Of a stretch of 64,000 bases of DNA, positions 1-64,000 are shown piece after piece. Origin of the DNA: Gammaproteobacteria bacterium (lineage in GTDB: Bacteria > Pseudomonadota > Gammaproteobacteria > GCA-001735895). The first letter of the stretch is position 1; each line of letters starts with the position of its first letter. The stretch covers positions 62,001 through 126,000 of the forward strand of contig JAOTYD010000002.1 in assembly GCA_029862005.1 (NCBI GenBank), given 5' to 3'. The position numbers were made by a program, and so were the translations under genes. The notes below the pieces were generated by a model. That model saw only the letters and a program-made list of their open reading frames with translations. It was not told the origin of the DNA and did not search any database.

Positions 1-364
1 TGCGCTCGTTTATCTTTTTAAACTGGTCGATCAGCAGATCGCAATCCAGCTGGTTGGAGTCACAGAGCGCATCCATCTTGATGAAGATCTCGCCCTCTTT
101 TTTGACCACTTCCCTGCGTATCACGCTGGGGTGGGCCGGGTGATCTGCCGGCGTAAACGACCAGAGTATGTACTTGCCGTCACCCTTTTGATTGAATATT
201 GTCCAGCCCTCATGTTCCTTCATACCGGCACCGGGATCCGCCTTTAACATATTAAAAGCCTCCTCGATGGTCGCGTAGCCTATCGGCGAAGGTTCGGCTA
301 CCTGCTGCGCACCCAGTGCGGGTATATACAACAGTGCTACCAGGACTAAACTGTAGCGCTTCAT
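1..364 (-). CDS. Secreted hypothetical protein, 3' end outside window
   Basis: Only the first 121 codons lie in the window; the gene runs off the left edge, so the C-terminus is unseen. The ATG at 364 opens a typical Sec signal peptide: MKRY, a hydrophobic core, and a likely cut after ALG-A near residue 19-20. The mature part is small and hydrophilic, with a GDGKYILWSF segment (61-70) and two cysteines (101 and 108) that could form a disulfide in the periplasm. It lies 37 nt downstream of the cyclic-nucleotide-like gene on the same strand and may be co-transcribed with it. I do not recognise the family and assign no function. Confidence 0.7.
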   Translation of the reverse strand, partial: MKRYSLVLVALLYIPALGAQQVAEPSPIGYATIEEAFNMLKADPGAGMKEHEGWTIFNQKGDGKYILWSFTPADHPAHPSVIRREVVKKEGEIFIKMDALCDSNQLDCDLLIDQFKKINER

Positions 365-400
365 TATTTTTCCTCGCCGGTTACGGCACTATGACAGTCA

Positions 401-901
401 TCAGGTTCCCGTCTCGGCTATCCAGCCCGTGCCCTTGCCGATGACATCCTCGAGCAGTGCGATTTCACGCGCGAGTTCACGTGCCAGGTTGATCATCAGC
501 AATCCGAAATCAGCGGGGAAGTTTACATGCAGGTCATAGAATTGTTCACTGCTGATATCCAGAATTAAACTTTCTTCAGTGGCAACATCTATGCCATTGT
601 GGGGAATCAGCCCGATCATCAAATCAAAACCCACCTGATCGCCTGCGCAGAAATAGCGGGTCAGAACATCACTTTCCTCACTGTGTTTGTAAAATGCGAA
701 CTTACCCTGTAGCACCACCTGGAATTCTGCGGCAACCTGATTCAGACGGGCAATATACTCGCCCTTGGCATAGCGCTTGACAACACCATTATTTAGCAAA
801 TCAACGATGAACTCATCGGAAAGCGCACCGAAAGTGGATAGCTCCCGCAGGTAGGGGAGCCCGAGCGTTTCGATCGTTTTACCTGCATCCAGAATATCCA
901 T
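401..901 (-). CDS. Cyclic nucleotide-binding-like domain protein
   Basis: A 166-residue protein whose residues about 15-125 resemble the beta-roll of the Crp/Fnr cyclic-nucleotide-binding fold (AKGEYIARLNQ, then VVLQGKFAFYK, then FCAGDQVGFDLMIG). The usual phosphate-binding cassette with its conserved Glu and Arg is not visible, and there is no C-terminal helix-turn-helix. It is therefore more likely a sensor or protein-interaction module than a DNA-binding regulator. The start is the ATG at 901, preceded by GAGGTG at good spacing; an in-frame GTG lies one codon upstream. It is divergent from the Na/Pi cotransporter with about 90 nt between them. The ligand is unknown. Confidence 0.75.
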   Translation of the reverse strand: MDILDAGKTIETLGLPYLRELSTFGALSDEFIVDLLNNGVVKRYAKGEYIARLNQVAAEFQVVLQGKFAFYKHSEESDVLTRYFCAGDQVGFDLMIGLIPHNGIDVATEESLILDISSEQFYDLHVNFPADFGLLMINLARELAREIALLEDVIGKGTGWIAETGT

Positions 902-992
902 CACATCACCTCTGGCTATATTTATGTATCATACGGATTATTTGTCCGTTTCTGTTGATGTTAGACAATAAAAAACGAAGCCAGTTTTACTG

Positions 993-2759
993 ATGGAATA
1001 CAAACTTTTCGATTTTTTGACCTTGCTGGGTTCGCTCGGATTGTTTTTATACGGCATGAAGGTCATGAGCGATGCACTAATGGAGATAGCCGGCGATCGA
1101 ATGAGAAATATTCTGGCAAGCGCAACGTCTAATCCACTGTTTGCGGTGCTCACCGGATTTACCATTACTGCCGTCATCCAGTCTTCCTCCGCGACGACAT
1201 TAATGGTGGTCAGTTTTGCCAATGCCTCGCTGCTTTCGCTGACAGAATCCATCGGTGTCATCATGGGTGCAAACATCGGCACCACGGTTACTGCCTGGTT
1301 GATTTCCCTATTGGGTTTCAAGGTCAACATGGCAGCTATCGCGTTGCCATTGGTAGGCCTTGGATTTCTATTCAGCCTGAGTAAGCAAAAAAATCTCAGG
1401 CATTGGGGTTACTTCATCGTCGGTTTTGCGATTCTTTTTATCGGCCTGCAATACCTGAAAAATTCGGTGCCCGATATCAAATCCAGTCCCGAAGCGCTTG
1501 CCTTTCTCAGTGACTATACCAGTAAGGGTTACCTGTCGATTCTACTGTTTTTGTTTATAGGCACCTTGTTAACCGTGGTCATTCAATCTTCGAGTGCAAC
1601 CATGGCGATCACGATTATCATGTGTTTCGAAGGCTGGATTCCGTTCGACATGGCCGCCGCGATGGTATTGGGTGAGAATATCGGGACTACCATTACGGCC
1701 AACCTGGCGGCGCTGGTAGCGAACTACCGGGCCAAACGAACCGCCCGCGCCCATCTTATATTTAACATCTTCGGCGTGGTTTGGATGCTGGTTCTGTTTT
1801 TACCCATCATTCACGGCATCGGTTTCGCTGTCGAGACCCTGGAGGGTGCCTCACCTTTCGCCCAGGCAGCGGCTATTCCGGTGGCTCTGGCACTGTTTCA
1901 TACGACTTTCAATATTTGTAATACGGTTGTGATGATCCAGTTTATACCGATGATCGCTCGAATCGTTGTGCGCATGGTTCCGGAAGAAGTAGCGAAGACA
2001 GTCGTGATCGAGCAACCCCATTTTCTCGATAAGTCCTCGCTCAGTTATCCGCAAACAGGTTTGAAAGCCCTGCTTGACGAATCCCTGCGACTACTCGAAA
2101 AAACAGCCTTCAAGGTGATAACCCACGGGTTACACGTGCACCGTGAGGAATTCGAATCGGACAAAAAGATAAAACAGATTATCGAGAATATTCATCAGTT
2201 TGACCTGGACGTGGACGCCGTTTATTACAATAAATTCAAGAACATTTACGGCAAGATCGTCGAGTATGCGAACCAGCTACAGGGCAAATTTGACCTGGAT
2301 GAAGACAAGATCATGGCCATCAGGAGTATCTTGCGTGCCGACCGCATGCTAGTTGAAATTGTCAAGGATATTAAACCGTTACATACCAATATGAATCGAT
2401 ATTTAAATTCCGATAATGAATACATTCGTGCCGAATATAATAACTTGCGCAAATTGATCTTCAAGATCCTGCGTCTATCGCGCAAGGCCAGGTTGGTAAA
2501 ACGGGACCAGAAACATTTAGCCAAGGCCAGGAACTTGAGCGATCACCTGGATAAATATGATGTGTTAATGAATGGTACGATCGACCGACTTGTGCGTGAA
2601 CACCTGATCAACGCCGAAATGGCGACATCCTTAATGAACGATAGCGCGATCGCCATCCATATCGCACGCAACCTGGTCGAGGTTTCCTCGCTTTTATATT
2701 TACAGCGAGACAATTTCCAGGACGTCGACGAAGATGCCGATATGGCGATTGCGAGTTAA
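993..2759 (+). CDS. Na/Pi cotransporter family protein (NptA/YjbB type)
   Basis: A 588-residue inner-membrane protein. The first ~330 residues carry the two inverted Na/Pi-cotransporter repeats, each with the signature QSSSAT (in TAVIQSSSATT and TVVIQSSSATM) followed by a GANIGTT or GENIGTT motif. Residues about 350-580 are charged and helical and resemble the PhoU-like tail common in this family. The known family moves phosphate with sodium; E. coli YjbB is reported to export phosphate, so direction cannot be read from sequence. A CHAD-domain gene starts 50 nt downstream on the same strand and is probably co-transcribed, which suggests a link between phosphate flux and polyphosphate. Confidence 0.9.
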   Translation: MEYKLFDFLTLLGSLGLFLYGMKVMSDALMEIAGDRMRNILASATSNPLFAVLTGFTITAVIQSSSATTLMVVSFANASLLSLTESIGVIMGANIGTTVTAWLISLLGFKVNMAAIALPLVGLGFLFSLSKQKNLRHWGYFIVGFAILFIGLQYLKNSVPDIKSSPEALAFLSDYTSKGYLSILLFLFIGTLLTVVIQSSSATMAITIIMCFEGWIPFDMAAAMVLGENIGTTITANLAALVANYRAKRTARAHLIFNIFGVVWMLVLFLPIIHGIGFAVETLEGASPFAQAAAIPVALALFHTTFNICNTVVMIQFIPMIARIVVRMVPEEVAKTVVIEQPHFLDKSSLSYPQTGLKALLDESLRLLEKTAFKVITHGLHVHREEFESDKKIKQIIENIHQFDLDVDAVYYNKFKNIYGKIVEYANQLQGKFDLDEDKIMAIRSILRADRMLVEIVKDIKPLHTNMNRYLNSDNEYIRAEYNNLRKLIFKILRLSRKARLVKRDQKHLAKARNLSDHLDKYDVLMNGTIDRLVREHLINAEMATSLMNDSAIAIHIARNLVEVSSLLYLQRDNFQDVDEDADMAIAS

Positions 2760-2809
2760 GCAGCCAATACAGAGATGTTCCCCGACAGGATAACAAGGAT
2801 TTGATAGAA

Positions 2810-3598
2810 ATGAATTGCCTGGATAAATATCGCGGTAAACTCATTCGCCAGCTCAATCGGGACCTCCAAGTTATTCGCATCACCGCCGAAGAAGAGGCGG
2901 TCCACGATTTTCGAGTCGGGATGAAGCGGCTTACGGCGCTGTACTACTTCCTTAACGACGTCGATCCCGCGCTGAAAACCAGGAAACTGATCAAGCCCTA
3001 CCGTTCATTGGCAAAGTCGATCGGCGTTATTCGGGACGGGCATATCGTCGTGCATTTAATCCAGGAACTCGACGAAATAAGCCTGGTGGATAAAAAAAAC
3101 CTGATCAGCGCATTGCGAGTGAAAACCAGAAACGACTACCGGTTGCTCAAAAGATCGCTTCAGGCTGATACTCATACCCGGGTAAGAGTACCTACCATCC
3201 GGTCCATGGCCATTTCGGAAAGAGCCATCCTGCGCGAAAAACCCATGATACTAAATGTGCTTTTGTCCCAGATCATGAGCACTAGGCCACGCATGACCGC
3301 AGACCTGTGGCATAAAAAACGAATACTGCTGAAGCGGTACCACCATAAACTGGATGCATTTCAATTCTGCCCCGGCCATACCTTGGACGAAAGTGAACTG
3401 AAACAGATAAAGATACTGGAACAACTGCTGGGTGATTGGCATGACCGAGTCATCGCGGCAGAGATACTGCAAGTTCTCAATGGAGTTGAAACAGAAGCGG
3501 ACCACGCGATTACGGTTATGAGGAAACAGGACAAGTTACTGCTGGGATCGGCGAGAATTTACCTGAACAAGTTCAAACAATGGCACCAGAGCAACTAA
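2810..3598 (+). CDS. CHAD domain-containing protein
   Basis: A 262-residue, highly basic, all-helical protein matching the CHAD family: an early HDFRVGMKRL motif (conserved His, Arg and Lys) and repeated Arg/Lys-rich helices, with a second-half LLGDWHDR motif. CHAD domains bind inorganic polyphosphate. There is no linked CYTH domain, so this is a stand-alone CHAD protein. I chose the ATG at 2810 because AAGGA at 2795-2799 is well spaced for it; the in-frame TTG at 2801 is too close to that site. It follows the Na/Pi cotransporter closely, which supports a shared role in phosphate or polyphosphate handling, though that role is inferred. Confidence 0.85.
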   Translation: MNCLDKYRGKLIRQLNRDLQVIRITAEEEAVHDFRVGMKRLTALYYFLNDVDPALKTRKLIKPYRSLAKSIGVIRDGHIVVHLIQELDEISLVDKKNLISALRVKTRNDYRLLKRSLQADTHTRVRVPTIRSMAISERAILREKPMILNVLLSQIMSTRPRMTADLWHKKRILLKRYHHKLDAFQFCPGHTLDESELKQIKILEQLLGDWHDRVIAAEILQVLNGVETEADHAITVMRKQDKLLLGSARIYLNKFKQWHQSN

Positions 3599-3745
3599 TA
3601 ATCGAAGCAAGGGCAAATGTTAAGAACTGTTAAAAATCGTCACGAGCTCTTGTCACACCAGCCAAAGCTAATTAGTGTTGCATTGATGAGCGACCGAATG
3701 CGGTTGACTTATAAACTTTTCAATAAATTGTCGCCGGAGGAAAAC

Positions 3746-4621
3746 ATGAAATCGGCTAAAAAGGGTATTTACATGCAAAATTTAAATGGACTGGTTTGTC
3801 TGTTCGCACTGGCTGGCATATTCCATGCCCCGTTGCAGGCTCACGATAAGGCAGATTTGGGATATGTTCACGACAAAGATGGCGAGTTAATTCTCAATAG
3901 CCGTGGAGAATGTATAAGAACCAGTCACTGGAGGGCCGAAATCGCGATACCGAAATGTGAAGGTGTCGAGGAAGCAAAAGTTACTGATGCCGATCAGGAC
4001 GGAATTGCCGATGCTAGCGATAAATGCCCCGCTACTCCGGCTGGCGTCATAGTCGATGCGAAAGGCTGCGCAAAGGATTCGGATAAAGATGGAATTATGG
4101 ATTCGGCTGACAATTGTCCCGGTACAGCATCCGGTGTAGCAGTGGATAGCTCAGGCTGTAAAATAATTATAGCGTCAACTGCGCCTAAAGACACCGACAA
4201 CGACGGTATCGCAGACCTGAAAGATCAATGTCCCGATTCAAAACCGGGGGCAAGTGTCGATGCAAATGGGTGTGAGCTTAAAAAATCATTCGTGCTTGAA
4301 GGTGTCAATTTTGTAACCGGCTCAGATGAAATTACCGGGGCATCCAGGAGCGTGCTAGACCAGGTTGCCGAAACACTGATCAGGAACGGCGATGTCAATG
4401 TGGAAGTCGCGGGATATACCGACGACAGAGGTGAATCGAGTTTCAATCAGAACTTGTCTCAAAAACGTGCTGAATCTGTTATGGCATACCTGCGGTCATC
4501 TGGTGTTTCAGCTAATCGCATGAGAGCTAAAGGTTATGGCGAAGACAGTCCAATTGGCGATAATTCTACCTCTGCAGGACGTGCAATGAACCGACGCGTG
4601 GAACTCCATATAATCAAATAA
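3746..4621 (+). CDS. OmpA family protein with thrombospondin type 3 repeats
   Basis: A 291-residue envelope protein. The start at 3746 follows a strong GGAGG ribosome site (3736-3740); an upstream in-frame extension to 3617 lacks one. Residues 1-32 form a Sec signal peptide ending ...PLQA. Then come a short N-terminal segment with two cysteines and three calcium-binding thrombospondin type 3 units (DADQDGIADASDKCP, DSDKDGIMDSADNCP and DTDNDGIADLKDQCP). Residues ~180-291 are an OmpA C-terminal peptidoglycan-binding domain (GYTDDRG, NLSQKRAESV, NRRVELHI). No beta-barrel precedes the repeats, so it is probably a periplasmic or outer-membrane-associated linker to the wall. A clear terminator follows. 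Confidence 0.9.
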   Translation: MKSAKKGIYMQNLNGLVCLFALAGIFHAPLQAHDKADLGYVHDKDGELILNSRGECIRTSHWRAEIAIPKCEGVEEAKVTDADQDGIADASDKCPATPAGVIVDAKGCAKDSDKDGIMDSADNCPGTASGVAVDSSGCKIIIASTAPKDTDNDGIADLKDQCPDSKPGASVDANGCELKKSFVLEGVNFVTGSDEITGASRSVLDQVAETLIRNGDVNVEVAGYTDDRGESSFNQNLSQKRAESVMAYLRSSGVSANRMRAKGYGEDSPIGDNSTSAGRAMNRRVELHIIK

Positions 4622-4630
4622 TCGACTGTA

Positions 4631-4657
4631 GGGAAGAGTTTTTACTCTTCCCTTTTT
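4631..4657 (+). terminator. Rho-independent terminator after the OmpA-family gene
   Basis: GGGAAGAG and CTCTTCCC form an 8-bp stem around a short TTTTTA loop, followed by TTTTT, 10 nt past the stop codon at 4621. Confidence 0.9.
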
Positions 4658-4784
4658 GATCTCCAATTATTACGGATCAAAATCGATAAAATTAGCTCTA
4701 TAGTGTCGGGCAGAACATGGATGTGTGTGAGAGGCCTGACGCGATTTGTCGAACCAGAGGGTTGAATCTGACCTTAACTTTTCA

Positions 4785-4831
4785 CCAGCCATTAAAAAGG
4801 GTCCCTTGCAGGGGCCCTTTTTAATGGCTGG
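4785..4831 (-). terminator. Terminator of tRNA-Ser, near-symmetric
   Basis: A perfect 17-bp inverted repeat (4785-4801 with 4815-4831) surrounds a short inner CCC/GGG hairpin. Read on the minus strand, the core stem is followed by TTTTT, so it terminates the tRNA transcript. The tRNA-proximal arm includes the encoded CCA end at 4829-4831. The symmetry would allow termination in both directions. Confidence 0.8.
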
Positions 4832-4919
4832 CGGAGAGAGAGGGATTCGAACCCTCGATACGCTATTAACGTATACTCCCTTAGCAGGGGAGCGCTTTCG
4901 ACCACTCAGCCATCTCTCC
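4829..4919 (-). tRNA. tRNA-Ser(GCU)
   Basis: Read on the minus strand, the acceptor stem GGAGAGA (4919-4913) pairs with TCTCTCC (4839-4833), followed by a G discriminator and an encoded CCA. The anticodon loop CTGCTAA gives anticodon GCT, decoding AGC/AGU. A long variable arm typical of serine tRNAs and a GGTTCGAATCC T-loop are present; length is 91 nt with CCA. A serine tRNA beside csrA is the usual gammaproteobacterial arrangement. Confidence 0.97.
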
Positions 4920-5023
4920 GAATCTTGCGTATAAATTACAATGCAATAGCCAAATTAACAAGGCTATTGCAAAGTCTTTAATTCTATGGAAACGATGAAG
5001 CTCGTTTCAATTGGAGCCGAAAA

Positions 5024-5224
5024 TTATCCTTCGGCTGTATTTCCCAATTCTTCCTGCCCTTCCTCCGCCTTGATACGATCGTAGATTTCCTCACGATGCA
5101 CCGCCACTTCACGAGGCGCATTTACCCCAATCCTTACCTGGTTTCCCTTAACGCCGAGCACAGTTACCGTAACTTCGTCTCCAATCATTAAGGTTTCCCC
5201 GACACGCCGAGTTAATATCAGCAT
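5024..5224 (-). CDS. csrA: Carbon storage regulator CsrA
   Basis: A 66-residue CsrA/RsmA protein. It has the canonical start [10 protein letters not shown], the [20 protein letters not shown] strand pair, and the [13 protein letters not shown] segment with the RNA-contacting Arg near residue 44. The dimer binds GGA motifs in mRNA leaders and alters translation and stability. The start is the ATG at 5224, preceded by AGGA; upstream in-frame codons are not needed. It is downstream of lysC and upstream of tRNA-Ser on the same strand, as in many relatives. The 128-nt gap to lysC is large enough for its own promoter. Confidence 0.97.
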
Positions 5225-5367
5225 TCCTATCTCTCCCAATCTGTATAACAGTAATCTAATCCTGTCTCCTTAGACAGATACCGTCTTTTTTATTGTTTTT
5301 ATGGTCTTTTCTCCGAACCAACGACAAGTTTAACCCATCTGAGTTGAGCGAAGCTAGTTGAAATATT

Positions 5368-6597
5368 TTATGGCTTTGTTTTCAGATCGAAGCCTTCGTG
5401 CAGGGCGCGCACGCCAAGCTCGAGGTATTTTTCATCCACAACCACCGAAATTTTAATTTCGGAGGTTGAAATCATCAGAATATTGATACCTTCATTCGCC
5501 AGAATCTCGAACATCTGGCTCGCAATTCCCGCGTGCGAGCGCATGCCGACACCGACGATCGAGATCTTGACGATCCTGTTGTTTCCGGAAACCTCCCGGG
5601 CTTTCATTCGCTTCGCCGTCTCTTCGAGTGATTCCAGTGCAGTATCGAAATCATCCCGATGAACCGTAAAAGTAAAGTCGGTCGTACCATCTGCACCGAC
5701 GTTTTGAACGATCATGTCGACTTCGATATTGGCATCGGAGATCGGGCCGAGTATCTGGTAAGCAACGCCAGGCGTATCGGATACACCGTTAATGGTTAAC
5801 TGGGCTTCGTCGCGATTAAACGCGATGCCCGATATCAAAGCTTGTTCCATAGTTTTATCCGTACCATATTCTGTGGTTATCAAGGTGCCATCGCCCGCTC
5901 CGAATGACGAGAGCACGCGCAACGGTACCTGGTATTTTTGTGCGAATTCGACCGCTCGAATTTGCAGCACTTTCGAACCGAGGCTCGCCATTTCCAGCAT
6001 TTCTTCAAAGGTGATGGTGTCCAGTCGGCGTGCTTGTGGCACCACCCGCGGGTCAGTCGTGTAAACACCATCAACGTCGGTGAAGACCTGGCATTCGTCG
6101 GCTTTCAGTGCAGCGGCCAGTGCCACGCCGGTCGTGTCCGAGCCACCGCGTCCCAGCGTTGTTATGTTGTTGTGTTCGTCGATCCCCTGGAATCCGGCAA
6201 CCACGACAATACGTCCTTGTTTGAGGTCATCGGTCATTTTGACATTATCAATCGATTTTATGCGGGCCTTGTTGTGCGCACTATCGGTCATGATCCTGGC
6301 CTGGCCACCGGTGTACGAGCGCGCCGGGTAACCTCGTTTTTCCAATGCCATTGCCAGCAGCGCTATCGTGACCTGTTCACCGGTCGTCAGCAGCACATCG
6401 AGTTCGCGTCCGCGCGCCTGCGGATCGACCTGCCGGGCAAGTTCTACCAGCCGATTGGTCTCTCCACCCATCGCCGAAACCACGACCACCATGTCATTAC
6501 CCGCGTCACGGTACGAGATCACCTTGTCGGCGACGGCCTTGATGCGCTCTATCGAGCCTACCGAAGTACCGCCAAATTTTTGCACCAGTAGTGACAT
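5368..6597 (-). CDS. lysC: Aspartate kinase
   Basis: A 409-residue aspartokinase that phosphorylates L-aspartate, the first step towards lysine, threonine, methionine and diaminopimelate. The N-terminal kinase domain begins with the signature VQKFGGTSVG and contains the TTLGRGGSDTT nucleotide and aspartate motif. Residues ~265-409 form two ACT domains for feedback control. The length and the monofunctional layout match the alpha/beta type LysC of Pseudomonas and relatives rather than the ThrA fusion. It lies between alaS and csrA, as expected, except that a TauE/SafE gene on the other strand separates it from alaS. No lysine riboswitch is visible in the short upstream region. Confidence 0.96.
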   Translation of the reverse strand: MSLLVQKFGGTSVGSIERIKAVADKVISYRDAGNDMVVVVSAMGGETNRLVELARQVDPQARGRELDVLLTTGEQVTIALLAMALEKRGYPARSYTGGQARIMTDSAHNKARIKSIDNVKMTDDLKQGRIVVVAGFQGIDEHNNITTLGRGGSDTTGVALAAALKADECQVFTDVDGVYTTDPRVVPQARRLDTITFEEMLEMASLGSKVLQIRAVEFAQKYQVPLRVLSSFGAGDGTLITTEYGTDKTMEQALISGIAFNRDEAQLTINGVSDTPGVAYQILGPISDANIEVDMIVQNVGADGTTDFTFTVHRDDFDTALESLEETAKRMKAREVSGNNRIVKISIVGVGMRSHAGIASQMFEILANEGINILMISTSEIKISVVVDEKYLELGVRALHEGFDLKTKP

Positions 6598-6737
6598 TGT
6601 CTTTCGACTGGACTCGCCGGGTTGAAAAAAAGACCGCGGATTATAGGAAATATGGATACATTTGTATAACGATATTCGTCATCGCGCGCGATCACTAATA
6701 GAATTCAACCTCTACCATTACCCTGTAATATCCACCT

Positions 6738-7523
6738 ATGTTTTCATTGCTCCAGTTTGATTGGCCCGTATTACTAGCCATCACCGCCGCATTGCTTTTC
6801 GCAGGGCTGATCCACGGTACCCTGGGACTTGGCTTTCCAATGGTAGCAACGCCGATTCTTGCCACGATGATGGACGTGCGCAGTGCAATACTGATCACCT
6901 TGCTACCGACCATGGCAGTCAACATCGCCAGTATTTTCAATAGCAAATCCTCCCTGAAAAACACGCGACAGTTTTGGCCGCTGGTTTTCTTTACCTTTAT
7001 CGGATCACTCGCCGGCACCGTCGTTCTGGCAGCCCTCGATCCCGCTCCGTTTCGCATCGTGCTGGCGGCATTAATCCTGTTATACCTGTGGAATAACCTG
7101 CGCATTCCAAAACCATGGCTCATCGACAACGCCATGCTGGCGATGGCGATTTTTGGATTGATTGCTGGTCTGGCGGCGGGTACCACCAATGTCATGGTCG
7201 CCGTTTTAATTGTTTACTTCCTCTCGCTGGAAACTCCCCGTTCGACCATGGTGCCTGCACTGAACTCATGCTTCCTGGTTGGCAAGGCTTCACAGATCGT
7301 CGTGCTTGCAGTCGCGGGGCTCGTCGGTTTCAGGTTAATGCTTGAAACGGCGCCGCTGGCAGTCGCTGCTGTCATTGCACTGCAGCTAGGACAACGTTTG
7401 CGGTCACGCATCGATGTCGGTACTTACCAGGCCATTCTGCGTAAATTGTTGCTGATCCTGGCGATTGTATTGATTTACCAGTTTTTGTCTGAAACAAACC
7501 TTGTCCCGGGATTATCCGGTTAA
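6738..7523 (+). CDS. TauE/SafE family sulfite exporter-like permease
   Basis: A 261-residue integral membrane protein with about eight hydrophobic segments and the internal duplication typical of TauE/SafE (PF01925): an early GLIHGTLGLGFPMVATP motif and a mid-protein GLIAGLAAGTTNVMVAVL motif. Characterised members export sulfite or organosulfonates, but the family is broad and the substrate here is not proven. It sits alone on the plus strand between lysC and alaS, 5 nt from the alaS stop, breaking an otherwise conserved cluster. Its presence 4.6 kb from the molybdenum enzyme at 12960 is suggestive of sulfur metabolism but is not evidence of a shared pathway. Confidence 0.88.
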   Translation: MFSLLQFDWPVLLAITAALLFAGLIHGTLGLGFPMVATPILATMMDVRSAILITLLPTMAVNIASIFNSKSSLKNTRQFWPLVFFTFIGSLAGTVVLAALDPAPFRIVLAALILLYLWNNLRIPKPWLIDNAMLAMAIFGLIAGLAAGTTNVMVAVLIVYFLSLETPRSTMVPALNSCFLVGKASQIVVLAVAGLVGFRLMLETAPLAVAAVIALQLGQRLRSRIDVGTYQAILRKLLLILAIVLIYQFLSETNLVPGLSG

Positions 7524-7528
7524 CAGGG

Positions 7529-10132
7529 CTAGAGTTTGCTTTCAATCCAGGGCAATACCGATTCGAGTGCCGCGGGAAGATTTTCAGGCTGATTGCCCCC
7601 GGCCTGGGCCATGTCCGGCCGGCCGCCGCCACGGCCACCACATTGCTCGGCCACCATATTGGCCAGATCACCGGCGCTGATACGTTTCGATTCAGCCTTG
7701 GTCACGCCCGCGATGATCGACACTTTATCGTCTTCGCTACTGGCGAGCACTACCGCTGCAGCACCCAGCTTGTTTTTAAGTTGATCAACCGTGTCGCGCA
7801 GCGTTTTAATGTTGGCACCATCGAGTTTGACGGCAAGTACTTTAACGCCCTTGATCTCTTGCGCCTGAGATGCCAGGTCACCCCCTGTCTGCGAAGCCAA
7901 TTTTGACTTAAGGGCCTCGAGCTGTTTTTCCAGCGACCGGTTATTCGCCTGTAACTGCTCGATTCGAGGCAACAGCTCGTCCCGGCTCGCCTTTAATGTG
8001 TGCGCTGCGGTATCTAGTTTATCTTCACTGTCAATGAAGCGCCTGACCGCGGCTTCACCGGTTACTGCCTCGATACGACGTATGCCGGAGGCAATACCGG
8101 TTTCGAGTATGATCTTGAACAATCCAATATCGCCGGCACGTGGTACGTGGGTACCGCCACAAAGCTCGATCGAATCGGATCCGATTTTCAGCACGCGCAC
8201 CACGTCGCCATATTTTTCGCCGAACAGCGCGATGGCACCGGATTTTTTTGCGGCTTCCATATCCATGGACTCGGCCCTGGTTTCCAGGTTGCCACGTATT
8301 TCATTGTTGACAATGGTTTCTATCGCGACAATCTGCTCATGCTCGACAGGTTGATAGTGCGAAAAATCAAAGCGCAGCTTATCGGCATCAACCAGTGAAC
8401 CTTTCTGCTGAACATGTTCTCCGAGGACTTTTCTTAACGCCGCATGCATCAAGTGCGTCGCCGAATGATTGAGCATGACGGCGCGCCGATGATTTTCATC
8501 GATTTGCGCCTTGACCCTGTTACCTACACTCAACTCACCGGTTATCAGTGAGCCAATATGAAGGTAAACATCGTTTTGTTTCTGCGTATCGCTAACCTTG
8601 AACTCGGTATTTTTACCCAGGCTCAGACTGCCGATATCGCCGACCTGGCCGCCGGACTCGGCGTAAAATGGCGTCTGCTTCAGAATGACAACTGCCTGGT
8701 CTCCGTTTTCGAGTTGATCGATGGCTTCATCATTTTGCAGAATAGCAACGATACTGGAGCTAGCTGTCGATTTATCATAACCGAGAAATTTTGTCGCTGG
8801 ATAGGTATCGAGCTTAAATTGCTTGCCGATTGCGCTGAATTGACTCGAGGCGCGCGCGCGTTCGCGTTGTGCTTTCATCTCGACATCGAAACCAGCCTGG
8901 TCAATGCCGAAACCTTCCTCGCGCGCCACGTCGGCGGTTAAATCGACCGGAAAGCCGTAGGTATCGTAAAGCTTGAAAACTGTTTTACCGTCAATCGTGT
9001 CGCCCTTCATTTTGCCGATCGCATCCCCAAGAATTCGCATGCCCTGCTCCAGGGTTTCGGCAAAGCGTTCTTCCTCTTTTTGCAGCACGCGTTCGACATG
9101 CCCACGGTTTTGGCTAAGCTCCGGATAAGCGTCTCCCATTGCGCTATCGAGAGTCTCCACCAATTTATAGAAGAAAGGCTTCTTGCAACCAAGCTGGTGG
9201 CCATGTCGCGCCGCACGACGAATGATTCGTCGCAGCACGTAGCCGCGTCCTTCGTTGGAGGGCAAGACGCCATCGACAACCAGGAACGCGCAGGAACGAA
9301 TATGGTCTGCGATAACGCGCAAGGATTTGTTCTCCAGGTCCCTGGTGCCGGTCAATTTGGCAGCGGCTTTTATTAAAGACTGGAACAGGTCAATATCATA
9401 ATTATTGTGCACCTGCTGCATGATTGCCGCGAGGCGTTCGAGCCCCATCCCGGTATCAACCGACGGTCGCGGCAGCGGCTCCATATTGCCGTGTTGGTCC
9501 CGGTTATATTGCATGAAAACCAGGTTCCAGATTTCGATGTATCGATCACCATCTTCCTCGGGCGTACCCGGTGGCCCACCCTCGATTTCGGGTCCGTGGT
9601 CGTAGAAAATCTCGCTGCAGGGACCGCAGGGACCAGTATCACCCATAGACCAGAAATTATCTGAAGTACCGATGCGAGTGAATCTTTCAGGGTCCACTTT
9701 GATATCCTCAAGCCATATTGTTGCGGCCTCGTCATCATCGGCATAAACGGTAACCCAGAGTTTTTCCGCGGGTAAGCCGATAACATTGGTCAGGAAATCC
9801 CAGGCGTAGTGGATCGCATCCTTTTTAAAATATTCACCGAAACTAAAGTTACCCAGCATTTCAAAAAAGGTGTGGTGTCGGGCAGTGTAGCCAACGTTTT
9901 CAAGATCGTTGTGTTTGCCGCCCGCACGCACACAACGCTGCGAGGTCGTGGCACGGGTGTAATTTCGTTTTTCACTGCCGAGGAATACATCCTTGAATTG
10001 CACCATGCCTGAATTGGTAAACAACAGCGTCGGATCGTTGCCCGGCACCAATGGGCCTGATGGCACGATGGTGTGTCCGTGCGCTTCGAAATACTTGAGA
10101 AACTTGTCTCTTAATTCGGCACTGGTTGTCAT
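7529..10132 (-). CDS. alaS: Alanyl-tRNA synthetase
   Basis: An 867-residue class II synthetase charging tRNA-Ala. The catalytic domain has [17 protein letters not shown] near residue 85-100. The editing domain carries the zinc-binding ELCGGTHV motif near residue 655, and the C-Ala/DHHA1 region ends with [15 protein letters not shown]. Length equals the usual bacterial protein. The start ATG at 10132 matches the family start [16 protein letters not shown]. It lies downstream of recX in the recA-recX-alaS order typical of gammaproteobacteria; a small hairpin in the 55-nt gap may reduce read-through. The gene ends 5 nt from the end of the convergent TauE/SafE gene with no clear terminator. Confidence 0.98.
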
Positions 10133-10159
10133 TTAACTTCGGTCAGATATCGCTTCAAT

Positions 10160-10185
10160 AAATAACGCTCGGAATCATCCGAGCG
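10160..10185 (-). terminator. Possible weak terminator or attenuator between recX and alaS
   Basis: CGCTCGGA (10166-10173) and TCCGAGCG (10178-10185) form a perfect 8-bp stem with a 4-nt loop. On the minus strand it is followed by TTATTTATT, a poor T-tract. It sits just after the recX stop and about 30 nt before the alaS start. Confidence 0.5.
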
Positions 10186-10187
10186 TA

Positions 10188-10634
10188 CTATCGAAATAAT
10201 CGCATGACTGACTCGGGAGAAAAACCCCTATTTTGTAAAAAACGCGCCTGCTTCATGCGCGTGGCATAGTCTGTTGGTATCGTTTCTCCATACTTGCGTA
10301 TGCGTTGTTGCAGCATTAATTGATCCCAGCAATCGGACATCGGTTCAAGAAACTCGTCGGCAAGTGCGTCTGCGATTCCTTTTTGACGTAATTCGTAACG
10401 AATTTTTAATGGGCCGACACCCGCGTTAAATCGGTGGCTGACGTAAGCTTCGGTAAACCGAGCATCAGACAACAAGTGGTCCTGCTTTAATCCCTGCAGT
10501 ACTTCGTCGATCGCATCGGCGTCATGACCACGGGCTTTCAGTTTTTGACGCAATTCATGTTCAGAATGCTCACGCCGGGCGAGCAGATCCATCGCGGTCT
10601 TGCGAATACTCGTATGATTCTTATTTTCAGCCAT
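10188..10634 (-). CDS. recX: Regulatory protein RecX
   Basis: A 148-residue RecX that inhibits or modulates RecA filaments. It shows the helical-repeat signatures TAMDLLARREHSEHELRQKL, then GLKQDHLLSDARFTEAYVSHR, then GPLKIRYELRQKGI, and an ARFLQNRGFSPESVM ending, all typical of the family. The ORF stays open to 10820, but that extension covers the recA terminator. I therefore place the start at the ATG at 10634 (MAENKNHTS), which gives the normal length; its ribosome site is weak. It is downstream of recA after a strong terminator, so expression depends on read-through or its own promoter. Confidence 0.93.
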   Translation of the reverse strand: MAENKNHTSIRKTAMDLLARREHSEHELRQKLKARGHDADAIDEVLQGLKQDHLLSDARFTEAYVSHRFNAGVGPLKIRYELRQKGIADALADEFLEPMSDCWDQLMLQQRIRKYGETIPTDYATRMKQARFLQNRGFSPESVMRLFR

Positions 10635-10783
10635 AACAGATATGTTGTATTTGATTGGATTTTTTCGCGAGCGCAAGGCGAATTCGCACGGAGAACCTGA
10701 GTGTACAAAAAATACTCGTGGTTCGACCGGGCCGGCGCCCCGGCACGAATTCAACGCTGCGATCGCGGGAAAAGACATCAAAT

Positions 10784-10817
10784 AAAAAAAACCCTCGGAG
10801 AAAATACTCTCCGAGGG
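10784..10817 (-). terminator. Rho-independent terminator of recA
   Basis: CCCTCGGAGA and TCTCCGAGGG form a perfect stem; on the minus strand it is followed by TTTTTTT (complement of 10784-10790). It lies between the recA stop at 10859 and recX, as in many gammaproteobacteria where RecX is made by occasional read-through. Confidence 0.92.
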
Positions 10818-10858
10818 CACTGCCAGCTTGCAACATAAGGGTGGAGGGGATAGGTAGG

Positions 10859-11929
10859 CTAGGAAATTTCCACCATTTCGGGTTCGACTTCTGGGTTAGA
10901 GTCTGTTGCTTCGCTGTCAATTGGGTCGACAGTTTTGGGTTTGGGTAACAACTCGGTGCGCAAACGCTGATCGATTTCATCCGCCATTTCGGTGTGTTCC
11001 TTGAGGAAAATACGTACGTTGTCTTTACCCTGGCCGATACGCTCGTCATTATAGCTGTACCAGGCACCGGCTTTTTCAATCATGCCGTGCTTCACGCCGA
11101 GGTCGATAAGTTCACCTTCACGGGATGAACCTTCGCCATAGAGAATCTCGAATTCACATTGCTTGAATGGTGGTGCTACCTTGTTCTTGACGACTTTAAC
11201 GCGGGTTTCGTTACCAATCACCTCGTCTCCCCGCTTGATCGCCCCAATGCGTCGTATGTCGAGGCGCACTGAGGCATAAAACTTTAGCGCATTGCCACCG
11301 GTTGTGGTTTCCGGGTTACCAAACATGACACCGATCTTCATACGAATTTGATTGATAAAAATAACCATGGTATTGGAGCGCTTGATATTCGCGGTAAGCT
11401 TGCGCAGTGCCTGGGACATCAAACGAGCCTGCAGTCCCATGTGCGAATCGCCCATATCGCCCTCGATTTCCGCCTTTGGTGTCAATGCAGCGACCGAGTC
11501 AACGACAACAACTTCGACCGCACCCGAGCGCACCAACATATCGGTTATTTCGAGTGCCTGTTCACCGGTGTCCGGCTGTGATACCAGCAAGTCATCAATA
11601 TTGACGCCCAGTTTATCGGCATAAGTCGGATCCAGCGCGTGCTCTGCATCGACAAATGCAGCGGTGCCACCGTTTTTCTGACACTCGGCAATGACCTGCA
11701 AAGCCAATGTAGTTTTACCGGAAGATTCGGGCCCATAGACCTCGACGACCCGGCCACGCGGCAAACCGCCGATACCCAGGGCAACATCCAGTGACAGGGA
11801 CCCGGTTGATATCACACCCATGGTCGTATCGACCCCGGCATCACCCAGTCGCATGACGGATCCCTTGCCAAATTGCTTTTCAATTTGACCCAGTGCTGCG
11901 GTGAGTGCTTTTTGCTTATTGTCGTCCAT
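10859..11929 (-). CDS. recA: Recombinase RecA
   Basis: A 356-residue RecA, the ATP-dependent strand-exchange protein and SOS coprotease. It starts [30 protein letters not shown] as in the family. The Walker A motif GPESSGKTT is near residue 66-74. The L1 and L2 loops ([41 protein letters not shown]) are intact. The acidic tail is long and Pro/Glu/Asp-rich. The start ATG at 11929 has AGGTAGGTAG upstream. The upstream region contains a GTTC-N7-GTTC direct repeat overlapping the likely promoter (see separate entry) rather than the CTGT-N8-ACAG operator common in this class. Confidence 0.99.
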
Positions 11930-11980
11930 TTGCTACCTACCTTTGGATTTGAGTTGCCGGATTATCACACAGTCCAACGA

Positions 11981-11995
11981 GAACATAAAGAGAAC
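11981..11995 (-). promoter_or_regulatory. GTTC-N7-GTTC direct repeat in the recA promoter (possible LexA site)
   Basis: On the minus strand the sequence GTTCTCTTTATGTTC lies 52-66 nt upstream of the recA start. A TTGACG box (12013-12008) is 17 nt from CTTTAT (11990-11985), which the repeat overlaps; an alternative extended -10, TGTGATAAT, lies just downstream. A site here would block transcription. The spacing and half-sites match the direct-repeat SOS box known from alphaproteobacteria. Confidence 0.45.
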
Positions 11996-12053
11996 TTTTC
12001 AATTTATCGTCAATTTCCAATCATGCCGTGCGAAAACATAATGCGCATTATAA

Positions 12054-12088
12054 TTTCATAGTGGCTCATAGCGTGAGCCACTATGAAA
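12054..12088. repeat. Perfect 15-bp inverted repeat in the recA / accessory-operon divergent region
   Basis: TTTCATAGTGGCTCA (12054-12068) and TGAGCCACTATGAAA (12074-12088) are exact inverted copies around TAGCG. It is 86 nt upstream of the GTG at 12174 and 125 nt upstream of recA. Because both flanking genes point away, it is not an obvious terminator. An operator or an mRNA-leader hairpin for the accessory operon is more likely. Confidence 0.6.
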
Positions 12089-12173
12089 TAAAAGATAAAA
12101 CAGGAATTTACCGCAATAGGTTGAACCGGGCGGAATGCAACGATAGTCTTTAGCAAACCCGACTGGAATTCGC

Positions 12174-12956
12174 GTGGAAAACACTAACCGCCCCGATATT
12201 TCCGCTCGCAGTATCGTGATACTGGCCGCGCTCGTAACCGTTGTGGCGGCGCTCACGCTGCTGTGGTCCGGTGCGCCCACCCCGGGATCTCCGCTGGCGC
12301 AGCTGTGCGGCGCGCTGGGCGCACTGCTGTTACTGGCACCACTCGCTTTTGTTATCATGAAGCGTTCCGGATTTGCCAACAACCCGCCCGCCTGGTTTAT
12401 CGGTCACATCCTCGCCACGTCACTCGGAAGCTGCCTGATTTTCATCCATGTCGCCGCGGGCAACTGGTTGACGCCACCCGGGCTTATCCTGTTGCTGATG
12501 GCGTTTCTCGTCCTGCAGGGGAGTTTACTGCGGGCCTTCTTCTCACGTGGGTTCAGCCTGCTGTTTGCCCGCAGCAGTGTCGCCTCGGGATTCAGTGCGC
12601 CCGTTAACCTCGATAAAACCGCGTTGCAGAATATCATCGACACCAAGATCCGGTTGCTGGAAAGCATCGATCCCGCTGCCGACGAAGCACTGTTCTCACC
12701 CGCCCTGAAGCACTGGTTGCGTAAACCGTGGAAAAGCACCAGGTACCTGGTGCTGGCCGAGCGCGAGGCCCGCATGGTGGGCACACGCGCCAGCGCCGGG
12801 ATAGGGCTCAGCTGGTCGCGGCGCATTCACATGCTGGCAGCGCTCGGTTTTTACCTCGGCCTGATCTCGCACATCGTCGTGGTCCTGTTTTTTGCCGGGT
12901 ATGCTGCCGAAGGTGGACCCATCGACTGGTGGTATATCACCGACTGGGGCGGTTAA
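12174..12956 (+). CDS. Five-helix membrane subunit, probable di-haem cytochrome b
   Basis: A 260-residue membrane protein with hydrophobic segments at about 13-31, 41-62, 74-95, 98-115 and 218-243, and a soluble, charged loop of ~100 residues between the last two. Two helices each carry a histidine pair at exactly H-x13-H (H78/H92 and H219/H233). That is the spacing used to bind two b-haems across a membrane in cytochrome b, so a role as quinone-reactive electron carrier is inferred. The five-helix layout recalls NarI-type subunits rather than NrfD or DmsC, but I see no clear family signature. The start is a GTG at 12174 (GGAAT just upstream). It is first in a tight operon, 3 nt before the molybdenum enzyme gene. 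Confidence 0.8.
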   Translation: MENTNRPDISARSIVILAALVTVVAALTLLWSGAPTPGSPLAQLCGALGALLLLAPLAFVIMKRSGFANNPPAWFIGHILATSLGSCLIFIHVAAGNWLTPPGLILLLMAFLVLQGSLLRAFFSRGFSLLFARSSVASGFSAPVNLDKTALQNIIDTKIRLLESIDPAADEALFSPALKHWLRKPWKSTRYLVLAEREARMVGTRASAGIGLSWSRRIHMLAALGFYLGLISHIVVVLFFAGYAAEGGPIDWWYITDWGG

Positions 12957-12959
12957 CCG

Positions 12960-15911
12960 ATGACCGACGTTTCAACCCAGTTAGCGCTGATGATCGATCT
13001 CGAACGCTGCACCGGCTGCAAGAGCTGCGAAGCTGCCTGCAAGCAAACCAATGCGCTCGGTCCCAACAGTTATCGTAACCGGGTGATGTGGTTTGATGAA
13101 CAGCACAGCGATAGCGCTCAAACATCCCAGGCCAGGCTGGATTTTCTGACCGTCACCTGTCAGCAGTGCGAACGTCCGGCCTGCCTGCGCGCCTGCCCGG
13201 TCTACCCGAAGGCAATCTCCAAGGATCCGGTCACGGGTGTGGTCGCGATTGACGAAAACCGCTGCACCGGTTGCGGCGAGTGCGCATTGTCCTGCCCTTA
13301 CGGTGCGATTGGCTATAATGCCGAGCAACACCATGCGGTAAAGTGTGATCTATGCGCCGAACGCAGAGATCAGGAACTGGGACCTGCCTGCGCCTTCGTA
13401 TGCCCAACGCGCGCCATCAGTTTCGGCACGCGCGCAGCGCTGCTTATCAGTGTACAGCAAGAACAACGAGAGATTCTCGATACCGACCACTTCCTGCAAC
13501 AACCGGCAACGATTTATCTCAAACGCCTGGTTGACGGGGCGCAGAGCGATGCCGACGCAAATGAACAAAGCACCCCGGCCCTGATGCATGACCATCAAAG
13601 CCGGGCAAGTCTGCAGACTCAGGTCGCACGGGGCTCGTATCGCCGTTCGCAGAAAAACCTGCTGCTGCAACAGGAGGAGCGCATTGTCCCGGGAGGCTGC
13701 AACATCTGTTTCAACGGCTGTCCGGTAAAGTATCACCTGCGCGGTAACGAGGTGCTCAATATCTACGGCAACGAAGAAGACCCGGTATTCCAGGGTCGCG
13801 TTTGCCCAAAATCGCAGATGTCGCTGCAGCTTTACAATAATCCCCACCGGCTGGTGACGCCGCTGAAACGTGTCGGCGTGCGCGGCAGCGATTCGTTTCG
13901 GCCGATCAGCTGGGACCAGGCCCTGAGCGAGATTGCGCACAAACTATCCGCGGTACGCGATCAGTACGGGAGCGATGCGCTCGCGATCCAGTCGGGTTCA
14001 CGCACCGGCGTGCTCAATATAATCGGCGCGCTGCCACTATTCGCCGGGCTCTGGGGTACCGCAAACGTGGCCGCTACCGAGCCCTATTGCGACCTGGGCA
14101 AGGGACTCGCGCTGAGCCTGACGCAGGGCACCGGCGTCATGGCAAGCGTTTATACCGAGCAAGATATCGGCAGCGCCGAGGCCTATGTTTACATCGGCGA
14201 CAACCAGGCCGAAACCCGTCCGGTAAACTTCGGCATGCTAAACGACTGGCGCATAAAGCATCGTGCGAAAATGATTGTCGTCGATCCCCGTCTGACCCCG
14301 ACCGCCAGCAAGGCCGATGCCTGGTTACCGATTCGCTCGGGGACCGATATGGCGCTTGGCCTCGGCATCATCCATTACCTGTTCGAGCACGATCTCCACG
14401 ACCAGGCATTCTGCGAACGCTGGATCGTCGGCTGGCACGAGTGGCGTGATTACGTAAAAGATAAATATTATGACCTTGAATGGGCGGCTCAGGTTACCGA
14501 CCTCGAAGTCGGCCAGCTCGAAATGCTGGCCCGCACCATCGCACAAGCCGACGGCTGCATGATTTTCCTGAGTCGTGGCGTTAACCAGCATACCAATTCG
14601 GCACAGACCAACCGCGTCTTCATGTTCCTCGCGGCAATGACCGGCAATTGGGGGCGTCGTGGCGGTGGTTATTTCAATGTATCCTCCGAAATGAACTGGC
14701 AGCCACCACAGATTCCCGCTCACCGCAAGGCCGATGTGCGCGCAGCGATAAGCAAGAATCCCTCCGCCTGGATGGAGGCGATGCTCAACGGCACGCCCTA
14801 CCCGATCAAGGCGCTGATCACGAGTAATAATCCACTGGCGCAATGGCCGAATCAAAATCGTGCCCGCCAGTCGATACAGGCACTCGACCTGGTGGTGCAC
14901 CTCGAATTGTTCAAGAATGCGACTTCGCGTTTCGCCGACTACGTGTTACCGATGGCAAGCGGAATCGAAAAAGGCGGCACGACGCGATTTGCCGAGGATC
15001 GACGCATTGTCTGGAACGACAAGTTTATCGACCCGCCCGGCGAGGCCCGCTCCGATCACTGGTTCTGGATCGAACTGGGTAAGAAATTCGGCTTCGATGA
15101 TGTATTAAAAGATGACTACAAAGATCCCCGTAAACTCTGGGACGAAGTACTCGTAACTGCCACCGCGGACCTTGCTGCCGCAACCACCGCGGAGCTGACC
15201 AGCCGACCCAATCGGACGGTACGATTACCCCGCTTCGAGGGCGGGCCGGGTGAGATCGATCCGGTTTACGTGACCGAGGCGATGCGCCGCGATCCAGGGG
15301 CAAATCTGAGTTACCCGACCACGAGCGGTAAGCTTGAATTCTGGACCCCTCAGCTGGAACAGAAATTTTCGGCCATGGGACTATCAGCTTTACCCGAGTT
15401 CTACACCGAGGCCGAACAGCTGGTCAGCCTGCCGCACATAAAATACGATACGACTGCAAAAGTTTCGAGTTTTTTCAGCGAGGAGACCCTGGTATATCCA
15501 GGTCATATCGTTGACGAGCCTGTCACCCATGACGCAGCCTTTGATACCGAGCTCGTAACCGGGCGTCCGGCCGCACCCCACTTTCACTCCTGGACACATT
15601 ATTACTGGCAGGCCCAGGAAATGTGGCCCGAGCTGTACTGCCAGATCCACCCCCATAAGGCCGCAACGCTGGATATTAGGGACGGGGACCCGGTTTCAGT
15701 GATCACCGAGAACGGCAAGATTACCCTGCGAGCCTGGATCCATCGTGGGATCCGCCCCAACTGTATTTTCATCCCGATCGGCTGGGATGAGCAACAACCC
15801 TATCACCCCGGCGCGAGCGTCAACCACTTAACCGGGATCCGGCTTGATCCGGTTTCACAGCAGGCCAACCTGAAAACCCACCTGTGCCGGGTGGAAAAGG
15901 CAACGCACTAA
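12960..15911 (+). CDS. Fused ferredoxin-molybdopterin oxidoreductase
   Basis: A 983-residue single-chain fusion of two normally separate subunits. Residues 1-150 are a DmsB/PhsB-type ferredoxin with 16 cysteines in four groups (C17/20/23/27, C67/70/75/79, C102/105/108/112, C129/132/144/148), enough for four [4Fe-4S] clusters. After a linker of ~95 residues, residues 245-983 form a DMSO-reductase-family catalytic unit with its own [4Fe-4S] site (C247, C250, C254, C282). It has a probable molybdenum-ligand cysteine (C377 in EPYCDLGKG) and a C-terminal molydopterin-binding barrel. There is no Tat or Sec signal, so it should face the cytoplasm. The closest functional analogies are Soe sulfite dehydrogenase and Psr/Phs enzymes; the substrate is not known. 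Confidence 0.88.
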   Translation: MTDVSTQLALMIDLERCTGCKSCEAACKQTNALGPNSYRNRVMWFDEQHSDSAQTSQARLDFLTVTCQQCERPACLRACPVYPKAISKDPVTGVVAIDENRCTGCGECALSCPYGAIGYNAEQHHAVKCDLCAERRDQELGPACAFVCPTRAISFGTRAALLISVQQEQREILDTDHFLQQPATIYLKRLVDGAQSDADANEQSTPALMHDHQSRASLQTQVARGSYRRSQKNLLLQQEERIVPGGCNICFNGCPVKYHLRGNEVLNIYGNEEDPVFQGRVCPKSQMSLQLYNNPHRLVTPLKRVGVRGSDSFRPISWDQALSEIAHKLSAVRDQYGSDALAIQSGSRTGVLNIIGALPLFAGLWGTANVAATEPYCDLGKGLALSLTQGTGVMASVYTEQDIGSAEAYVYIGDNQAETRPVNFGMLNDWRIKHRAKMIVVDPRLTPTASKADAWLPIRSGTDMALGLGIIHYLFEHDLHDQAFCERWIVGWHEWRDYVKDKYYDLEWAAQVTDLEVGQLEMLARTIAQADGCMIFLSRGVNQHTNSAQTNRVFMFLAAMTGNWGRRGGGYFNVSSEMNWQPPQIPAHRKADVRAAISKNPSAWMEAMLNGTPYPIKALITSNNPLAQWPNQNRARQSIQALDLVVHLELFKNATSRFADYVLPMASGIEKGGTTRFAEDRRIVWNDKFIDPPGEARSDHWFWIELGKKFGFDDVLKDDYKDPRKLWDEVLVTATADLAAATTAELTSRPNRTVRLPRFEGGPGEIDPVYVTEAMRRDPGANLSYPTTSGKLEFWTPQLEQKFSAMGLSALPEFYTEAEQLVSLPHIKYDTTAKVSSFFSEETLVYPGHIVDEPVTHDAAFDTELVTGRPAAPHFHSWTHYYWQAQEMWPELYCQIHPHKAATLDIRDGDPVSVITENGKITLRAWIHRGIRPNCIFIPIGWDEQQPYHPGASVNHLTGIRLDPVSQQANLKTHLCRVEKATH

Positions 15912-15915
15912 TTCC

Positions 15916-17103
15916 ATGGATTCGACACATCTCGATATATCGTCACAGTTCCTGCTGGCCCTGGGCGGAATCTTTCTGGTCGGCCTGCTGTTGTCAACCG
16001 TCGCGCAAAGGTCGTTTCTACCTCGCGCCACCCTGCTGCTGCTGTTTGGCGCGATTATCGGCGAAGATCTTCTGGACCTGGTTCCCGGGCTGCTGGTAGA
16101 CCGCTTCGGTCTCATCGCCGAAATGACCCTGCTGATGGTGGGTTTCCTGTTAGGAGGGAAACTAACCCGCTCCGCGTTAAAAGGCCACACCGGTATCTCG
16201 TTCTCGATTTCAATCTGTGCCGCGCTTTTACCGGCGCTCGTGGTCTGCCTGGGTATGATCGCGATGGGCGTGGCCATCGAGATCGCGATGCTGCTTGGCT
16301 GTTTCGCCGCGGCCACGGCACCAGCGGCCGTCCTCGACGTGGTGCAGGAATCAGGTGTAAAAAACAGGTTCAGCGAATTGCTATTGTTGATCGTTGTACT
16401 CGACGATGTCTGGGCACTATTACTGTTCGGTGTCGGTATGGCTGTTGTAACCTCTTTAAATGGTGTTGCCGGCGAGTCCACTTTCATCGGGCTCGTGACC
16501 TGGGAACTGGGTGGGGCTGTACTGGTGGGTATCGCAGTCGGTCTGCCTGCTGCTTACCTGACCGGTCGCATCAAGGATGGCAGACCGATGCTGGTCGAGG
16601 CACTGGGTATTGTTTTCCTGTGCGGCGGCATCGCCCTGTGGTTGAACGTTTCTTTCCTGATCGCGGCAATCGTTATGGGCGCAGTAATCGCCAACCTGGC
16701 TCGTCATCACGAATATCCGTTTCATGCAATTGAAGATATCGAATCGTTGTTCATGATTATTTTTTTCGTGCTCGCCGGGGCATCACTCGAACTCGGTGCG
16801 CTTGCCGTGCTCGGGCTCACCGGCGGGGTTTATATTCTATGCCGTACAATGGGCAAGTACCTGGGCGCCTGGATCGGCGGCTACCTGGGCAAATCAGGGC
16901 AGGATCATCAGTTGTGGATGGGCGTTGCACTACTGCCCCAGGCCGGTGTTGCAATCGGCATGGCGCTGGTGGCATCGAATCAATTCCCCGAGTATCGACA
17001 GATCATGCTGCCGGTCGTGATCGCATCAACGGTAGTGTTCGAGGTTATCGGCCCGGTGTTCACACGCCTCGCCATCCGGCACTCGGTCGAGGATAGCCGC
17101 TGA
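15916..17103 (+). CDS. Cation:proton antiporter (CPA family)
   Basis: A 395-residue integral membrane protein with 11-13 hydrophobic segments, matching the Na/H exchanger domain (PF00999). It has an early LLLFGAIIGEDLLDL helix, a mid-protein GCFAAATAPAAVLDVVQESG segment that corresponds to the ATDP/ion-site region, and a VVLDDVWALLLFG helix with the paired acidic residues typical of electrogenic members. No cytoplasmic TrkA-N domain follows. It begins 4 nt after the molybdenum enzyme stop and closes the operon. Its presence suggests that the operon's activity disturbs, or is driven by, the ion gradient. The transported cation (Na+, K+) is not determined. Confidence 0.87.
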   Translation: MDSTHLDISSQFLLALGGIFLVGLLLSTVAQRSFLPRATLLLLFGAIIGEDLLDLVPGLLVDRFGLIAEMTLLMVGFLLGGKLTRSALKGHTGISFSISICAALLPALVVCLGMIAMGVAIEIAMLLGCFAAATAPAAVLDVVQESGVKNRFSELLLLIVVLDDVWALLLFGVGMAVVTSLNGVAGESTFIGLVTWELGGAVLVGIAVGLPAAYLTGRIKDGRPMLVEALGIVFLCGGIALWLNVSFLIAAIVMGAVIANLARHHEYPFHAIEDIESLFMIIFFVLAGASLELGALAVLGLTGGVYILCRTMGKYLGAWIGGYLGKSGQDHQLWMGVALLPQAGVAIGMALVASNQFPEYRQIMLPVVIASTVVFEVIGPVFTRLAIRHSVEDSR

Positions 17104-17110
17104 TACGTAA

Positions 17111-17599
17111 CTAGTCCGAGTCAACCAGGTCGATCAAACCCTCGAGTGCCGCGACCAGGGTCGCCGCACGGACCGCCTCGCGGTTACCGCCGAACTGGTA
17201 CCGATTGGCAATAAGTTCGTCGTCCGAAGCTACCGCTATCCAGACTGTACCCACCGGTTTTTCATCGCTACCGCCCCCAGGACCCGCTATCCCGGTAACC
17301 GCAACCGCGAGGCTGGCACGACTGTGGTCCAGCGCACCGCGCGCCATCGCGGTTGCAACCGGTTCGCTGACGGCACCATAGTCCTCGATAATCGACGCCG
17401 GCACCCCTAACATTTCATTTTTTGCCGCGTTGCTGTAGGTCACGAAACCACGCTCGAACCAGTCCGAACTGCCCGCCAGGTCGGTCAAGGTTTTGGCAAT
17501 CAGTCCACCGGTACAGGATTCAGCGGTACAAACTTTCTGTTGACGCTTCAATAGCTGCTCTGCCAGCTGCTGAACCAGCGCTACCTTATCTCCACTCAT
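17111..17599 (-). CDS. pncC: Nicotinamide-nucleotide amidase (CinA C-terminal domain)
   Basis: A 162-residue stand-alone CinA C-terminal domain, PncC, which deamidates NMN to nicotinate mononucleotide in pyridine nucleotide recycling. The family motifs are clear: VCTAESCTGGLIA (with the catalytic serine region) and VAVTGIAGPGGGSDEKPVGTVW. The N-terminal molybdopterin-binding CinA half is absent, as is normal for proteobacterial PncC. I chose the ATG at 17599 (MSGDKVALV); upstream in-frame codons add an unlikely leader. It normally lies directly between recA and mutS; here the accessory operon separates it from recA, and a PPK2 gene separates it from mutS. Confidence 0.93.
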   Translation of the reverse strand: MSGDKVALVQQLAEQLLKRQQKVCTAESCTGGLIAKTLTDLAGSSDWFERGFVTYSNAAKNEMLGVPASIIEDYGAVSEPVATAMARGALDHSRASLAVAVTGIAGPGGGSDEKPVGTVWIAVASDDELIANRYQFGGNREAVRAATLVAALEGLIDLVDSD

Positions 17600-17677
17600 G
17601 CCGGCATTATATCGTAACGTGAAACTCGTGACCTGCATCAACTGTCCGCTGCCCGATATGGTTTATCAATTGGGCAG

Positions 17678-17686
17678 TGATATAAT
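17678..17686 (+). promoter_or_regulatory. Extended -10 promoter for ppk2
   Basis: TGATATAAT (TG-N-TATAAT) lies 31 nt before the ppk2 start at 17717. A good -35 box is not evident, which an extended -10 does not require. Confidence 0.6.
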
Positions 17687-17716
17687 GCCGCCAAACACAA
17701 TAAGACGACTAACGAC

Positions 17717-18685
17717 ATGAATGAATCCCTGAAACCTGGCCCGGCCTCCGCACTGGAAGCTGCCGACAGCTTACAATTTGAAACCCCCTCGATTCAAGAC
17801 AACAGCATTGCGCAGCACGAAATGGAGCGCATGGACGTTATTCGCAGGTTTGAAAATGGCATGTATCCGTACGAGGACAGGATTAAAAAGTCTGAATACG
17901 AAAAAGAAAAAGCCCTGTTGCAGGTCGAGTTACTCAAGGTACAACGATGGGTGAAGGATTCCGGCAAAAAGATTGTAATTTTATTTGAAGGCCGCGATGC
18001 GGCCGGCAAGGGCGGCGCGATAAAGCGCTTCATGGAACACCTCAATCCGCGGGGTGCACGTGTGGTTGCGTTGGAGAAACCCACGGTAGCCGAACAGACG
18101 CAATGGTATTTTCAACGCTATATCAAGCATCTGCCTTCGGCCGGGGAAATCGTTCTGCTCGACCGTTCCTGGTACAACCGTGCCGGGGTCGAACGCGTTA
18201 TGGGATTTTGTGACCCGGGGGCTTATCTTGAATTCATGCGCCAATGTCCGGAAATCGAACGCATGCTGGTTCGTTCCGGCATCCTGTTGTTCAAGTACTG
18301 GTTCTCGGTTACGCAGGACGAACAACGCAGTCGATTTGAATCCCGCAAGAGCGATCCGCTCAAGCAATGGAAACTATCCCCGATCGACCAGGCCTCGATT
18401 GACAAGTGGGATGACTACACCGAAGCCAAGGAAGCGATGTTCTTTTACACGGATACCGCCGATGCGCCCTGGACGATCATCAAATCCGACGATAAAAAAC
18501 GCGCTCGCCTTAATTGCATGCGACATTTCCTGGCGTCATTAAATTACGATGACAAGGATTTGGAAACGGTGGGAGAGCCCGATCCTTTTATCGTCACATC
18601 CAGTGATCATGCCATCGCCAAAAGCGAACACATTCTCGGCAAGAGCCTGCATCCGAAGCAACGGCGCTCGAAAAAGAAATCTTAG
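17717..18685 (+). CDS. ppk2: Polyphosphate kinase 2 family protein
   Basis: A 322-residue PPK2. It has the Walker A-like GRDAAGKGG (near residue 94-102), the Walker B-like LLDRSWYNRAGVE, and a lid region with conserved Arg and Lys residues. PPK2 enzymes use polyphosphate to phosphorylate nucleoside mono- or diphosphates; substrate preference (class I, II or III) cannot be settled from sequence alone. The first ~50 residues are poorly conserved and acidic. A clean extended -10 promoter precedes it. It is inserted between pncC and mutS and, with CHAD and the PPi enzymes elsewhere in the window, fits a polyphosphate-active physiology. Confidence 0.93.
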   Translation: MNESLKPGPASALEAADSLQFETPSIQDNSIAQHEMERMDVIRRFENGMYPYEDRIKKSEYEKEKALLQVELLKVQRWVKDSGKKIVILFEGRDAAGKGGAIKRFMEHLNPRGARVVALEKPTVAEQTQWYFQRYIKHLPSAGEIVLLDRSWYNRAGVERVMGFCDPGAYLEFMRQCPEIERMLVRSGILLFKYWFSVTQDEQRSRFESRKSDPLKQWKLSPIDQASIDKWDDYTEAKEAMFFYTDTADAPWTIIKSDDKKRARLNCMRHFLASLNYDDKDLETVGEPDPFIVTSSDHAIAKSEHILGKSLHPKQRRSKKKS

Positions 18686-18753
18686 TTTGTCACACACCAT
18701 CGGGCTTATATAATTGACCAGTTTTTTAAGCTGAGAAATGTAACCTCCCCTAT

Positions 18754-21324
18754 ATGGGTCAACTAGAATCAAGCCTGAAGCCACACACCCCCATGATGCA
18801 GCAATACCTGCGCATCAAGGCCGATCATCCCGAAACACTGCTGTTTTATCGTATGGGCGATTTCTACGAGCTGTTTTACGAGGATGCACGCAAGGCCGCA
18901 GGTCTGCTGGATATTACCCTGACCCGGCGCGGCCAATCCAGCGGTGAGCCGATACCGATGTGCGGGGTACCTTATCACGCCGTCGACAGCTACCTCGGCA
19001 AACTGGTGAGAAAAGGGGAATCTGTCGCCATTTGTGAACAAATCGGTGATCCAGCCGCCAGCAAAGGCCCGGTCGAGCGCAAGGTCGTGCGCGTGGTGAC
19101 GCCCGGCACTTTGACCGACGAAGCGCTGTTGCAGGATCGTATTGAAAACCTGCTGTGCTGTATTTATCGACAGCCTTCGGGTTGGGGACTGGCGGCCCTC
19201 GAAATCAGCTCGGGCCGTTTCAGTTTGAGCGAACTTGATAGCGACGAATTGCTGAGCAGTGAAGTTGCGCGACTCAATCCCGCCGAAATCATTTACTGCG
19301 AAGATCAGCTGCTGCCACTCGATTCGATCTACATGCAACAGGCCCACGCGATGCCACCCTGGCATTTCGAGCTGGATACCGCGACGCGGTTACTGTGCGA
19401 GCAATACCGTACCGCCAGCCTGCAAGGGTTCGGCATTGTCGAATCTAGCATCGCCATCAGTGCAGCCGGTTGCCTGTTGCAGTATGTCAACGACACGCTT
19501 AGAACCGAGATCAATCATCTGCAGCCGTTGCGTTACGAAGCCGTCAGCGATTTGCTGCTGATCGACGCCAACAGCCGCCGCAACCTCGAGCTGATCCGTT
19601 CATTCAGCGAACAATCGCCGCAAAACAGCCTGTTCAACGTGATCAATTTCTGCAGTACCACGATGGGGCATCGCGAACTGACACGCTGGATACAGAAACC
19701 CCTGCGCGATCAGAACCAGGTGCGTCAACGCCATCACGCCGTCGCGACCCTGCTCGATAACCAGGAATTTGAAATCCTGCGCGAGACTCTCGTCGAAATC
19801 GGCGATATCGAACGGGTCCTGGCCCGGATTGCGCTGCTATCGGCCCGACCTCGCGACCTGTCGACCCTGGCATCGACCCTGCAGGCATTACCAGCATTGC
19901 AGCAACAGCTGGGGAGACTCGACAGCCCCTTACTACAGCAACTGTCAACAGGCATCAGCACTCATCCCGAGGTCGTGGCACTGCTCGATGCCGCGATTAT
20001 CGATGAGCCGCCCCTGTTGATTCGAGATGGCGGTGTTATCAAAACAGGATTTGATCCCGAGCTCGATGAATTGCGAGCGCTCAGCGCCAATGCTGATCAG
20101 TTCCTGCTCGATCTGGAGTCGCAGGAGCAGCAAAAGACGGGTATCAACTCGCTCAAGGTCGCTTATAACCGCGTCCATGGATTTTACATTGAAGTCAGCA
20201 AATCGCAGAGTGACGGAGTACCGGACGACTACGTCCGACGACAAACCCTGAAAGCCGTTGAACGCTACATCACGCCCGAGCTCAAGGCATTCGAGGACAA
20301 GGTGCTGAGCGCGCGCGAACGCGCCCTGGCACGGGAAAAGTATCTCTACGAGGCATTGTTGAAACAGCTCGTGGAAAACCTGCCCGAACTGCAGCAATGC
20401 GCACTGGCACTGGCGCAACTGGATGTGCTGAACTGCTTTTCGGTCGGTGCGAACGCGCACGACTGGAGTGCACCCGAACTAACCGATGCCCGGCTGCTCG
20501 AAATCGAAGCCGGTAGACACCCGGTGGTGGAACAGGTGCTCGAACAGCCATTTATCGCCAATGATCTGCATCTCGATGAAGATACCAGCATGCTTCTGAT
20601 TACCGGCCCCAACATGGGTGGCAAATCAACCTATATGCGACAAACCGCCCTGATCGTAATCCTTGCCTACATGGGTAGCTACGTGCCCGCCCGCAAGGCG
20701 CTGCTCGGCCCGATCGACCAGGTATTTACCCGTATCGGTGCCAGCGATGACCTTTCCAGTGGACGCTCGACATTCATGGTGGAAATGACCGAGGCGGCAA
20801 ACATTCTGAACAATGCCAGTGCCAACAGCCTGGTTCTGATGGATGAGATCGGGCGCGGCACCAGTACCTTTGACGGCCTGGCTCTGGCCTGGGCCTGTGC
20901 TGATCACCTGGCACAGAAATCAAACGCGTTGACCCTGTTTGCCACTCATTACTTCGAGTTAACCCAGCTACCCGAGCACTATCAGAACATTAAAAACGTT
21001 CACCTGGATGCGGTCGAGCATGGTGACGATATTATTTTCATGCACAGCGTAAAACCAGGCCCGGCAAACCAGAGTTACGGACTGCAGGTTGCACGCCTCG
21101 CCGGCATCCCCGTGCAGGCGATAAAGCTGGCACGCCATAAACTCCACTTGCTCGAGCAGCAATCGACACAGGCGCAGGGAGATTTATTTACCGCGGCTGT
21201 TCCGACCGAGGAAACGTCATCGCATGCTTTGATTGCCGAGCTCGAGTCCATCGATCCTGATGAGTTGAGTCCCAAACAGGCGCTGGAACTGATTTACCGC
21301 CTGAAAAGCCTGACCGGATCATAA
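18754..21324 (+). CDS. mutS: DNA mismatch repair protein MutS
   Basis: An 856-residue MutS, the mismatch sensor. The N-terminal mismatch-binding motif [15 protein letters not shown] contains the Phe-x-Glu wedge. Core and clamp domains follow. The C-terminal ATPase has Walker [16 protein letters not shown], the STFMVEMTE signature, the Walker [17 protein letters not shown], and the conserved [11 protein letters not shown]. The short C-terminal tail ends with the helix-turn-helix tetramerisation region typical of E. coli-like MutS. The start [19 protein letters not shown] is plausible; an internal MMQQY would shorten it slightly. It is followed by fdxA, as in Pseudomonas and relatives. Confidence 0.98.
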
Positions 21325-21410
21325 ACCATAAATACGCTAACCCGCTTGATTTTTGCGGGCGCCAATTTAAACTGCACTTTCGCTAAAACGGGTAACCCAA
21401 GGGGTAAACA

Positions 21411-21734
21411 ATGACATTCATTGTTCTTGAAAACTGCATCAGATGTAAATACATGGACTGTGTCGATGTATGCCCGGTCGATTGCTTTCACGAAGGACCC
21501 AACTTCCTCGTCATCGATCCTGAAGAGTGCATTGACTGCACCCTGTGCGAACCGGAATGTCCGATTGAAGCGATCGTTTCCGAAGATGATATCCCCGAGG
21601 GCCAGGAACAATTTCTTGAACTGAACGAAGAACTGTCCCAGCAATGGCCGGTCATTACCGCCAGTAAACCGCCACCTGACGATGCCGCTGAATGGGAAGG
21701 TGTGCCCGATAAACTTCAGTACCTGGAACGCTAA
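21411..21734 (+). CDS. fdxA: 7Fe ferredoxin FdxA
   Basis: A 107-residue FdxA-type ferredoxin. It opens [26 protein letters not shown], with the cysteine pattern for the [3Fe-4S]/[4Fe-4S] pair. A second [17 protein letters not shown] motif follows, and then a ~45-residue acidic tail. Such proteins carry electrons in the cytoplasm; partners here are unknown. Its place after mutS is conserved across many gammaproteobacteria. A GGGGT ribosome site precedes the ATG, and the upstream 86 nt contain a small GC hairpin (CCCGC/GCGGG) that may end the mutS transcript. Confidence 0.96.
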
Positions 21735-21867
21735 CCACTTCTCCCGCCTGCGAGCCGGGGCTAGGTTTTGACTTTGATCAGACCCGTCTCTAAAATCGGC
21801 TAACGACTGATCCAGAAACTTTCTCGCAAGTTTTTCTCAAACCTCCGAGTTCGGGCGGAAGGGCATC

Positions 21868-22842
21868 ATGGCAGAATGCAATTACTATTCTTTTTACGCA
21901 CTTGCGAAGATTAACGATCCTGAACTTTTATACGAGGCATTTCGGCAACAGATTGCGCCGGGCCATGCAAATGAAATAGAAATCGAGGTTTTTGAGCACA
22001 GCGATAACCGCTGGAACCGTCTGACCCCAAGTGGCGGTCTCGACCAGAATATTTCCGAGCCCATTGTTGCCACCCTGGAGCGCGAATTCGGGGCATCAGA
22101 TCACGGGAGCTGGTACTACGACAGCAAAACCGGGGGCTGGTTTTGCAGCTACAAACCCCTGTCCACCAAGCATTTCGTGCTGCTCGTCAAATCCAGCGAG
22201 CCTGACAAGCTGATCGAAGAGGAATACCTGCAGTTCCTGTTTCATTTTTATTGCCACCAGTTGCAAATGCTTCAGGGCACCTACCGTGACGCGCTGACTG
22301 GTCTCTATAACCGGCGTGCATTCAACGAGAAGATACTGCAACTGCTGGACCGTTCCAGCAATCACAGACGGCGCGCGATAAATTTATCACCCTCGGTATT
22401 CGTCATGCTGGACATAGATCGTTTCAAATCGATTAATGACAGCCTGGGACACCTGTTCGGTGACGAGGTATTGTTGATACTGGCGCAACTGATGACCGAT
22501 TCGTTCCGCGAAAATGATCTGCTGTTTCGCTATGGTGGTGAAGAGTTCGCGATGGTGCTCATGGATATCACAACCGAACAGGCGCAACAATCGCTGGAGC
22601 GCTTCAGAGAAAAAATCGCCAGTCATGATTTCCCGAATGTCGAACAGGTAACAGTCAGTATCGGATTTACCGAGTTCGACAAACACCTTTCGATAGATGA
22701 GCTAATTGGCCAGGCCGATAATGCACTCTATTACTGCAAGACAAGCACGCGCAACGCGGTGCATAGCTACCAGGAGTTGCTCGAAAAAGAATTGATACCG
22801 GCTGTAAAGGCACCCAGCTCCCCCAGCGTCGAACTCTTCTAG
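21868..22842 (+). CDS. Diguanylate cyclase (GGDEF domain)
   Basis: A 324-residue cytoplasmic protein. Residues 1-140 form an unassigned, possibly GAF-like sensory domain. Residues ~148-305 form a GGDEF domain with the start DALTGLYNRRAF and the active-site RYGGEEFAMVL. An I-site RxxD (REND) lies exactly five residues before GGEEF, so product inhibition by c-di-GMP is expected. No transmembrane helix or EAL domain is seen. All catalytic elements appear intact. It is convergent with the metX-like gene, and the 200-nt gap between them holds a hairpin listed separately. Confidence 0.92.
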   Translation: MAECNYYSFYALAKINDPELLYEAFRQQIAPGHANEIEIEVFEHSDNRWNRLTPSGGLDQNISEPIVATLEREFGASDHGSWYYDSKTGGWFCSYKPLSTKHFVLLVKSSEPDKLIEEEYLQFLFHFYCHQLQMLQGTYRDALTGLYNRRAFNEKILQLLDRSSNHRRRAINLSPSVFVMLDIDRFKSINDSLGHLFGDEVLLILAQLMTDSFRENDLLFRYGGEEFAMVLMDITTEQAQQSLERFREKIASHDFPNVEQVTVSIGFTEFDKHLSIDELIGQADNALYYCKTSTRNAVHSYQELLEKELIPAVKAPSSPSVELF

Positions 22843-22899
22843 GAAACGCCCTCCCATAACCTGACCAGTTTTCCCGACCCGATTAACACACCGACGCCA

Positions 22900-22962
22900 G
22901 TTGTTGCGGGTGGAATACATTTTTGCCCGTCAAAAATGTTTTCCACCCACCCTTGCAGCAAC
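22900..22962. terminator. Long hairpin between convergent genes, probable bidirectional terminator
   Basis: A 17-bp stem with one mismatch (22908-22924 with 22932-22948) contains an ATTTTT/AAAAAT core and a 7-nt loop. An outer 8-bp pairing (22900-22907 with 22955-22962) extends it across a short bulge. It lies between the ends of the GGDEF gene and the metX-like gene. The rest of the 200-nt gap shows only a small CCCCG/CGGGG hairpin near 23020-23037. Confidence 0.6.
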
Positions 22963-23044
22963 TTATCTTGGCTGAGATTGAATGGACGCCCCCGTTTGAA
23001 ATTGCGAATTGCGGCAAGATCCCCGGCTTGCGCGGGGGTGATAA

Positions 23045-24187
23045 TTACGCGACAGATTCGTCGAGGAATTTTTTGACCACGGGGGAAAACTGTTCGTCGT
23101 CAATCAGGAATGCATCGTGACCGTTGGCCGAATCGATTTCCACATAGTCAACATCTGTTCCGGTCTCCCGCATAATGTCAGCGATCTCCTTTTGCTGCCT
23201 GGAAGGAAACAGGATATCCGTAGTCACTCCTACTACGAGCGCCTTGTTAACCTTGATTTTTGACATCCCGTCACTAATCGAGTCGCCATGTTCGGCAATA
23301 TCGAACCAGTCCATCGCGCGCGACAAGTACAGGTAACTATTGGGATCAAAACTATTGATGAATTTTTGTGCGTTGTACTCGAGGTAGTTCTCGATCTCGA
23401 ATTCGCGTTCGAAACGCTCGCCGGTAAGCTTTTCAGCCGGCAGGCGACTGCGATCAAACTTGGAATTCCATTCGTCCGCGGCCCGGTAAGACACCAGACC
23501 CAACTTGCGTGCCAGTGACATGCCCACCAGCGGCTTGCTGTCCAGGGTATACTGCCCCCCGTTCCAGGCGGGATCGCTGCGAATAATTTCACGTTGCAGG
23601 GAGCGCAGTGCAATCGTCAATGGCAGCGCCTGCGTAGCTGCCGAGATCGATACCAGGTACCCGATATTGCCTGGATACTGCATCGCATATGCGATTGAAG
23701 ACATGCCGCCCATTGACGAGCCTACCGCGGCATGCAGTTTTTCGACACCGAGCTCGCGCATCAGGTAGTACCCGGAGCTCGCAATATCCTCTACGGTCAC
23801 ATCCGGGAAATCGGCGCCGTAGTTTTCATCGGTTTCAGGATTGATCGATCCCGGCCCGGTACTGCCGTAACATCCGCCGAGGGTATTGGCACAAACCACG
23901 TAAAATCGATTGGTATCGATCGCCTTGCCCGGCCCTATCATGTATTCCCACCATCCCGGTGACGAATCCTCGTCGGACGATGCGGCATGCGCGCTCGGCG
24001 ACAGGCCGGTAAATATCAGTATTGCGTTATCTGCTGCTGCTGAAAGGGTTCCCCAGGATTCGAAGGCCAGCGTTACCTCGGGCAGGTTACCGCCACGCCA
24101 CATGCTGAAACCGGTTTCGTCCAGTTTCAGTGTTTGCTGCCGGGTGGCCTTGGTCGCAAAGCTATACGCGTTTTCTTCGTCTGCCAT
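23045..24187 (-). CDS. MetX-family homoserine/serine O-acyltransferase
   Basis: A 380-residue alpha/beta-hydrolase acyltransferase of the MetX family. It has the nucleophile elbow GSSMGGM (serine near residue 160), an acyl-CoA/substrate motif GGCYGSTGPGSINPE, and a C-terminal Asp/His pair (TTDILFPSRQ; NGHDAFL). The family includes homoserine O-acetyl- and O-succinyltransferases (methionine) and serine O-acyltransferases (cysteine). The loop residues differ somewhat from textbook MetX, and no methionine gene is adjacent, so I leave the acceptor open and give no symbol. It is 42 nt downstream of nadA on the same strand, possibly in one transcript. Confidence 0.85.
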   Translation of the reverse strand: MADEENAYSFATKATRQQTLKLDETGFSMWRGGNLPEVTLAFESWGTLSAAADNAILIFTGLSPSAHAASSDEDSSPGWWEYMIGPGKAIDTNRFYVVCANTLGGCYGSTGPGSINPETDENYGADFPDVTVEDIASSGYYLMRELGVEKLHAAVGSSMGGMSSIAYAMQYPGNIGYLVSISAATQALPLTIALRSLQREIIRSDPAWNGGQYTLDSKPLVGMSLARKLGLVSYRAADEWNSKFDRSRLPAEKLTGERFEREFEIENYLEYNAQKFINSFDPNSYLYLSRAMDWFDIAEHGDSISDGMSKIKVNKALVVGVTTDILFPSRQQKEIADIMRETGTDVDYVEIDSANGHDAFLIDDEQFSPVVKKFLDESVA

Positions 24188-24229
24188 AAGCGCGGCCCTG
24201 TATCTTATTATCCTGTGGGCAGGGGTGTT

Positions 24230-25324
24230 TTAGATATCCAACATTCGTTGCAGCGCAATGCGTGCATTGTTCGCAACGTCTTCTGGTACCGAGATTTGAT
24301 TAACAATATTCCCTTCGACCAGGTTCTCGAGCACCCACGCCAAGTGCTGGGGATCGATACGAAACATGGTCGAGCACATGCACACAATGGGCGACATGAA
24401 TTGTACCGTCTTGTTTTCGCTGGCCAGCGTCTGGTGCAATCGATTGACCAGATTCAGCTCTGTTCCAACCAGCCATTGCGTACCCGGCTCGGCCTCGGTG
24501 ATCGTCCTGATAATGTATTCGGTCGATCCGACATAATCCGACATCTGGCAGACCTCGAAACTGGCCTCGGGATGAGATATGACGAAGCCATCCGGAAACT
24601 CGCGGCGAAAGCTTTCGATCTGCTCGGGTTTGAACATCTGGTGCACCGAGCAAAATCCCTTCCAGAGTATCATCCTGGCCCCCTTGATCTGCTCCGCGGT
24701 CAAACCCCCCATCGGCAGGCCATAATCCCAGACCACCATTTCTTCGAGCGGGATCCCCATCCTGTAACCCGTGTTTCTGCCGAGATGCTGATCCGGGAAA
24801 AATAATACCTTCTCGCGGCGCTCGAACGACCAGTCGAGAATTTTCTGCGCGTTGGTGGAGGTGCAGACAATACCCCTATGCTGACCACAAAAAGATTTCA
24901 GGTTTGCCGCTGAATTGATATAAGTCACCGGGGTAATGCATTCATCCGCGTCCAGTACCGTGTTCAATTCGTCCCAGGCACGCTGAACCTGTTCCAGATC
25001 GGCCATATCGGCCATTGAGCAGCCGGCTGACAAATCCGGCAGAATGGAAACCTGTTCGGGACGCGAGATGATATCTGCCACTTCCGCCATGAAGTGCACG
25101 CCGCAAAAGACGATGTACTCAGCCTTCGAGTCAGCCGCCTGGCGCGATAGTTTTAGCGAATCGCCTGAGAAATCTGCGTGCTTGAATATCTCATCACGCT
25201 GGTAATGATGACCGAGAATAACCACACGATCACCCAGCGCCTCCTTGGCACGGATGATGCGCTTATCACAATCCTTGTCGTTCAGGGACGCGTAGGGTTG
25301 CAGATCGATTGCGGCAGCGGCCAT
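24230..25324 (-). CDS. nadA: Quinolinate synthase
   Basis: A 364-residue NadA that condenses iminoaspartate with dihydroxyacetone phosphate to quinolinate in NAD synthesis. It has the three-fold repeated architecture, with the early VVILGHHYQRDEI motif and the cluster cysteines within FCGVHFMAE, GIVCTSTNA and IVCMCSTMF for one [4Fe-4S] cluster. Length is normal for the class. The start ATG at 25324 gives MAAAAIDLQPYASLND. It lies between metX-like and aspS, all on the minus strand, with 64 nt to the aspS stop. With nadE at 38300, the window holds two steps of NAD biosynthesis but no nadB or nadC. Confidence 0.97.
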   Translation of the reverse strand: MAAAAIDLQPYASLNDKDCDKRIIRAKEALGDRVVILGHHYQRDEIFKHADFSGDSLKLSRQAADSKAEYIVFCGVHFMAEVADIISRPEQVSILPDLSAGCSMADMADLEQVQRAWDELNTVLDADECITPVTYINSAANLKSFCGQHRGIVCTSTNAQKILDWSFERREKVLFFPDQHLGRNTGYRMGIPLEEMVVWDYGLPMGGLTAEQIKGARMILWKGFCSVHQMFKPEQIESFRREFPDGFVISHPEASFEVCQMSDYVGSTEYIIRTITEAEPGTQWLVGTELNLVNRLHQTLASENKTVQFMSPIVCMCSTMFRIDPQHLAWVLENLVEGNIVNQISVPEDVANNARIALQRMLDI

Positions 25325-25388
25325 TATTGATACTATTTGTCAGACGAATCAAAAAGTCTATCACCTGCAGCATCTGCTGCCAACGACG

Positions 25389-27167
25389 CTATTGCTCGCC
25401 CTGGGGCTTGCGCAACCGAATCGATAGCTCGCGTAGCTGCCGTTCGCTCACCTCGGCAGGCGCCCGGGTCAGCAGGCAGGCAGCCGTTTGCGTCTTGGGA
25501 AATGCCATGACGTCGCGAATCGAGTTCGCGCCTGCCATTAGCATGACCAGGCGATCAAGCCCGAAAGCAATCCCGCCATGCGGCGGGCAGCCGTATTTCA
25601 GCGCGGTGAGTAGAAAGCCGAACTTCTCTTCTGCCTCCTGTTTTTCTATTCCAAGTAACTTGAAGACTCGATGCTGCATGTCAAGGTTATGTATACGTAT
25701 CGAACCGCCACCGAGTTCGGTTCCGTTCAATACCATATCGTAGGCGCGCGACAACATCCCACCCGGATCCGCCTCGAGCTCGTCGGGGTTATCGGTGGCC
25801 GGTGCTGTAAACGGGTGATGGAGAGCACTCCAGCGGTTTTCGCTCCCGTCATGTTCGAACATCGGGAAATCAACCACCCACAGGAAGCGCCAGCCAGCTT
25901 CGACCAGGTCACGGTCCTGCCCGACCTTCAGGCGCAAAGCGCCCAGTGACTCATTCACCACGCTCGCCTTGTCGGCGCCAAAGAAAATCAGATCACCCGA
26001 CTGGGCACCGGTACGCTCGAGAATAACCTGTATTGCATCATCGGGCAGGAATTTGAGGATCGGCGATTGCAGGCCTTCCCGCCCCTGGGAAACATCGTTA
26101 CATTTTATGTAAGCCAGCCCTTTAGCGCCGTACTGACCCACATAACTGGTGTAGTCATCGATTTCTTTACGCGTCAACTCGTTACCTGCCGGCACGCGTA
26201 ACGCCGCTACCCTGCCCTCGGGATCATTTGCCGGACCAGAAAATACCTTGAACTCAACTTTTTCGAGTACATCGGAAATGGTTCGCAGCTCCAGCTTGAT
26301 GCGCAAATCGGGCTTATCCGAGCCAAAGCGTTCCATTGCCTCTGCCCAGGACATACGCGGAAATTCGCCCTCGACCTCGGCCGAGAGCACCTCGGTGAAC
26401 AGGCCGCGCATCATGGTCTCCATCTGCGCCATGATCTGATCTTCATCCATGAAAGAGGTCTCTAGATCCAGTTGTGTAAATTCGGGCTGTCGATCAGCGC
26501 GTAAATCCTCGTCGCGGAAGCAGCGAACAATCTGGTAATAGCGATCCATACCCGACATCATAAGTAGCTGCTTGAACAGTTGTGGCGATTGCGGTAGTGC
26601 AAAAAACGCACCGGGATGCGTGCGACTTGGCACCAGGTAGTCACGCGCACCTTCCGGTGTTGCCCGGGTCAACATCGGGGTTTCAATGTCGAGGTATTCG
26701 TTGTCTTCCAGCCAGCCGCGTAAAAAGCGCGTCACCTGCGCGCGCAACTGCATACGGTACTGCATTTCCGGCCTACGCAGGTCAACATAACGATACTTTA
26801 AACGGTTGTCGTCGTGAACGTCCTCGTCGTCGAGCTGGAAAGGCGGGGTTTCGGATGCATTCAGGATTTCCAGTTTATGCGCCAGTAATTCGACTTCGCC
26901 GGTAGCCATCTCTGGATTGTTGGTGCCTTCGGGCCGGATGCGAAGCTTTCCCTCAACCCTGAGTACAAATTCGTTGCGTAGTGTTTCGGCCTGCGTAAAC
27001 ATGGCCGCGTCATCAGGATCAAAAACAACCTGCAAAATCCCCTTTTTGTCGCGTAAATCAACAAAGATTACCCCGCCGTGGTCACGGCGGCGATTGACCC
27101 AGCCGCATACGCTGATCACCTGATCGATAGATTGCTGATTGAGCTCACCACAATAATGCGTGCGCAT
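25389..27167 (-). CDS. aspS: Aspartyl-tRNA synthetase
   Basis: A 592-residue class IIb synthetase. It has the N-terminal anticodon-binding OB fold ([27 protein letters not shown]), motif 2 near [18 protein letters not shown], the bacterial GAD insertion domain, and motif 3 [13 protein letters not shown]. These features and the length define a bacterial-type AspRS. Whether it is discriminating or also charges tRNA-Asn cannot be told here, since no gat or asnS gene is in the window. fmdB lies directly upstream, a common pairing in gammaproteobacteria. Confidence 0.98.
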
Positions 27168-27226
27168 ATTGACTTATCCGAATAGATTAAATTAGGCAAC
27201 GCCCGGCGTGGTCGCCGAACCATTTT

Positions 27227-27532
27227 TCAGGCTGTGGCCTCTTTACTGGATGCCTTTTCCTTGCCATCTGGTTTCGCCGATGTTTTATCCGACGATTTGC
27301 CCGATGAATCCTTGTCCGTGCTGTCCGCTTTCGATAAATTCTTCTGCTTGTCGGATTTAAAGTCGGTCTCGTACCAACCTGAACCGCTCAACCGGAAACC
27401 TGGCGCAGAGATTTTCTTTTTCAGCGCTTCTTTTTCGCAGGCAGGACAGTTACTAAGCGGCGGATCGCTCATTTTCTGCAGTGCGTCAAGTTCATGGCCG
27501 CACGCATTACAAACATATTCGTAAATTGGCAT
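27227..27532 (-). CDS. FmdB family zinc ribbon protein
   Basis: A 101-residue protein. It starts MPIYEYVCNACGHELDALQKMSD, with a second CPAC pair making a Cys4 zinc ribbon (residues ~8-40) and the GFRLSGSGWYETDF motif of the FmdB family. The last 40 residues are low-complexity Lys/Ser/Asp. The ATG at 27532 gives the family start; the ORF continues upstream without support. It lies 60 nt upstream of aspS on the same strand, the normal position. The function of the family is not established; regulation of a formamidase gene is the historical origin of the name. Confidence 0.93.
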   Translation of the reverse strand: MPIYEYVCNACGHELDALQKMSDPPLSNCPACEKEALKKKISAPGFRLSGSGWYETDFKSDKQKNLSKADSTDKDSSGKSSDKTSAKPDGKEKASSKEATA

Positions 27533-27680
27533 CGATATCTCCGAAATACTATCCCGCGAGTCGGTTATAGCAGCAACCCAAATCTTTCGAAAAGGCACGG
27601 GATTTTATAATAGTCTGGAGTAATTTCCAACATGAGAACCAACCTATACCCTGCCCGGGCACGGCTAAGACGTCAATTGA

Positions 27681-28430
27681 TCAAAAATAAGACAAATACT
27701 TGCCTTCCAGATCAAATACCAGCCAGACTGCCCCATAGCGGCCATCAAACCGCGCAACCAGAACTTCTTCCCTGGTTTTTTGATTCTGCTGTAACCAGGT
27801 ATCGTATTTATCCGTGGCCTCGTAGAATTCCATGCGCTCGTAAAACAGTTCCTGCCGCTCTTTTAAAGCCTCTTTCAGTTGCGGTTGCGATCGGTAGAGA
27901 TTGAGCTGGGCGTGCTCAAGTATCTTTTCCTCGATCTTGATTCGATTTATCTCGGCGATCACCTCAGCATTTTGCTCGAGATGAGCGTAAACAATTGGTG
28001 GTTTTTCGTCACTATACTGTTTCAGTATGTTTTCAGAACTCAAGCTGCCACCATAATGCTCCATTATCGCTGTGATGACGTATTCATCGATAAGGACAAT
28101 TGCCACCGGTCGCTGGCTATAGGTCGCATAGACACCGTAGGCAAGTGCGCCAAACTGGATCACCATGATCGTCACCAGGTCAAATACAATTTCTTTGCGA
28201 CTCTTGCTCAGATCAAATATCAGGAAAGTAATGAAGGGTCCTAAAACCAGATCAACCGCCGCCACCAGGCGAATTCCCTGCCAACCGCCGTCGACTGAAA
28301 AATAGGGTTCTGGATACCAGTTGTAATAAATCTGGTAAACCAGGTAAACAAAAACCACGAGACTTAAACTCATGTGAATCGCGGTTGCTTTTAGCTTGGT
28401 AATCAGTAATGGTTTGGTAAATCGTAACAA
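27681..28430 (-). CDS. TfpX/TfpZ-like type IV pilin accessory protein
   Basis: A membrane protein with three or four N-terminal helices. It has the family hallmarks YPEPYFSVDGGWQGIRLVAAVDLVLGP, then FDLSKSRKEIVFDL, and ALAYGVYATYSQRPVAIV. A ~130-residue soluble tail follows. Known relatives assist type IV pilin assembly or modification. No pilin gene is nearby, so this is an orphan. The start is uncertain: no ribosome site is obvious, the frame is open to a GTG at 28535 inside the divergent gene, and the family start suggests the TTG at 28430 used here. The ATG at 28373 would cut the first helix. Confidence 0.75.
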   Translation of the reverse strand: MLRFTKPLLITKLKATAIHMSLSLVVFVYLVYQIYYNWYPEPYFSVDGGWQGIRLVAAVDLVLGPFITFLIFDLSKSRKEIVFDLVTIMVIQFGALAYGVYATYSQRPVAIVLIDEYVITAIMEHYGGSLSSENILKQYSDEKPPIVYAHLEQNAEVIAEINRIKIEEKILEHAQLNLYRSQPQLKEALKERQELFYERMEFYEATDKYDTWLQQNQKTREEVLVARFDGRYGAVWLVFDLEGKYLSYF

Positions 28431-28469
28431 GGCACGAGACCCGGCAGTAATCAGTGTGATGGATAGAAT

Positions 28470-29249
28470 ATGGTAGAGAAATTTGAAAATTTCAAGATCG
28501 TAACGGCCCAAAATTCTATCGACGTGTGTTACCACCAGGGACGTGTAGAACTGCGCAGCAGAGACAATGCACTACAAAGCATGGTTAACCTGGAAAACCC
28601 CCACCGCCTCGAACTCAAGAATCTCGAACACCTGATGGCAGTACTGCTCTTCATCCCCGAACCCGAACGAATCCTGATGCTTGGTACCGCGGCCGGATCA
28701 TTGCTGTATTTCCTTAACCATCATTACCCCCATTCCGAAATTACCACGGTCGACATCGATGCCGAGTTGATCGAGCAGCTATTGAAAAAGGAAATCCTGC
28801 CGCCTGTACGGACAGGGCTCGACTATGTTTATGATGATGCAGCCCGCTTCATTACAGATTGCGAGCAAAGCTATGACCTGGTTCTCGTGGATATCTTTAA
28901 CGGCTCGCAATCACCTGCCTGGCTGCTTGAGAAAGAGAGCATCGACAAGCTCTACCGACTGCTTACGTGGCGAGGTGCCCTCGCTTACAACCTGATCATC
29001 GATAGCGAACATGACTTCAAGCGCTTCTACCGGGACCTGCGACTGGTGTTTGACGGTCAAACCTTGTGTCTGCCGGTTAAAGGACTTGAAAATACAATCG
29101 CTTATGGAATTTGCTCTCCCCAACCCGGCCGCGATATGACGCAGAATATAGAACATGCGACCAGTCTGTCACAACGCCTTGGATTTAATCTGGTGGGCGT
29201 GCTATCCGTGATTTACAACACTAATCCGGTGGGCCGGGGAGTTATCTAG
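28470..29249 (+). CDS. Spermidine synthase-like SAM-dependent protein
   Basis: A 259-residue Rossmann protein with motif I LMLGTAAGSLLYFL, the acidic ribose-binding VDIDAELIE, and the LVLVDIFNG segment of the spermine/spermidine synthase fold. The polyamine-site residues of genuine SpeE (such as the paired Asp gatekeeping loop and Tyr motif) are not clearly conserved. It may therefore be one of the many SpeE-like proteins whose substrate is unknown. It is divergent from the TfpX-like gene with only ~40 nt between the assigned starts. It ends 9 nt before the convergent bolA gene, with no room for a terminator hairpin between them. Confidence 0.85.
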   Translation: MVEKFENFKIVTAQNSIDVCYHQGRVELRSRDNALQSMVNLENPHRLELKNLEHLMAVLLFIPEPERILMLGTAAGSLLYFLNHHYPHSEITTVDIDAELIEQLLKKEILPPVRTGLDYVYDDAARFITDCEQSYDLVLVDIFNGSQSPAWLLEKESIDKLYRLLTWRGALAYNLIIDSEHDFKRFYRDLRLVFDGQTLCLPVKGLENTIAYGICSPQPGRDMTQNIEHATSLSQRLGFNLVGVLSVIYNTNPVGRGVI

Positions 29250-29258
29250 AATTCAAAG

Positions 29259-29573
29259 CTACTGGTTTTTTCCGCCGCCGCGGCATTTTGGAGAGTCAAC
29301 CACTTTACCCGCGCGTGACTTCCATTCATCCGGGGTCAGCGTATGCAGTGCCAGTGCATGGATCTGCTGCATTTCCTGCTGCAGGGCCTGGTTGACCATA
29401 CGGTGACGCTTGATCAGAATTTGATCGTTGAACACATCGCTGACGATCGTAACCTTGAAGTGCGATTCCGAGCCCGGGGCGACATTATGCCTGTGGCTTT
29501 CATTCTCGACCTGCAGAAAATCGGCATCAAATTCACTGGCTAGTTTGCGCTCGATAGTGGCCTGGATTGACAT
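29259..29573 (-). CDS. bolA: BolA family protein
   Basis: A 104-residue BolA/YrbA-fold protein with the family signature IKRHRMVNQALQQEM (the conserved His that can ligate iron-sulfur clusters with monothiol glutaredoxins). An ESHFKVTIVSDVF strand-helix and ALALHTLTPDEW close the domain. The E. coli protein affects cell shape and stress responses; the family also acts in Fe-S trafficking. The start ATG is at 29573. It follows the Ser/Thr kinase gene on the same strand, 18 nt downstream of its stop codon side neighbours, and converges on the SpeE-like gene. Confidence 0.92.
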   Translation of the reverse strand: MSIQATIERKLASEFDADFLQVENESHRHNVAPGSESHFKVTIVSDVFNDQILIKRHRMVNQALQQEMQQIHALALHTLTPDEWKSRAGKVVDSPKCRGGGKNQ

Positions 29574-29591
29574 ATGCTTTAAACCCGTAGC

Positions 29592-32003
29592 TTATTTCAT
29601 TTTCTGCTGTACATTTTTGATCGCTTCAGCGACCTCTTCCATCGTCTGAAATCGATCTTCGAGCTCAACAGCCATCAGTTTCTGAACCAGCTGGCTGATA
29701 GGCTTACCCACTTCCTGCCTGAGCTCATACACCGGAATGGCTTTACCCTCGAGGTGTTGGAACAGCAGCGACATGGGCTCGCCGGTATAGGGAAGCTGCC
29801 CGGTAAACATACCGTAGGCAATGATGCCCAGCGCGTAAATATCGCTGCGATGATCGGCTTCCTGCCCCTTGGCACGCTCCGGTGACAGGTAGGCCGGCGT
29901 TCCGATAATTGACCCGGTCTTGGTCAGGGTCGAGTCGGTATTGGATGACGCGGAGGCAATACCGAAATCGACGACCTTGACCAGGCCTTCGTCATTCATG
30001 AGTATGTTACTTGGTTTTAAATCACGATGGATAACTTCCTGATTATGTGCTGCGGCCATGCCGTTGGCAACCTGCAACAGAATATCGAGACCCTCATCGG
30101 GTTCAAAATACTTTTTTTCCTTGAGATAGTCATCGATTCCCTTGCTATCAAAATACTCCATTGATATTGCACTCAGGTTGTCCTTGGACAACATGTCATG
30201 GATACGAATGACGTTGGGATGACTTACCCTGCGCGAATATTTTACTTCCCGCAGGAATCGTTCACGGGATGATTCCTCCGCGGTCAGCTCAGGATGCATA
30301 AATTTCAAAATCAGGGGTTCACCGACCATTTCGTCCATGGCCAGCATGACCCGCCCCATCGCGCCACGCCCGATTTCCTTGTCGATAAGATATCGATCCA
30401 GCCACAGGTCCCCCTTCTTGAAGTCCTCGATGTTTAGAACCTGCGGTGGCGCTACTTCTGCTACCTGCGCAGCATTGGTCTTCTGGCCGCCCTGATCGAC
30501 TGACTGGGTATCTTCAAACTTGATCAGGCGGGTATCGAAATAAGTTGCCTGGTCAACATTGAGCCGGGGTAATCCGAATTCATCAGTTAATCGATTGACA
30601 ACTTCTCCAGCAGTATCGCGTACCGTAGCCTGTAAAGTTGGAACTTTTTGCATCAACTTGTCGCGCACGGTCTTTGCATGTCGCTTGGACGTGAGTTTGC
30701 CGATCGCTTCGAGCGCTTCCCGCTGTACCAGCGCCTCGGGCATCCGCAGGCAGGCAAAAGCAATTTCAAGTCCTTTGCTAAATCCGAGATCACCGATCGC
30801 TTTTAACACCGCGGGCGCCGATTCGGGCCATTTTTTAATGACTTTTCTCAGGATATCAACCGATTCGCGTTTGTTTGTTCTGCCAATGGACGCTATCGCG
30901 CCATCGCGTACCTGCCAGTTTTCATGCAACGCGTTTTCCCACAGCTGCTCGAGATCCGATGAGTCGATATTTTGTGCCGCAAATCGCTGCGCCTGTTCGC
31001 GAATAAATTCGTTTTCGTGACTGGTTAGACCGTCGGCCGCGTTATAAAGCTGTTCATTGCCTAACTTTTGCAAACATTTCAGAGATTGCTCCTTGCCCCA
31101 CCATTCCTGCTGCTCGAGCAGTTTTAAAAAATTTTCGAGGCCTTCGGGCGTGACATACTTGACGAAAAGCTTGATGAAAAGCTCGCGAATACTGTCTGAT
31201 TTGCCGCAGGTCCAGGGCGCCAGCTTTGGCACCAGTTCAGCATCGGCCTGTACCTGTAATACCTCGATTGCCATTTCGCGCTCGACGTCTGACATGGATT
31301 CGACAAAAGGCAACAATACCGACGCATCAAACTTGACCGGCAGGTTTTTCAGCGCTTTCAGCGCTTCGATCACGACCGTCTTGTTTTCATCCGTTAAAAA
31401 CTTTGCAATCTGTTGCGCCACGGGTGCCTGGTCTACCTGCGCAAAATAACGCAACAACATTATTTTAACCGACGGGCTGCCGATCGACTCGGGTTCAATG
31501 TGCAGCACCTCCAGGTCCAGAGGGATCAGAGAATCGGGCGCCAGCTTGAGTAATTGCTCGGCGTGAGTTTTATCCAGCTTGAGGGCGTTGGATATAATCT
31601 GCTCGGGTTTGATCCGCTCGCGCTGAAAGGCAAGAATATCGATCACTTCGGTTTTCGAAGCATCGGATTCATGCAGTTTCTTGAACAGTTTGCTGGGATT
31701 GACCTGTTCTGACTTTGAGAGTATCGAGGCCGCGGTTGACCGAATCTTGGTGGCGTCGCTATCGAGGCTTCGCAGAAACAGCTCTTCGTTACTGCCCTCG
31801 GCATTCTCCAGGCAAATCTCGGTCAACATGGCCTGGTGTACGCCAGAGGTTTCCGGGATCACCTGAATCAAATGCTCCAGCGAATCCTTCGAGGATTGAC
31901 GCAGCTTTTCAACCAGCGCAACGCCTTTATCACTCTCCAGATCATCACAATCCAGAAATTGTTTCAGCGTTCTTTTGAAAAGAATTGAGCCTAACACCGC
32001 CAT
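29592..32003 (-). CDS. Ser/Thr protein kinase with N-terminal HEAT-like repeats
   Basis: An 803-residue protein. Residues ~1-500 are helical HEAT/armadillo-like repeats (for example ALVQREALEAIGKL and NWQVRDGAIASIGR). Residues ~538-800 are a Hanks-type kinase: glycine loop EIGRGAMGRV, catalytic lysine in LILKFM, HRDLKPSN catalytic loop, DFG (VVDFGIAS) and SPE in place of APE. All catalytic residues are present. The kinase domain is C-terminal and no transmembrane helix or PASTA domain is seen, unlike most bacterial kinases. It probably phosphorylates cytoplasmic targets recruited by the repeats. A PP2C phosphatase fusion lies at 54620, which may or may not be its partner. Confidence 0.93.
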   Translation of the reverse strand: MAVLGSILFKRTLKQFLDCDDLESDKGVALVEKLRQSSKDSLEHLIQVIPETSGVHQAMLTEICLENAEGSNEELFLRSLDSDATKIRSTAASILSKSEQVNPSKLFKKLHESDASKTEVIDILAFQRERIKPEQIISNALKLDKTHAEQLLKLAPDSLIPLDLEVLHIEPESIGSPSVKIMLLRYFAQVDQAPVAQQIAKFLTDENKTVVIEALKALKNLPVKFDASVLLPFVESMSDVEREMAIEVLQVQADAELVPKLAPWTCGKSDSIRELFIKLFVKYVTPEGLENFLKLLEQQEWWGKEQSLKCLQKLGNEQLYNAADGLTSHENEFIREQAQRFAAQNIDSSDLEQLWENALHENWQVRDGAIASIGRTNKRESVDILRKVIKKWPESAPAVLKAIGDLGFSKGLEIAFACLRMPEALVQREALEAIGKLTSKRHAKTVRDKLMQKVPTLQATVRDTAGEVVNRLTDEFGLPRLNVDQATYFDTRLIKFEDTQSVDQGGQKTNAAQVAEVAPPQVLNIEDFKKGDLWLDRYLIDKEIGRGAMGRVMLAMDEMVGEPLILKFMHPELTAEESSRERFLREVKYSRRVSHPNVIRIHDMLSKDNLSAISMEYFDSKGIDDYLKEKKYFEPDEGLDILLQVANGMAAAHNQEVIHRDLKPSNILMNDEGLVKVVDFGIASASSNTDSTLTKTGSIIGTPAYLSPERAKGQEADHRSDIYALGIIAYGMFTGQLPYTGEPMSLLFQHLEGKAIPVYELRQEVGKPISQLVQKLMAVELEDRFQTMEEVAEAIKNVQQKMK

Positions 32004-32113
32004 GTTTTTATAATTTCGTCTTAGATCTGCGCAAATACTAACTTTACGACAGGATTATAGCTGTAAAATTGCCTAAAGAGGCTAGCTTAATCTTATTTAT
32101 CACGCACCAGTTT

Positions 32114-34702
32114 TTAATGCAGGCGCTGTTTGCTAAAGCTGAACTGCTGCCCGTCGCCGATGTCGACCGAAATCTGTTCACCAGCCACAAAATCTCCGGC
32201 CAGGATCGACATCGCAATCGGGTTTTCAATCGCCTGCTGAATTTCGCGCTTCAATGGTCGTGCACCATATACCGGGTCGAAACCGAGCTCACCAAGCATA
32301 TCCAGTGCCGCATCGCTAAATGAAATATCCATGTCCTTCTCTTTCAGACGCTCGGCTAATGCCTGCAACTGAATCTGCGCGATAGCCCTGATCTGCTCCC
32401 GGGTTAAAGAGTGGAAAACGACCGATTCATCGATACGATTGATGAATTCGGGCCTGAAATGATTTGACACCTGCGCCATCACGGCCTGCTTGATTTGTTC
32501 ATAGTTCTGTTCACCCGCCATGGCCTGGATCTCGGTCGAGCCGAGATTCGAGGTCATGACGATGACGCAATTGCGAAAGTCAACCGTGCGTCCCTGGCCA
32601 TCCGTGAGCCGGCCGTCATCCAGTACCTGCAACAGAATATTGAAAACATCCGGATGCGCTTTCTCGATCTCGTCCAGCAGGATTACCGAGTAGGGTCGAC
32701 GCCGCACTGCCTCGGTCAGGTATCCGCCTTCTTCGTACCCGACATACCCGGGGGGAGCACCCACCAGGCGTGCAACGCTATGTTTTTCCATGAACTCCGA
32801 CATATCGATACGGATCATGGCGTCCTCGGTATCGAACAGGAAACTGGTCAGGGCCTTGGTTAATTCTGTTTTACCGACCCCGGTTGGCCCGAGAAACAGA
32901 AACGAACCATTCGGTCGCGCCGGGTCTGACAGTCCCGCGCGTGATCGTCTGATTGCATCCGATACGGCCTTTACCGCTTCTCCCTGACCGATCACGCGTT
33001 CACTCAACATGGTTTCCATGTTAAGCAGTTTCTCGCGCTCAGATCCGAGCATCTTCGCCACCGGGATCCCGGTCCAGCGCGACACGATCGATGCGATTTC
33101 CTCTTCACCGACTTTATTGATCAACAGTTTCATGTCCTGCGCTTCCGCATTAACGGCTTGATCGAGCTGTTTTTCGAGCTCGGGAATACGTCCATACTGT
33201 AACTCGGACATGCGTGCAAGATCCCCCGCCCGCTGTGCGGTTTCGAGATCAAGCCGGGCTCGCTCAAGCGACTCCTTGATATGGGTAGCGCCCTGCAGTG
33301 CTGCCTTTTCAGCCTTCCAGACTTCGTCCAGATCGGAATATTCACGCTCGAGTTTTCCGATCTCGTCCTCGAGGATCGTACGACGTTTCACACTCGCCGC
33401 GTCACTTTCCTTTTTCAGTGCTTCCTGCTCGATCTTGAGCTGGATTAAACGTCTTTCAAGGCGATCCATGTCTTCCGGCTTGGAGTCTATTTCCATGCGA
33501 ATTCGGCTGGCCGCCTCGTCGATCAGGTCAATCGCCTTGTCCGGTAACTGCCGATCCGCGATATAGCGATAGGAAAGTGTCGCCGCCGCAACGATCGCCG
33601 GATCGGTGATATCGACACCATGGTGAACTTCGTAGCGCTCTTTGAGCCCCCGCAGTATGGCAATCGTATCCTCGACGCTCGGCTCCAGCACCAGCACTTT
33701 CTGGAAGCGCCGCTCAAGCGCCGCATCTTTCTCAAGGTACTGACGGTATTCATCCAGCGTGGTAGCGCCAATACAATGCAATTCACCGCGCGCCAAGGCA
33801 GGTTTAAGCATGTTACCGGCATCCATCGCGCCCTCCGCCTTACCGGCACCAACCATGGTGTGCAGCTCATCGATAAACAGAATGATCTGGCCTTCTTGCT
33901 TGGCAAGGTCATGGAGTACCGCTTTAAGGCGTTCTTCAAACTCACCGCGAAACTTGGCGCCCGCTATCAGGGACCCCATGTCCAGCGAAAGCACGCGCTT
34001 GTGCTTGAGCCCCTCGGGGACTTCGCCGTTAATAATGCGCTGCGCGAGTCCCTCGACGATTGCGGTTTTGCCTACGCCAGGCTCACCAATCAGGACCGGG
34101 TTATTCTTGGTGCGACGCTGTAAAACCTGGATCGCACGTCTAATTTCCTCGTCACGCCCGATAACCGGGTCGAGCTTACCCTGCTCGGCGCGCTCGGTTA
34201 GATCGATGGTGTATTTTTCGAGGGCCATGCGCTGATCCTCGGCATTGGCGTCGTTTACCGACTGGCCTCCCCGAATCGCATCCACTGCCGCGGCCAGCGC
34301 CTGCTTGCTGGCGCCCGCAGATTTTAACAGGTCGCTTAATGGTCCTTTGTCCTCCATCGCCGCCAGCACGAACAGTTCGCTGGAGATAAACTGGTCTTTA
34401 CGCTCCTGTGCGAGCTTGTCGGTGACATTCAGCAACTTACCGAGTGCATTTGAAATATGCAGCTCACCACCAGCCCCTTCAACGCTTGGCAACTTTTCCA
34501 GCAGCTCGCCCAGTTGTGAGCGCAGCAGATTAATATTAATCCCTGCATGCGTGAACATCGGACGCACCGATCCACCCTGCTGATCGAGCAAAGCGATCAT
34601 CAGGTGCACTGGCTCTATAAACTGGTGGTCGCGACCGACAGCGATCGACTGTGCATCAGACAGGGCTTCCTGAAATTTACTGGTCAAGCGATCCATACGC
34701 AT
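32114..34702 (-). CDS. clpB: ATP-dependent chaperone ClpB
   Basis: An 862-residue ClpB disaggregase, acting with DnaK. It has the N-domain ([14 protein letters not shown]), the first AAA domain with Walker [10 protein letters not shown], the long middle coiled coil (~400-530) that distinguishes ClpB from ClpA/C, and the second AAA domain with [12 protein letters not shown]. There is no ClpP-binding loop. The ATG at 34702 follows GAGGAC. The upstream region has GTTGAAA and CCCCAAT, recalling a sigma-32 promoter, but the 23-nt gap is too long to be convincing. It completes the rluD-pgeF-clpB run conserved in gammaproteobacteria. Confidence 0.98.
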
Positions 34703-34782
34703 TGATTCAGTCCTCTAAACATTATAAACATTGGGGTTAAATAAGATTAACAACCTGTTTTTCAACCCCGGCGCCGCACTGA

Positions 34783-35511
34783 TTATGTGATCCATATCAA
34801 AGATGCGAGGCGGCCGGTAGTCGTATTTCGACGGTACGAAAAAAATCGATCGGCGTCACGGTAGGTGCAACCGGGATCACGACAAACCTCGCTGACACCC
34901 TGAGCCAGCAATACAGACTCGGCGAGACCTGCGAGGTCACATAGCCAGTGCCCCGCACGATTTGCGTGAAAAAAGCCTTCCGCACGAGCTATCGAATCGA
35001 CAAACGCCGTGCGAACTTCTTCACCCACTTCAAAATTGTCCTGCGAAATACCCGGTCCTATCCAGGCCAACAGCTGCTCATTCACGGACGCCATGCTCGC
35101 AAGCGTCGCCTGAATCACTCCTGCCCGCAGGCCACGCCAACCGGCATGTATCGCGGCAACCTCGGTGCCATCACGATTACAAACCAGGATCGGCAGGCAA
35201 TCTGCCGTCATCACTACTGCGACGGTTCCAGGCTGGCGCGTGATCGCGGCATCGGCGTCTCGGCTGCCGCCCTGCTCCAGTGTAACGGCATGAATGCCAT
35301 GGGTCTGGTTAATCCAGCAGGGTTCGGCCGGAAGGTCCAGCACCTGCTGCAGCAACACGCGATTTTGCGCAACATGATCGGGATTGTCACCCACATGCAG
35401 TGCCAGGTTGAGACTGTCAAAAGGAGTCAGACTGAAACCACCGGCACGCGTCGTGGTAACGGCGCGGACAGTGGCAGGTGCACTCCAGCCCGGCTCTATC
35501 AATTTAATCAT
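34783..35511 (-). CDS. pgeF: Purine nucleoside phosphorylase / peptidoglycan-editing factor PgeF (YfiH)
   Basis: A 242-residue member of the laccase-domain YfiH family. Zinc-binding residues are in NQTHGIHAV (His), VMTADCLPIL (Cys) and VAAIHAGWRGL (His). Family members phosphorolyse or deaminate purine nucleosides; in E. coli the protein prevents misincorporation into peptidoglycan. The name polyphenol oxidase reflects an early in vitro activity. It overlaps the end of rluD by 8 nt, indicating translational coupling, and precedes clpB. Confidence 0.93.
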   Translation of the reverse strand: MIKLIEPGWSAPATVRAVTTTRAGGFSLTPFDSLNLALHVGDNPDHVAQNRVLLQQVLDLPAEPCWINQTHGIHAVTLEQGGSRDADAAITRQPGTVAVVMTADCLPILVCNRDGTEVAAIHAGWRGLRAGVIQATLASMASVNEQLLAWIGPGISQDNFEVGEEVRTAFVDSIARAEGFFHANRAGHWLCDLAGLAESVLLAQGVSEVCRDPGCTYRDADRFFSYRRNTTTGRLASLIWIT

Positions 35512-36448
35512 ACTGAATCAGTGACTCCAGCAAGTTTTCGAAATCCCCCGGCAAGGGCGCCTCGAAGCTGACCGGCTCGTGGCTGCGCGGATGCTCGAAA
35601 CTCAGCCGTTCAGCGTGCAGGGCCTGTCGGCTAAAGTCCCGGATCACGGGCCGCAAGGCCTCGTGGATACCGGCCGGGATGCGCTGCCGACCTCCATACA
35701 CGCGGTCTCCGAGTAACGGATAGTTGATATATGCCATATGGACCCGAATCTGGTGAGTACGTCCGGTTTCGAGCTGTATTTTTATCAAGCTGTAGTGATT
35801 AAACTTGCGCGCAACCTGAAAATGCGTGATCGCTGGCTTGCCGCCCGCCTGTACCGACATTTTTTTGCGGTTCTGAGGGTGGCGACCGATGCTGGCGTCG
35901 ATACTTCGACCTGCAGTTACAACGCCCTGGGCAATGGCCACGTATTCACGCTTTATCAGGCGCTGTTGCAGTTGCTCGATCAGCCAACTATGCGCCGTCA
36001 GGTTGCGGGCAACCACCATGACCCCCGTGGTATCCTTATCCAGTCGATGCACAATACCGGCACGCGGCAATTGTCCAAGCCTCGACTCATGCGCGAGTAG
36101 CCCGTTAACCAGGGTCCCATCCAGATGACCGGCAGCAGGATGCACGACCAGGTTGGCCGGTTTATTGACCACGATAATATCTTCATCCTGGTACAGAATT
36201 TCGAAGTCGACGGCCTGCGGCCGATCGGAGATTCTGATCTGCTCGGGAACATCGAGGTCTACCAGGTCACCGTCGACAACCTTTTGCCTGGATTTACAGA
36301 GTTCATCATTAACAGAGACAAATCCCTGCTGGATCCAGGACTGAATCCGGGCGCGCGAGTATTCGGGAAGTAGTCGGTGCAGGGCGTTGTCCAGGCGGTT
36401 CCCAGCCTGTTGCTTTCCAATCTGGAAACTTTGCTGAATTAATTTCAT
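35504..36448 (-). CDS. rluD: Ribosomal large subunit pseudouridine synthase D
   Basis: A 314-residue RluD, which makes pseudouridines in helix 69 of 23S rRNA. The N-terminal S4 domain (residues ~15-75: GNRLDNALHRLLPEYSRARIQ) precedes the catalytic domain with the motif GIVHRLDKDTTGVMVVAR, whose Asp is the nucleophile. A RTHQIRVHMAYINYPLLGD motif follows. It is divergent from bamD with 62 nt between, the arrangement found in E. coli and many relatives, and is followed by overlapping pgeF. Confidence 0.97.
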   Translation of the reverse strand: MKLIQQSFQIGKQQAGNRLDNALHRLLPEYSRARIQSWIQQGFVSVNDELCKSRQKVVDGDLVDLDVPEQIRISDRPQAVDFEILYQDEDIIVVNKPANLVVHPAAGHLDGTLVNGLLAHESRLGQLPRAGIVHRLDKDTTGVMVVARNLTAHSWLIEQLQQRLIKREYVAIAQGVVTAGRSIDASIGRHPQNRKKMSVQAGGKPAITHFQVARKFNHYSLIKIQLETGRTHQIRVHMAYINYPLLGDRVYGGRQRIPAGIHEALRPVIRDFSRQALHAERLSFEHPRSHEPVSFEAPLPGDFENLLESLIQYD

Positions 36449-36510
36449 GCGCTGGTTATACTACCCGTTTTTCGCTCGACAAGCCCCCCGGATCTTAACA
36501 AACTAACTCA

Positions 36511-37248
36511 ATGCGTTTCATTACTTACACCCTTCTCGCACTATCCTTGGTTGCCTGTGGCACAGCCAAAGAGGAAATAGACCCCACCGCGGAATGGAAC
36601 GCGGAAAGGTTTTATCTTGAAGCCCGCGCGGAACTCAACAAAGGCAACTACCTGACCTCGATCGAGTACTACGAGACCCTGGAATCGAGATATCCATTTG
36701 GTAAGCACGCAACCCAGGCGCAAATCGACGTCGCTTACGCCTACTATAAATTCAATGAGCCAGATTCCGCGATCACCGCGATTGATCGCTTTATCAAGCT
36801 GCATCCGCGTAACCCGGCCGTTGATTATGCCTATTATCTTAAAGGACTCGTCAATTTCGAACGCGGTGGCACGATCCTCGATGTACTGTCCGAGCGTGAC
36901 CTGTCGGAATTCGACAAGAGCCTCTTGCTGACTGCATACAATGATTTCAGGCTCCTGGTGCAACGCTTTCCCGATAGCATATACGCGGAAGATTCGGGTC
37001 GGCGCATGATTTTTCTGCGCAACGAGCTAGCCAGAGCCGATTTTCGGGTTGCCAGCTACTACGCGACGCGAGATGCATGGGTTGCTGTTGCCAACCGAAC
37101 CAGATTTATTCTGCAAAACTACCAGGGCGCAAGCGTGATCAAATCAACCCTCGAGCTACAGCTCAAGGCTTACCAGGCACTTGAACTCGACGAACTCGCA
37201 CGTGATACCCAGAGAATAATCGATTTAAACTACAACCAGGATTCCTGA
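36511..37248 (+). CDS. bamD: Outer membrane assembly lipoprotein BamD
   Basis: A 245-residue BamD, the essential lipoprotein of the BAM complex. The signal peptide ends in a lipobox LSLVAC, so Cys16 is the lipidated N-terminus. TPR-like repeats follow: ARAELNKGNYLTSIEYYETLESRYPFGKHA and AYYKFNEPDSAITAIDRFIKLHPRNP match the E. coli protein closely. The stop overlaps the ATG of the next gene by one base. It faces rluD across a short divergent promoter region. Confidence 0.97.
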   Translation: MRFITYTLLALSLVACGTAKEEIDPTAEWNAERFYLEARAELNKGNYLTSIEYYETLESRYPFGKHATQAQIDVAYAYYKFNEPDSAITAIDRFIKLHPRNPAVDYAYYLKGLVNFERGGTILDVLSERDLSEFDKSLLLTAYNDFRLLVQRFPDSIYAEDSGRRMIFLRNELARADFRVASYYATRDAWVAVANRTRFILQNYQGASVIKSTLELQLKAYQALELDELARDTQRIIDLNYNQDS

Positions 37249-38291
37249 TGGAGTACCGGCAACTCGGTCACAGCGATATCCACGTCAGCGAGATTTGCCT
37301 GGGCTCGATGACCTGGGGCACACAAAATACTGAAGCCGACGGGCATGCCCAGATTGATTACGCGCTCGATCACGGCGTTAATTTCATTGATACCGCGGAA
37401 CTGTACCCGGCGATTCCCATGACTGCGAAAACGACGGGCAAAACCGAAGAAATAATCGGAAACTGGTTGCAGGCCTCGGGAAAACGCGACCGGGTCATTC
37501 TGGCGAGCAAGGTAGCGGGAAAAGGGAACGCCGACGTCCAGGATGGTATTGCAATAAGCCCGCAGAAAATACGCGTCAGCATCGAGGGCAGCCTGAGACG
37601 ATTGCAAACCGACTACATCGACCTGTATCAATTACACTGGCCAAATCGAGGTCACTATCACTTCCGCCAGAATTGGCGCTTTGATCCAACCAAGCAGGAT
37701 AGTCAGGAAACCCTGGATCACATTTTTACGACCCTGGAATACCTGGGGGAGCTGGTCGCCACAGGTAAGGTGCGTACCATAGGTCTTTCCAACGAGACCT
37801 GCTGGGGAACCTGTCAATTTCTAAAAATCGCAGATGCCAATGGTTTCCCGCGCGTTGTTTCGCTGCAAAACGAATATAGCCTGATGTATCGCACCCATGA
37901 CCTCGATCTGGCGGAGCTTTCACATCACGAAAAAGTCGGACTTTTACCCTATTCACCGCTGGCCTGTGGCATGCTGACTGGAAAATACCAAAAAGGCATC
38001 AGGCCGAAAGGCTCGCGCATGACAATCACTCCCGATATGTATGGTCGCGTTAATGACAATACCTGGACAGTCGTCGATGTCTATGTTTCGATTGCCCGAA
38101 AACACGGCATCGATCCCGCGCAGATGGCAATTGCCTTCTGCAACCAGCGACCTTTCGTGACATCAAGTATTATCGGCGCTACCAGTATCGACCAACTGGG
38201 TGTAAATCTGGGGGCTGCCGAGCTTGAACTCGGTGAAGAAGTGCTGGAAGATATCCAGTCTGTATACCGTCTCCATCCAATACCTTTTTAG
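37248..38291 (+). CDS. Aldo/keto reductase (Tas family)
   Basis: A 347-residue NADP(H)-dependent aldo/keto reductase of the Tas/AKR group. It starts [24 protein letters not shown]. It carries the IDTAELYP motif with the catalytic Asp and Tyr, an [22 protein letters not shown] strand with the His, and the NADP phosphate-binding C-terminal loop ([11 protein letters not shown]). The physiological substrate is unknown; E. coli Tas complements tyrosine auxotrophy. It overlaps bamD by one nucleotide and is followed 8 nt later by nadE, suggesting a bamD-tas-nadE transcript. Confidence 0.92.
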
Positions 38292-38299
38292 CAAAAACG

Positions 38300-39130
38300 A
38301 TGAACCAAGCTGACATTGTTGCTGAAATGCAGGTACTGCCTGAAATCGATGTCCAATTTGAAATCCGACGACGGGTCGATTTTATCAAATACCAACTAGA
38401 ACTCAGTGGCCATAAAACACTGGTGCTGGGAATCAGTGGCGGTGTCGATTCCTGCACCTGTGGCCGCCTGGCACAAATTGCGATTGACGAACTCAACCAG
38501 GATAACGCCCAATATCGATTCATCGCGGTTCGCCTGCCTTATGCAACCCAGGCCGACGAAACCGACGCACAGCTGGCACTTGACTTCCTTAAGCCCAGTC
38601 ATAGCGTAACGGTCAACATCCAGCCCGGCACCGACGCTATCCACGCGTCAATCCTGGAGGCCCTGGCCGAACAAGGATTGGCGGACCAAACATCTGCCAA
38701 GCAGGACTTCGTCAAGGGTAACGTCAAGGCGCGCATGCGCATGATCGCGCAATATGAAATCGCCGGCCTGCTCGAAGGACTGGTGCTCGGTACAGATCAC
38801 TCCGCCGAAAACGTAACTGGTTTCTATACCAAGTACGGTGATGGTGCCTGCGACATGGTGCCATTGTTTGGGCTCAACAAGCGCCAGGTGCGACAGCTGG
38901 CTGCGGAACTCGGCGCACCCGAACAAATCATCACCAAGATCCCGACCGCGGATCTCGAGTCACTTGCACCGTCCAAGCCCGATGAGGAGGCTCTCGGCTT
39001 GAGCTACGACCAGATCGACGATTTCCTCGAGGGTAAAAAAATCGATCCCGTCGCCGAGCATCGCCTCATCCACATCTTCCTGACCACCGCCCACAAGCGC
39101 CAGCCCATCGCCACCATCTACGACCAATAA
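38300..39130 (+). CDS. nadE: NH3-dependent NAD+ synthetase
   Basis: A 276-residue NadE that amidates nicotinate adenine dinucleotide using ammonia, the last step of NAD synthesis. The PP-loop [17 protein letters not shown], the [19 protein letters not shown] motif and the C-terminal [16 protein letters not shown] segment are intact. There is no N-terminal nitrilase domain, so it is the short ammonia-dependent form, matching E. coli in length. Two long palindromic elements follow it, between it and convergent lipA, and probably serve as its transcript end. Confidence 0.96.
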
Positions 39131-39166
39131 TCAACGATCGTCCCGCGCACGAGCTTTCCAATAAAC

Positions 39167-39361
39167 GGCAACCGCAGAAGCCCCTCGCAACTGGCTGGGT
39201 GGCCTACGGCTTCCCGAAAACGCATCGAATTTAAACGGCAAGGCGAGACTCGACATCCGTGTCTCGACTCGCCACAGGCCGCATCCATGCGGCCTGACCC
39301 TTTAAATTCGATGCGTTTTCGGCACCCAGCCTTTACGTTGCGAGGGGCTTCTGCGGTTGCC
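39167..39361. repeat. Long nested palindromic element R1 (nadE-lipA intergenic)
   Basis: The 454-nt gap between convergent nadE and lipA holds R1, R2 and little else. R1 has a perfect 25-bp outer inverted repeat (39167-39191 with 39337-39361), an 8-bp middle repeat (39194-39201 with 39323-39330) and a perfect 22-bp inner repeat (39214-39235 with 39301-39322). Between the inner arms sit two further hairpins (39242-39273 and 39276-39295), whose loops read, on the minus strand, CATGGATG and CACGGATG. The folded RNA would be a long stem capped by a two-leaf clover. No ORF, transposase or target-site duplication is visible. Confidence 0.85.
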
Positions 39362-39436
39362 TTCCGCATTGTTTCTATCACTTAGTAATTTTCTTGGACA
39401 TCGGACGACTAATATTACGGGTCTATAAATTTGCAG

Positions 39437-39566
39437 GCCACCCCGGGGAGAAGCTCACAAAAGTGTAGCGCGGCAGGGACGCCGCGCTCCAAGCGATTCC
39501 ATGGATGGACCAACCGGCGCTTGCGCCGGTTGGCAGCGTCTTTTGTGAGCTTCTCCCCGAGGTGGC
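39437..39566. repeat. Palindromic element R2 with a core shared with R3
   Basis: A 27-bp outer inverted repeat (39437-39463 with 39540-39566; one mismatch that would be a G-U pair in the minus-strand RNA) encloses a 76-nt core. The core contains a CGCGGC...GCCGCG hairpin, the phrase CAAGCGATTCCATGGATGG, and a CCAACCGGCGCTTGCGCCGGTTGG hairpin (split here by its loop). The same core, inverted, lies in R3 at 51.9 kb. R2 ends 17 nt past the lipA stop, so it may terminate lipA. The ~75 nt between R1 and R2 show nothing else. Confidence 0.85.
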
Positions 39567-39583
39567 GTTTCGAAGCTAAAGAA

Positions 39584-40537
39584 TTAAGCGTTGAGGACGG
39601 ATTCGGCCTGCAGGTCGGCGTGGTAGGAGGAGCGCACCATCGGGCCGCTGGCGACCTGCTCGAAGCCGATCGATTCGGCATAGGCACCAAGCTCGTCGAA
39701 CTCTTGCGGTGTGACGAAGCGTTCCACGGCGAGATGATCCAGGCTGGGCTGCAGATACTGACCCAGGGTCAGCATGTTCACGTCATGTGCGCGCAGATCG
39801 CGCAAGACCTGCTTGACCTCGTCAATCTCTTCACCGAGGCCAAGCATCAACCCGGACTTGGTTGGTACCTGCGCGTGCAGTTGCTTGAACTTTTGCAGCA
39901 GGTCCAGCGACCACTCGTAATCGGATCCCGGACGAATTTTGCGATACAGCGAGGGCACCGATTCGAGGTTGTGATTGAACACGTCTGGCGGCGCCTGAGT
40001 CATAATTTCGAGGGCAACATCCATGCGGCCACGGAAGTCCGGGGTTAAAATCTCAATCTTGATTTCGGGATTCAGCTTGCGCGTTTCATGAATGCAATCG
40101 ACGAAATGCTGCGCACCCCCATCGCGTAAATCATCCCGGTCGACCGACGTGATGACGACATAGCGCAGTCCCATGTCGCAAATCGTCCGAGCCAGGTTTG
40201 CCGGTTCATCCCGATCCAGCGGATTCGGCCGGCCATGACCGACATCGCAGAACGGGCAACGCCGGGTACAGATATCACCCATGATCATAAAAGTGGCGGT
40301 ACCCTTGGAAAAACACTCGCCGAGATTGGGACAGGATGCCTCTTCGCACACCGTAAACAGGCTGTTCTCGCGCAAGCGCGCTTTAAGCTGCCTGACCCGG
40401 TCCCCGGTGGGTGCCTTGGCACGTATCCACGGCGGCTTACGCTGCACCGTTCTGGACGGTACAACCTTGATCGGTATACGAGCCACCTTGTCGGCACCCT
40501 TGAGCTTAACGCCCTGAATAACCTGGTTCTTTTTCAC
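39584..40537 (-). CDS. lipA: Lipoyl synthase
   Basis: A 317-residue radical SAM enzyme that inserts two sulfurs into protein-bound octanoate. It has the auxiliary-cluster cysteines in [14 protein letters not shown], the radical SAM motif [11 protein letters not shown], the [15 protein letters not shown] region and the C-terminal RSSYHAD with the conserved serine ligand. Its first 11 codons overlap the end of lipB by 32 nt, a strong sign of coupling. The pair completes the lipoylation pathway from octanoyl-ACP. The element R2 lies just beyond its stop. Confidence 0.97.
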
Positions 40538-41183
40538 TTAAATTCCCAATAAGTATGCCGGCCAGTGTTTGGCCCACCTGCTCGACCCCATCGGTGACAC
40601 CCAGGTCACTCAATTGCGTGACCGCAAGGCCCGAGTATCCACAGGGATTGATCCGTGCAAACGGCTCGAGATCCATATCCACGTTTAAACTCAGGCCATG
40701 ATAACAACATCCTTTTCGTATGCGCAATCCAAGCGCGGCAATCTTGGCTTTACCAACATAAACACCCGGCGCTCCTTTGCGAGTGTGTGACGCTAACTGG
40801 TAATGCTCGAGTAAATCAATGACAGATTTTTCGATCCTGGCGACCAGCCCTTTAACGCCGAGGCCGAGCCGCGTGATATCGAGCAGGCAGTAAAGCACCA
40901 ACTGTCCCGGTCCGTGGTAGGTAATCTGGCCACCCCGATCAACCTGCACAACCGGAATATCACCGGGATTCAGCAGGTGTTCGGCACGCCCGTTCAAACC
41001 CTGGGTGAAAACCGGGGCATGCTCGACGATCCAGAGTTCATCAGGGGTTTCCGGATTTCGCCGATTGGTGAACTCCCTCATCGAATCCCAGGTCCTCTGG
41101 TAATCAGACCTGCCCAGGTACTTGACTGCGATAGGCTTTGGCAAGATCGTCACCTGCAGCGAACAAGTTTGACAAGAATCCAC
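40506..41183 (-). CDS. lipB: Octanoyl-[ACP]:protein N-octanoyltransferase
   Basis: A LipB of up to 225 residues that moves octanoate from ACP to lipoyl domains. The motifs are [20 protein letters not shown], the lysine in [12 protein letters not shown], and the acyl-thioester cysteine in INPCGYSGL. The start is uncertain: the GTG at 41183 gives [10 protein letters not shown], while an in-frame GTG at 41153 gives the shorter, family-like start before [13 protein letters not shown]. It follows the ybeD-like gene by 83 nt and overlaps lipA. Confidence 0.94.
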
Positions 41184-41266
41184 ACCCTTGAGTGTACACG
41201 AGAGTCATTCAGCATTTTGAAAGAAATCGAGTCATGGCGCTGCAAATACAACCGCCGCGCTGTATC

Positions 41267-41554
41267 CTAAAGTGACATTACGACCGCTTCGCAGTCATAC
41301 AGGTCCTGGTATATCTGTTCCAACTGTTGTTGGCTATAAACGGTGAAAGTGAGCGTCAATGCCTGGTACTTCCCGCCTTTGCTGACACGTCGACGAACTT
41401 CGATATGCTCTGCCTGGGGGCATTTTGACCTGATCAACGCCAGCACAATAGTTTCAAAATCATCGGTTTGCTTGCCAAACACCTTGAGTGGAAACCGACT
41501 GGGGTAATCGATTAGTGCCAGCGCAGATTCGCCGGCGCCCGGGTCTCGGCTCAT
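41267..41554 (-). CDS. ybeD: DUF493 (YbeD) family protein
   Basis: A 95-residue protein with the single alpha/beta ferredoxin-like fold of the DUF493/YbeD family: a YPSRFPLKVFGKQTDDF strand, a long helix, and a C-terminal LTFTVYSQQQLEQIYQDLYDCEAVVMSL. Its position between dacA and lipB is the conserved one. The function in E. coli is unknown, possibly regulatory for lipoate metabolism or the dac operon. Its ATG overlaps the dacA stop (TGATG), so translation is coupled. Confidence 0.93.
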   Translation of the reverse strand: MSRDPGAGESALALIDYPSRFPLKVFGKQTDDFETIVLALIRSKCPQAEHIEVRRRVSKGGKYQALTLTFTVYSQQQLEQIYQDLYDCEAVVMSL

Positions 41555-42693
41555 CAGCGGAACATTAACTTGATGCTGTCCAGCGCCCTGACAAAGAAAC
41601 TGCCTGCTGCCACATTCTGCATCGCGACGATGTTCTCCGACAGAACCAGTTCATCATCGAGTTTTATGCTGACCTGGCCGAGTTGCTGTCCTTGAGCAAT
41701 AGGTGCTGAAATTTCGCGGTCGATTTCCATCGCAGCATCGAGATCCCCGTAACGTCCCCGCGGAATCGTTATATGGATATCCCTACCCACGCCCATGCTG
41801 ACCTGCTCCTGCTCCCCGTACCAGACTCTCGCTGTCTTAAGCACCTCTTCGGCACGATATAGTTGATGCGTTTCGAAATACCGGAAGCCGTAATTCAAAA
41901 GCGACTGGCTGCTTTGTGTCCGCGCCTTGTCCGATTCGGCACCCAGCACCACGGAGATCAGCCGCATTTCTTCACGCTCGGCCGAAGCCACCAGGCAAAA
42001 CCCGGCTGCCTCGGTATGGCCGGTCTTCACCCCGTCTATCGTTTCATCACGCCACAGCAGTCGATTTCGATTAAACTGCCTTATTTCATTGAAGGTGAAC
42101 TCGCGTTCTTTATAAAACCGGTAAGATTCCGGAAACTCCCGGATAACCGTCTGGGTTAATACCGCGATATCGCGCGCACTGCTGTAATGATCTTTATGCG
42201 GCCATCCGGTCGAGTTAACAAAATTGCTGTTGGTCATTCCAAGTAACTGTGCCTGGTGATTCATGTAACCTGCGAAGGCCGATTCCGAGCCGGCAACATG
42301 TTCGGCCAGTGCCACGCTGGCATCATTGCCTGACTGTATGATCAATCCTTTAAGCAAGTCTTCAACCGATACCTGCTTGCCCACCTCTACAAACATTTTG
42401 GACCCTTTCATACGCCAGGCCTTCTCGCTGATGGTAACCATGTCGTCCAGGGAGATGTCGCCATCGGCGATAGCCTTGTCTACCAGGTAAGCCGTCATCA
42501 ACTTGGTAATGCTGGCCGGCTCAATATGTTCGTCCGGATTATTCTCCGCCAGCACTCTACCCGATTCAAAATCGATCAGGATATAGCTTGTCGCATTGAT
42601 TGCCGGGGGATCCGGTATGGGTTTTGCGACGGCCCAGCCTGACGCGGAATAGAGCGACGCAATAACAGATAACAAGAGCGTGACGATTTTCAT
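41554..42693 (-). CDS. dacA: D-alanyl-D-alanine carboxypeptidase (PBP5/6 type)
   Basis: A 379-residue periplasmic DD-carboxypeptidase that trims pentapeptides. It has a Sec signal peptide (to about residue 22, GWA-VA), the catalytic SITK (S-x-x-K, near residue 62), the SGN motif (LIIQSGNDAS) and KTG (VKTGHTEAAGF). A beta-rich C-terminal domain and a short amphipathic tail ending in LDSIKLMFR serve as a membrane anchor. This is the PBP5/6 layout and length. It sits in the rlpA-dacA-ybeD part of the elongation cluster, 71 nt from rlpA. Confidence 0.97.
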   Translation of the reverse strand: MKIVTLLLSVIASLYSASGWAVAKPIPDPPAINATSYILIDFESGRVLAENNPDEHIEPASITKLMTAYLVDKAIADGDISLDDMVTISEKAWRMKGSKMFVEVGKQVSVEDLLKGLIIQSGNDASVALAEHVAGSESAFAGYMNHQAQLLGMTNSNFVNSTGWPHKDHYSSARDIAVLTQTVIREFPESYRFYKEREFTFNEIRQFNRNRLLWRDETIDGVKTGHTEAAGFCLVASAEREEMRLISVVLGAESDKARTQSSQSLLNYGFRYFETHQLYRAEEVLKTARVWYGEQEQVSMGVGRDIHITIPRGRYGDLDAAMEIDREISAPIAQGQQLGQVSIKLDDELVLSENIVAMQNVAAGSFFVRALDSIKLMFR

Positions 42694-42764
42694 ATTAGCT
42701 TAGTATTTACAACAGGCTTGTAACGAGACGCGATTGTATCGATCGCTGACATTGCTCACAAGGT

Positions 42765-43556
42765 TTATTCGGAAGCGTCCGCCACTACGATGCGAGCGGT
42801 TTGAAAACCCTTTATCTTGAGACGTCTGACGATTGCATTTGCCTCGTCGATGTCGTACAGGGGTCCAACCCGGACCCGATAAAAGAGCCCGCTATTGGTC
42901 TGCTGGCGTGACACTTGCGCCGTGGATTCGTTAGCATCTATCAGATTCCGAACCAGGTTATTTGCGTTCACGGGATTAGCGAAAGAACCCATTTGAACGT
43001 ATAAGGGGATATTCGTATCCGCTTCATCGGTCAACGGGATACTGCGTACTATGCTGGTGGGTTTACTTTCGCCGGGAGCCAGCGCGCTTATCTCGACATG
43101 GGCGGTACCGGGTCCGTCGACACCCAGCTTTTTCGCCGCCGCGTAGGACAGGTCGATTATTCGACCATCGATAAACGGGCCCCTGTCATTAACCCGAACG
43201 ACAATCGAGCGACCGTTATCCAGGTTTTTGACATGCACATAAACCGGTATTGGCAGCGTCTTGTGTGCCGCCGTCATGGCATGCATGTTATAGACTTCGC
43301 CGCTGGAGGTCGGACGACCATGAAACTTGGTCCCATACCAGGAGGCGACACCACGCTGCCTGAAGCCATCGGCGCTATCGAGCACACGGTAGCGTTTGCC
43401 AAAAACAACGTAGGATGACGGGTTTCCCTGCTCCGACCGGGTTGTTTTCGGAACCCCGGAGTCCTGCACGCCCGCCTGATTGCTGATCGGCACCCCGAAG
43501 GTACAGGCGCCAAGCGTAAAAATTACCGGTAACAGAAAAACGAGAAATCGCGTCAT
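42765..43556 (-). CDS. rlpA: Septal ring lytic transglycosylase RlpA
   Basis: A 263-residue lipoprotein: lipobox TLGAC (Cys near residue 18), a double-psi beta-barrel catalytic domain (~80-170: GVASWYGTKFHGRPTSSGE, and VRVNDRGPFIDGRIIDLS with the catalytic Glu and Asp), and a C-terminal SPOR domain (~185-260) that binds denuded glycan at the septum. RlpA of Pseudomonas is a lytic transglycosylase for such glycan. The start ATG overlaps the mltB stop (ATGA), so the two are coupled. Confidence 0.95.
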   Translation of the reverse strand: MTRFLVFLLPVIFTLGACTFGVPISNQAGVQDSGVPKTTRSEQGNPSSYVVFGKRYRVLDSADGFRQRGVASWYGTKFHGRPTSSGEVYNMHAMTAAHKTLPIPVYVHVKNLDNGRSIVVRVNDRGPFIDGRIIDLSYAAAKKLGVDGPGTAHVEISALAPGESKPTSIVRSIPLTDEADTNIPLYVQMGSFANPVNANNLVRNLIDANESTAQVSRQQTNSGLFYRVRVGPLYDIDEANAIVRRLKIKGFQTARIVVADASE

Positions 43557-44548
43557 ATCAACTTTTTAAACTCCCGACTGATAAGTTTGGCGAGTTGGTA
43601 TACGGCCATCGCGTATAGTTCGCTATGATTGTAACGCGTTATGACATAAAAATTCTGGAATCCTGCCCAGTATTCCGGGCGATCTTTTTGTTGCAGCCTG
43701 ACCAGGGCTACCGGTGTCTCCTCGGTGATATCGAATGTAGACGTCAGGCCGCTCTGTTTTAACTGTGCCCACTTGTAGTCAGTTTTCACACCGGGCTCGA
43801 GGCTATCTACGGTATTGTTTGCGCTGACTACAAGCGGCCGTGCGACGCGTCCATCACGCTGCCATCCGTGTCTGACAAAATAGTTTGCAATACTGCCAGC
43901 TATATCAGGAATGCTGTCAAACAAATTGGTCTGTCCATCCTCGTCAAAATCGATCGCGTAGTTACGATAGCTCGAAGCAATGAATTGCGGCACACCCATC
44001 GCACCGGCATAGGATCCTCGCAGCGCGCGCGCGTTAAACCCCTGCTCCTTGGAAAGCAACAGAAACTCCTCCAGTTCGCGAATGAAAAACGAGGCCCGCC
44101 GAGGATAGTCAAATGCCAGCGTAACCAGGCTGTCGAACACGGGATCTTTTCCCTTATAGGTACCATAAAAAGTTTCCACACCAATAATCGCAACGATTAT
44201 CTCTGCGGGTACCCCGGTTTTTTCACTGACCTCGGCAAGAAGTTCGCGATGCTCGAGCCAGAATTTGGCACCCTGTTCGATACGTTTGTCCTTGACGAAA
44301 ATACCGCGGTACTGATACCACTCGAGTTCCTTTTCTGCGGGCCGATCCAGTTTTTCAAACAAATGGGACTGCTTCTTTACCTGGGCAAACAAATCCACAA
44401 GTTCCTGTTCGCTATAGCTGGTTTCCGCGGCGATACGTTTGACAAAGGCAACTACGTCGTCCCGATCGCGGTAATCACCACCCGGTATTTCGAGCGCTGA
44501 CACCGCGGGAGTCACAAATAAAACGATGATAATTAGTATTTTTTTCAT
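43553..44548 (-). CDS. mltB: Lytic murein transglycosylase B
   Basis: A 331-residue MltB-type lytic transglycosylase. A hydrophobic signal peptide (MKKILIIIVLFVTPAVSA) is followed by the catalytic Glu in AIIGVETFYGTYKG, and an EF-hand-like IDFDEDGQTNLFDS calcium loop as in E. coli Slt35. It lacks the lipobox, so it should be soluble in the periplasm. The ATG at 44548 overlaps the rodA stop by one base (TGATG); the preceding in-frame TTG is unneeded. Order within the mrd cluster is as in Pseudomonas. Confidence 0.96.
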   Translation of the reverse strand: MKKILIIIVLFVTPAVSALEIPGGDYRDRDDVVAFVKRIAAETSYSEQELVDLFAQVKKQSHLFEKLDRPAEKELEWYQYRGIFVKDKRIEQGAKFWLEHRELLAEVSEKTGVPAEIIVAIIGVETFYGTYKGKDPVFDSLVTLAFDYPRRASFFIRELEEFLLLSKEQGFNARALRGSYAGAMGVPQFIASSYRNYAIDFDEDGQTNLFDSIPDIAGSIANYFVRHGWQRDGRVARPLVVSANNTVDSLEPGVKTDYKWAQLKQSGLTSTFDITEETPVALVRLQQKDRPEYWAGFQNFYVITRYNHSELYAMAVYQLAKLISREFKKLI

Positions 44549-45669
44549 CAAACCAGGAATCGCTTTGCCGATCGAATTGACATAATTAAACCAAAGCCCA
44601 TCATCAGAGTCACCATCGAAGTACCACCGTAGCTGATCAACGGTAACGGCACCCCCACCACGGGCAGCATGCCGGCTACCATACCTGTATTTACGAACAG
44701 GTAAACAAAAAATGTCAGGCTCAGTGCACCAGCGAGCAGTCGTCCGAAATTCTCCGTGGAATTCGCCGCAATATAAAGCCCACGGAAGATAATTGCCACA
44801 TAGATCAATATCAGGACAATGCTGCCAAAGAATCCAAACTCTTCACCAAATACCGAAAAAATAAAGTCGGTGGAACGCTCTGGAATGAAGTCCAGTTGTG
44901 ACTGTGTGCCATTTAACCAACCCTTACCATAAACACCACCCGAGCCAATCGCAATCTTTGACTGAATAATATGATAACCCGATCCGAGGGGATCGCTCTC
45001 GGGATCCAGCAGGGTAACAATCCGATCCCGCTGGTAGTCGCGTAATGCAAACTTCCACAGCAGGGGCGCCATCAATGAAAACAATACGCCCAGGCTGATC
45101 ATGACCTTCCAACGAACGCCGGCAAGAAACAGTACGAAAAAACCGGCGCTGGCAACCAGGATAGCAGTTCCGAGATCGGGTTGCCTCGCTATCAGTATCA
45201 CCGGAATTAATACCAGTATCGACGAAACCACGAGCTCCTTCAAACCAACCGGCAGGACTCGATTGGCCAGATAGGTCGCAACGATCATGGGTACCGCAAG
45301 CTTCAGGATCTCCGAGGGTTGAAAGCGAATTAAACCGAGGTCCAGCCAGCGCTGCGCGCCCTTGCCTACTTCGCCATAGAACATGACGGCGAGCAACATC
45401 GCAACACCCGCGACGTATAACCAGATCGAAATCTTTCGAATCATTCGCAGCGGTATATTCGCAACAGCCAGCAGTAGTAAAAGTGCGACCACGATCCGGG
45501 TCATTTGACGAATCACGACGGCATGGTCGGATCCACTGGCGCTATACAACACCATGCTGCCGAACAGGGCCAGAATAACCAGCAACGACAGCAATATAGG
45601 ATCCAGCCTCAGCGCGTCCAGCACACGCCGCGTTATCGAAGTCGTGTCGGAATCCAGTGCCTGGTTCAT
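44548..45669 (-). CDS. mrdB: Rod shape-determining protein RodA
   Basis: A 373-residue SEDS glycosyltransferase with about ten transmembrane helices. It has the SEDS signatures YLANRVLP...RQPDLGTAIL (with the conserved Asp) and IFSVFGEEFGFFGS, and a C-terminal PLISYGGTSMV. RodA polymerises lipid II with PBP2 during cell elongation. The start overlaps the mrdA stop (ATGA). The pair indicates a rod-shaped cell. Confidence 0.97.
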   Translation of the reverse strand: MNQALDSDTTSITRRVLDALRLDPILLSLLVILALFGSMVLYSASGSDHAVVIRQMTRIVVALLLLLAVANIPLRMIRKISIWLYVAGVAMLLAVMFYGEVGKGAQRWLDLGLIRFQPSEILKLAVPMIVATYLANRVLPVGLKELVVSSILVLIPVILIARQPDLGTAILVASAGFFVLFLAGVRWKVMISLGVLFSLMAPLLWKFALRDYQRDRIVTLLDPESDPLGSGYHIIQSKIAIGSGGVYGKGWLNGTQSQLDFIPERSTDFIFSVFGEEFGFFGSIVLILIYVAIIFRGLYIAANSTENFGRLLAGALSLTFFVYLFVNTGMVAGMLPVVGVPLPLISYGGTSMVTLMMGFGLIMSIRSAKRFLV

Positions 45670-47513
45670 AACTTCTCCAACAGGTAGGCGTCCATGATAC
45701 GTCGCGCTATCGGGGCAGCCACCGAGCTGCCGTGACCGCCATTCTCGACAATCACGGCGACGGCAATCTGTGGATTATCCGCGGGTGCATAACTGATGAA
45801 CAGCGCATGATCACGCAGTTTTTCAAGCACGGTTTCCTCGTCGTATTCTTCGTCCTGCGCCACTTCAAACACCTGTGCGGTACCGGTTTTCCCGGCCACC
45901 TTGTACTCAATGCCCTGGCCGATGCCGTGGGCTGTTCCGCGCAATCCATGCACAACGTTGATCATGGCCTTGTGAATATGCTCCCAGTTGTGCCCCCTTT
46001 TTAGCTCGTATTGACCCACCACGCGGTTCGCAATTTCGACGCGATTGTATTCTGGAACCTTTTCAACCGACCTGACCAGGTGAGGTTGATACCGGGTTCC
46101 CCTGACAGAAAAAGCGGCGATGGAATTAGCGAGCTGAAGCGGCGTCACCAGCAGATACCCCTGGCCAATGCCGGTAATCAGGGTCTCACCCGGAAACCAG
46201 GGCATACCGTCATGGCCCCTTTTCCATTCTCTTGACGGTAATATGCCATTACGTTCCCCGGTACTGTCCACGCCCGTTTTAATCCCGAATCCGAACTCGC
46301 CCAGGAATGAAGACATGCGATCTATTCCGAGCCGAAAGGCGAGATCATAGAAATAGACATCGCAGGACTGGGTAATCGCATCGGTCAGATTCATAAGACC
46401 GTGCCCCTGCTTTTTCCAGTCACGATACCTGCGCTCTTCGTTGGGAAGCTTATAGAATCCAATGCAATAGGTTTCTTCTTCCTTTTTCGCGAGCGCCGAT
46501 TCAAGCCCTGCTAATCCATAGAAAGGCTTGGTCGTGGATCCCGGAGGGTATTGCCCCGAAAGCGCACGGTTAAACAGGGGGCGTCGATGTGAATCGCGCA
46601 ATTCATTGTACTTGCTGAAACTGATACCGTTGACGAACAGATTGGGATCGAAAACCGGCATCGACACCAGCGCGAGAATCTCGCCATTGTTCGGGTCGAT
46701 TGCAACCACCGCACCCGTTTGGTCCCCGAAAGCCTCCTCGGCGACCTTCTGCAAGCCGGAGTCAATGGTCAGGTGCAGGTTGTTACCCTGGAGCGGCGGA
46801 GTTTCGTCCAACACGCGCAGGGTGCGGCCATTGGCATTAACCTCGACATGTTGCACTCCGACTGAACCGTGCAGCTCATGTTCGTAGAATTTTTCCAAGC
46901 CAAGCTTGCCGATATGCGTGGTACCGGCATAATCGATTCCATCAACTTCGGCCAGATCTCTTTCGTCGATACGACCAACATATCCAAGCGCATGCACGGC
47001 ATGTTCACCTTGCGGGTAATGACGGGTCAGGCGGGCATTGATCTCAACCCCTTCGAAGCGGTGCAGATTAACCGCCAACCTGGCCACCTCTTCGTCTTTA
47101 AGATTCAAGCGTAGTGGGATACTCTCGAAGGGTCGGCGGCGTTTTAAAGACTGTTTGAATCGTTTCAGGTCCTGGTCGCTGTACTCAACATACTGTTTCA
47201 ACTGCTGTAACGTGCTATCCAGGTCTTCTACCTGCTCACGGATGATCTCGAGCCGATAGGCAGGCAGGTTATTGGCCATGACCACGCCATGGCGATCAAA
47301 AATCAAGCCTCGCGTCGGCGGCAATGCCTTGATGCGAACGCGATTACTGTCTGAAAGGGTCGAAAAGTGCTCATGCTCGACGATCTGCAGTACGTATAAC
47401 CTTCCCAGTACCAGGCTTAGTAAAATCACGATAAAAATCGCCGACAACACCAGGCGGCGTCGAATCAAACGGCTTTCAAGGTAATCGTCTTTTAACTGCT
47501 CTCGCTTCGACAT
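45666..47513 (-). CDS. mrdA: Penicillin-binding protein 2
   Basis: A 615-residue class B PBP, the elongation transpeptidase. It has one N-terminal transmembrane helix (~20-42), the pedestal domain, and a transpeptidase domain with SxxK in PGSTTKPFYGL, SxN as SCD (ITQSCDVYFYD) and KTG in AGKTGTAQVF. The usual rlmH/rsfS genes are not upstream; instead hppA faces it divergently across ~200 nt. It leads a run of overlapping genes mrdA-mrdB-mltB-rlpA, all coupled by 1-4 nt overlaps. Confidence 0.97.
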   Translation of the reverse strand: MSKREQLKDDYLESRLIRRRLVLSAIFIVILLSLVLGRLYVLQIVEHEHFSTLSDSNRVRIKALPPTRGLIFDRHGVVMANNLPAYRLEIIREQVEDLDSTLQQLKQYVEYSDQDLKRFKQSLKRRRPFESIPLRLNLKDEEVARLAVNLHRFEGVEINARLTRHYPQGEHAVHALGYVGRIDERDLAEVDGIDYAGTTHIGKLGLEKFYEHELHGSVGVQHVEVNANGRTLRVLDETPPLQGNNLHLTIDSGLQKVAEEAFGDQTGAVVAIDPNNGEILALVSMPVFDPNLFVNGISFSKYNELRDSHRRPLFNRALSGQYPPGSTTKPFYGLAGLESALAKKEEETYCIGFYKLPNEERRYRDWKKQGHGLMNLTDAITQSCDVYFYDLAFRLGIDRMSSFLGEFGFGIKTGVDSTGERNGILPSREWKRGHDGMPWFPGETLITGIGQGYLLVTPLQLANSIAAFSVRGTRYQPHLVRSVEKVPEYNRVEIANRVVGQYELKRGHNWEHIHKAMINVVHGLRGTAHGIGQGIEYKVAGKTGTAQVFEVAQDEEYDEETVLEKLRDHALFISYAPADNPQIAVAVIVENGGHGSSVAAPIARRIMDAYLLEKL

Positions 47514-47716
47514 TGAAACGGATTTAACCTTTGGGACTGCGGATCATTGGTGGATGTGTCGACAATAGCAGAAAAATAACAAAAAAAGCGGCGGAAATAT
47601 GTAAAGAAGTTTCATTATGTGGATAAAAACCGATATCATTCACGCGTTTTTTTACCGTACCGTTATATATCGGGGCGGTAATCTCTAAAAATAAATACGA
47701 AATTTGGGGAAACCGT

Positions 47717-49723
47717 ATGGAGTTAGCTAACCTGTTGCCGCCGCTTTTCGGCGCCTTTGGTCTGGTCGCGGCCGCGATGATCTATGCCGCCGTCAAGAAA
47801 CATCCTGAAGGCGAAGGCAAGGTCGTAGATATCGGCAATCAAATCCACCTCGGCGCCATGGTATTCATGAAACGTGAATACAAGATGCTGGTGATATTTG
47901 CCGCAGTATTAATCGTCCTGTTGTGGATCTTCCTCGGCTGGAAAACGGCATTTTGTTTTCTGCTCGGTGCACTGGCTTCGGGTACGGCTGGTTTCATCGG
48001 CATGAACACCGCAACCCGCGCTAATGTGAGAACCACCACGGCAGCGCACAACGAGGGCGCCGCCGCGGCTCTGACCGTCGCCTTCTTCGGCGGCTCGATC
48101 ATGGGTCTTGCCGTCGCATCGCTGGGCTTACTTGGCCTTGGCATCGTATTCTTTATGTTTTCGGGTGATCTCGAATCAATCCACGCCATCCATGGTTTTG
48201 CCATGGGCGCATCCGTGGTCGCACTGTTCTCACGTGTTGGTGGCGGTATTTTCACCAAGAGCGCCGATGTCGGTGCCGACCTGGTGGGCAAGATCGAAGC
48301 CGGAATCCCGGAAGACGATCCGCGTAATCCGGGTGTTATAGCCGACAACGTCGGCGATAACGTTGGCGATGTCGCCGGCATGGGTTCCGATATCTTCGAG
48401 TCTTACTGCAATTCGATGATCGCGTCCATCGCGATTGCGTCAACCTTGACGGTTAGCGTAGCCGCAAAATTGGGTGGCCAGGCAGCGATGATGAATTTAC
48501 CGCTGGCGTTGGCTTCGCTGGGACTGTTGTGCTCAATCGGCGGCATAATGATCGTCAAGATCAATTCCGGAAAGTCGCCCGAGAAAGCCTTGCGCATGGG
48601 TACCATGGGATCTTCGATACTGTTTATCGTCCTGGCCTACTTTCTGATATTAATGCTGGACCTCAGCAGTGGAATCTGGGTTGCCGTGCTGGCCGGTGCG
48701 GTGGGCGGCATTATCATCGGCCTGGTCACCGAGTACTATACCGCCGGCAAACCGGTAGAACATATCGCAAAGTCCGGGGAAACCGGAGCCGCGACCGTAA
48801 TGATCAGTGGCCTTGCAGTAGGCATGCAGTCGGTAGCGGTTCCGATACTGACGATTTGCGGCATTATCTGGGTCGCCAGCGAGTTTTCAGGTCTTTACGG
48901 CGTCGGGATCGCGGCGGTCGGTATGCTCGCCACGGTCGGGATCACTATGGCAATTGATGCTTATGGTCCGGTCGCCGACAACGCAGGCGGCATTGCCGAG
49001 ATGGCGGGTCTTGGTGAAGACACGCGCAAGATAACCGATTCGTTAGATGAACTGGGTAATACTACGGCCGCGATCGGCAAGGGATTCGCGATCGGGGCAG
49101 CGGCGCTGGCGGCGCTTGCAATTATCACCGCTTACATCGAAACCGTGTCGGTCAATGTCGAGAATTTCGAGCTCGTGCTGAATAATCCGGAAGTCTTGAT
49201 CGGTCTGTTTATCGGTGGGGTCATTCCTTTCATCATTGCCTCACTGACGATGACCGCAGTCGGTGACGCAGCCTTCGAAATGATCAAGGAGATCCGCCGT
49301 CAATTCAAAGAGATCGATGGCTTGCTCGAAGGCAAGGCCGAGCCCGACACCGCGCAATGTGTCGATATCGCGACTACTGCGGCACTTAAAAAGATGATTG
49401 TTCCCGGTGTTATCGCGGTGAGCGCCCCGCCGCTGGTAGGTTTCACCATTGGCGCCGAAGCGTTGGGTGGCATGCTTGCGGGTGGCTTGTTGAGCTGCGT
49501 CTTGATGGCGCTGATGATGGCGAATGCCGGCGGTGCCTGGGACAACGCCAAGAAGTTTATCGAAAAGGGTAATCTGGGTGGCAAGGGTACCGATACCCAC
49601 GCCGCGGCTGTGGTCGGGGACACCGTTGGAGACCCCTTCAAAGACACGTCAGGACCTTCAATGAACATCCTCATCAACGTCATGGCAATCGTCAGCCTGG
49701 TTATTGCACCGCTTCTGGGCTGA
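47717..49723 (+). CDS. hppA: Membrane-bound ion-translocating pyrophosphatase, K+-dependent type
   Basis: A 668-residue membrane PPase with ~16 helices that couples PPi hydrolysis to cation pumping. The active-site loops [22 protein letters not shown] and [10 protein letters not shown] and the late [17 protein letters not shown] are complete. The motif [10 protein letters not shown] has Ala where K+-independent enzymes have Lys (GNTTKA), so K+ stimulation is expected. Whether H+ or Na+ is pumped cannot be decided. GGGGAAA provides the ribosome site. It is followed by a terminator and then a PPi-dependent phosphofructokinase and a soluble PPase, so three PPi enzymes are neighbours. Confidence 0.96.
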
Positions 49724-49748
49724 CCCGATATCACACAGTTACCGGATT

Positions 49749-49777
49749 AAAGGGTAGTGCTCGCACTACCCTTTTTA
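49749..49777 (+). terminator. Rho-independent terminator after hppA
   Basis: AAAGGGTAGTG and CACTACCCTTT form a stem around CTCG followed by a T-tract, 26 nt past the hppA stop. Confidence 0.9.
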
Positions 49778-49910
49778 TATCCCCTCAGGATAAATGTTTT
49801 TTAAGGATTTTTGCAGTATTCTGCAGTTATCGTAATTGATCCGCGGTGTTGGATTCATCGAACTCCCGCGCGGAAAGAGAGCAAAACCAGAATCAGGTGG
49901 AAATAATAAC

Positions 49911-51170
49911 ATGAGTGCCAAGAACGCATTTTACGCACAGTCCGGCGGTGTTACGTCGGTAATCAACGCCAGTGCCTGTGGCGTCATCGAAACCTGTCGC
50001 CAGCACAACGATAAAATCGGTACCGTATTTGCCGGCCGTAACGGAATCATTGGCGCGTTGAGTGAAGAACTCATCGACACCTCGCGCGAATCCGATGCCG
50101 ATATAGCAGCGCTCAAAAAAACACCCTCGGGCGCGTTCGGTTCTTGCCGTTTCAAGCTCAAAAGCCTCGAAGAAAATAGACGCGAATACGAACGCCTGAT
50201 CGAAGTGTTCAGGGCGCACGATATCGGCTATTTCTTTTACAATGGCGGCGGTGACTCGGCTGACACCTGTTTCAAGGTGTCGCAGCTATCCGAAACCATG
50301 GGCTTTCCGGTACAGGCAATCCATATACCCAAAACCGTGGATAACGATCTGCCGATCACCGACAATTGCCCGGGATTTGGCTCCGTCGCCAAGTACATCG
50401 CGATTTCGGCCCTGGAGGCTTCATTTGACGTGAGATCGATGGCTAAAACATCAACCAAGGTATTTATCCTGGAGGTCATGGGACGTCACGCCGGTTGGAT
50501 CGCGGCCGCAGGCGGATTGATCGAAGATTACGATATACCGGTACTGGTGCTGTTTCCCGAGGTGGATTTCGATCACGACAGGTTTGTTCAGGCGGTACAG
50601 GAAAAAGTAGAAACCCATGGTTATTGCACGGTCGTGGTCTCGGAAGGTGCGCGTAATGCCGACGGCAGTTTTCTCGCCGAACAGGGTACCCGCGACGCTT
50701 TCGGACATGCGCAGCTTGGCGGCGTGGCCCCGGTCGTTGCCAATATTGTCAAGGAGGCACTGGGTTACAAGTTCCATTGGGCGGTGGCCGATTACCTGCA
50801 GCGCGCCGCGCGCCATATCGCTTCGACCAGCGATCTGGAACAGGCTTATGCATTAGGTCAGGCTGGTGTGGAAATGGCGCTGGCGGGCAAAAATGCGATC
50901 ATGCCGACGATCGAACGGATTTCGAACGACCCGTACCAATGGCAGGTCGGCAGCGCGGCACTGGCCGATGTAGCTAATGTTGAAAAAACAATGCCCCTCG
51001 ATTTCATCACCGAGGACGGTTTTGGAATAACCCGGAAATGTCGCGACTATCTCTATCCCCTGATTCAGGGTGAAGCATACCCCGATTACGACGAACGCGG
51101 GATGCCACGCTACGTCGTATTGCAAAACCAGCTGGTCGATAAAAAACTCGGTGCTTTCGATCTTCAGTAA
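49911..51170 (+). CDS. pfp: Pyrophosphate-dependent 6-phosphofructokinase
   Basis: A 419-residue phosphofructokinase. The NGGGDSADTCF loop near residue 110 has Asp where ATP-dependent enzymes have Gly, as in PPi-dependent enzymes. Substrate motifs PKTVDNDLPITDNCPGFGS and VMGRHAGWIA are present, so fructose-6-phosphate is phosphorylated reversibly using PPi. I chose the ATG at 49911, preceded by AGGTGG; the frame stays open to 49836 without a ribosome site. It has its own leader after the hppA terminator. Inorganic pyrophosphatase follows 93 nt later. Confidence 0.94.
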   Translation: MSAKNAFYAQSGGVTSVINASACGVIETCRQHNDKIGTVFAGRNGIIGALSEELIDTSRESDADIAALKKTPSGAFGSCRFKLKSLEENRREYERLIEVFRAHDIGYFFYNGGGDSADTCFKVSQLSETMGFPVQAIHIPKTVDNDLPITDNCPGFGSVAKYIAISALEASFDVRSMAKTSTKVFILEVMGRHAGWIAAAGGLIEDYDIPVLVLFPEVDFDHDRFVQAVQEKVETHGYCTVVVSEGARNADGSFLAEQGTRDAFGHAQLGGVAPVVANIVKEALGYKFHWAVADYLQRAARHIASTSDLEQAYALGQAGVEMALAGKNAIMPTIERISNDPYQWQVGSAALADVANVEKTMPLDFITEDGFGITRKCRDYLYPLIQGEAYPDYDERGMPRYVVLQNQLVDKKLGAFDLQ

Positions 51171-51263
51171 AATGCGCAGGTTATTGCAATAGATGGCAGA
51201 CCCGGATGTCATAACATGCACGGTTGGTTATAATTTCATGCCTTATCACCAGATAACAAAAAC

Positions 51264-51800
51264 ATGATACTGGACCGGGTTAGCAGCGGCAGCAACGTGC
51301 CCGATGACGTCAACGTCATCATCGAAATACCGTCGCATAGCGATCCGGTCAAGTATGAAGTCGATAAAGATACCGGTGCCATGTTTGTTGATCGTTTCAT
51401 GGGTACGTCGATGCACTATCCCTGCAATTACGGGTACATTCCGCAAACGCTATCCGAGGACGGCGACCCGGTCGACGTTCTCGTGGTAACCCCGATCCCG
51501 GTCATCAGTGGTTCGGTTATTCGCGTCAGGCCGTTGGGCATGCTCTGCATGACCGACGAAGCCGGCAAGGACTCTAAAATCATTGCGGTACCCATCGACA
51601 AGCTGTCGAACCTGTATTCGAATATGAGCAGCGTGCATGACCTGCCAAGGTCGTTGCTTGATTCGATCGCGCATTTCTTCGACCACTACAAGGACCTCGA
51701 ATCCGGTAAGTGGGTTGAAATCGACGGCTGGGTCGATACCGACGAAGCCAGGCGCGAAATCCTCGACTCCATCGAGCGCTACAACACCGAGTCCCCCTAG
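51264..51800 (+). CDS. ppa: Soluble inorganic pyrophosphatase
   Basis: A 178-residue family I PPase, a cytoplasmic Mg-dependent hydrolase of PPi. It has the signature [14 protein letters not shown] with its metal-binding Asp triad, [20 protein letters not shown], and a [13 protein letters not shown] strand. Length matches the bacterial hexameric type. Having a soluble PPase beside a PPi-conserving pump and a PPi-PFK is notable, since it would waste PPi if active at the same time. It is followed by palindromic elements R3 and R4 rather than an ordinary terminator. Confidence 0.97.
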
Positions 51801-51870
51801 TCGCCTCAACTCTGATCGAGGGCTTTCAAGAGCAAACTTCAATCAGCGCAAACGTTTGCAATACCGCCCA

Positions 51871-52019
51871 TGCCAATCCGGGGATAAAGCCTGCAAAAGG
51901 CGCTCCCAACTGGCGCAAGCGCCAGTTGGTCCATCCATGGAATCGCTTGTCGCCCGATGTGTCGGACCACGGCATCCCTGCCGCGCTACACTTTTGCAGG
52001 CTTTATCCCCGGATTGGCA
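51871..52019. repeat. Palindromic element R3, core homologous to R2
   Basis: The 382-nt gap between ppa and the convergent GGDEF gene is filled mainly by R3 and R4. R3 has a perfect 29-bp outer inverted repeat (51871-51899 with 51991-52019) around a 91-nt core. Read on the minus strand, the core repeats that of R2: TGTAGCGCGGCAGGGA, then CAAGCGATTCCATGGATGG, then a CCAACTGGCGC/GCGCCAGTTGG stem. R3 has ~15 extra nt in the middle. The stem base pair differing from R2 is changed on both sides. The outer arms share only CTTTTG with those of R2. Confidence 0.88.
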
Positions 52020-52039
52020 GAGATCTTGAGGCGTGGGCG

Positions 52040-52130
52040 CCGGTATTGTCTCGCGGGACGCTGTGCGACAGAGATGTCGCACGCGAGCCTACACGGACGT
52101 ATTTACGGCGATCCCGCGAGACAATACCGG
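52040..52130. repeat. Palindromic element R4
   Basis: A perfect 19-bp inverted repeat (52040-52058 with 52112-52130), weakly extended outward, encloses a 53-nt core with a GTGCGACA/TGTCGCAC hairpin (52063-52082) and the phrase GCCTACACGGACGTATTTACGGCG. It starts 20 nt after R3 and ends 52 nt before the stop of the GGDEF gene. The CACGGACG phrase recalls the CATGGATG phrases of R1-R3. Confidence 0.82.
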
Positions 52131-52182
52131 TGACCGCGCCGTAAGAAGGCTGTTTTCAGGGGATTCAAGGATGTTGGTGCAG

Positions 52183-52854
52183 TTAGTCTTTGCCGAAGAG
52201 CATGGCGCGCTCGTCATAGCCGACCTCGGTGACCTTGCGCAATTCGGTGTAGTCGATATGGCAGATACAATTTCGACCCGATTGCTTTGCTTCATAGAGA
52301 TACTTGTCCACCGAATCGACAAAATCAACGAGATCAAGAATGCTGGTTTTCATGTATACACTTGCACCCATGCTGGCGGTCAGCCTGATTTCGCCATCAT
52401 CAATTGGTAGCGGACTCTCGCTAACATGTTGGCGAATGCGGTCGGCAACCTTTACCGCGAGATTGAGATGTGTCTCGGGGAAAATCACTGCAAACTCTTC
52501 ACCGCCATAACGGCAAACGATGTCCGTGGTGCGCACATCGCCGGTGAGAATTGATGCAACATGCTTCAGCGCGCGGTTTCCAATTTCATGGCCATAGGTA
52601 TCGTTAACCGCCTTGAAGTGATCAAGATCGACTAACACCAGGCTGGTTGGAATCCCGCTGCGCTTGGAGCGATCCATTTCGGCCTGCAATATGGTTTTGA
52701 AGTGGCGAAAGTTAAACAACCCGGTCAAGGCATCGGTAGACACCAGTTCGGATAGTTCCTCTATCTGGTTACGCAGCCTTTCGATTTCATCCAGCCATTC
52801 GCAGCTGGCTTCGCCGACAGGGCACTCGAGTGGCTTGGGATCGGAATCACTCAT
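52183..52854 (-). CDS. Diguanylate cyclase (GGDEF domain)
   Basis: A 223-residue soluble protein. A short N-terminus with a CPVGEASCEW segment (two cysteines, residues ~11-18) and a helix precede a full GGDEF domain. The domain starts DALTGLFNFRHF and has CRYGGEEFAVIFPE with an I-site RTTD five residues before GGEEF. It should make c-di-GMP and be inhibited by it. No other output or sensory domain is present; the cysteines might bind a metal. Its ATG overlaps the end of the HxlR gene by 8 nt, so the two are coupled. Confidence 0.92.
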   Translation of the reverse strand: MSDSDPKPLECPVGEASCEWLDEIERLRNQIEELSELVSTDALTGLFNFRHFKTILQAEMDRSKRSGIPTSLVLVDLDHFKAVNDTYGHEIGNRALKHVASILTGDVRTTDIVCRYGGEEFAVIFPETHLNLAVKVADRIRQHVSESPLPIDDGEIRLTASMGASVYMKTSILDLVDFVDSVDKYLYEAKQSGRNCICHIDYTELRKVTEVGYDERAMLFGKD

Positions 52855-53344
52855 CTTTATTCAGTTCTTCGATGCGCTCCCTTGCTTCAGGTGTTGCGCC
52901 CGGGCCCGCTTTTATCATAACGTCGCGTGGTTTTAATGCTTCACCCCGGGCAGAGTAAACCTGCACTTGAGGTATCGGCTGGCCCTGCTCCCGATCAAGG
53001 AAAATGACCGGTTTATTATCTTCACCGAATACCCACTTATCACCCCATTGGGTTAGTGCGACCAGCAAGGGCATCATCTCTTTTCCCTTCCTGGTCAGTA
53101 TGTATTCGTGGCGCTTGGCACCTTCCTTGACGGGTACCCGGTCGAGGATCTCGTTGGCACAAAGCTTTTTCAACCGGGCGGTGAGGATGTTTCTTGCAAT
53201 TCCCAGGCGTCCCTGAAATTCTTCGAAGCGCCGCGTTCCGAGAAAAGCCTCGCGTATAATCAGGATCGACCATCCTTCCCCGATAATATCGAGCACATGG
53301 CCTACCGATCGTTTAAGCGGATCATATTTCTCAGGCTTTAACAT
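52847..53344 (-). CDS. HxlR family transcriptional regulator
   Basis: A 165-residue winged helix-turn-helix protein of the HxlR family (residues ~10-105: VGHVLDIIGEGWSILIIREAFLGTRRFEEFQ, then ARNILTARLKKL and YILTRKGKEMMPLLVAL). The family's frequent redox cysteine near the N-terminus is missing; the only cysteine is C67-like in KKLCANEIL. The last 60 residues form an extra domain of unknown function. Targets are unknown; the coupled diguanylate cyclase downstream suggests a link to c-di-GMP signalling, by position only. Confidence 0.9.
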   Translation of the reverse strand: MLKPEKYDPLKRSVGHVLDIIGEGWSILIIREAFLGTRRFEEFQGRLGIARNILTARLKKLCANEILDRVPVKEGAKRHEYILTRKGKEMMPLLVALTQWGDKWVFGEDNKPVIFLDREQGQPIPQVQVYSARGEALKPRDVMIKAGPGATPEARERIEELNKDE

Positions 53345-53468
53345 TGACCAAAATTGCTCGGTTGATTAACACAGGTTCCGATGTCGCGGGCATCCTTGCT
53401 GCTTTCTTCATACCGCCTTAGCATCATCAGTTTTACTTTAAAACTTTTAACCGATTCCCGGGCACAGG

Positions 53469-53912
53469 TCAACTGCTCCCATCGGATTCGAGCGCACCGC
53501 AGTTACTGTTTTCGAAGCAGGGTAATCCATCATCGATTTGATAGTACTTGGCCGCCTCGGCCACGAAAACGTGCCCGATTGTTTTGAGTTTGCCACTGTC
53601 GTCCAGCGAGCCTGCCGACACGGATAACTTGTCACTGCCGTTGCGGGCATCCCAAAACAGGCTTGCACCACAACGGTTGCAGAACCCGCGATATGTATCT
53701 GGCGATTCGTCATGGTACCACTGCAGGCTATGCTGACTATCAAACACCAGGTCAGATCGCTTTACTGAAGTATAGGCCGCAATATGGCCGTGAGTTCGGC
53801 GACAGTTGATACAGTGACAGTTAATGATATCCCGACAGGGTCCTGTAATTTGATAGCGAACCCCCCCACAGAGGCATCCTCCCGACAGGATTTCTAGCTT
53901 GCCGTTATTCAT
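53469..53912 (-). CDS. GFA family (Mss4-like) zinc protein
   Basis: A 147-residue protein of the glutathione-dependent formaldehyde-activating (GFA) family. Zinc-binding cysteines are in GGCLCGGVRYQI, NCHCINCRRTHG and CNRCGASLFWDA. The founding enzyme is Gfa, which may condense formaldehyde with glutathione, but most members are uncharacterised, so formaldehyde activity should not be assumed. The ATG at 53912 overlaps the nucleotidase gene by 8 nt. The 124 nt between this gene and the HxlR gene show no gene. Confidence 0.92.
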   Translation of the reverse strand: MNNGKLEILSGGCLCGGVRYQITGPCRDIINCHCINCRRTHGHIAAYTSVKRSDLVFDSQHSLQWYHDESPDTYRGFCNRCGASLFWDARNGSDKLSVSAGSLDDSGKLKTIGHVFVAEAAKYYQIDDGLPCFENSNCGALESDGSS

Positions 53913-54576
53913 CGAATATTTCGTCTATCGGCATGATCTCGTTAAAAGAATGTATTGCATCGAAGTCGCTTATCTCACGTCGCGGGGCCTGTGAATCGGG
54001 TTGGTAAATTGCGAGCAGGTTGTCAATTCCATACTCGCGAGCCGACTGCAAGGCATGCAAATTATCATCTATCAACAGGGTGCGCTGTGCTGTAAACGGG
54101 TGGCGTTTGTGAACTTCGTGCCAACACTGTGGATCTTCCTTGGGCAGAGAAAATTCATGTACTGTTATGAGACGATCAAATTTATGTGCCAGCTGCGTTT
54201 TATCCATCTTCAACGCCAGGCTATCGTGATGGGCATTGGTAACCATAACGACATCCTTGTTGGCGGCGCGTAAAGCGTCAAGGAAATCGATGCAAAATGG
54301 TCGAATTGCAACCTTGTGGCTGACCTCGTGCTTCAACTCAACTACATCGATTTCGAGCATTTCACTCCAGTAATCGGTGCAATACCAGTTCAGGCTGCCT
54401 TCAATCTTCCGGGTTAGCCTGACGATGTGCTGCTTTGCGGCGCTGGGTTCAACACCCTTGATCTCCGCGTACCGCAGCGGCAGATATTCCTGCCAGAAAT
54501 AATTATCAAAATGCAGGTCCAGCAGGGTGCCATCCATATCGAGCAGCACTGTTTCAATGACCCGCCAATCAATCAC
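53905..54576 (-). CDS. yrfG: GMP/IMP nucleotidase, HAD family (YrfG-like)
   Basis: A 223-residue HAD hydrolase: motif I VLLDMDGTLLDLHFDNYFWQ is nearly that of E. coli YrfG, a purine 5'-nucleotidase, with motif II VMVTNAHHDS, the lysine, and motif III LLIDDNLHAL. The start is a GTG at 54576, matching the family N-terminus (IDWRVIETVLLDMDG). The GFA gene overlaps its end. Confidence 0.92.
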   Translation of the reverse strand: MIDWRVIETVLLDMDGTLLDLHFDNYFWQEYLPLRYAEIKGVEPSAAKQHIVRLTRKIEGSLNWYCTDYWSEMLEIDVVELKHEVSHKVAIRPFCIDFLDALRAANKDVVMVTNAHHDSLALKMDKTQLAHKFDRLITVHEFSLPKEDPQCWHEVHKRHPFTAQRTLLIDDNLHALQSAREYGIDNLLAIYQPDSQAPRREISDFDAIHSFNEIMPIDEIFDE

Positions 54577-54619
54577 TTTTAATAATCCGGTCGGTCGGGC
54601 ACCCCGGGTTCATCCAGAC

Positions 54620-56470
54620 CTAGAGATCGCGCGCGACGCGTATTCCAACATTGTAGTGGCCTTTTTCGCTCTTGAACTTTTCACGATTTTCCACGCGCAT
54701 TGAGCTGGCAGGGCTACCGTAAGCACCACCTCGTACCACTCGGACATTGCAGTCACCGCCTTCCCAAACGCTACCGTCAGCAGGGGCATCATTATAATTA
54801 GAATGGTAACAATCATGCACCCACTCAAACACATTGCCAGCCGTATCGTACAATCCGAATGCATTCGACTTGTAGGTGCCGACCTTGGCCGGCTTACTGG
54901 TACTGAAATCGCTCTTGCAATCGAAACAATGTGCGTTACCGGCTCCTGGCTTTAATCCCCACCAGAACGAACTCGTCGTGCCGGCTCGTCCGGCATATTC
55001 CCATTCTGCCTCGGATAGCAGGCGATACTTCTTACCGGTTTCCTTAGCCAACCAACGCGTATAGGCATTCGCGTCATCCCAGGAAACGTTGATTACCGGA
55101 TGCGTCTTGATGTCCCAGCCGTTACTTTTTGGTTTTTTACGACCGGTTGCACTGGCGAAACGATAGTACTCGGCGAAAGTTATCTCGTAAACCGAAACCA
55201 TGAATGACGCAACATTAACCTGGTGTCGTGGCACCTCGTCTTGCGCAACAAGGGATGACGCGCCGCCCATGCGGAATCTTCCCGCCGGTATCTTAATCAT
55301 AGTTGGACCATGGCCACCCGATTTAAGTCGGTCTCTGAATACGTCAGCCTTGTCCACGTACACCGGTTTGGGTTCGGGTTCAACGGCGGGCTCGGGCTCG
55401 GCGACGGGCTCGGGTTCTGGTTCTGGTTCGAAAACCGGTTCCAGCTTGGCTTCTAGTTCAGCCTCTATCTTCTGCGTGGTCGTCTCTACAATTTCCGTGC
55501 CTTTTTCCACGGCCTCATCGACGAAACCTTTCTCCCATGCAAAATAACCGCCGCCCCCCAATAATCCCAAAACGATCAACCAGACCAGCCATTTGTAAGA
55601 TCGTGGTTCTCTCGGTTCCCCGGGAAACCGAACTTCGGCAACACGCGCTACCGGTTCCTGAGCCGGCGCTGGTTCTGCTTGCTCCGCATTCCGTTCATAC
55701 CTGGCTTCACGTTCCTTGACATCGATAACTATCAGGGTCGTATTATCCTGGTTAATCTTGTTGGCATCCTCTACCGCTTTCAACAGCGCGTAAACACATT
55801 CCTTTGCAGTCGAGGACCAGGAGGAGTACTGGATAATGGCTCCGGCTCCCAGGGTATCTAGCCCATCACTTGCCACGATAACGCGATCACCGGGTCGAAG
55901 TTTGATCGGGGTTTCAGAGACATCGATGCTGCTGATTTCTTCTCCGGTCATTGCGCTCATCAACATGTTGCGCGACATACCCGCCTGCTCGTCGATTTCC
56001 ATGCCCTGCTCTTTCATCATGTCGAGGTAGGCACCGTAACTGTGATCGGCATTTTGCTTGATCAACTCGCGGTCACGAATCAGGTAGAGATGACTATCGC
56101 CGACGCTGACCCAGTAAAGATTACTATCCTGCACGTAGGCGGTAACCATGGTGCAGCCCATGCCACGTAATGCCGGGGTTTCCTTTACCGAAGCCCGGAT
56201 CTGATCGTTGGAGCGATTGAGCGCGTCGGTGAGAACCTCGGCAACCTCGGTGGTGGGAAAACTTCCTTGAAATGTCTTGTTGAAAGTTGCAACCACCATA
56301 TTGCTGGCGACATTACCCGCCGCATGGCCGCCCATGCCGTCGGCCATGATTATGAGTGAACATATATCGCCATTATCAGCTTCGCCCAGCTGATTGACCA
56401 TGTAAGCGTCTTCCTGATAGTCGCGTGCACCATCGATCTGATCGCTGGCAATATCGAATTCAACTTTCAT
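54620..56470 (-). CDS. PP2C phosphatase fused to a formylglycine-generating-enzyme-like domain
   Basis: A 616-residue three-part protein. Residues 1-250 are a PP2C/SpoIIE-type Ser/Thr phosphatase with RDYQEDAY, ADGMGGHAAG, VSVGDSH and VASDGLD, all metal ligands present. One transmembrane helix lies at about 293-313. A Glu/Pro-rich repeat spacer (~343-366) leads to an FGE-sulfatase/SUMF domain (~385-616). That domain has RFRMGG, EWEYAGRAG, GNVFEWVHD and VVRGGAYGSPASSM, but lacks the two catalytic cysteines of true FGE enzymes. The phosphatase should be cytoplasmic and the FGE-like part periplasmic, probably a ligand or protein binder. It stands alone. Confidence 0.93.
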   Translation of the reverse strand: MKVEFDIASDQIDGARDYQEDAYMVNQLGEADNGDICSLIIMADGMGGHAAGNVASNMVVATFNKTFQGSFPTTEVAEVLTDALNRSNDQIRASVKETPALRGMGCTMVTAYVQDSNLYWVSVGDSHLYLIRDRELIKQNADHSYGAYLDMMKEQGMEIDEQAGMSRNMLMSAMTGEEISSIDVSETPIKLRPGDRVIVASDGLDTLGAGAIIQYSSWSSTAKECVYALLKAVEDANKINQDNTTLIVIDVKEREARYERNAEQAEPAPAQEPVARVAEVRFPGEPREPRSYKWLVWLIVLGLLGGGGYFAWEKGFVDEAVEKGTEIVETTTQKIEAELEAKLEPVFEPEPEPEPVAEPEPAVEPEPKPVYVDKADVFRDRLKSGGHGPTMIKIPAGRFRMGGASSLVAQDEVPRHQVNVASFMVSVYEITFAEYYRFASATGRKKPKSNGWDIKTHPVINVSWDDANAYTRWLAKETGKKYRLLSEAEWEYAGRAGTTSSFWWGLKPGAGNAHCFDCKSDFSTSKPAKVGTYKSNAFGLYDTAGNVFEWVHDCYHSNYNDAPADGSVWEGGDCNVRVVRGGAYGSPASSMRVENREKFKSEKGHYNVGIRVARDL

Positions 56471-56579
56471 ATTGTGATTATGGTTATCGTGTATCGCGCA
56501 ATCGCAATTAGGAATATAGCAGTATAGTTAAATTTAATTCTAGTTTATCGATGATAACTCCATAAAAACACTATATTTT

Positions 56580-57056
56580 CTAAAAAGAAACATGGGTCTT
56601 TCGGTGACCATTTACGAACGGCTGGTAATCCGTTTGTTTCAACAGCTGCAAGGCTAAAAAGAGATTTCCGGTTAGATCAGCCCAATCCTTCCATTGCCAG
56701 CCATAACATTTGCTGTTTCCCCCTGCCAGCAGCGATCGTGCATCAGCGCATTCTGCCTCAAAATACAACGAGATTGTATGTTTATGCGCCGAGAAAACAT
56801 TGCTGGTTATACCGACAAATCGAAGTTCCTTAAGCTGCAGTCCGGTCTCTTCGTGCACCTCCCGCCGCGCTGCCTGTTCGGGTGATTCACCGGCGTCAAT
56901 CCAGCCGCCCGGTAACTGCCATTCAAACCCGGATTGCCCGGACTTGCGCTGGCCAAACAGGACCTTGTGCTGATGGGTTACGATAACCGCAACGCCACAT
57001 GCGACCCGGTTATCTCTGGTGTCGATATTAGTCTCGCTCAAGATATCGCCTGGCAT
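56580..57056 (-). CDS. Nudix hydrolase
   Basis: A 158-residue Nudix protein with a complete Nudix box (GGWIDAGESPEQAARREVHEETGL, split here: G-x5-E-x7-REVHEETGL). An early VAVIVTHQHKVLFGQR strand precedes it and a substrate loop follows (SLYFEAECADARSLL). It hydrolyses a nucleoside diphosphate linked to another group; the substrate is not known, and the close match to dinucleoside polyphosphatases or to 8-oxo-dGTPases cannot be judged. The next ~110 nt to the PP2C start are AT-rich and probably hold its promoter region for the opposite strand. Confidence 0.9.
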   Translation of the reverse strand: MPGDILSETNIDTRDNRVACGVAVIVTHQHKVLFGQRKSGQSGFEWQLPGGWIDAGESPEQAARREVHEETGLQLKELRFVGITSNVFSAHKHTISLYFEAECADARSLLAGGNSKCYGWQWKDWADLTGNLFLALQLLKQTDYQPFVNGHRKTHVSF

Positions 57057-57113
57057 TTGAACTCTATGTTATATTGCGAGTCTATCCTGGATCAATCTCT
57101 TGACTAAAAACAA

Positions 57114-58079
57114 ATGCGTGACACCTGGCCCTTATTGAAAACGACCGATTTTCCGATCGTAACCCGGGACAGGCTCGAAATTCTTCAGGTTAATCTCGGT
57201 TACCTCTGTAACCAGTCCTGTTTGCATTGCCACGTCGCTGCTGGACCCACGCGCAAGGAATTGATGGAGCGGGAAAATATTCGGCATATCCTCGAGGTTT
57301 TGTCTAAACCATCGGTGAACACGCTTGATCTTACCGGCGGCGCACCTGAAATGAATCCCATGTTCAGGGAACTGGTCGTCGCGGCGCGCGAACTCGACAT
57401 TACGGTTATCGATCGCTGCAATCTAACGATTTTACTGGAACCCGGGTTCGAGGATACCGCAGAGTTTCTTGCCGAGAACGAGGTTCAGATTGTTGCATCT
57501 CTGCCGTGTTACATCGAGGACAATGTCGATGGCCAACGCGGAAAGGGGGTCTACCAGAAAAGTATGCGGGCATTGAAACGACTCAACCAGCTAGGATACG
57601 GGCAGGACGGGAGTAACCTTACTCTGACCCTGGTTTATAATCCGACCGGACCTTATCTGCCGCCACCGCAGGAAACGCTCGAGCAGGATTACAAAAAATT
57701 TCTCGCCGAACAATACCAGATCCAGTTTAACCAGCTTTTTACCATTACCAATATGCCCATTGCTCGTTTCGGCAGCACCCTGATTTCGAAGGGCGAGTTT
57801 GAGGGCTACATGAATCTCCTCAAGGATTCATTCAGTGTCGCAAACATGAAAGGCTTAATGTGTATTAATCAACTGAGTATCGACTGGCAGGGTTTTGCTT
57901 ACGACTGTGATTTCAACCAGATGCTGAACCTCAACATTCGCCACCCTGACAATCAACAGAAGCTCCATATCAGCGATGTCCTGAAGACCAGCCTTGAAAG
58001 CATACCCGTCAGCATAGCCGATCATTGTTACGGCTGTACCGCGGGCCAGGGAAGCAGTTGTGGCGGGGCCCTTGCCTGA
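57114..58079 (+). CDS. arsS: Arsenosugar biosynthesis radical SAM protein ArsS
   Basis: A 321-residue radical SAM enzyme with the CNQSCLHCH cluster motif, a LDLTGGAPEMNPMF strand, and the C-terminal cysteine-rich region (MCINQLSIDWQGFAYDCDFNQML; HCYGCTAGQGSSCGG) of the ArsS family. The known family makes 5'-deoxy-adenosyl arsenicals from methylated arsenic, or may have another role. It is the cysteine form; no selenocysteine is needed. An overlapping glycosyltransferase gene begins inside its last 20 nt. No arsM methyltransferase is in the window. Confidence 0.9.
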   Translation: MRDTWPLLKTTDFPIVTRDRLEILQVNLGYLCNQSCLHCHVAAGPTRKELMERENIRHILEVLSKPSVNTLDLTGGAPEMNPMFRELVVAARELDITVIDRCNLTILLEPGFEDTAEFLAENEVQIVASLPCYIEDNVDGQRGKGVYQKSMRALKRLNQLGYGQDGSNLTLTLVYNPTGPYLPPPQETLEQDYKKFLAEQYQIQFNQLFTITNMPIARFGSTLISKGEFEGYMNLLKDSFSVANMKGLMCINQLSIDWQGFAYDCDFNQMLNLNIRHPDNQQKLHISDVLKTSLESIPVSIADHCYGCTAGQGSSCGGALA

Positions 58080-58764
58080 TCATCCACAGTTCAGCATCAT
58101 AATCCCGGTTCTGAACGAAGCCGCTTATCTCGATCAAAGCCTCGCCAGGCTATTCATGCTCGACGGAGTGGCAAACGGCTGCGAAGTAATTATCTGCGAC
58201 GGCGGCAGCGAGGATGAAAGCCTGGAAATCGCGGGCCGATATGCCTGTCACATCGTTCACAGCAGTGCAGGTCGAGCCGTGCAGATGAACACTGCCAGCA
58301 GGTCGGCGCGCGGACAATTCCTGTTATTCCTGCATGCCGACAGCACTTTGCCGGCAAACTTTTTCGAGTTATTCGACACGCGTTCCGAGTGGGGATTTTT
58401 TCGCCTGCACCTGAGTGGACATTCTGTCGTTTACCGGGTTATCGAATGGGCCATAAATCTGCGCACCCGCTTAAGCAGGGTTGCCGGTGGAGACCAGTGC
58501 CTTTATTTTAACCGGCATTTCTTCCAGTCACTGGGCGGCTATCCGGAGATACCATTGATGGAGGATATCGCGATCTGTAAAAAGGCACGTCGCAACACCA
58601 AACCTGTCATCATCGACGCGGCAGTTACGAGTTCAGCCCGGCGCTGGCAGGATAACGGAGTTGCTAACACCGTGTTCCTGATGTGGTCGTTGCGTCTCGC
58701 TTTCTGGCTGGGTGTCGATCCGGACCGATTGTACAAAATATACTACCCGCAACGCGGATCATGA
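58060..58764 (+). CDS. TIGR04283-type glycosyltransferase linked to ArsS
   Basis: A 234-residue GT-A family 2 glycosyltransferase. It has FSIIIPVLNEAAYLDQSLARL at its start, a CDGGSEDES segment and a LLFLHADSTLP motif with the DxD-like HAD metal-binding residues. This family co-occurs with ArsS and is presumed to work in arsenosugar formation, though its substrate is not known. The start is a GTG at 58060 overlapping arsS by 20 nt (AAGC upstream is weak). The next gene begins 4 nt after its stop. Confidence 0.88.
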   Translation: MAGPLPDHPQFSIIIPVLNEAAYLDQSLARLFMLDGVANGCEVIICDGGSEDESLEIAGRYACHIVHSSAGRAVQMNTASRSARGQFLLFLHADSTLPANFFELFDTRSEWGFFRLHLSGHSVVYRVIEWAINLRTRLSRVAGGDQCLYFNRHFFQSLGGYPEIPLMEDIAICKKARRNTKPVIIDAAVTSSARRWQDNGVANTVFLMWSLRLAFWLGVDPDRLYKIYYPQRGS

Positions 58765-58768
58765 GACG

Positions 58769-59368
58769 ATGATTGCGCTAGGTATCTTTGCCAAACCACC
58801 CACTCCAGGTTTTGTAAAAACCCGTTTGATACCCGATATTGGTGCCTCCAAAGCTGCCAGTGTTTACCGTTATTGCCTTGAATATACGCTCGAGGTAGCG
58901 CGACAATCCGGCCTGGATTATCGGCTCTACGTCAGTGAAATCAGCGACGATGCGCTATTACAGGACGAAGAGTACACCTTGCAAAAAGGTCATGATCTCG
59001 GCATCCGCATGTTCAATGCAATGCAAGACTTGCTTGCGACAGGAACTGACGGCGCGATCATAATCGGATCGGACTGCCTGGATATCACGGCCAGACATCT
59101 TCACCAGGCGGCACAGGCCCTGGCCGACCACGAACTGGTACTGTTGCCGACGTTCGACGGCGGCTACGCCCTGATCGGTTGTACAAGCATTAATCCGGCG
59201 TTATTTCGAAATGTTCACTGGAGCTCTGACCGTGTACTCAAGCAAACTGTTGCCAATGCCAGAAGCATGGATTACCGCGTCCGTCTATTTGATCCAGTGC
59301 GGGATATTGATACGCTGCAGGATCTTGAAAAATACCCCGAGCTGTTCGCATTGATCGCTTCAAGTTGA
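58769..59368 (+). CDS. TIGR04282-type glycosyltransferase linked to ArsS
   Basis: A 199-residue protein of the DUF2064 (TIGR04282) nucleotidyl/glycosyltransferase-like family, with GIFAKPPTPGFVKTRLIPDIG at the start, IIIGSDCLD near residue 95 and FDGGYALIGC, the family's substrate motifs. It is usually next to the TIGR04283 protein and ArsS. The ATG at 58769 is 4 nt after the previous stop; upstream in-frame codons lie inside that gene. Its stop overlaps the pyrD ATG (TGATG). The function is unproven. Confidence 0.88.
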   Translation: MIALGIFAKPPTPGFVKTRLIPDIGASKAASVYRYCLEYTLEVARQSGLDYRLYVSEISDDALLQDEEYTLQKGHDLGIRMFNAMQDLLATGTDGAIIIGSDCLDITARHLHQAAQALADHELVLLPTFDGGYALIGCTSINPALFRNVHWSSDRVLKQTVANARSMDYRVRLFDPVRDIDTLQDLEKYPELFALIASS

Positions 59369-60363
59369 TGCTTTACTCGTTGGTAAAACCAATATTATTC
59401 GCCCTGGAACCGGAACTGGCACATGATATAAGTCTTAAAATGTTGCAACAGTTTCATCGCCTGCTACCGGCGACCCGGATCGAGAAGCCGACCCGGGTAA
59501 TGGGGCTCGATTTCGCCAACCCGGTTGGCCTTGCGGCCGGCCTGGATAAAAACGCAGACTACCTGGATGGTCTTGGTAAACTGGGCTTTGGTTTTATCGA
59601 AGTCGGCAGCGTTACACCCAGGGCACAACCGGGCAATCCGAAGCCCCGGGTCTTCCGGTTGTCACGCCACCAGAGCCTGATCAACCGCATGGGTTTTAAT
59701 AACTGCGGCGTCGATCACTTGCTGGCGCAGGTTGGTGACAGGCCTCGGGATTTCATACTGGGTATCAATATCGGCAAGAATCTGGACACCCCGGTCGAAG
59801 AAGCGTTGTCGGATTACTGCCTGGGTTACGAAAAGGTCTACGTCAAGGCCGACTACATCGCGATAAATATCTCCTCTCCCAACACGCCCGGATTACGCGA
59901 TCTGCAAAACGAGGCAGCGCTTCAGGCATTGCTGACCGGTATCACAGATTTACGCACCCGGCTCGAAGACAGACATCAGTTCCGTCGACCGCTGGTGTTC
60001 AAACTTTCCCCTGACCTGGATCACGGGGCAATCCCGGTAATTTCCGATCTGTTACGTCGGTATAACGTGGACGGCTTGATTGCAACCAACACCACAGTAT
60101 CGCGCGATGGCGTGCAGGGGCACCGGCTATCTGACCAATCCGGTGGCTTGAGTGGTACCGCATTACGCGATAAATCGCGCCAACTACTAAGGGCATTTTA
60201 CGGGGAACTGGGTGACGATATTCCGATTATATCCGTGGGCGGTATCGACTCGGTGGAAGAAGCCCGGCTACGATTCGAACTTGGTGCTAAACTTGTCCAG
60301 TTATATACCGGTTTAATTTATCGCGGCCCGGGACTGGTCAAAACAATCGCCCGATCGCTGTAA
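59368..60363 (+). CDS. pyrD: Dihydroorotate dehydrogenase (quinone)
   Basis: A 331-residue class 2 PyrD, a membrane-associated flavoprotein that oxidises dihydroorotate with quinone in pyrimidine synthesis. It has an N-terminal amphipathic helix (LYSLVKPILFALEPELAHDI), VGLAAGLDKNADYLDGL with a FMN and substrate site, NRMGFNNCG, and the catalytic serine region NISSPNTPGLRDLQ typical of class 2. The ATG at 59368 overlaps the stop of the upstream gene by one base; a preceding in-frame TTG is unneeded. It thereby joins the arsS cluster. Confidence 0.97.
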   Translation: MLYSLVKPILFALEPELAHDISLKMLQQFHRLLPATRIEKPTRVMGLDFANPVGLAAGLDKNADYLDGLGKLGFGFIEVGSVTPRAQPGNPKPRVFRLSRHQSLINRMGFNNCGVDHLLAQVGDRPRDFILGINIGKNLDTPVEEALSDYCLGYEKVYVKADYIAINISSPNTPGLRDLQNEAALQALLTGITDLRTRLEDRHQFRRPLVFKLSPDLDHGAIPVISDLLRRYNVDGLIATNTTVSRDGVQGHRLSDQSGGLSGTALRDKSRQLLRAFYGELGDDIPIISVGGIDSVEEARLRFELGAKLVQLYTGLIYRGPGLVKTIARSL

Positions 60364-60397
60364 GCCAGGCCCTCAAGTACGGAGAAAGGCTAAGACG

Positions 60398-61117
60398 ATG
60401 GATTCGATGGTTTCGTTAAAAGATGCCAGAGACTATTTGCTGAATCTGCCCGACCAACTCGATGATTATCTCGACGATGACTACCGCAGGGGGTTGAATA
60501 ATCTGCTCGATAGATTCGTCGAGTTTTTCAATATTGTTGCCAGTATAAACCTGCGCGCCAGCGAAGACAGAATAATCGAGGCATCTGAAGCGACCGAAGT
60601 CAGTGATTATGGATTTGTATTGCTGCTCAAGTTGATCGATTTGATGGAGCGCCTGGACCTGCCCCACAAGCGTAAGGAAGTTGAACAGATTTCGCTGGTC
60701 GTCGCCCGTTGGACAATCAGTTACGATGGCACCATAAATCATCTCGAGCCAGTCGTGAACGCGATCGCGCAGCTCGCCAATCTGATGCAGGAAAAGCAGG
60801 CATTACTGGCGCTGTCCGATCTAATTGCAGACATCGTCGATCATTGCTCACAGGATCTTAAAATGGACCGCGGCGACGGCGAAGAACTGAGACCCTGGCG
60901 CCTGCTGCATATTAATCGGGGGATCGTGGCGACTCGAACCCATGACCTGGGGGTTATGAAAAAGGCCTTCGACGAGTTTTTGATTTACCTGCCGCAGGAA
61001 GCTACAGGCTTTTTTGCGGAAGGGATGAAAGAGATGGATGCACTGGATTACCCGCCACACGTACGCAAGGTCATGGAGTCCTACTTCAATCAAACGCCTT
61101 CGGTACGGATCCACTAG
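60398..61117 (+). CDS. Conserved-looking helical protein of unknown function
   Basis: A 239-residue, strongly helical, acidic soluble protein. I do not recognise it. It has no signal peptide or membrane segment; leucine-rich amphipathic helices (LPDQLDDYLDDDY, DYGFVLLLKLIDLMERLDLPHKR) fill its first half. A PWRLLHINRG and an ALDYPPHVRKVMESYF segment are its most distinctive parts. It lies 34 nt after pyrD and ends 16 nt before the convergent DUF2797 gene. It is likely transcribed with pyrD. No function is assigned. Confidence 0.7.
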   Translation: MDSMVSLKDARDYLLNLPDQLDDYLDDDYRRGLNNLLDRFVEFFNIVASINLRASEDRIIEASEATEVSDYGFVLLLKLIDLMERLDLPHKRKEVEQISLVVARWTISYDGTINHLEPVVNAIAQLANLMQEKQALLALSDLIADIVDHCSQDLKMDRGDGEELRPWRLLHINRGIVATRTHDLGVMKKAFDEFLIYLPQEATGFFAEGMKEMDALDYPPHVRKVMESYFNQTPSVRIH

Positions 61118-61133
61118 CCATCACGGCACGGTT

Positions 61134-61955
61134 TCACCGTGATGCAGATTCCAGACTGACCAGATAGCCGCCGTACTTTCGGATATTGATCACGCCATTG
61201 TCAAGAATCAGGTACTGACCCTTGATTGCCTCGAGTTTACCTTCAATCTGCGCCTGTTTGTCAAGATTGAAACTATTGACTTTGACCGGGTATTTGAGCG
61301 CCGGGTAATCGAGATTTGTCATTTCATCGGGCTTCGCTAACTCCTCGGCATCTGCGATCAAATCGGAACCAAGCTCTGCTTTCACCAGCGGCCAAATCGT
61401 CTCGAATATCTGGTACAGGTCAATTTCGTCGACCAGGTTCTTGAGCATATTTCGCCAGTTGGTCCGGTCACTGACATGTTGTTTGAATGCATGTTCGATT
61501 AACCCGGCATGGTATCGCTTCGATACCCGCAGGATCGGCAGTGCCTGGATAGCACCCTGATCGATCCATCTTGTCGGTATCTGGTTTTCGCGGGTTATGC
61601 CGATCTTCACCCCGGAAGTATTGGCAAGATAAATAATGTGCGGCCGCATACAGTGTGACTGGGCCCAGTCCGGTTCCCGACAGGTGCCCAGGTGAAAATG
61701 ACATTTCTCGGGTGACATGATGCAGAGATCACACTGTGCAAGACTGCTAAAACAGGGGTAGCAGTAACCCTGACTAAAGCTCTTGCGGGTCATGCGGCCA
61801 CAATGCATGCATTGAATTTGCTGCAGGTACTCAATTCTGATTGGCTGACCCAGCCATTCGTTCAAGGTCAGCCGTTGGCCACCCAGCTCAAGATGATAAC
61901 TGACCGGGCTTGTCGCCTCGGTTTGCATTTTGTGCAGGTTACCCTGGTATTTCAA
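61134..61955 (-). CDS. DUF2797 family protein
   Basis: A 273-residue protein of the DUF2797 family. It has GNLHKMQTEATSPVSY at the start, CMHCGR, CYPCF and QCDLC zinc-ribbon cysteines, SPEKCHFHLGTCREPDWAQ, and a GIY-YIG-like segment HIIYLANTSGVKIGITREN followed by TRWIDQGA. The GIY-YIG resemblance suggests a nuclease-related fold, but no activity is known. The start is a TTG at 61955 overlapping the tpm stop and preceded by GGAAAG; an internal ATG at 61928 would cut the conserved GNLHKM region. Confidence 0.88.
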   Translation of the reverse strand: MKYQGNLHKMQTEATSPVSYHLELGGQRLTLNEWLGQPIRIEYLQQIQCMHCGRMTRKSFSQGYCYPCFSSLAQCDLCIMSPEKCHFHLGTCREPDWAQSHCMRPHIIYLANTSGVKIGITRENQIPTRWIDQGAIQALPILRVSKRYHAGLIEHAFKQHVSDRTNWRNMLKNLVDEIDLYQIFETIWPLVKAELGSDLIADAEELAKPDEMTNLDYPALKYPVKVNSFNLDKQAQIEGKLEAIKGQYLILDNGVINIRKYGGYLVSLESASR

Positions 61956-62614
61956 CGGTAGCTTTCCAGGTGAAAAACTGATTCACGCAATGCGCTTAGT
62001 CCAACCTTGCGCCAACGGGGACGCTCATCGACAATCTCGTTGGATTCGAGCAGATTCACTGAAAACGCGGTACTATAGTAACGATACACTTCATCCGTCG
62101 GCACCGAAAACGGTGGTCCCAGCATTTCCGACTGATCGTATTCAAGTGTAATCAGTAGCATGCTGCTTATCCGGGGTATAATGGATATCATGTGCGTATA
62201 GTAGCGCGGGCGGTCGGCAAGCTCCATTGCAATCAACGCGGCACGGTCATAAATGAAGTGACAGGAACTCAAATCATCATTCCGTAAATCAAAAAAATCG
62301 CCCTGTAACAACCTGATCTTGCCCGATGTATATATCACGAACCGTTCCGAAACAACGCGTTCGTAGTCAAGCGAGTTCTCCTCGAAGAATGCCTCTACCG
62401 CGAGTTGCGATAATTCGATTCCGATCACCTCGTAGCCCTGTTGCGCAAGCCAGTTGATATCCAGCGCCTTGCCGCATAGCGGCATGAAAACAGTCGCCCC
62501 CTTCGGCAGCGCTAACTGTGGCAAATAGTTTTTCAGGTATTGATTGACAGCGGTCTCGTGAAAACCGATACGGTTTTCCTTCCAGCGATCTAACCAGTGC
62601 TGATTATCGACCAT
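61952..62614 (-). CDS. tpm: Thiopurine S-methyltransferase
   Basis: A 220-residue TPMT-family enzyme. It starts with WLDRWKENRIGFHE, carries FMPLCGKALDINWLAQQGYEVIGIELS as its SAM motif, and then YDRAALIAMEL. Bacterial Tpm methylates thiols, selenium and tellurium compounds and gives tellurite resistance in some species; the physiological substrate is unknown. It overlaps the DUF2797 start by 4 nt, so the two are coupled, and lies near the arsS group without being part of it. Confidence 0.94.
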   Translation of the reverse strand: MVDNQHWLDRWKENRIGFHETAVNQYLKNYLPQLALPKGATVFMPLCGKALDINWLAQQGYEVIGIELSQLAVEAFFEENSLDYERVVSERFVIYTSGKIRLLQGDFFDLRNDDLSSCHFIYDRAALIAMELADRPRYYTHMISIIPRISSMLLITLEYDQSEMLGPPFSVPTDEVYRYYSTAFSVNLLESNEIVDERPRWRKVGLSALRESVFHLESYR

Positions 62615-62650
62615 GAAAAATAACCTGTGAGCCCGGTTAAGGCTTGTTGA

Positions 62651-64000
62651 CTAGAGTCGGACTTTTACGCAGTTTCGACCGTTCTTCTTGGCCACGAACA
62701 ATGCCATGTCGGCCCGCTTCACCATTGAAGCATAATCACCGGTGTCATCCGTAATTGCGGCAATGCCGATGCTCAGGGTCGCATGCTTCTCTCCGTAAGC
62801 GGTTTTGTAGTGCGCGTTAGCGACAAACTCGCGCATCGTTTCGGCGAACTTTTCAGCCTTGTTCATATCGACCCCGGGCAATAATATACTAAGACCATTC
62901 TGTCCGTAGCGCCCGAGGATATCTTTCTCTTTATCAACCCTGGAAAATATGTACTTGACGATCGCGGCAAATACCTTGTAGGCAACCTGGTCGCCATCGT
63001 CTTCACGCAGCTTGGACAATCCATCGACTTCAATAATCAGGATCGAGAGGGGATCACCCTCAACCGCGGCGGTGCGATAGCGATCGACCGCAATTTTGTC
63101 CGCATTCTCGCGACTCATCAGCGTGATGGTCTTCTTGGCTGACACTTCCTTCTGCCTGAACTCTTCTACAACCTCCCTGGGTACCAGAGTCTGGTCAGAC
63201 TCGTAATAGCTATGGTCGGTCATCTCCATATCCTTGCTCTCGGAGTACGAAACCTTTGCCGCGGTTTTGGAATCCTTGTCTGCTTGCGTCGATTTGATTT
63301 CGGGTTCGGGCTGCCTCGGTTTCTTCTCGGGTTCGGGCTGCCTCGGTTTGTTCTCGGGTTCCGACTGCCTCGGACTTTTAGCCGGTTCAGGCGCTGCCCT
63401 TTGTACTGGCTTCTCTGCGTTACGCGTCGACCGCTTGAAAATCAGCATCGCCTGCGCAGCAATACTGACGCTGGCAATCTTATCCAGCTCATCAAAAGGT
63501 TCAGATTCACGCCGCAGGCTGATAACACCTAGCAAGCGGGAATCATTGAAGACCGGTACATCGAGGCGATACGAAGTAAAGCGTTTCTTTTCCATTCCCA
63601 TGAAACCTTTTTCGGTTTCATACTCTGCGCTGGTCGTCGCCTGGCGGGTCTGCGTTAACTTGCCGAGTAAATCCGGCGACCAGAGCGTCTTATCTTCGTT
63701 CTCAAACAGTTCGCCTTCAATTTTGTCAGCAACCGGCTTCGGCCCCTGCCCTTCGAGTGAAGTCAGAATATAGGAATCAAACTCGATCACCGGTTCAAGA
63801 TGTTTCTTCAGCAGCGCGATCAGTTCCTTGAAATCGAGTATCCCGCTCAAAGCCATGTCCAGATCGATTAGCGTGAATGCCCACAACTCCTGGCGATTTA
63901 CCATACTAGTGGTGAGATCGGTTTGCAGGAACAGCATACGGCGATCTCGTTCGGTCAGGTAACCAATACAGGTAGCAAGGAATACCGCCGTTGCCAACAG
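62651..64000 (-). CDS. GAF-like and degenerate GGDEF protein, 5' end outside window
   Basis: At least 449 residues are visible; the N-terminus runs past the right edge, and the first visible residues look like the end of a transmembrane helix (ATAVFLATCIGYL). A GAF-like region (~45-195) is followed by a repeat-rich linker with three ~9-residue Arg-Gln-Pro-Glu units. The C-terminal domain looks like GGDEF, but the active site reads GRYGQNGLSILLPG in place of GGDEF/GGEEF and there is no RxxD I-site. It is probably an inactive, c-di-GMP- or GTP-binding or structural domain. It may signal through other partners. Confidence 0.85.
   Translation of the reverse strand: MLATAVFLATCIGYLTERDRRMLFLQTDLTTSMVNRQELWAFTLIDLDMALSGILDFKELIALLKKHLEPVIEFDSYILTSLEGQGPKPVADKIEGELFENEDKTLWSPDLLGKLTQTRQATTSAEYETEKGFMGMEKKRFTSYRLDVPVFNDSRLLGVISLRRESEPFDELDKIASVSIAAQAMLIFKRSTRNAEKPVQRAAPEPAKSPRQSEPENKPRQPEPEKKPRQPEPEIKSTQADKDSKTAAKVSYSESKDMEMTDHSYYESDQTLVPREVVEEFRQKEVSAKKTITLMSRENADKIAVDRYRTAAVEGDPLSILIIEVDGLSKLREDDGDQVAYKVFAAIVKYIFSRVDKEKDILGRYGQNGLSILLPGVDMNKAEKFAETMREFVANAHYKTAYGEKHATLSIGIAAITDDTGDYASMVKRADMALFVAKKNGRNCVKVRL
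63294..63374 (-). repeat. Three tandem 27-bp coding repeats
   Basis: About three copies of a 27-bp unit encode a nine-residue RQPEPExKP motif in the linker of the GGDEF-like protein. The unit differs by a few bases each time. The number of units may vary between strains. Confidence 0.75.

Follow-up and report, generated by a model that had tools for sequence, protein, structure and literature searches.

A ferredoxin–molybdopterin fusion and a candidate di-haem membrane protein look like a two-part enzyme of an undescribed MopB subfamily

Two adjacent genes in the window, the 64,000-nucleotide stretch of DNA that was analysed, encode what looks, from its sequence, like the two-part enzyme of an undescribed MopB subfamily. 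A four-cluster ferredoxin domain and a molybdopterin catalytic domain share one chain, and the neighbouring gene encodes a small membrane protein. We consider it probable that the pair forms a two-subunit, cytoplasm-facing, membrane-bound Mo/W-bisPGD oxidoreductase in which electrons would pass from the metal to two haems. Such an enzyme would add to MopB a catalytic lineage outside the named families sampled, with the electron-transfer subunit within the catalytic chain and an unnamed membrane family, candidate di-haem, as its partner.

Table 1 Features of the gene pair and of the gene downstream, in window coordinates
Feature	Position	Strand	Basis
Membrane subunit, candidate di-haem b	12174..12956	+	ORF, GTG start, 260 aa, five predicted TM helices
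H78-x13-H92, TM3	12405..12449 (codons 12405-12407, 12447-12449)	+	Invariant in 24 orthologues and distant relatives
H219-x13-H233, TM5	12828..12872 (codons 12828-12830, 12870-12872)	+	Invariant in 24 orthologues and distant relatives
Single-chain catalytic subunit, ferredoxin domain plus putative Mo/W-bisPGD catalytic domain	12960..15911	+	ORF, ATG start, 983 aa; Pfam domains
Ferredoxin domain, residues 1-157, 16 Cys for four [4Fe-4S] sites, DmsB type	12960..13430	+	PF13247; TIGR02951, 115 bits
Catalytic-domain [4Fe-4S] site, C247, C250, C254, C282	13698..13805	+	PF04879; aligns with PsrA, PhsA, FdhF, NapA
C377, probable Mo/W ligand, motif TEP[YF]C	14088..14090	+	Alignment; invariant
Molybdopterin dinucleotide-binding domain, residues 865-973	15552..15878	+	PF01568, 84 bits
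Na+/H+ exchanger-family protein	15916..17103	+	PF00999; starts 4 bases downstream of the fusion gene

The 983-residue chain and its 260-residue membrane neighbour, both named in the original prediction, are present as a tight pair of adjacent reading frames on the forward strand, with a gap of 3 bases from the stop codon of the membrane gene to the ATG of the fusion. Purifying selection was seen on both the membrane gene (dN/dS about 0.12-0.20) and the fusion gene (about 0.05-0.07), indicating that the pair is neither a chance arrangement nor an assembly artefact, and the fusion reading frame is uninterrupted in about 20 MAGs as well as on the finished plasmid of an isolate. The original prediction had asked whether the two genes always co-occur. 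They were found together in the same 25 of the 31 genus genomes and were both missing from the same six, an identical pattern of presence and absence which supports obligate pairing. Both were also found together in one Thiotrichaceae MAG and on a roseobacter (alphaproteobacterial) plasmid, from Pseudohalocynthiibacter aestuariivivens RR4-35, and they are adjacent in every locus spanning both, the plasmid included; a wider sample of about 370 genomes of the class and 400 of the phylum yielded no orthologue outside the genus. One flank of the pair carries recA, recX and alaS; the other has the gene of the Na+/H+ exchanger together with cinA-type, PPK2-type and mutS genes. The exchanger cluster recurs in 13 of 28 compared loci, and its gene is possibly an operon mate of the pair, as a non-essential part. 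A search of the gene neighbourhood for a clue to the substrate gave none, the pair adjoining recA/cinA and no sox or dsr cluster.

The fusion carries four Pfam domains, all above cut-off: Fer4_11 (residues 60-158), Molybdop_Fe4S4 (242-294), Molybdopterin (297-708) and Molydop_binding (865-973). Its ferredoxin domain is closest to YnfG and DmsB (38-39% identity), with cysteines at positions 17, 20, 23, 27, 67, 70, 75, 79, 102, 105, 108, 112, 129, 132, 144 and 148. In the alignment, the column of C377 holds the cysteine ligand of PsrA, PhsA, NapA and SoeA as well as Sec140 of FdhF; with three domains above the curated cut-offs and this ligand, the protein falls within the MopB (DMSO reductase) superfamily. 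All 21 cysteines (16 in the ferredoxin domain, four at the catalytic cluster, and C377) sit where they had been predicted, and all are invariant among 22 full-length orthologues with identity down to 62%. No Tat or Sec signal was found on the fusion, which begins directly with the ferredoxin domain.

The catalytic domain formed a separate clade in the tree, outside the named families sampled, as expected for the distinct enzyme that had been proposed. Its sister clade, with support of 100/99, consists of Tat-exported MopB proteins from Nostoc sp. C052 and Streptomyces sp. NBC_01708 that have yet to be characterised. These share about 32% identity with the catalytic domain but carry a Tat signal (SRRGF motifs), have about 840 residues, and lack both the ferredoxin domain and an adjacent membrane partner. 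This difference suggests how a periplasmic Tat-type ancestor could have turned into a cytoplasmic enzyme, with a ferredoxin module replacing the signal peptide. Beyond this sister family, the domain lies nearer the FDH/Nap/Nas side than Soe/Psr/Phs/Ttr/Arx, and far from DmsA. AU tests rejected a grouping with Psr/Phs (p = 0.00056) and a clade with the SoeA reference rows, identified as such by their synteny with DmsB/DmsC-type genes (p = 3.35e-06). The single TtrA-like and single ArxA-like rows, named by gene context, fell apart from the catalytic domain. The tree was built without ArrA and ActB rows; the ArrA model gave the fusion 109 of 1600 bits and the PhsA model 261 bits, below its cut-off of 694. 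PhsABC and FdnGHI are likewise built from Mo catalytic, Fe-S and di-haem b membrane parts, but as separate, Tat-exported subunits with another membrane cytochrome family, and their catalytic clades were rejected by the AU tests.

Three readings would assign the fusion to a known enzyme type. That it is a formate dehydrogenase in a new layout is very unlikely: Fdh-alpha was its best-scoring NCBIfam model, but at 311 bits against a cut-off of 666, the position after the Mo ligand is Asp/Ser, the FDH His being absent, the FDH Arg (VRGQ) is replaced by Ser (NVSS), and the AU test rejected this grouping at p = 1e-51. Descent from a SoeABC-type sulfite dehydrogenase by rearrangement of its subunits might be suggested by the cytoplasm-facing arrangement (Mo subunit, four-cluster ferredoxin protein and membrane quinone partner), by the sulfur-oxidising hosts, and by the presence of the pair in 10 of 11 dsr-positive genomes without SoeA. 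However, SoeABC is encoded by three separate genes, as opposed to an Fe-S part fused here, its SoeC is NrfD/DmsC-like without haem, unlike the five-helix candidate di-haem protein, and the rejection of the SoeA clade refutes this homology under the tree model used; we regard such descent as extremely improbable. Equally hard to credit is a role in electron transfer without catalysis, as in ActB of alternative complex III. ActB is itself a MopB/Fe-S fusion, catalytically empty and with its Fe-S domain C-terminal (PMC6303296, PMC10100899), and a MopB/Fe-S single chain is therefore not unprecedented. The domain order is opposite in our protein, which has conserved the Mo-ligand cysteine, the proximal cluster and the dinucleotide-binding domain, whereas ActB lacks Mo/W-bisPGD, has NrfD-type membrane partners and is related to ArxA/ArrA (PMC10100899). 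The novelty of the architecture holds in part: no Fe-S-first MopB fusion was found described in the open-access literature, while the single chain as such has a precedent in ActB.

In the membrane protein there are exactly two H-x13-H pairs, H78/H92 and H219/H233, as the original prediction had it, and shuffling the sequence 20,000 times produced at least two such pairs in 35 cases. These four histidines are invariant even in distant relatives with 21-24% identity, and after three distant relatives were added to the alignment they made up four of the 11 invariant columns left. A profile-profile match to the distant relatives (probability 92.8, E = 4e-7) also aligned H78/H92. A fifth histidine, H180, lies in the cytoplasmic loop and is invariant among orthologues but varies in the distant relatives. 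With four conserved histidines on two helices, arranged and spaced for two bis-His haems, the subunit is a candidate di-haem cytochrome b. No Pfam or NCBIfam match to an NrfD/DmsC-type domain was found; of 23 family members, one matched Ni_hydr_CYTB, of the NarI/FdnI/Ni_hydr_CYTB cytochrome class, at no better than E = 5.5, and four gave weak DUF4405 matches (best E = 0.003).

A first AlphaFold2 model, built from close orthologues only, reached a pLDDT of 68, and its structural matches were meaningless. Addition of the three distant relatives raised the pLDDT to 74.7 in a second model, which places the TM helices at residues 11-30, 40-65, 71-92, 101-134 and 206-244; the plasmid copy was left out of the folding input. 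Lys and Arg are concentrated in the N-terminus, loop 2 and the 96-residue loop 4 and are almost absent from loops 1 and 3 and the C-terminus, a charge bias by which the large loop is predicted to be cytoplasmic. Haem-b membrane proteins were among the top VIA-align matches of this model: cytochrome b561 (Z 8.6, rmsd 4.2 over 132 residues), cytochrome b6 (8.2), SpNOX (7.9), STEAP1 (7.3), bc1 cytochrome b (7.3) and NOX5 (7.0), though a Z of 7-9 can arise by chance between helical bundles. Identity to the NOX proteins in these matches was 17-18%, and Foldseek against the PDB gave nothing at E ≤ 0.001 for either model (E above 0.1 for the second). Di-haem membrane proteins of the ferric-reductase, b561 and bc types (NOX, STEAP, cytochrome b561, cytochrome b6) likewise have helices with His pairs spaced by about 13 residues, but our protein differs in having no Pfam match, five TM helices and the 96-residue cytoplasmic loop, and its partner is a Mo enzyme in place of a flavin domain.

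The lack of a Tat or Sec signal on the fusion and the positive-inside topology of the membrane subunit support the cytoplasm-facing orientation proposed originally. The cofactors, ferredoxin docking, direction and quinone partner of the following path are inferred. The substrate would react at the Mo (C377), which would exchange electrons with the proximal [4Fe-4S] cluster (C247-C282) and through it with the four clusters of the ferredoxin domain, making five in all. This DmsB-like module, which stands at the N-terminus where the sister family has its Tat signal, would dock on the cytoplasmic face at loop 122-217. From there, electrons could move between the clusters, an n-side haem b (H78/H219) and a p-side haem b (H92/H233), and then to or from quinone or, alternatively, a periplasmic acceptor. 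Because the hosts oxidise sulfur (Sox/reverse-Dsr), the enzyme most likely works by oxidising a substrate in the cytoplasm.

That electrons instead cross the membrane to a periplasmic acceptor (a multihaem c or other cytochrome), in the manner of a ferric reductase and not to quinone, seems unlikely. The second haem would sit on the p-side, SpNOX, NOX5 and STEAP1 are among the chance-range structural matches, and four-His distant relatives adjoin cytochrome c-family genes at loci L088 (8 CxxCH), L087 and L064; however, the conserved genes around the pair in the genus loci included no recognisable multihaem cytochrome c. We give no better chance to a reductase, which would use quinol electrons, relayed by the haems and clusters, to reduce an oxidised cytoplasmic compound. 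Such carriers are reversible, many DMSO-reductase relatives are reductases, and DmsB/YnfG are the nearest matches to the ferredoxin domain, but the catalytic domain is remote from DmsA, respiratory reductases of this kind are mostly periplasmic (PMC10100899), and the hosts oxidise sulfur.

Returning to oxidation, sulfite is our single best guess for the substrate, offered tentatively, with the pair as an alternative to SoeABC; one study reported SoeABC in every dsr-positive sulfur oxidiser that it covered (PMC6397845). SoxB was found in 28 and DsrA in 26 of the 31 genus genomes, DsrA being present in 23 of the 25 with the fusion compared to three of the six without it (Fisher p = 0.038, uncorrected). 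The pair could account for sulfite oxidation in dsr-positive genomes without SoeABC, being carried by 10 of the 11 that lack SoeA. The idea is weak, though, because SoeA and the fusion occur together in 15 genomes, the dsr-positive genome G769 has neither, and AprA is present in many. Among the genus genomes, SoeA and the fusion did not have complementary distributions (Fisher p = 0.68), and no association with AprA was seen (p = 1.0). It is more doubtful still that the pair represents a cytoplasmic dehydrogenase of a new class, acting on a sulfur oxyanion (probably sulfite), that stands in for SoeABC in reverse-Dsr oxidisers and has an origin separate from that of every named MopB respiratory enzyme; its single Fe-S/Mo chain would pass electrons to a ferric-reductase-like di-haem protein and on to quinone or across the membrane. 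The plasmid copy of the pair lies near a putative sulfate exporter (PF03601).

The two open reading frames, encoding the ferredoxin–MopB fusion and its membrane partner, match the original description exactly, and 3 bases separate the membrane gene stop from the fusion ATG. Among the 31 sampled genomes of the genus, the fusion was present in 25, and the membrane gene was present in the same 25 and absent from the same 6; the fusion was found in 0 of 10 other genomes of the order. The two genes were adjacent and co-directed at loci reaching both, and they also occur together in a Thiotrichaceae MAG (L004) and, in an unrelated context, on a plasmid (pRR4-35_5) from the cultured roseobacter Pseudohalocynthiibacter aestuariivivens. 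Their pairing is real and obligate. Non-synonymous change is strongly suppressed in both, with dN/dS of ~0.05-0.07 in the fusion gene and ~0.12-0.20 in its membrane partner. The following exchanger-family gene may be co-transcribed with the fusion.

Coordinates of the gene pair and other elements (in the window unless a locus is named)
Feature	Position	Strand	Description
Membrane gene	12174-12956	+	260 aa, GTG start
Fusion gene	12960-15911	+	983 aa, ATG start
Na+/H+ exchanger-family gene	15916-17103		4 bases past fusion; kept in about half of loci
TwoAYGGAY candidate	39207-39329	-	Cis-regulatory RNA (Rfam RF01731, 47.7 bits)
L016, Pseudohalocynthiibacter plasmid	17542-19743		Second MopB enzyme, without Fe4S4 domain
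L090, Streptomyces sp. NBC_01708	5806-8331		Uncharacterised Tat-exported MopB oxidoreductase, sister clade of fusion
L091, Nostoc sp. C052	5830-8346		As L090
L064 (G306)	4246-6974		One module: Fe-S/FAD thioredoxin-reductase-like protein, distant membrane-subunit homologue with both H-x13-H pairs, cytochrome c-type protein
L087, elsewhere in phylum	6998-8316		Short 192-aa membrane-subunit homologue beside multihaem cytochrome c gene
L088, elsewhere in phylum	161-1476		As L087; cytochrome c with 8 CxxCH

In the fusion, Pfam places a four-cluster ferredoxin domain ahead of a complete MopB catalytic domain; the chain begins directly with the ferredoxin domain, without a Tat signal. It reached the cut-off of no NCBIfam model, the top match being Fdh-alpha at 311 bits (cut-off 666). 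None of the 21 cysteines (16 + 4 + C377) varies among 22 full-length orthologues. C377, the probable Mo/W ligand, aligned with the cysteine ligand of PsrA, PhsA, NapA and SoeA, its counterpart in FdhF being Sec140; the fusion lacks both the FDH-specific histidine beside the ligand and the FDH arginine. In a maximum-likelihood tree with a small reference set, whose SoeA, ArxA and TtrA rows were named from gene context rather than experiment, the fusion clade fell outside both the Psr/Phs/Soe/Ttr/Arx and the FDH/Nap/Nas groups, with MopB proteins of Nostoc and Streptomyces as its sister (100/99), consistent with the predicted distinctness. AU tests rejected a shared clade with SoeA at p 3e-6, with FDHs at p 1e-51 and with Phs/Psr at p 6e-4. 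The sister proteins carry Tat signals (SRRGF), and the Streptomyces gene lies within an arsenic resistance cluster (ArsR, ACR3, ArsO, ArsC).

SoeABC and FdnGHI share the outline of the pair, from Mo through Fe-S to membrane, but by the tests made it belongs to neither. That known enzymes keep Mo and Fe-S parts separate, as originally stated, stands apart from one exception, ActB, a MopB domain fused to an Fe-S partner and the only such fusion found in the literature; ActB differs in its reversed order and in having no Mo (PMC6303296, PMC10100899).

The membrane protein had no Pfam match. Hydropathy and a structure model gave five TM helices, and the placement of positive charge (N-terminus, loop 2, 96-residue loop 4) assigns these segments to the cytoplasm, leaving the C-terminus outside. 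H78/H92 lie on TM3 and H219/H233 on TM5; from this topology, H78 and H219 would sit near the cytoplasmic face and H92 and H233 near the periplasmic face, at matching depths. Two H-x13-H pairs arose in 35 of 20,000 shuffles of the sequence. Profile searches turned up relatives both in G306, from another family within the class, and farther afield in the phylum (G404, G501), adjoined by cytochrome c-family genes; hhalign aligned H78/H92 (E 4e-7), and all four histidines are among 11 invariant columns of the joint alignment. With a second model, the top VIA-align matches were two cytochrome b561 entries (Z 8.6 and 8.5) and cytochrome b6 (8.2), then SpNOX (7.9); STEAP1, NOX5 and bc1 cytochrome b ranked lower (7.0-7.3). 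Helical bundles that are unrelated reach 7-8 in this list as well, so the resemblance to haem-b membrane proteins is suggestive only.

Judged from gene content, the genus consists of sulfur oxidisers, with SoxB in 28, DsrA in 26, SoeA in 18 and AprA in most of the 31 genomes; the window's own genome is soxB+, dsrA+, aprA+ and soeA-. SoeABC occurred in all dsr-positive sulfur oxidisers of a published survey (PMC6397845), a rule from which 11 dsrA-positive genomes of the genus depart in lacking SoeA. The fusion was present in 10 of these 11 and tends to accompany DsrA (p 0.038, with no correction for multiple tests or relatedness), and a putative sulfate exporter lies near the plasmid copy of the pair. 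Sulfite is the single best guess at a substrate, albeit a doubtful one. Many genomes carry both SoeA and the fusion, AprA offers an alternative route, the dsr+ genome G769 lacks SoeA, AprA and the fusion alike, and the pair lies outside any sulfur gene cluster; for these reasons we commit only to a cytoplasm-facing oxidoreductase, which would pass electrons into the membrane.

Near the second MopB gene of the Pseudohalocynthiibacter plasmid lie Rieske, desaturase-like and betaine-transport genes, in a region that may serve breakdown of a methylated or sulfonated osmolyte.
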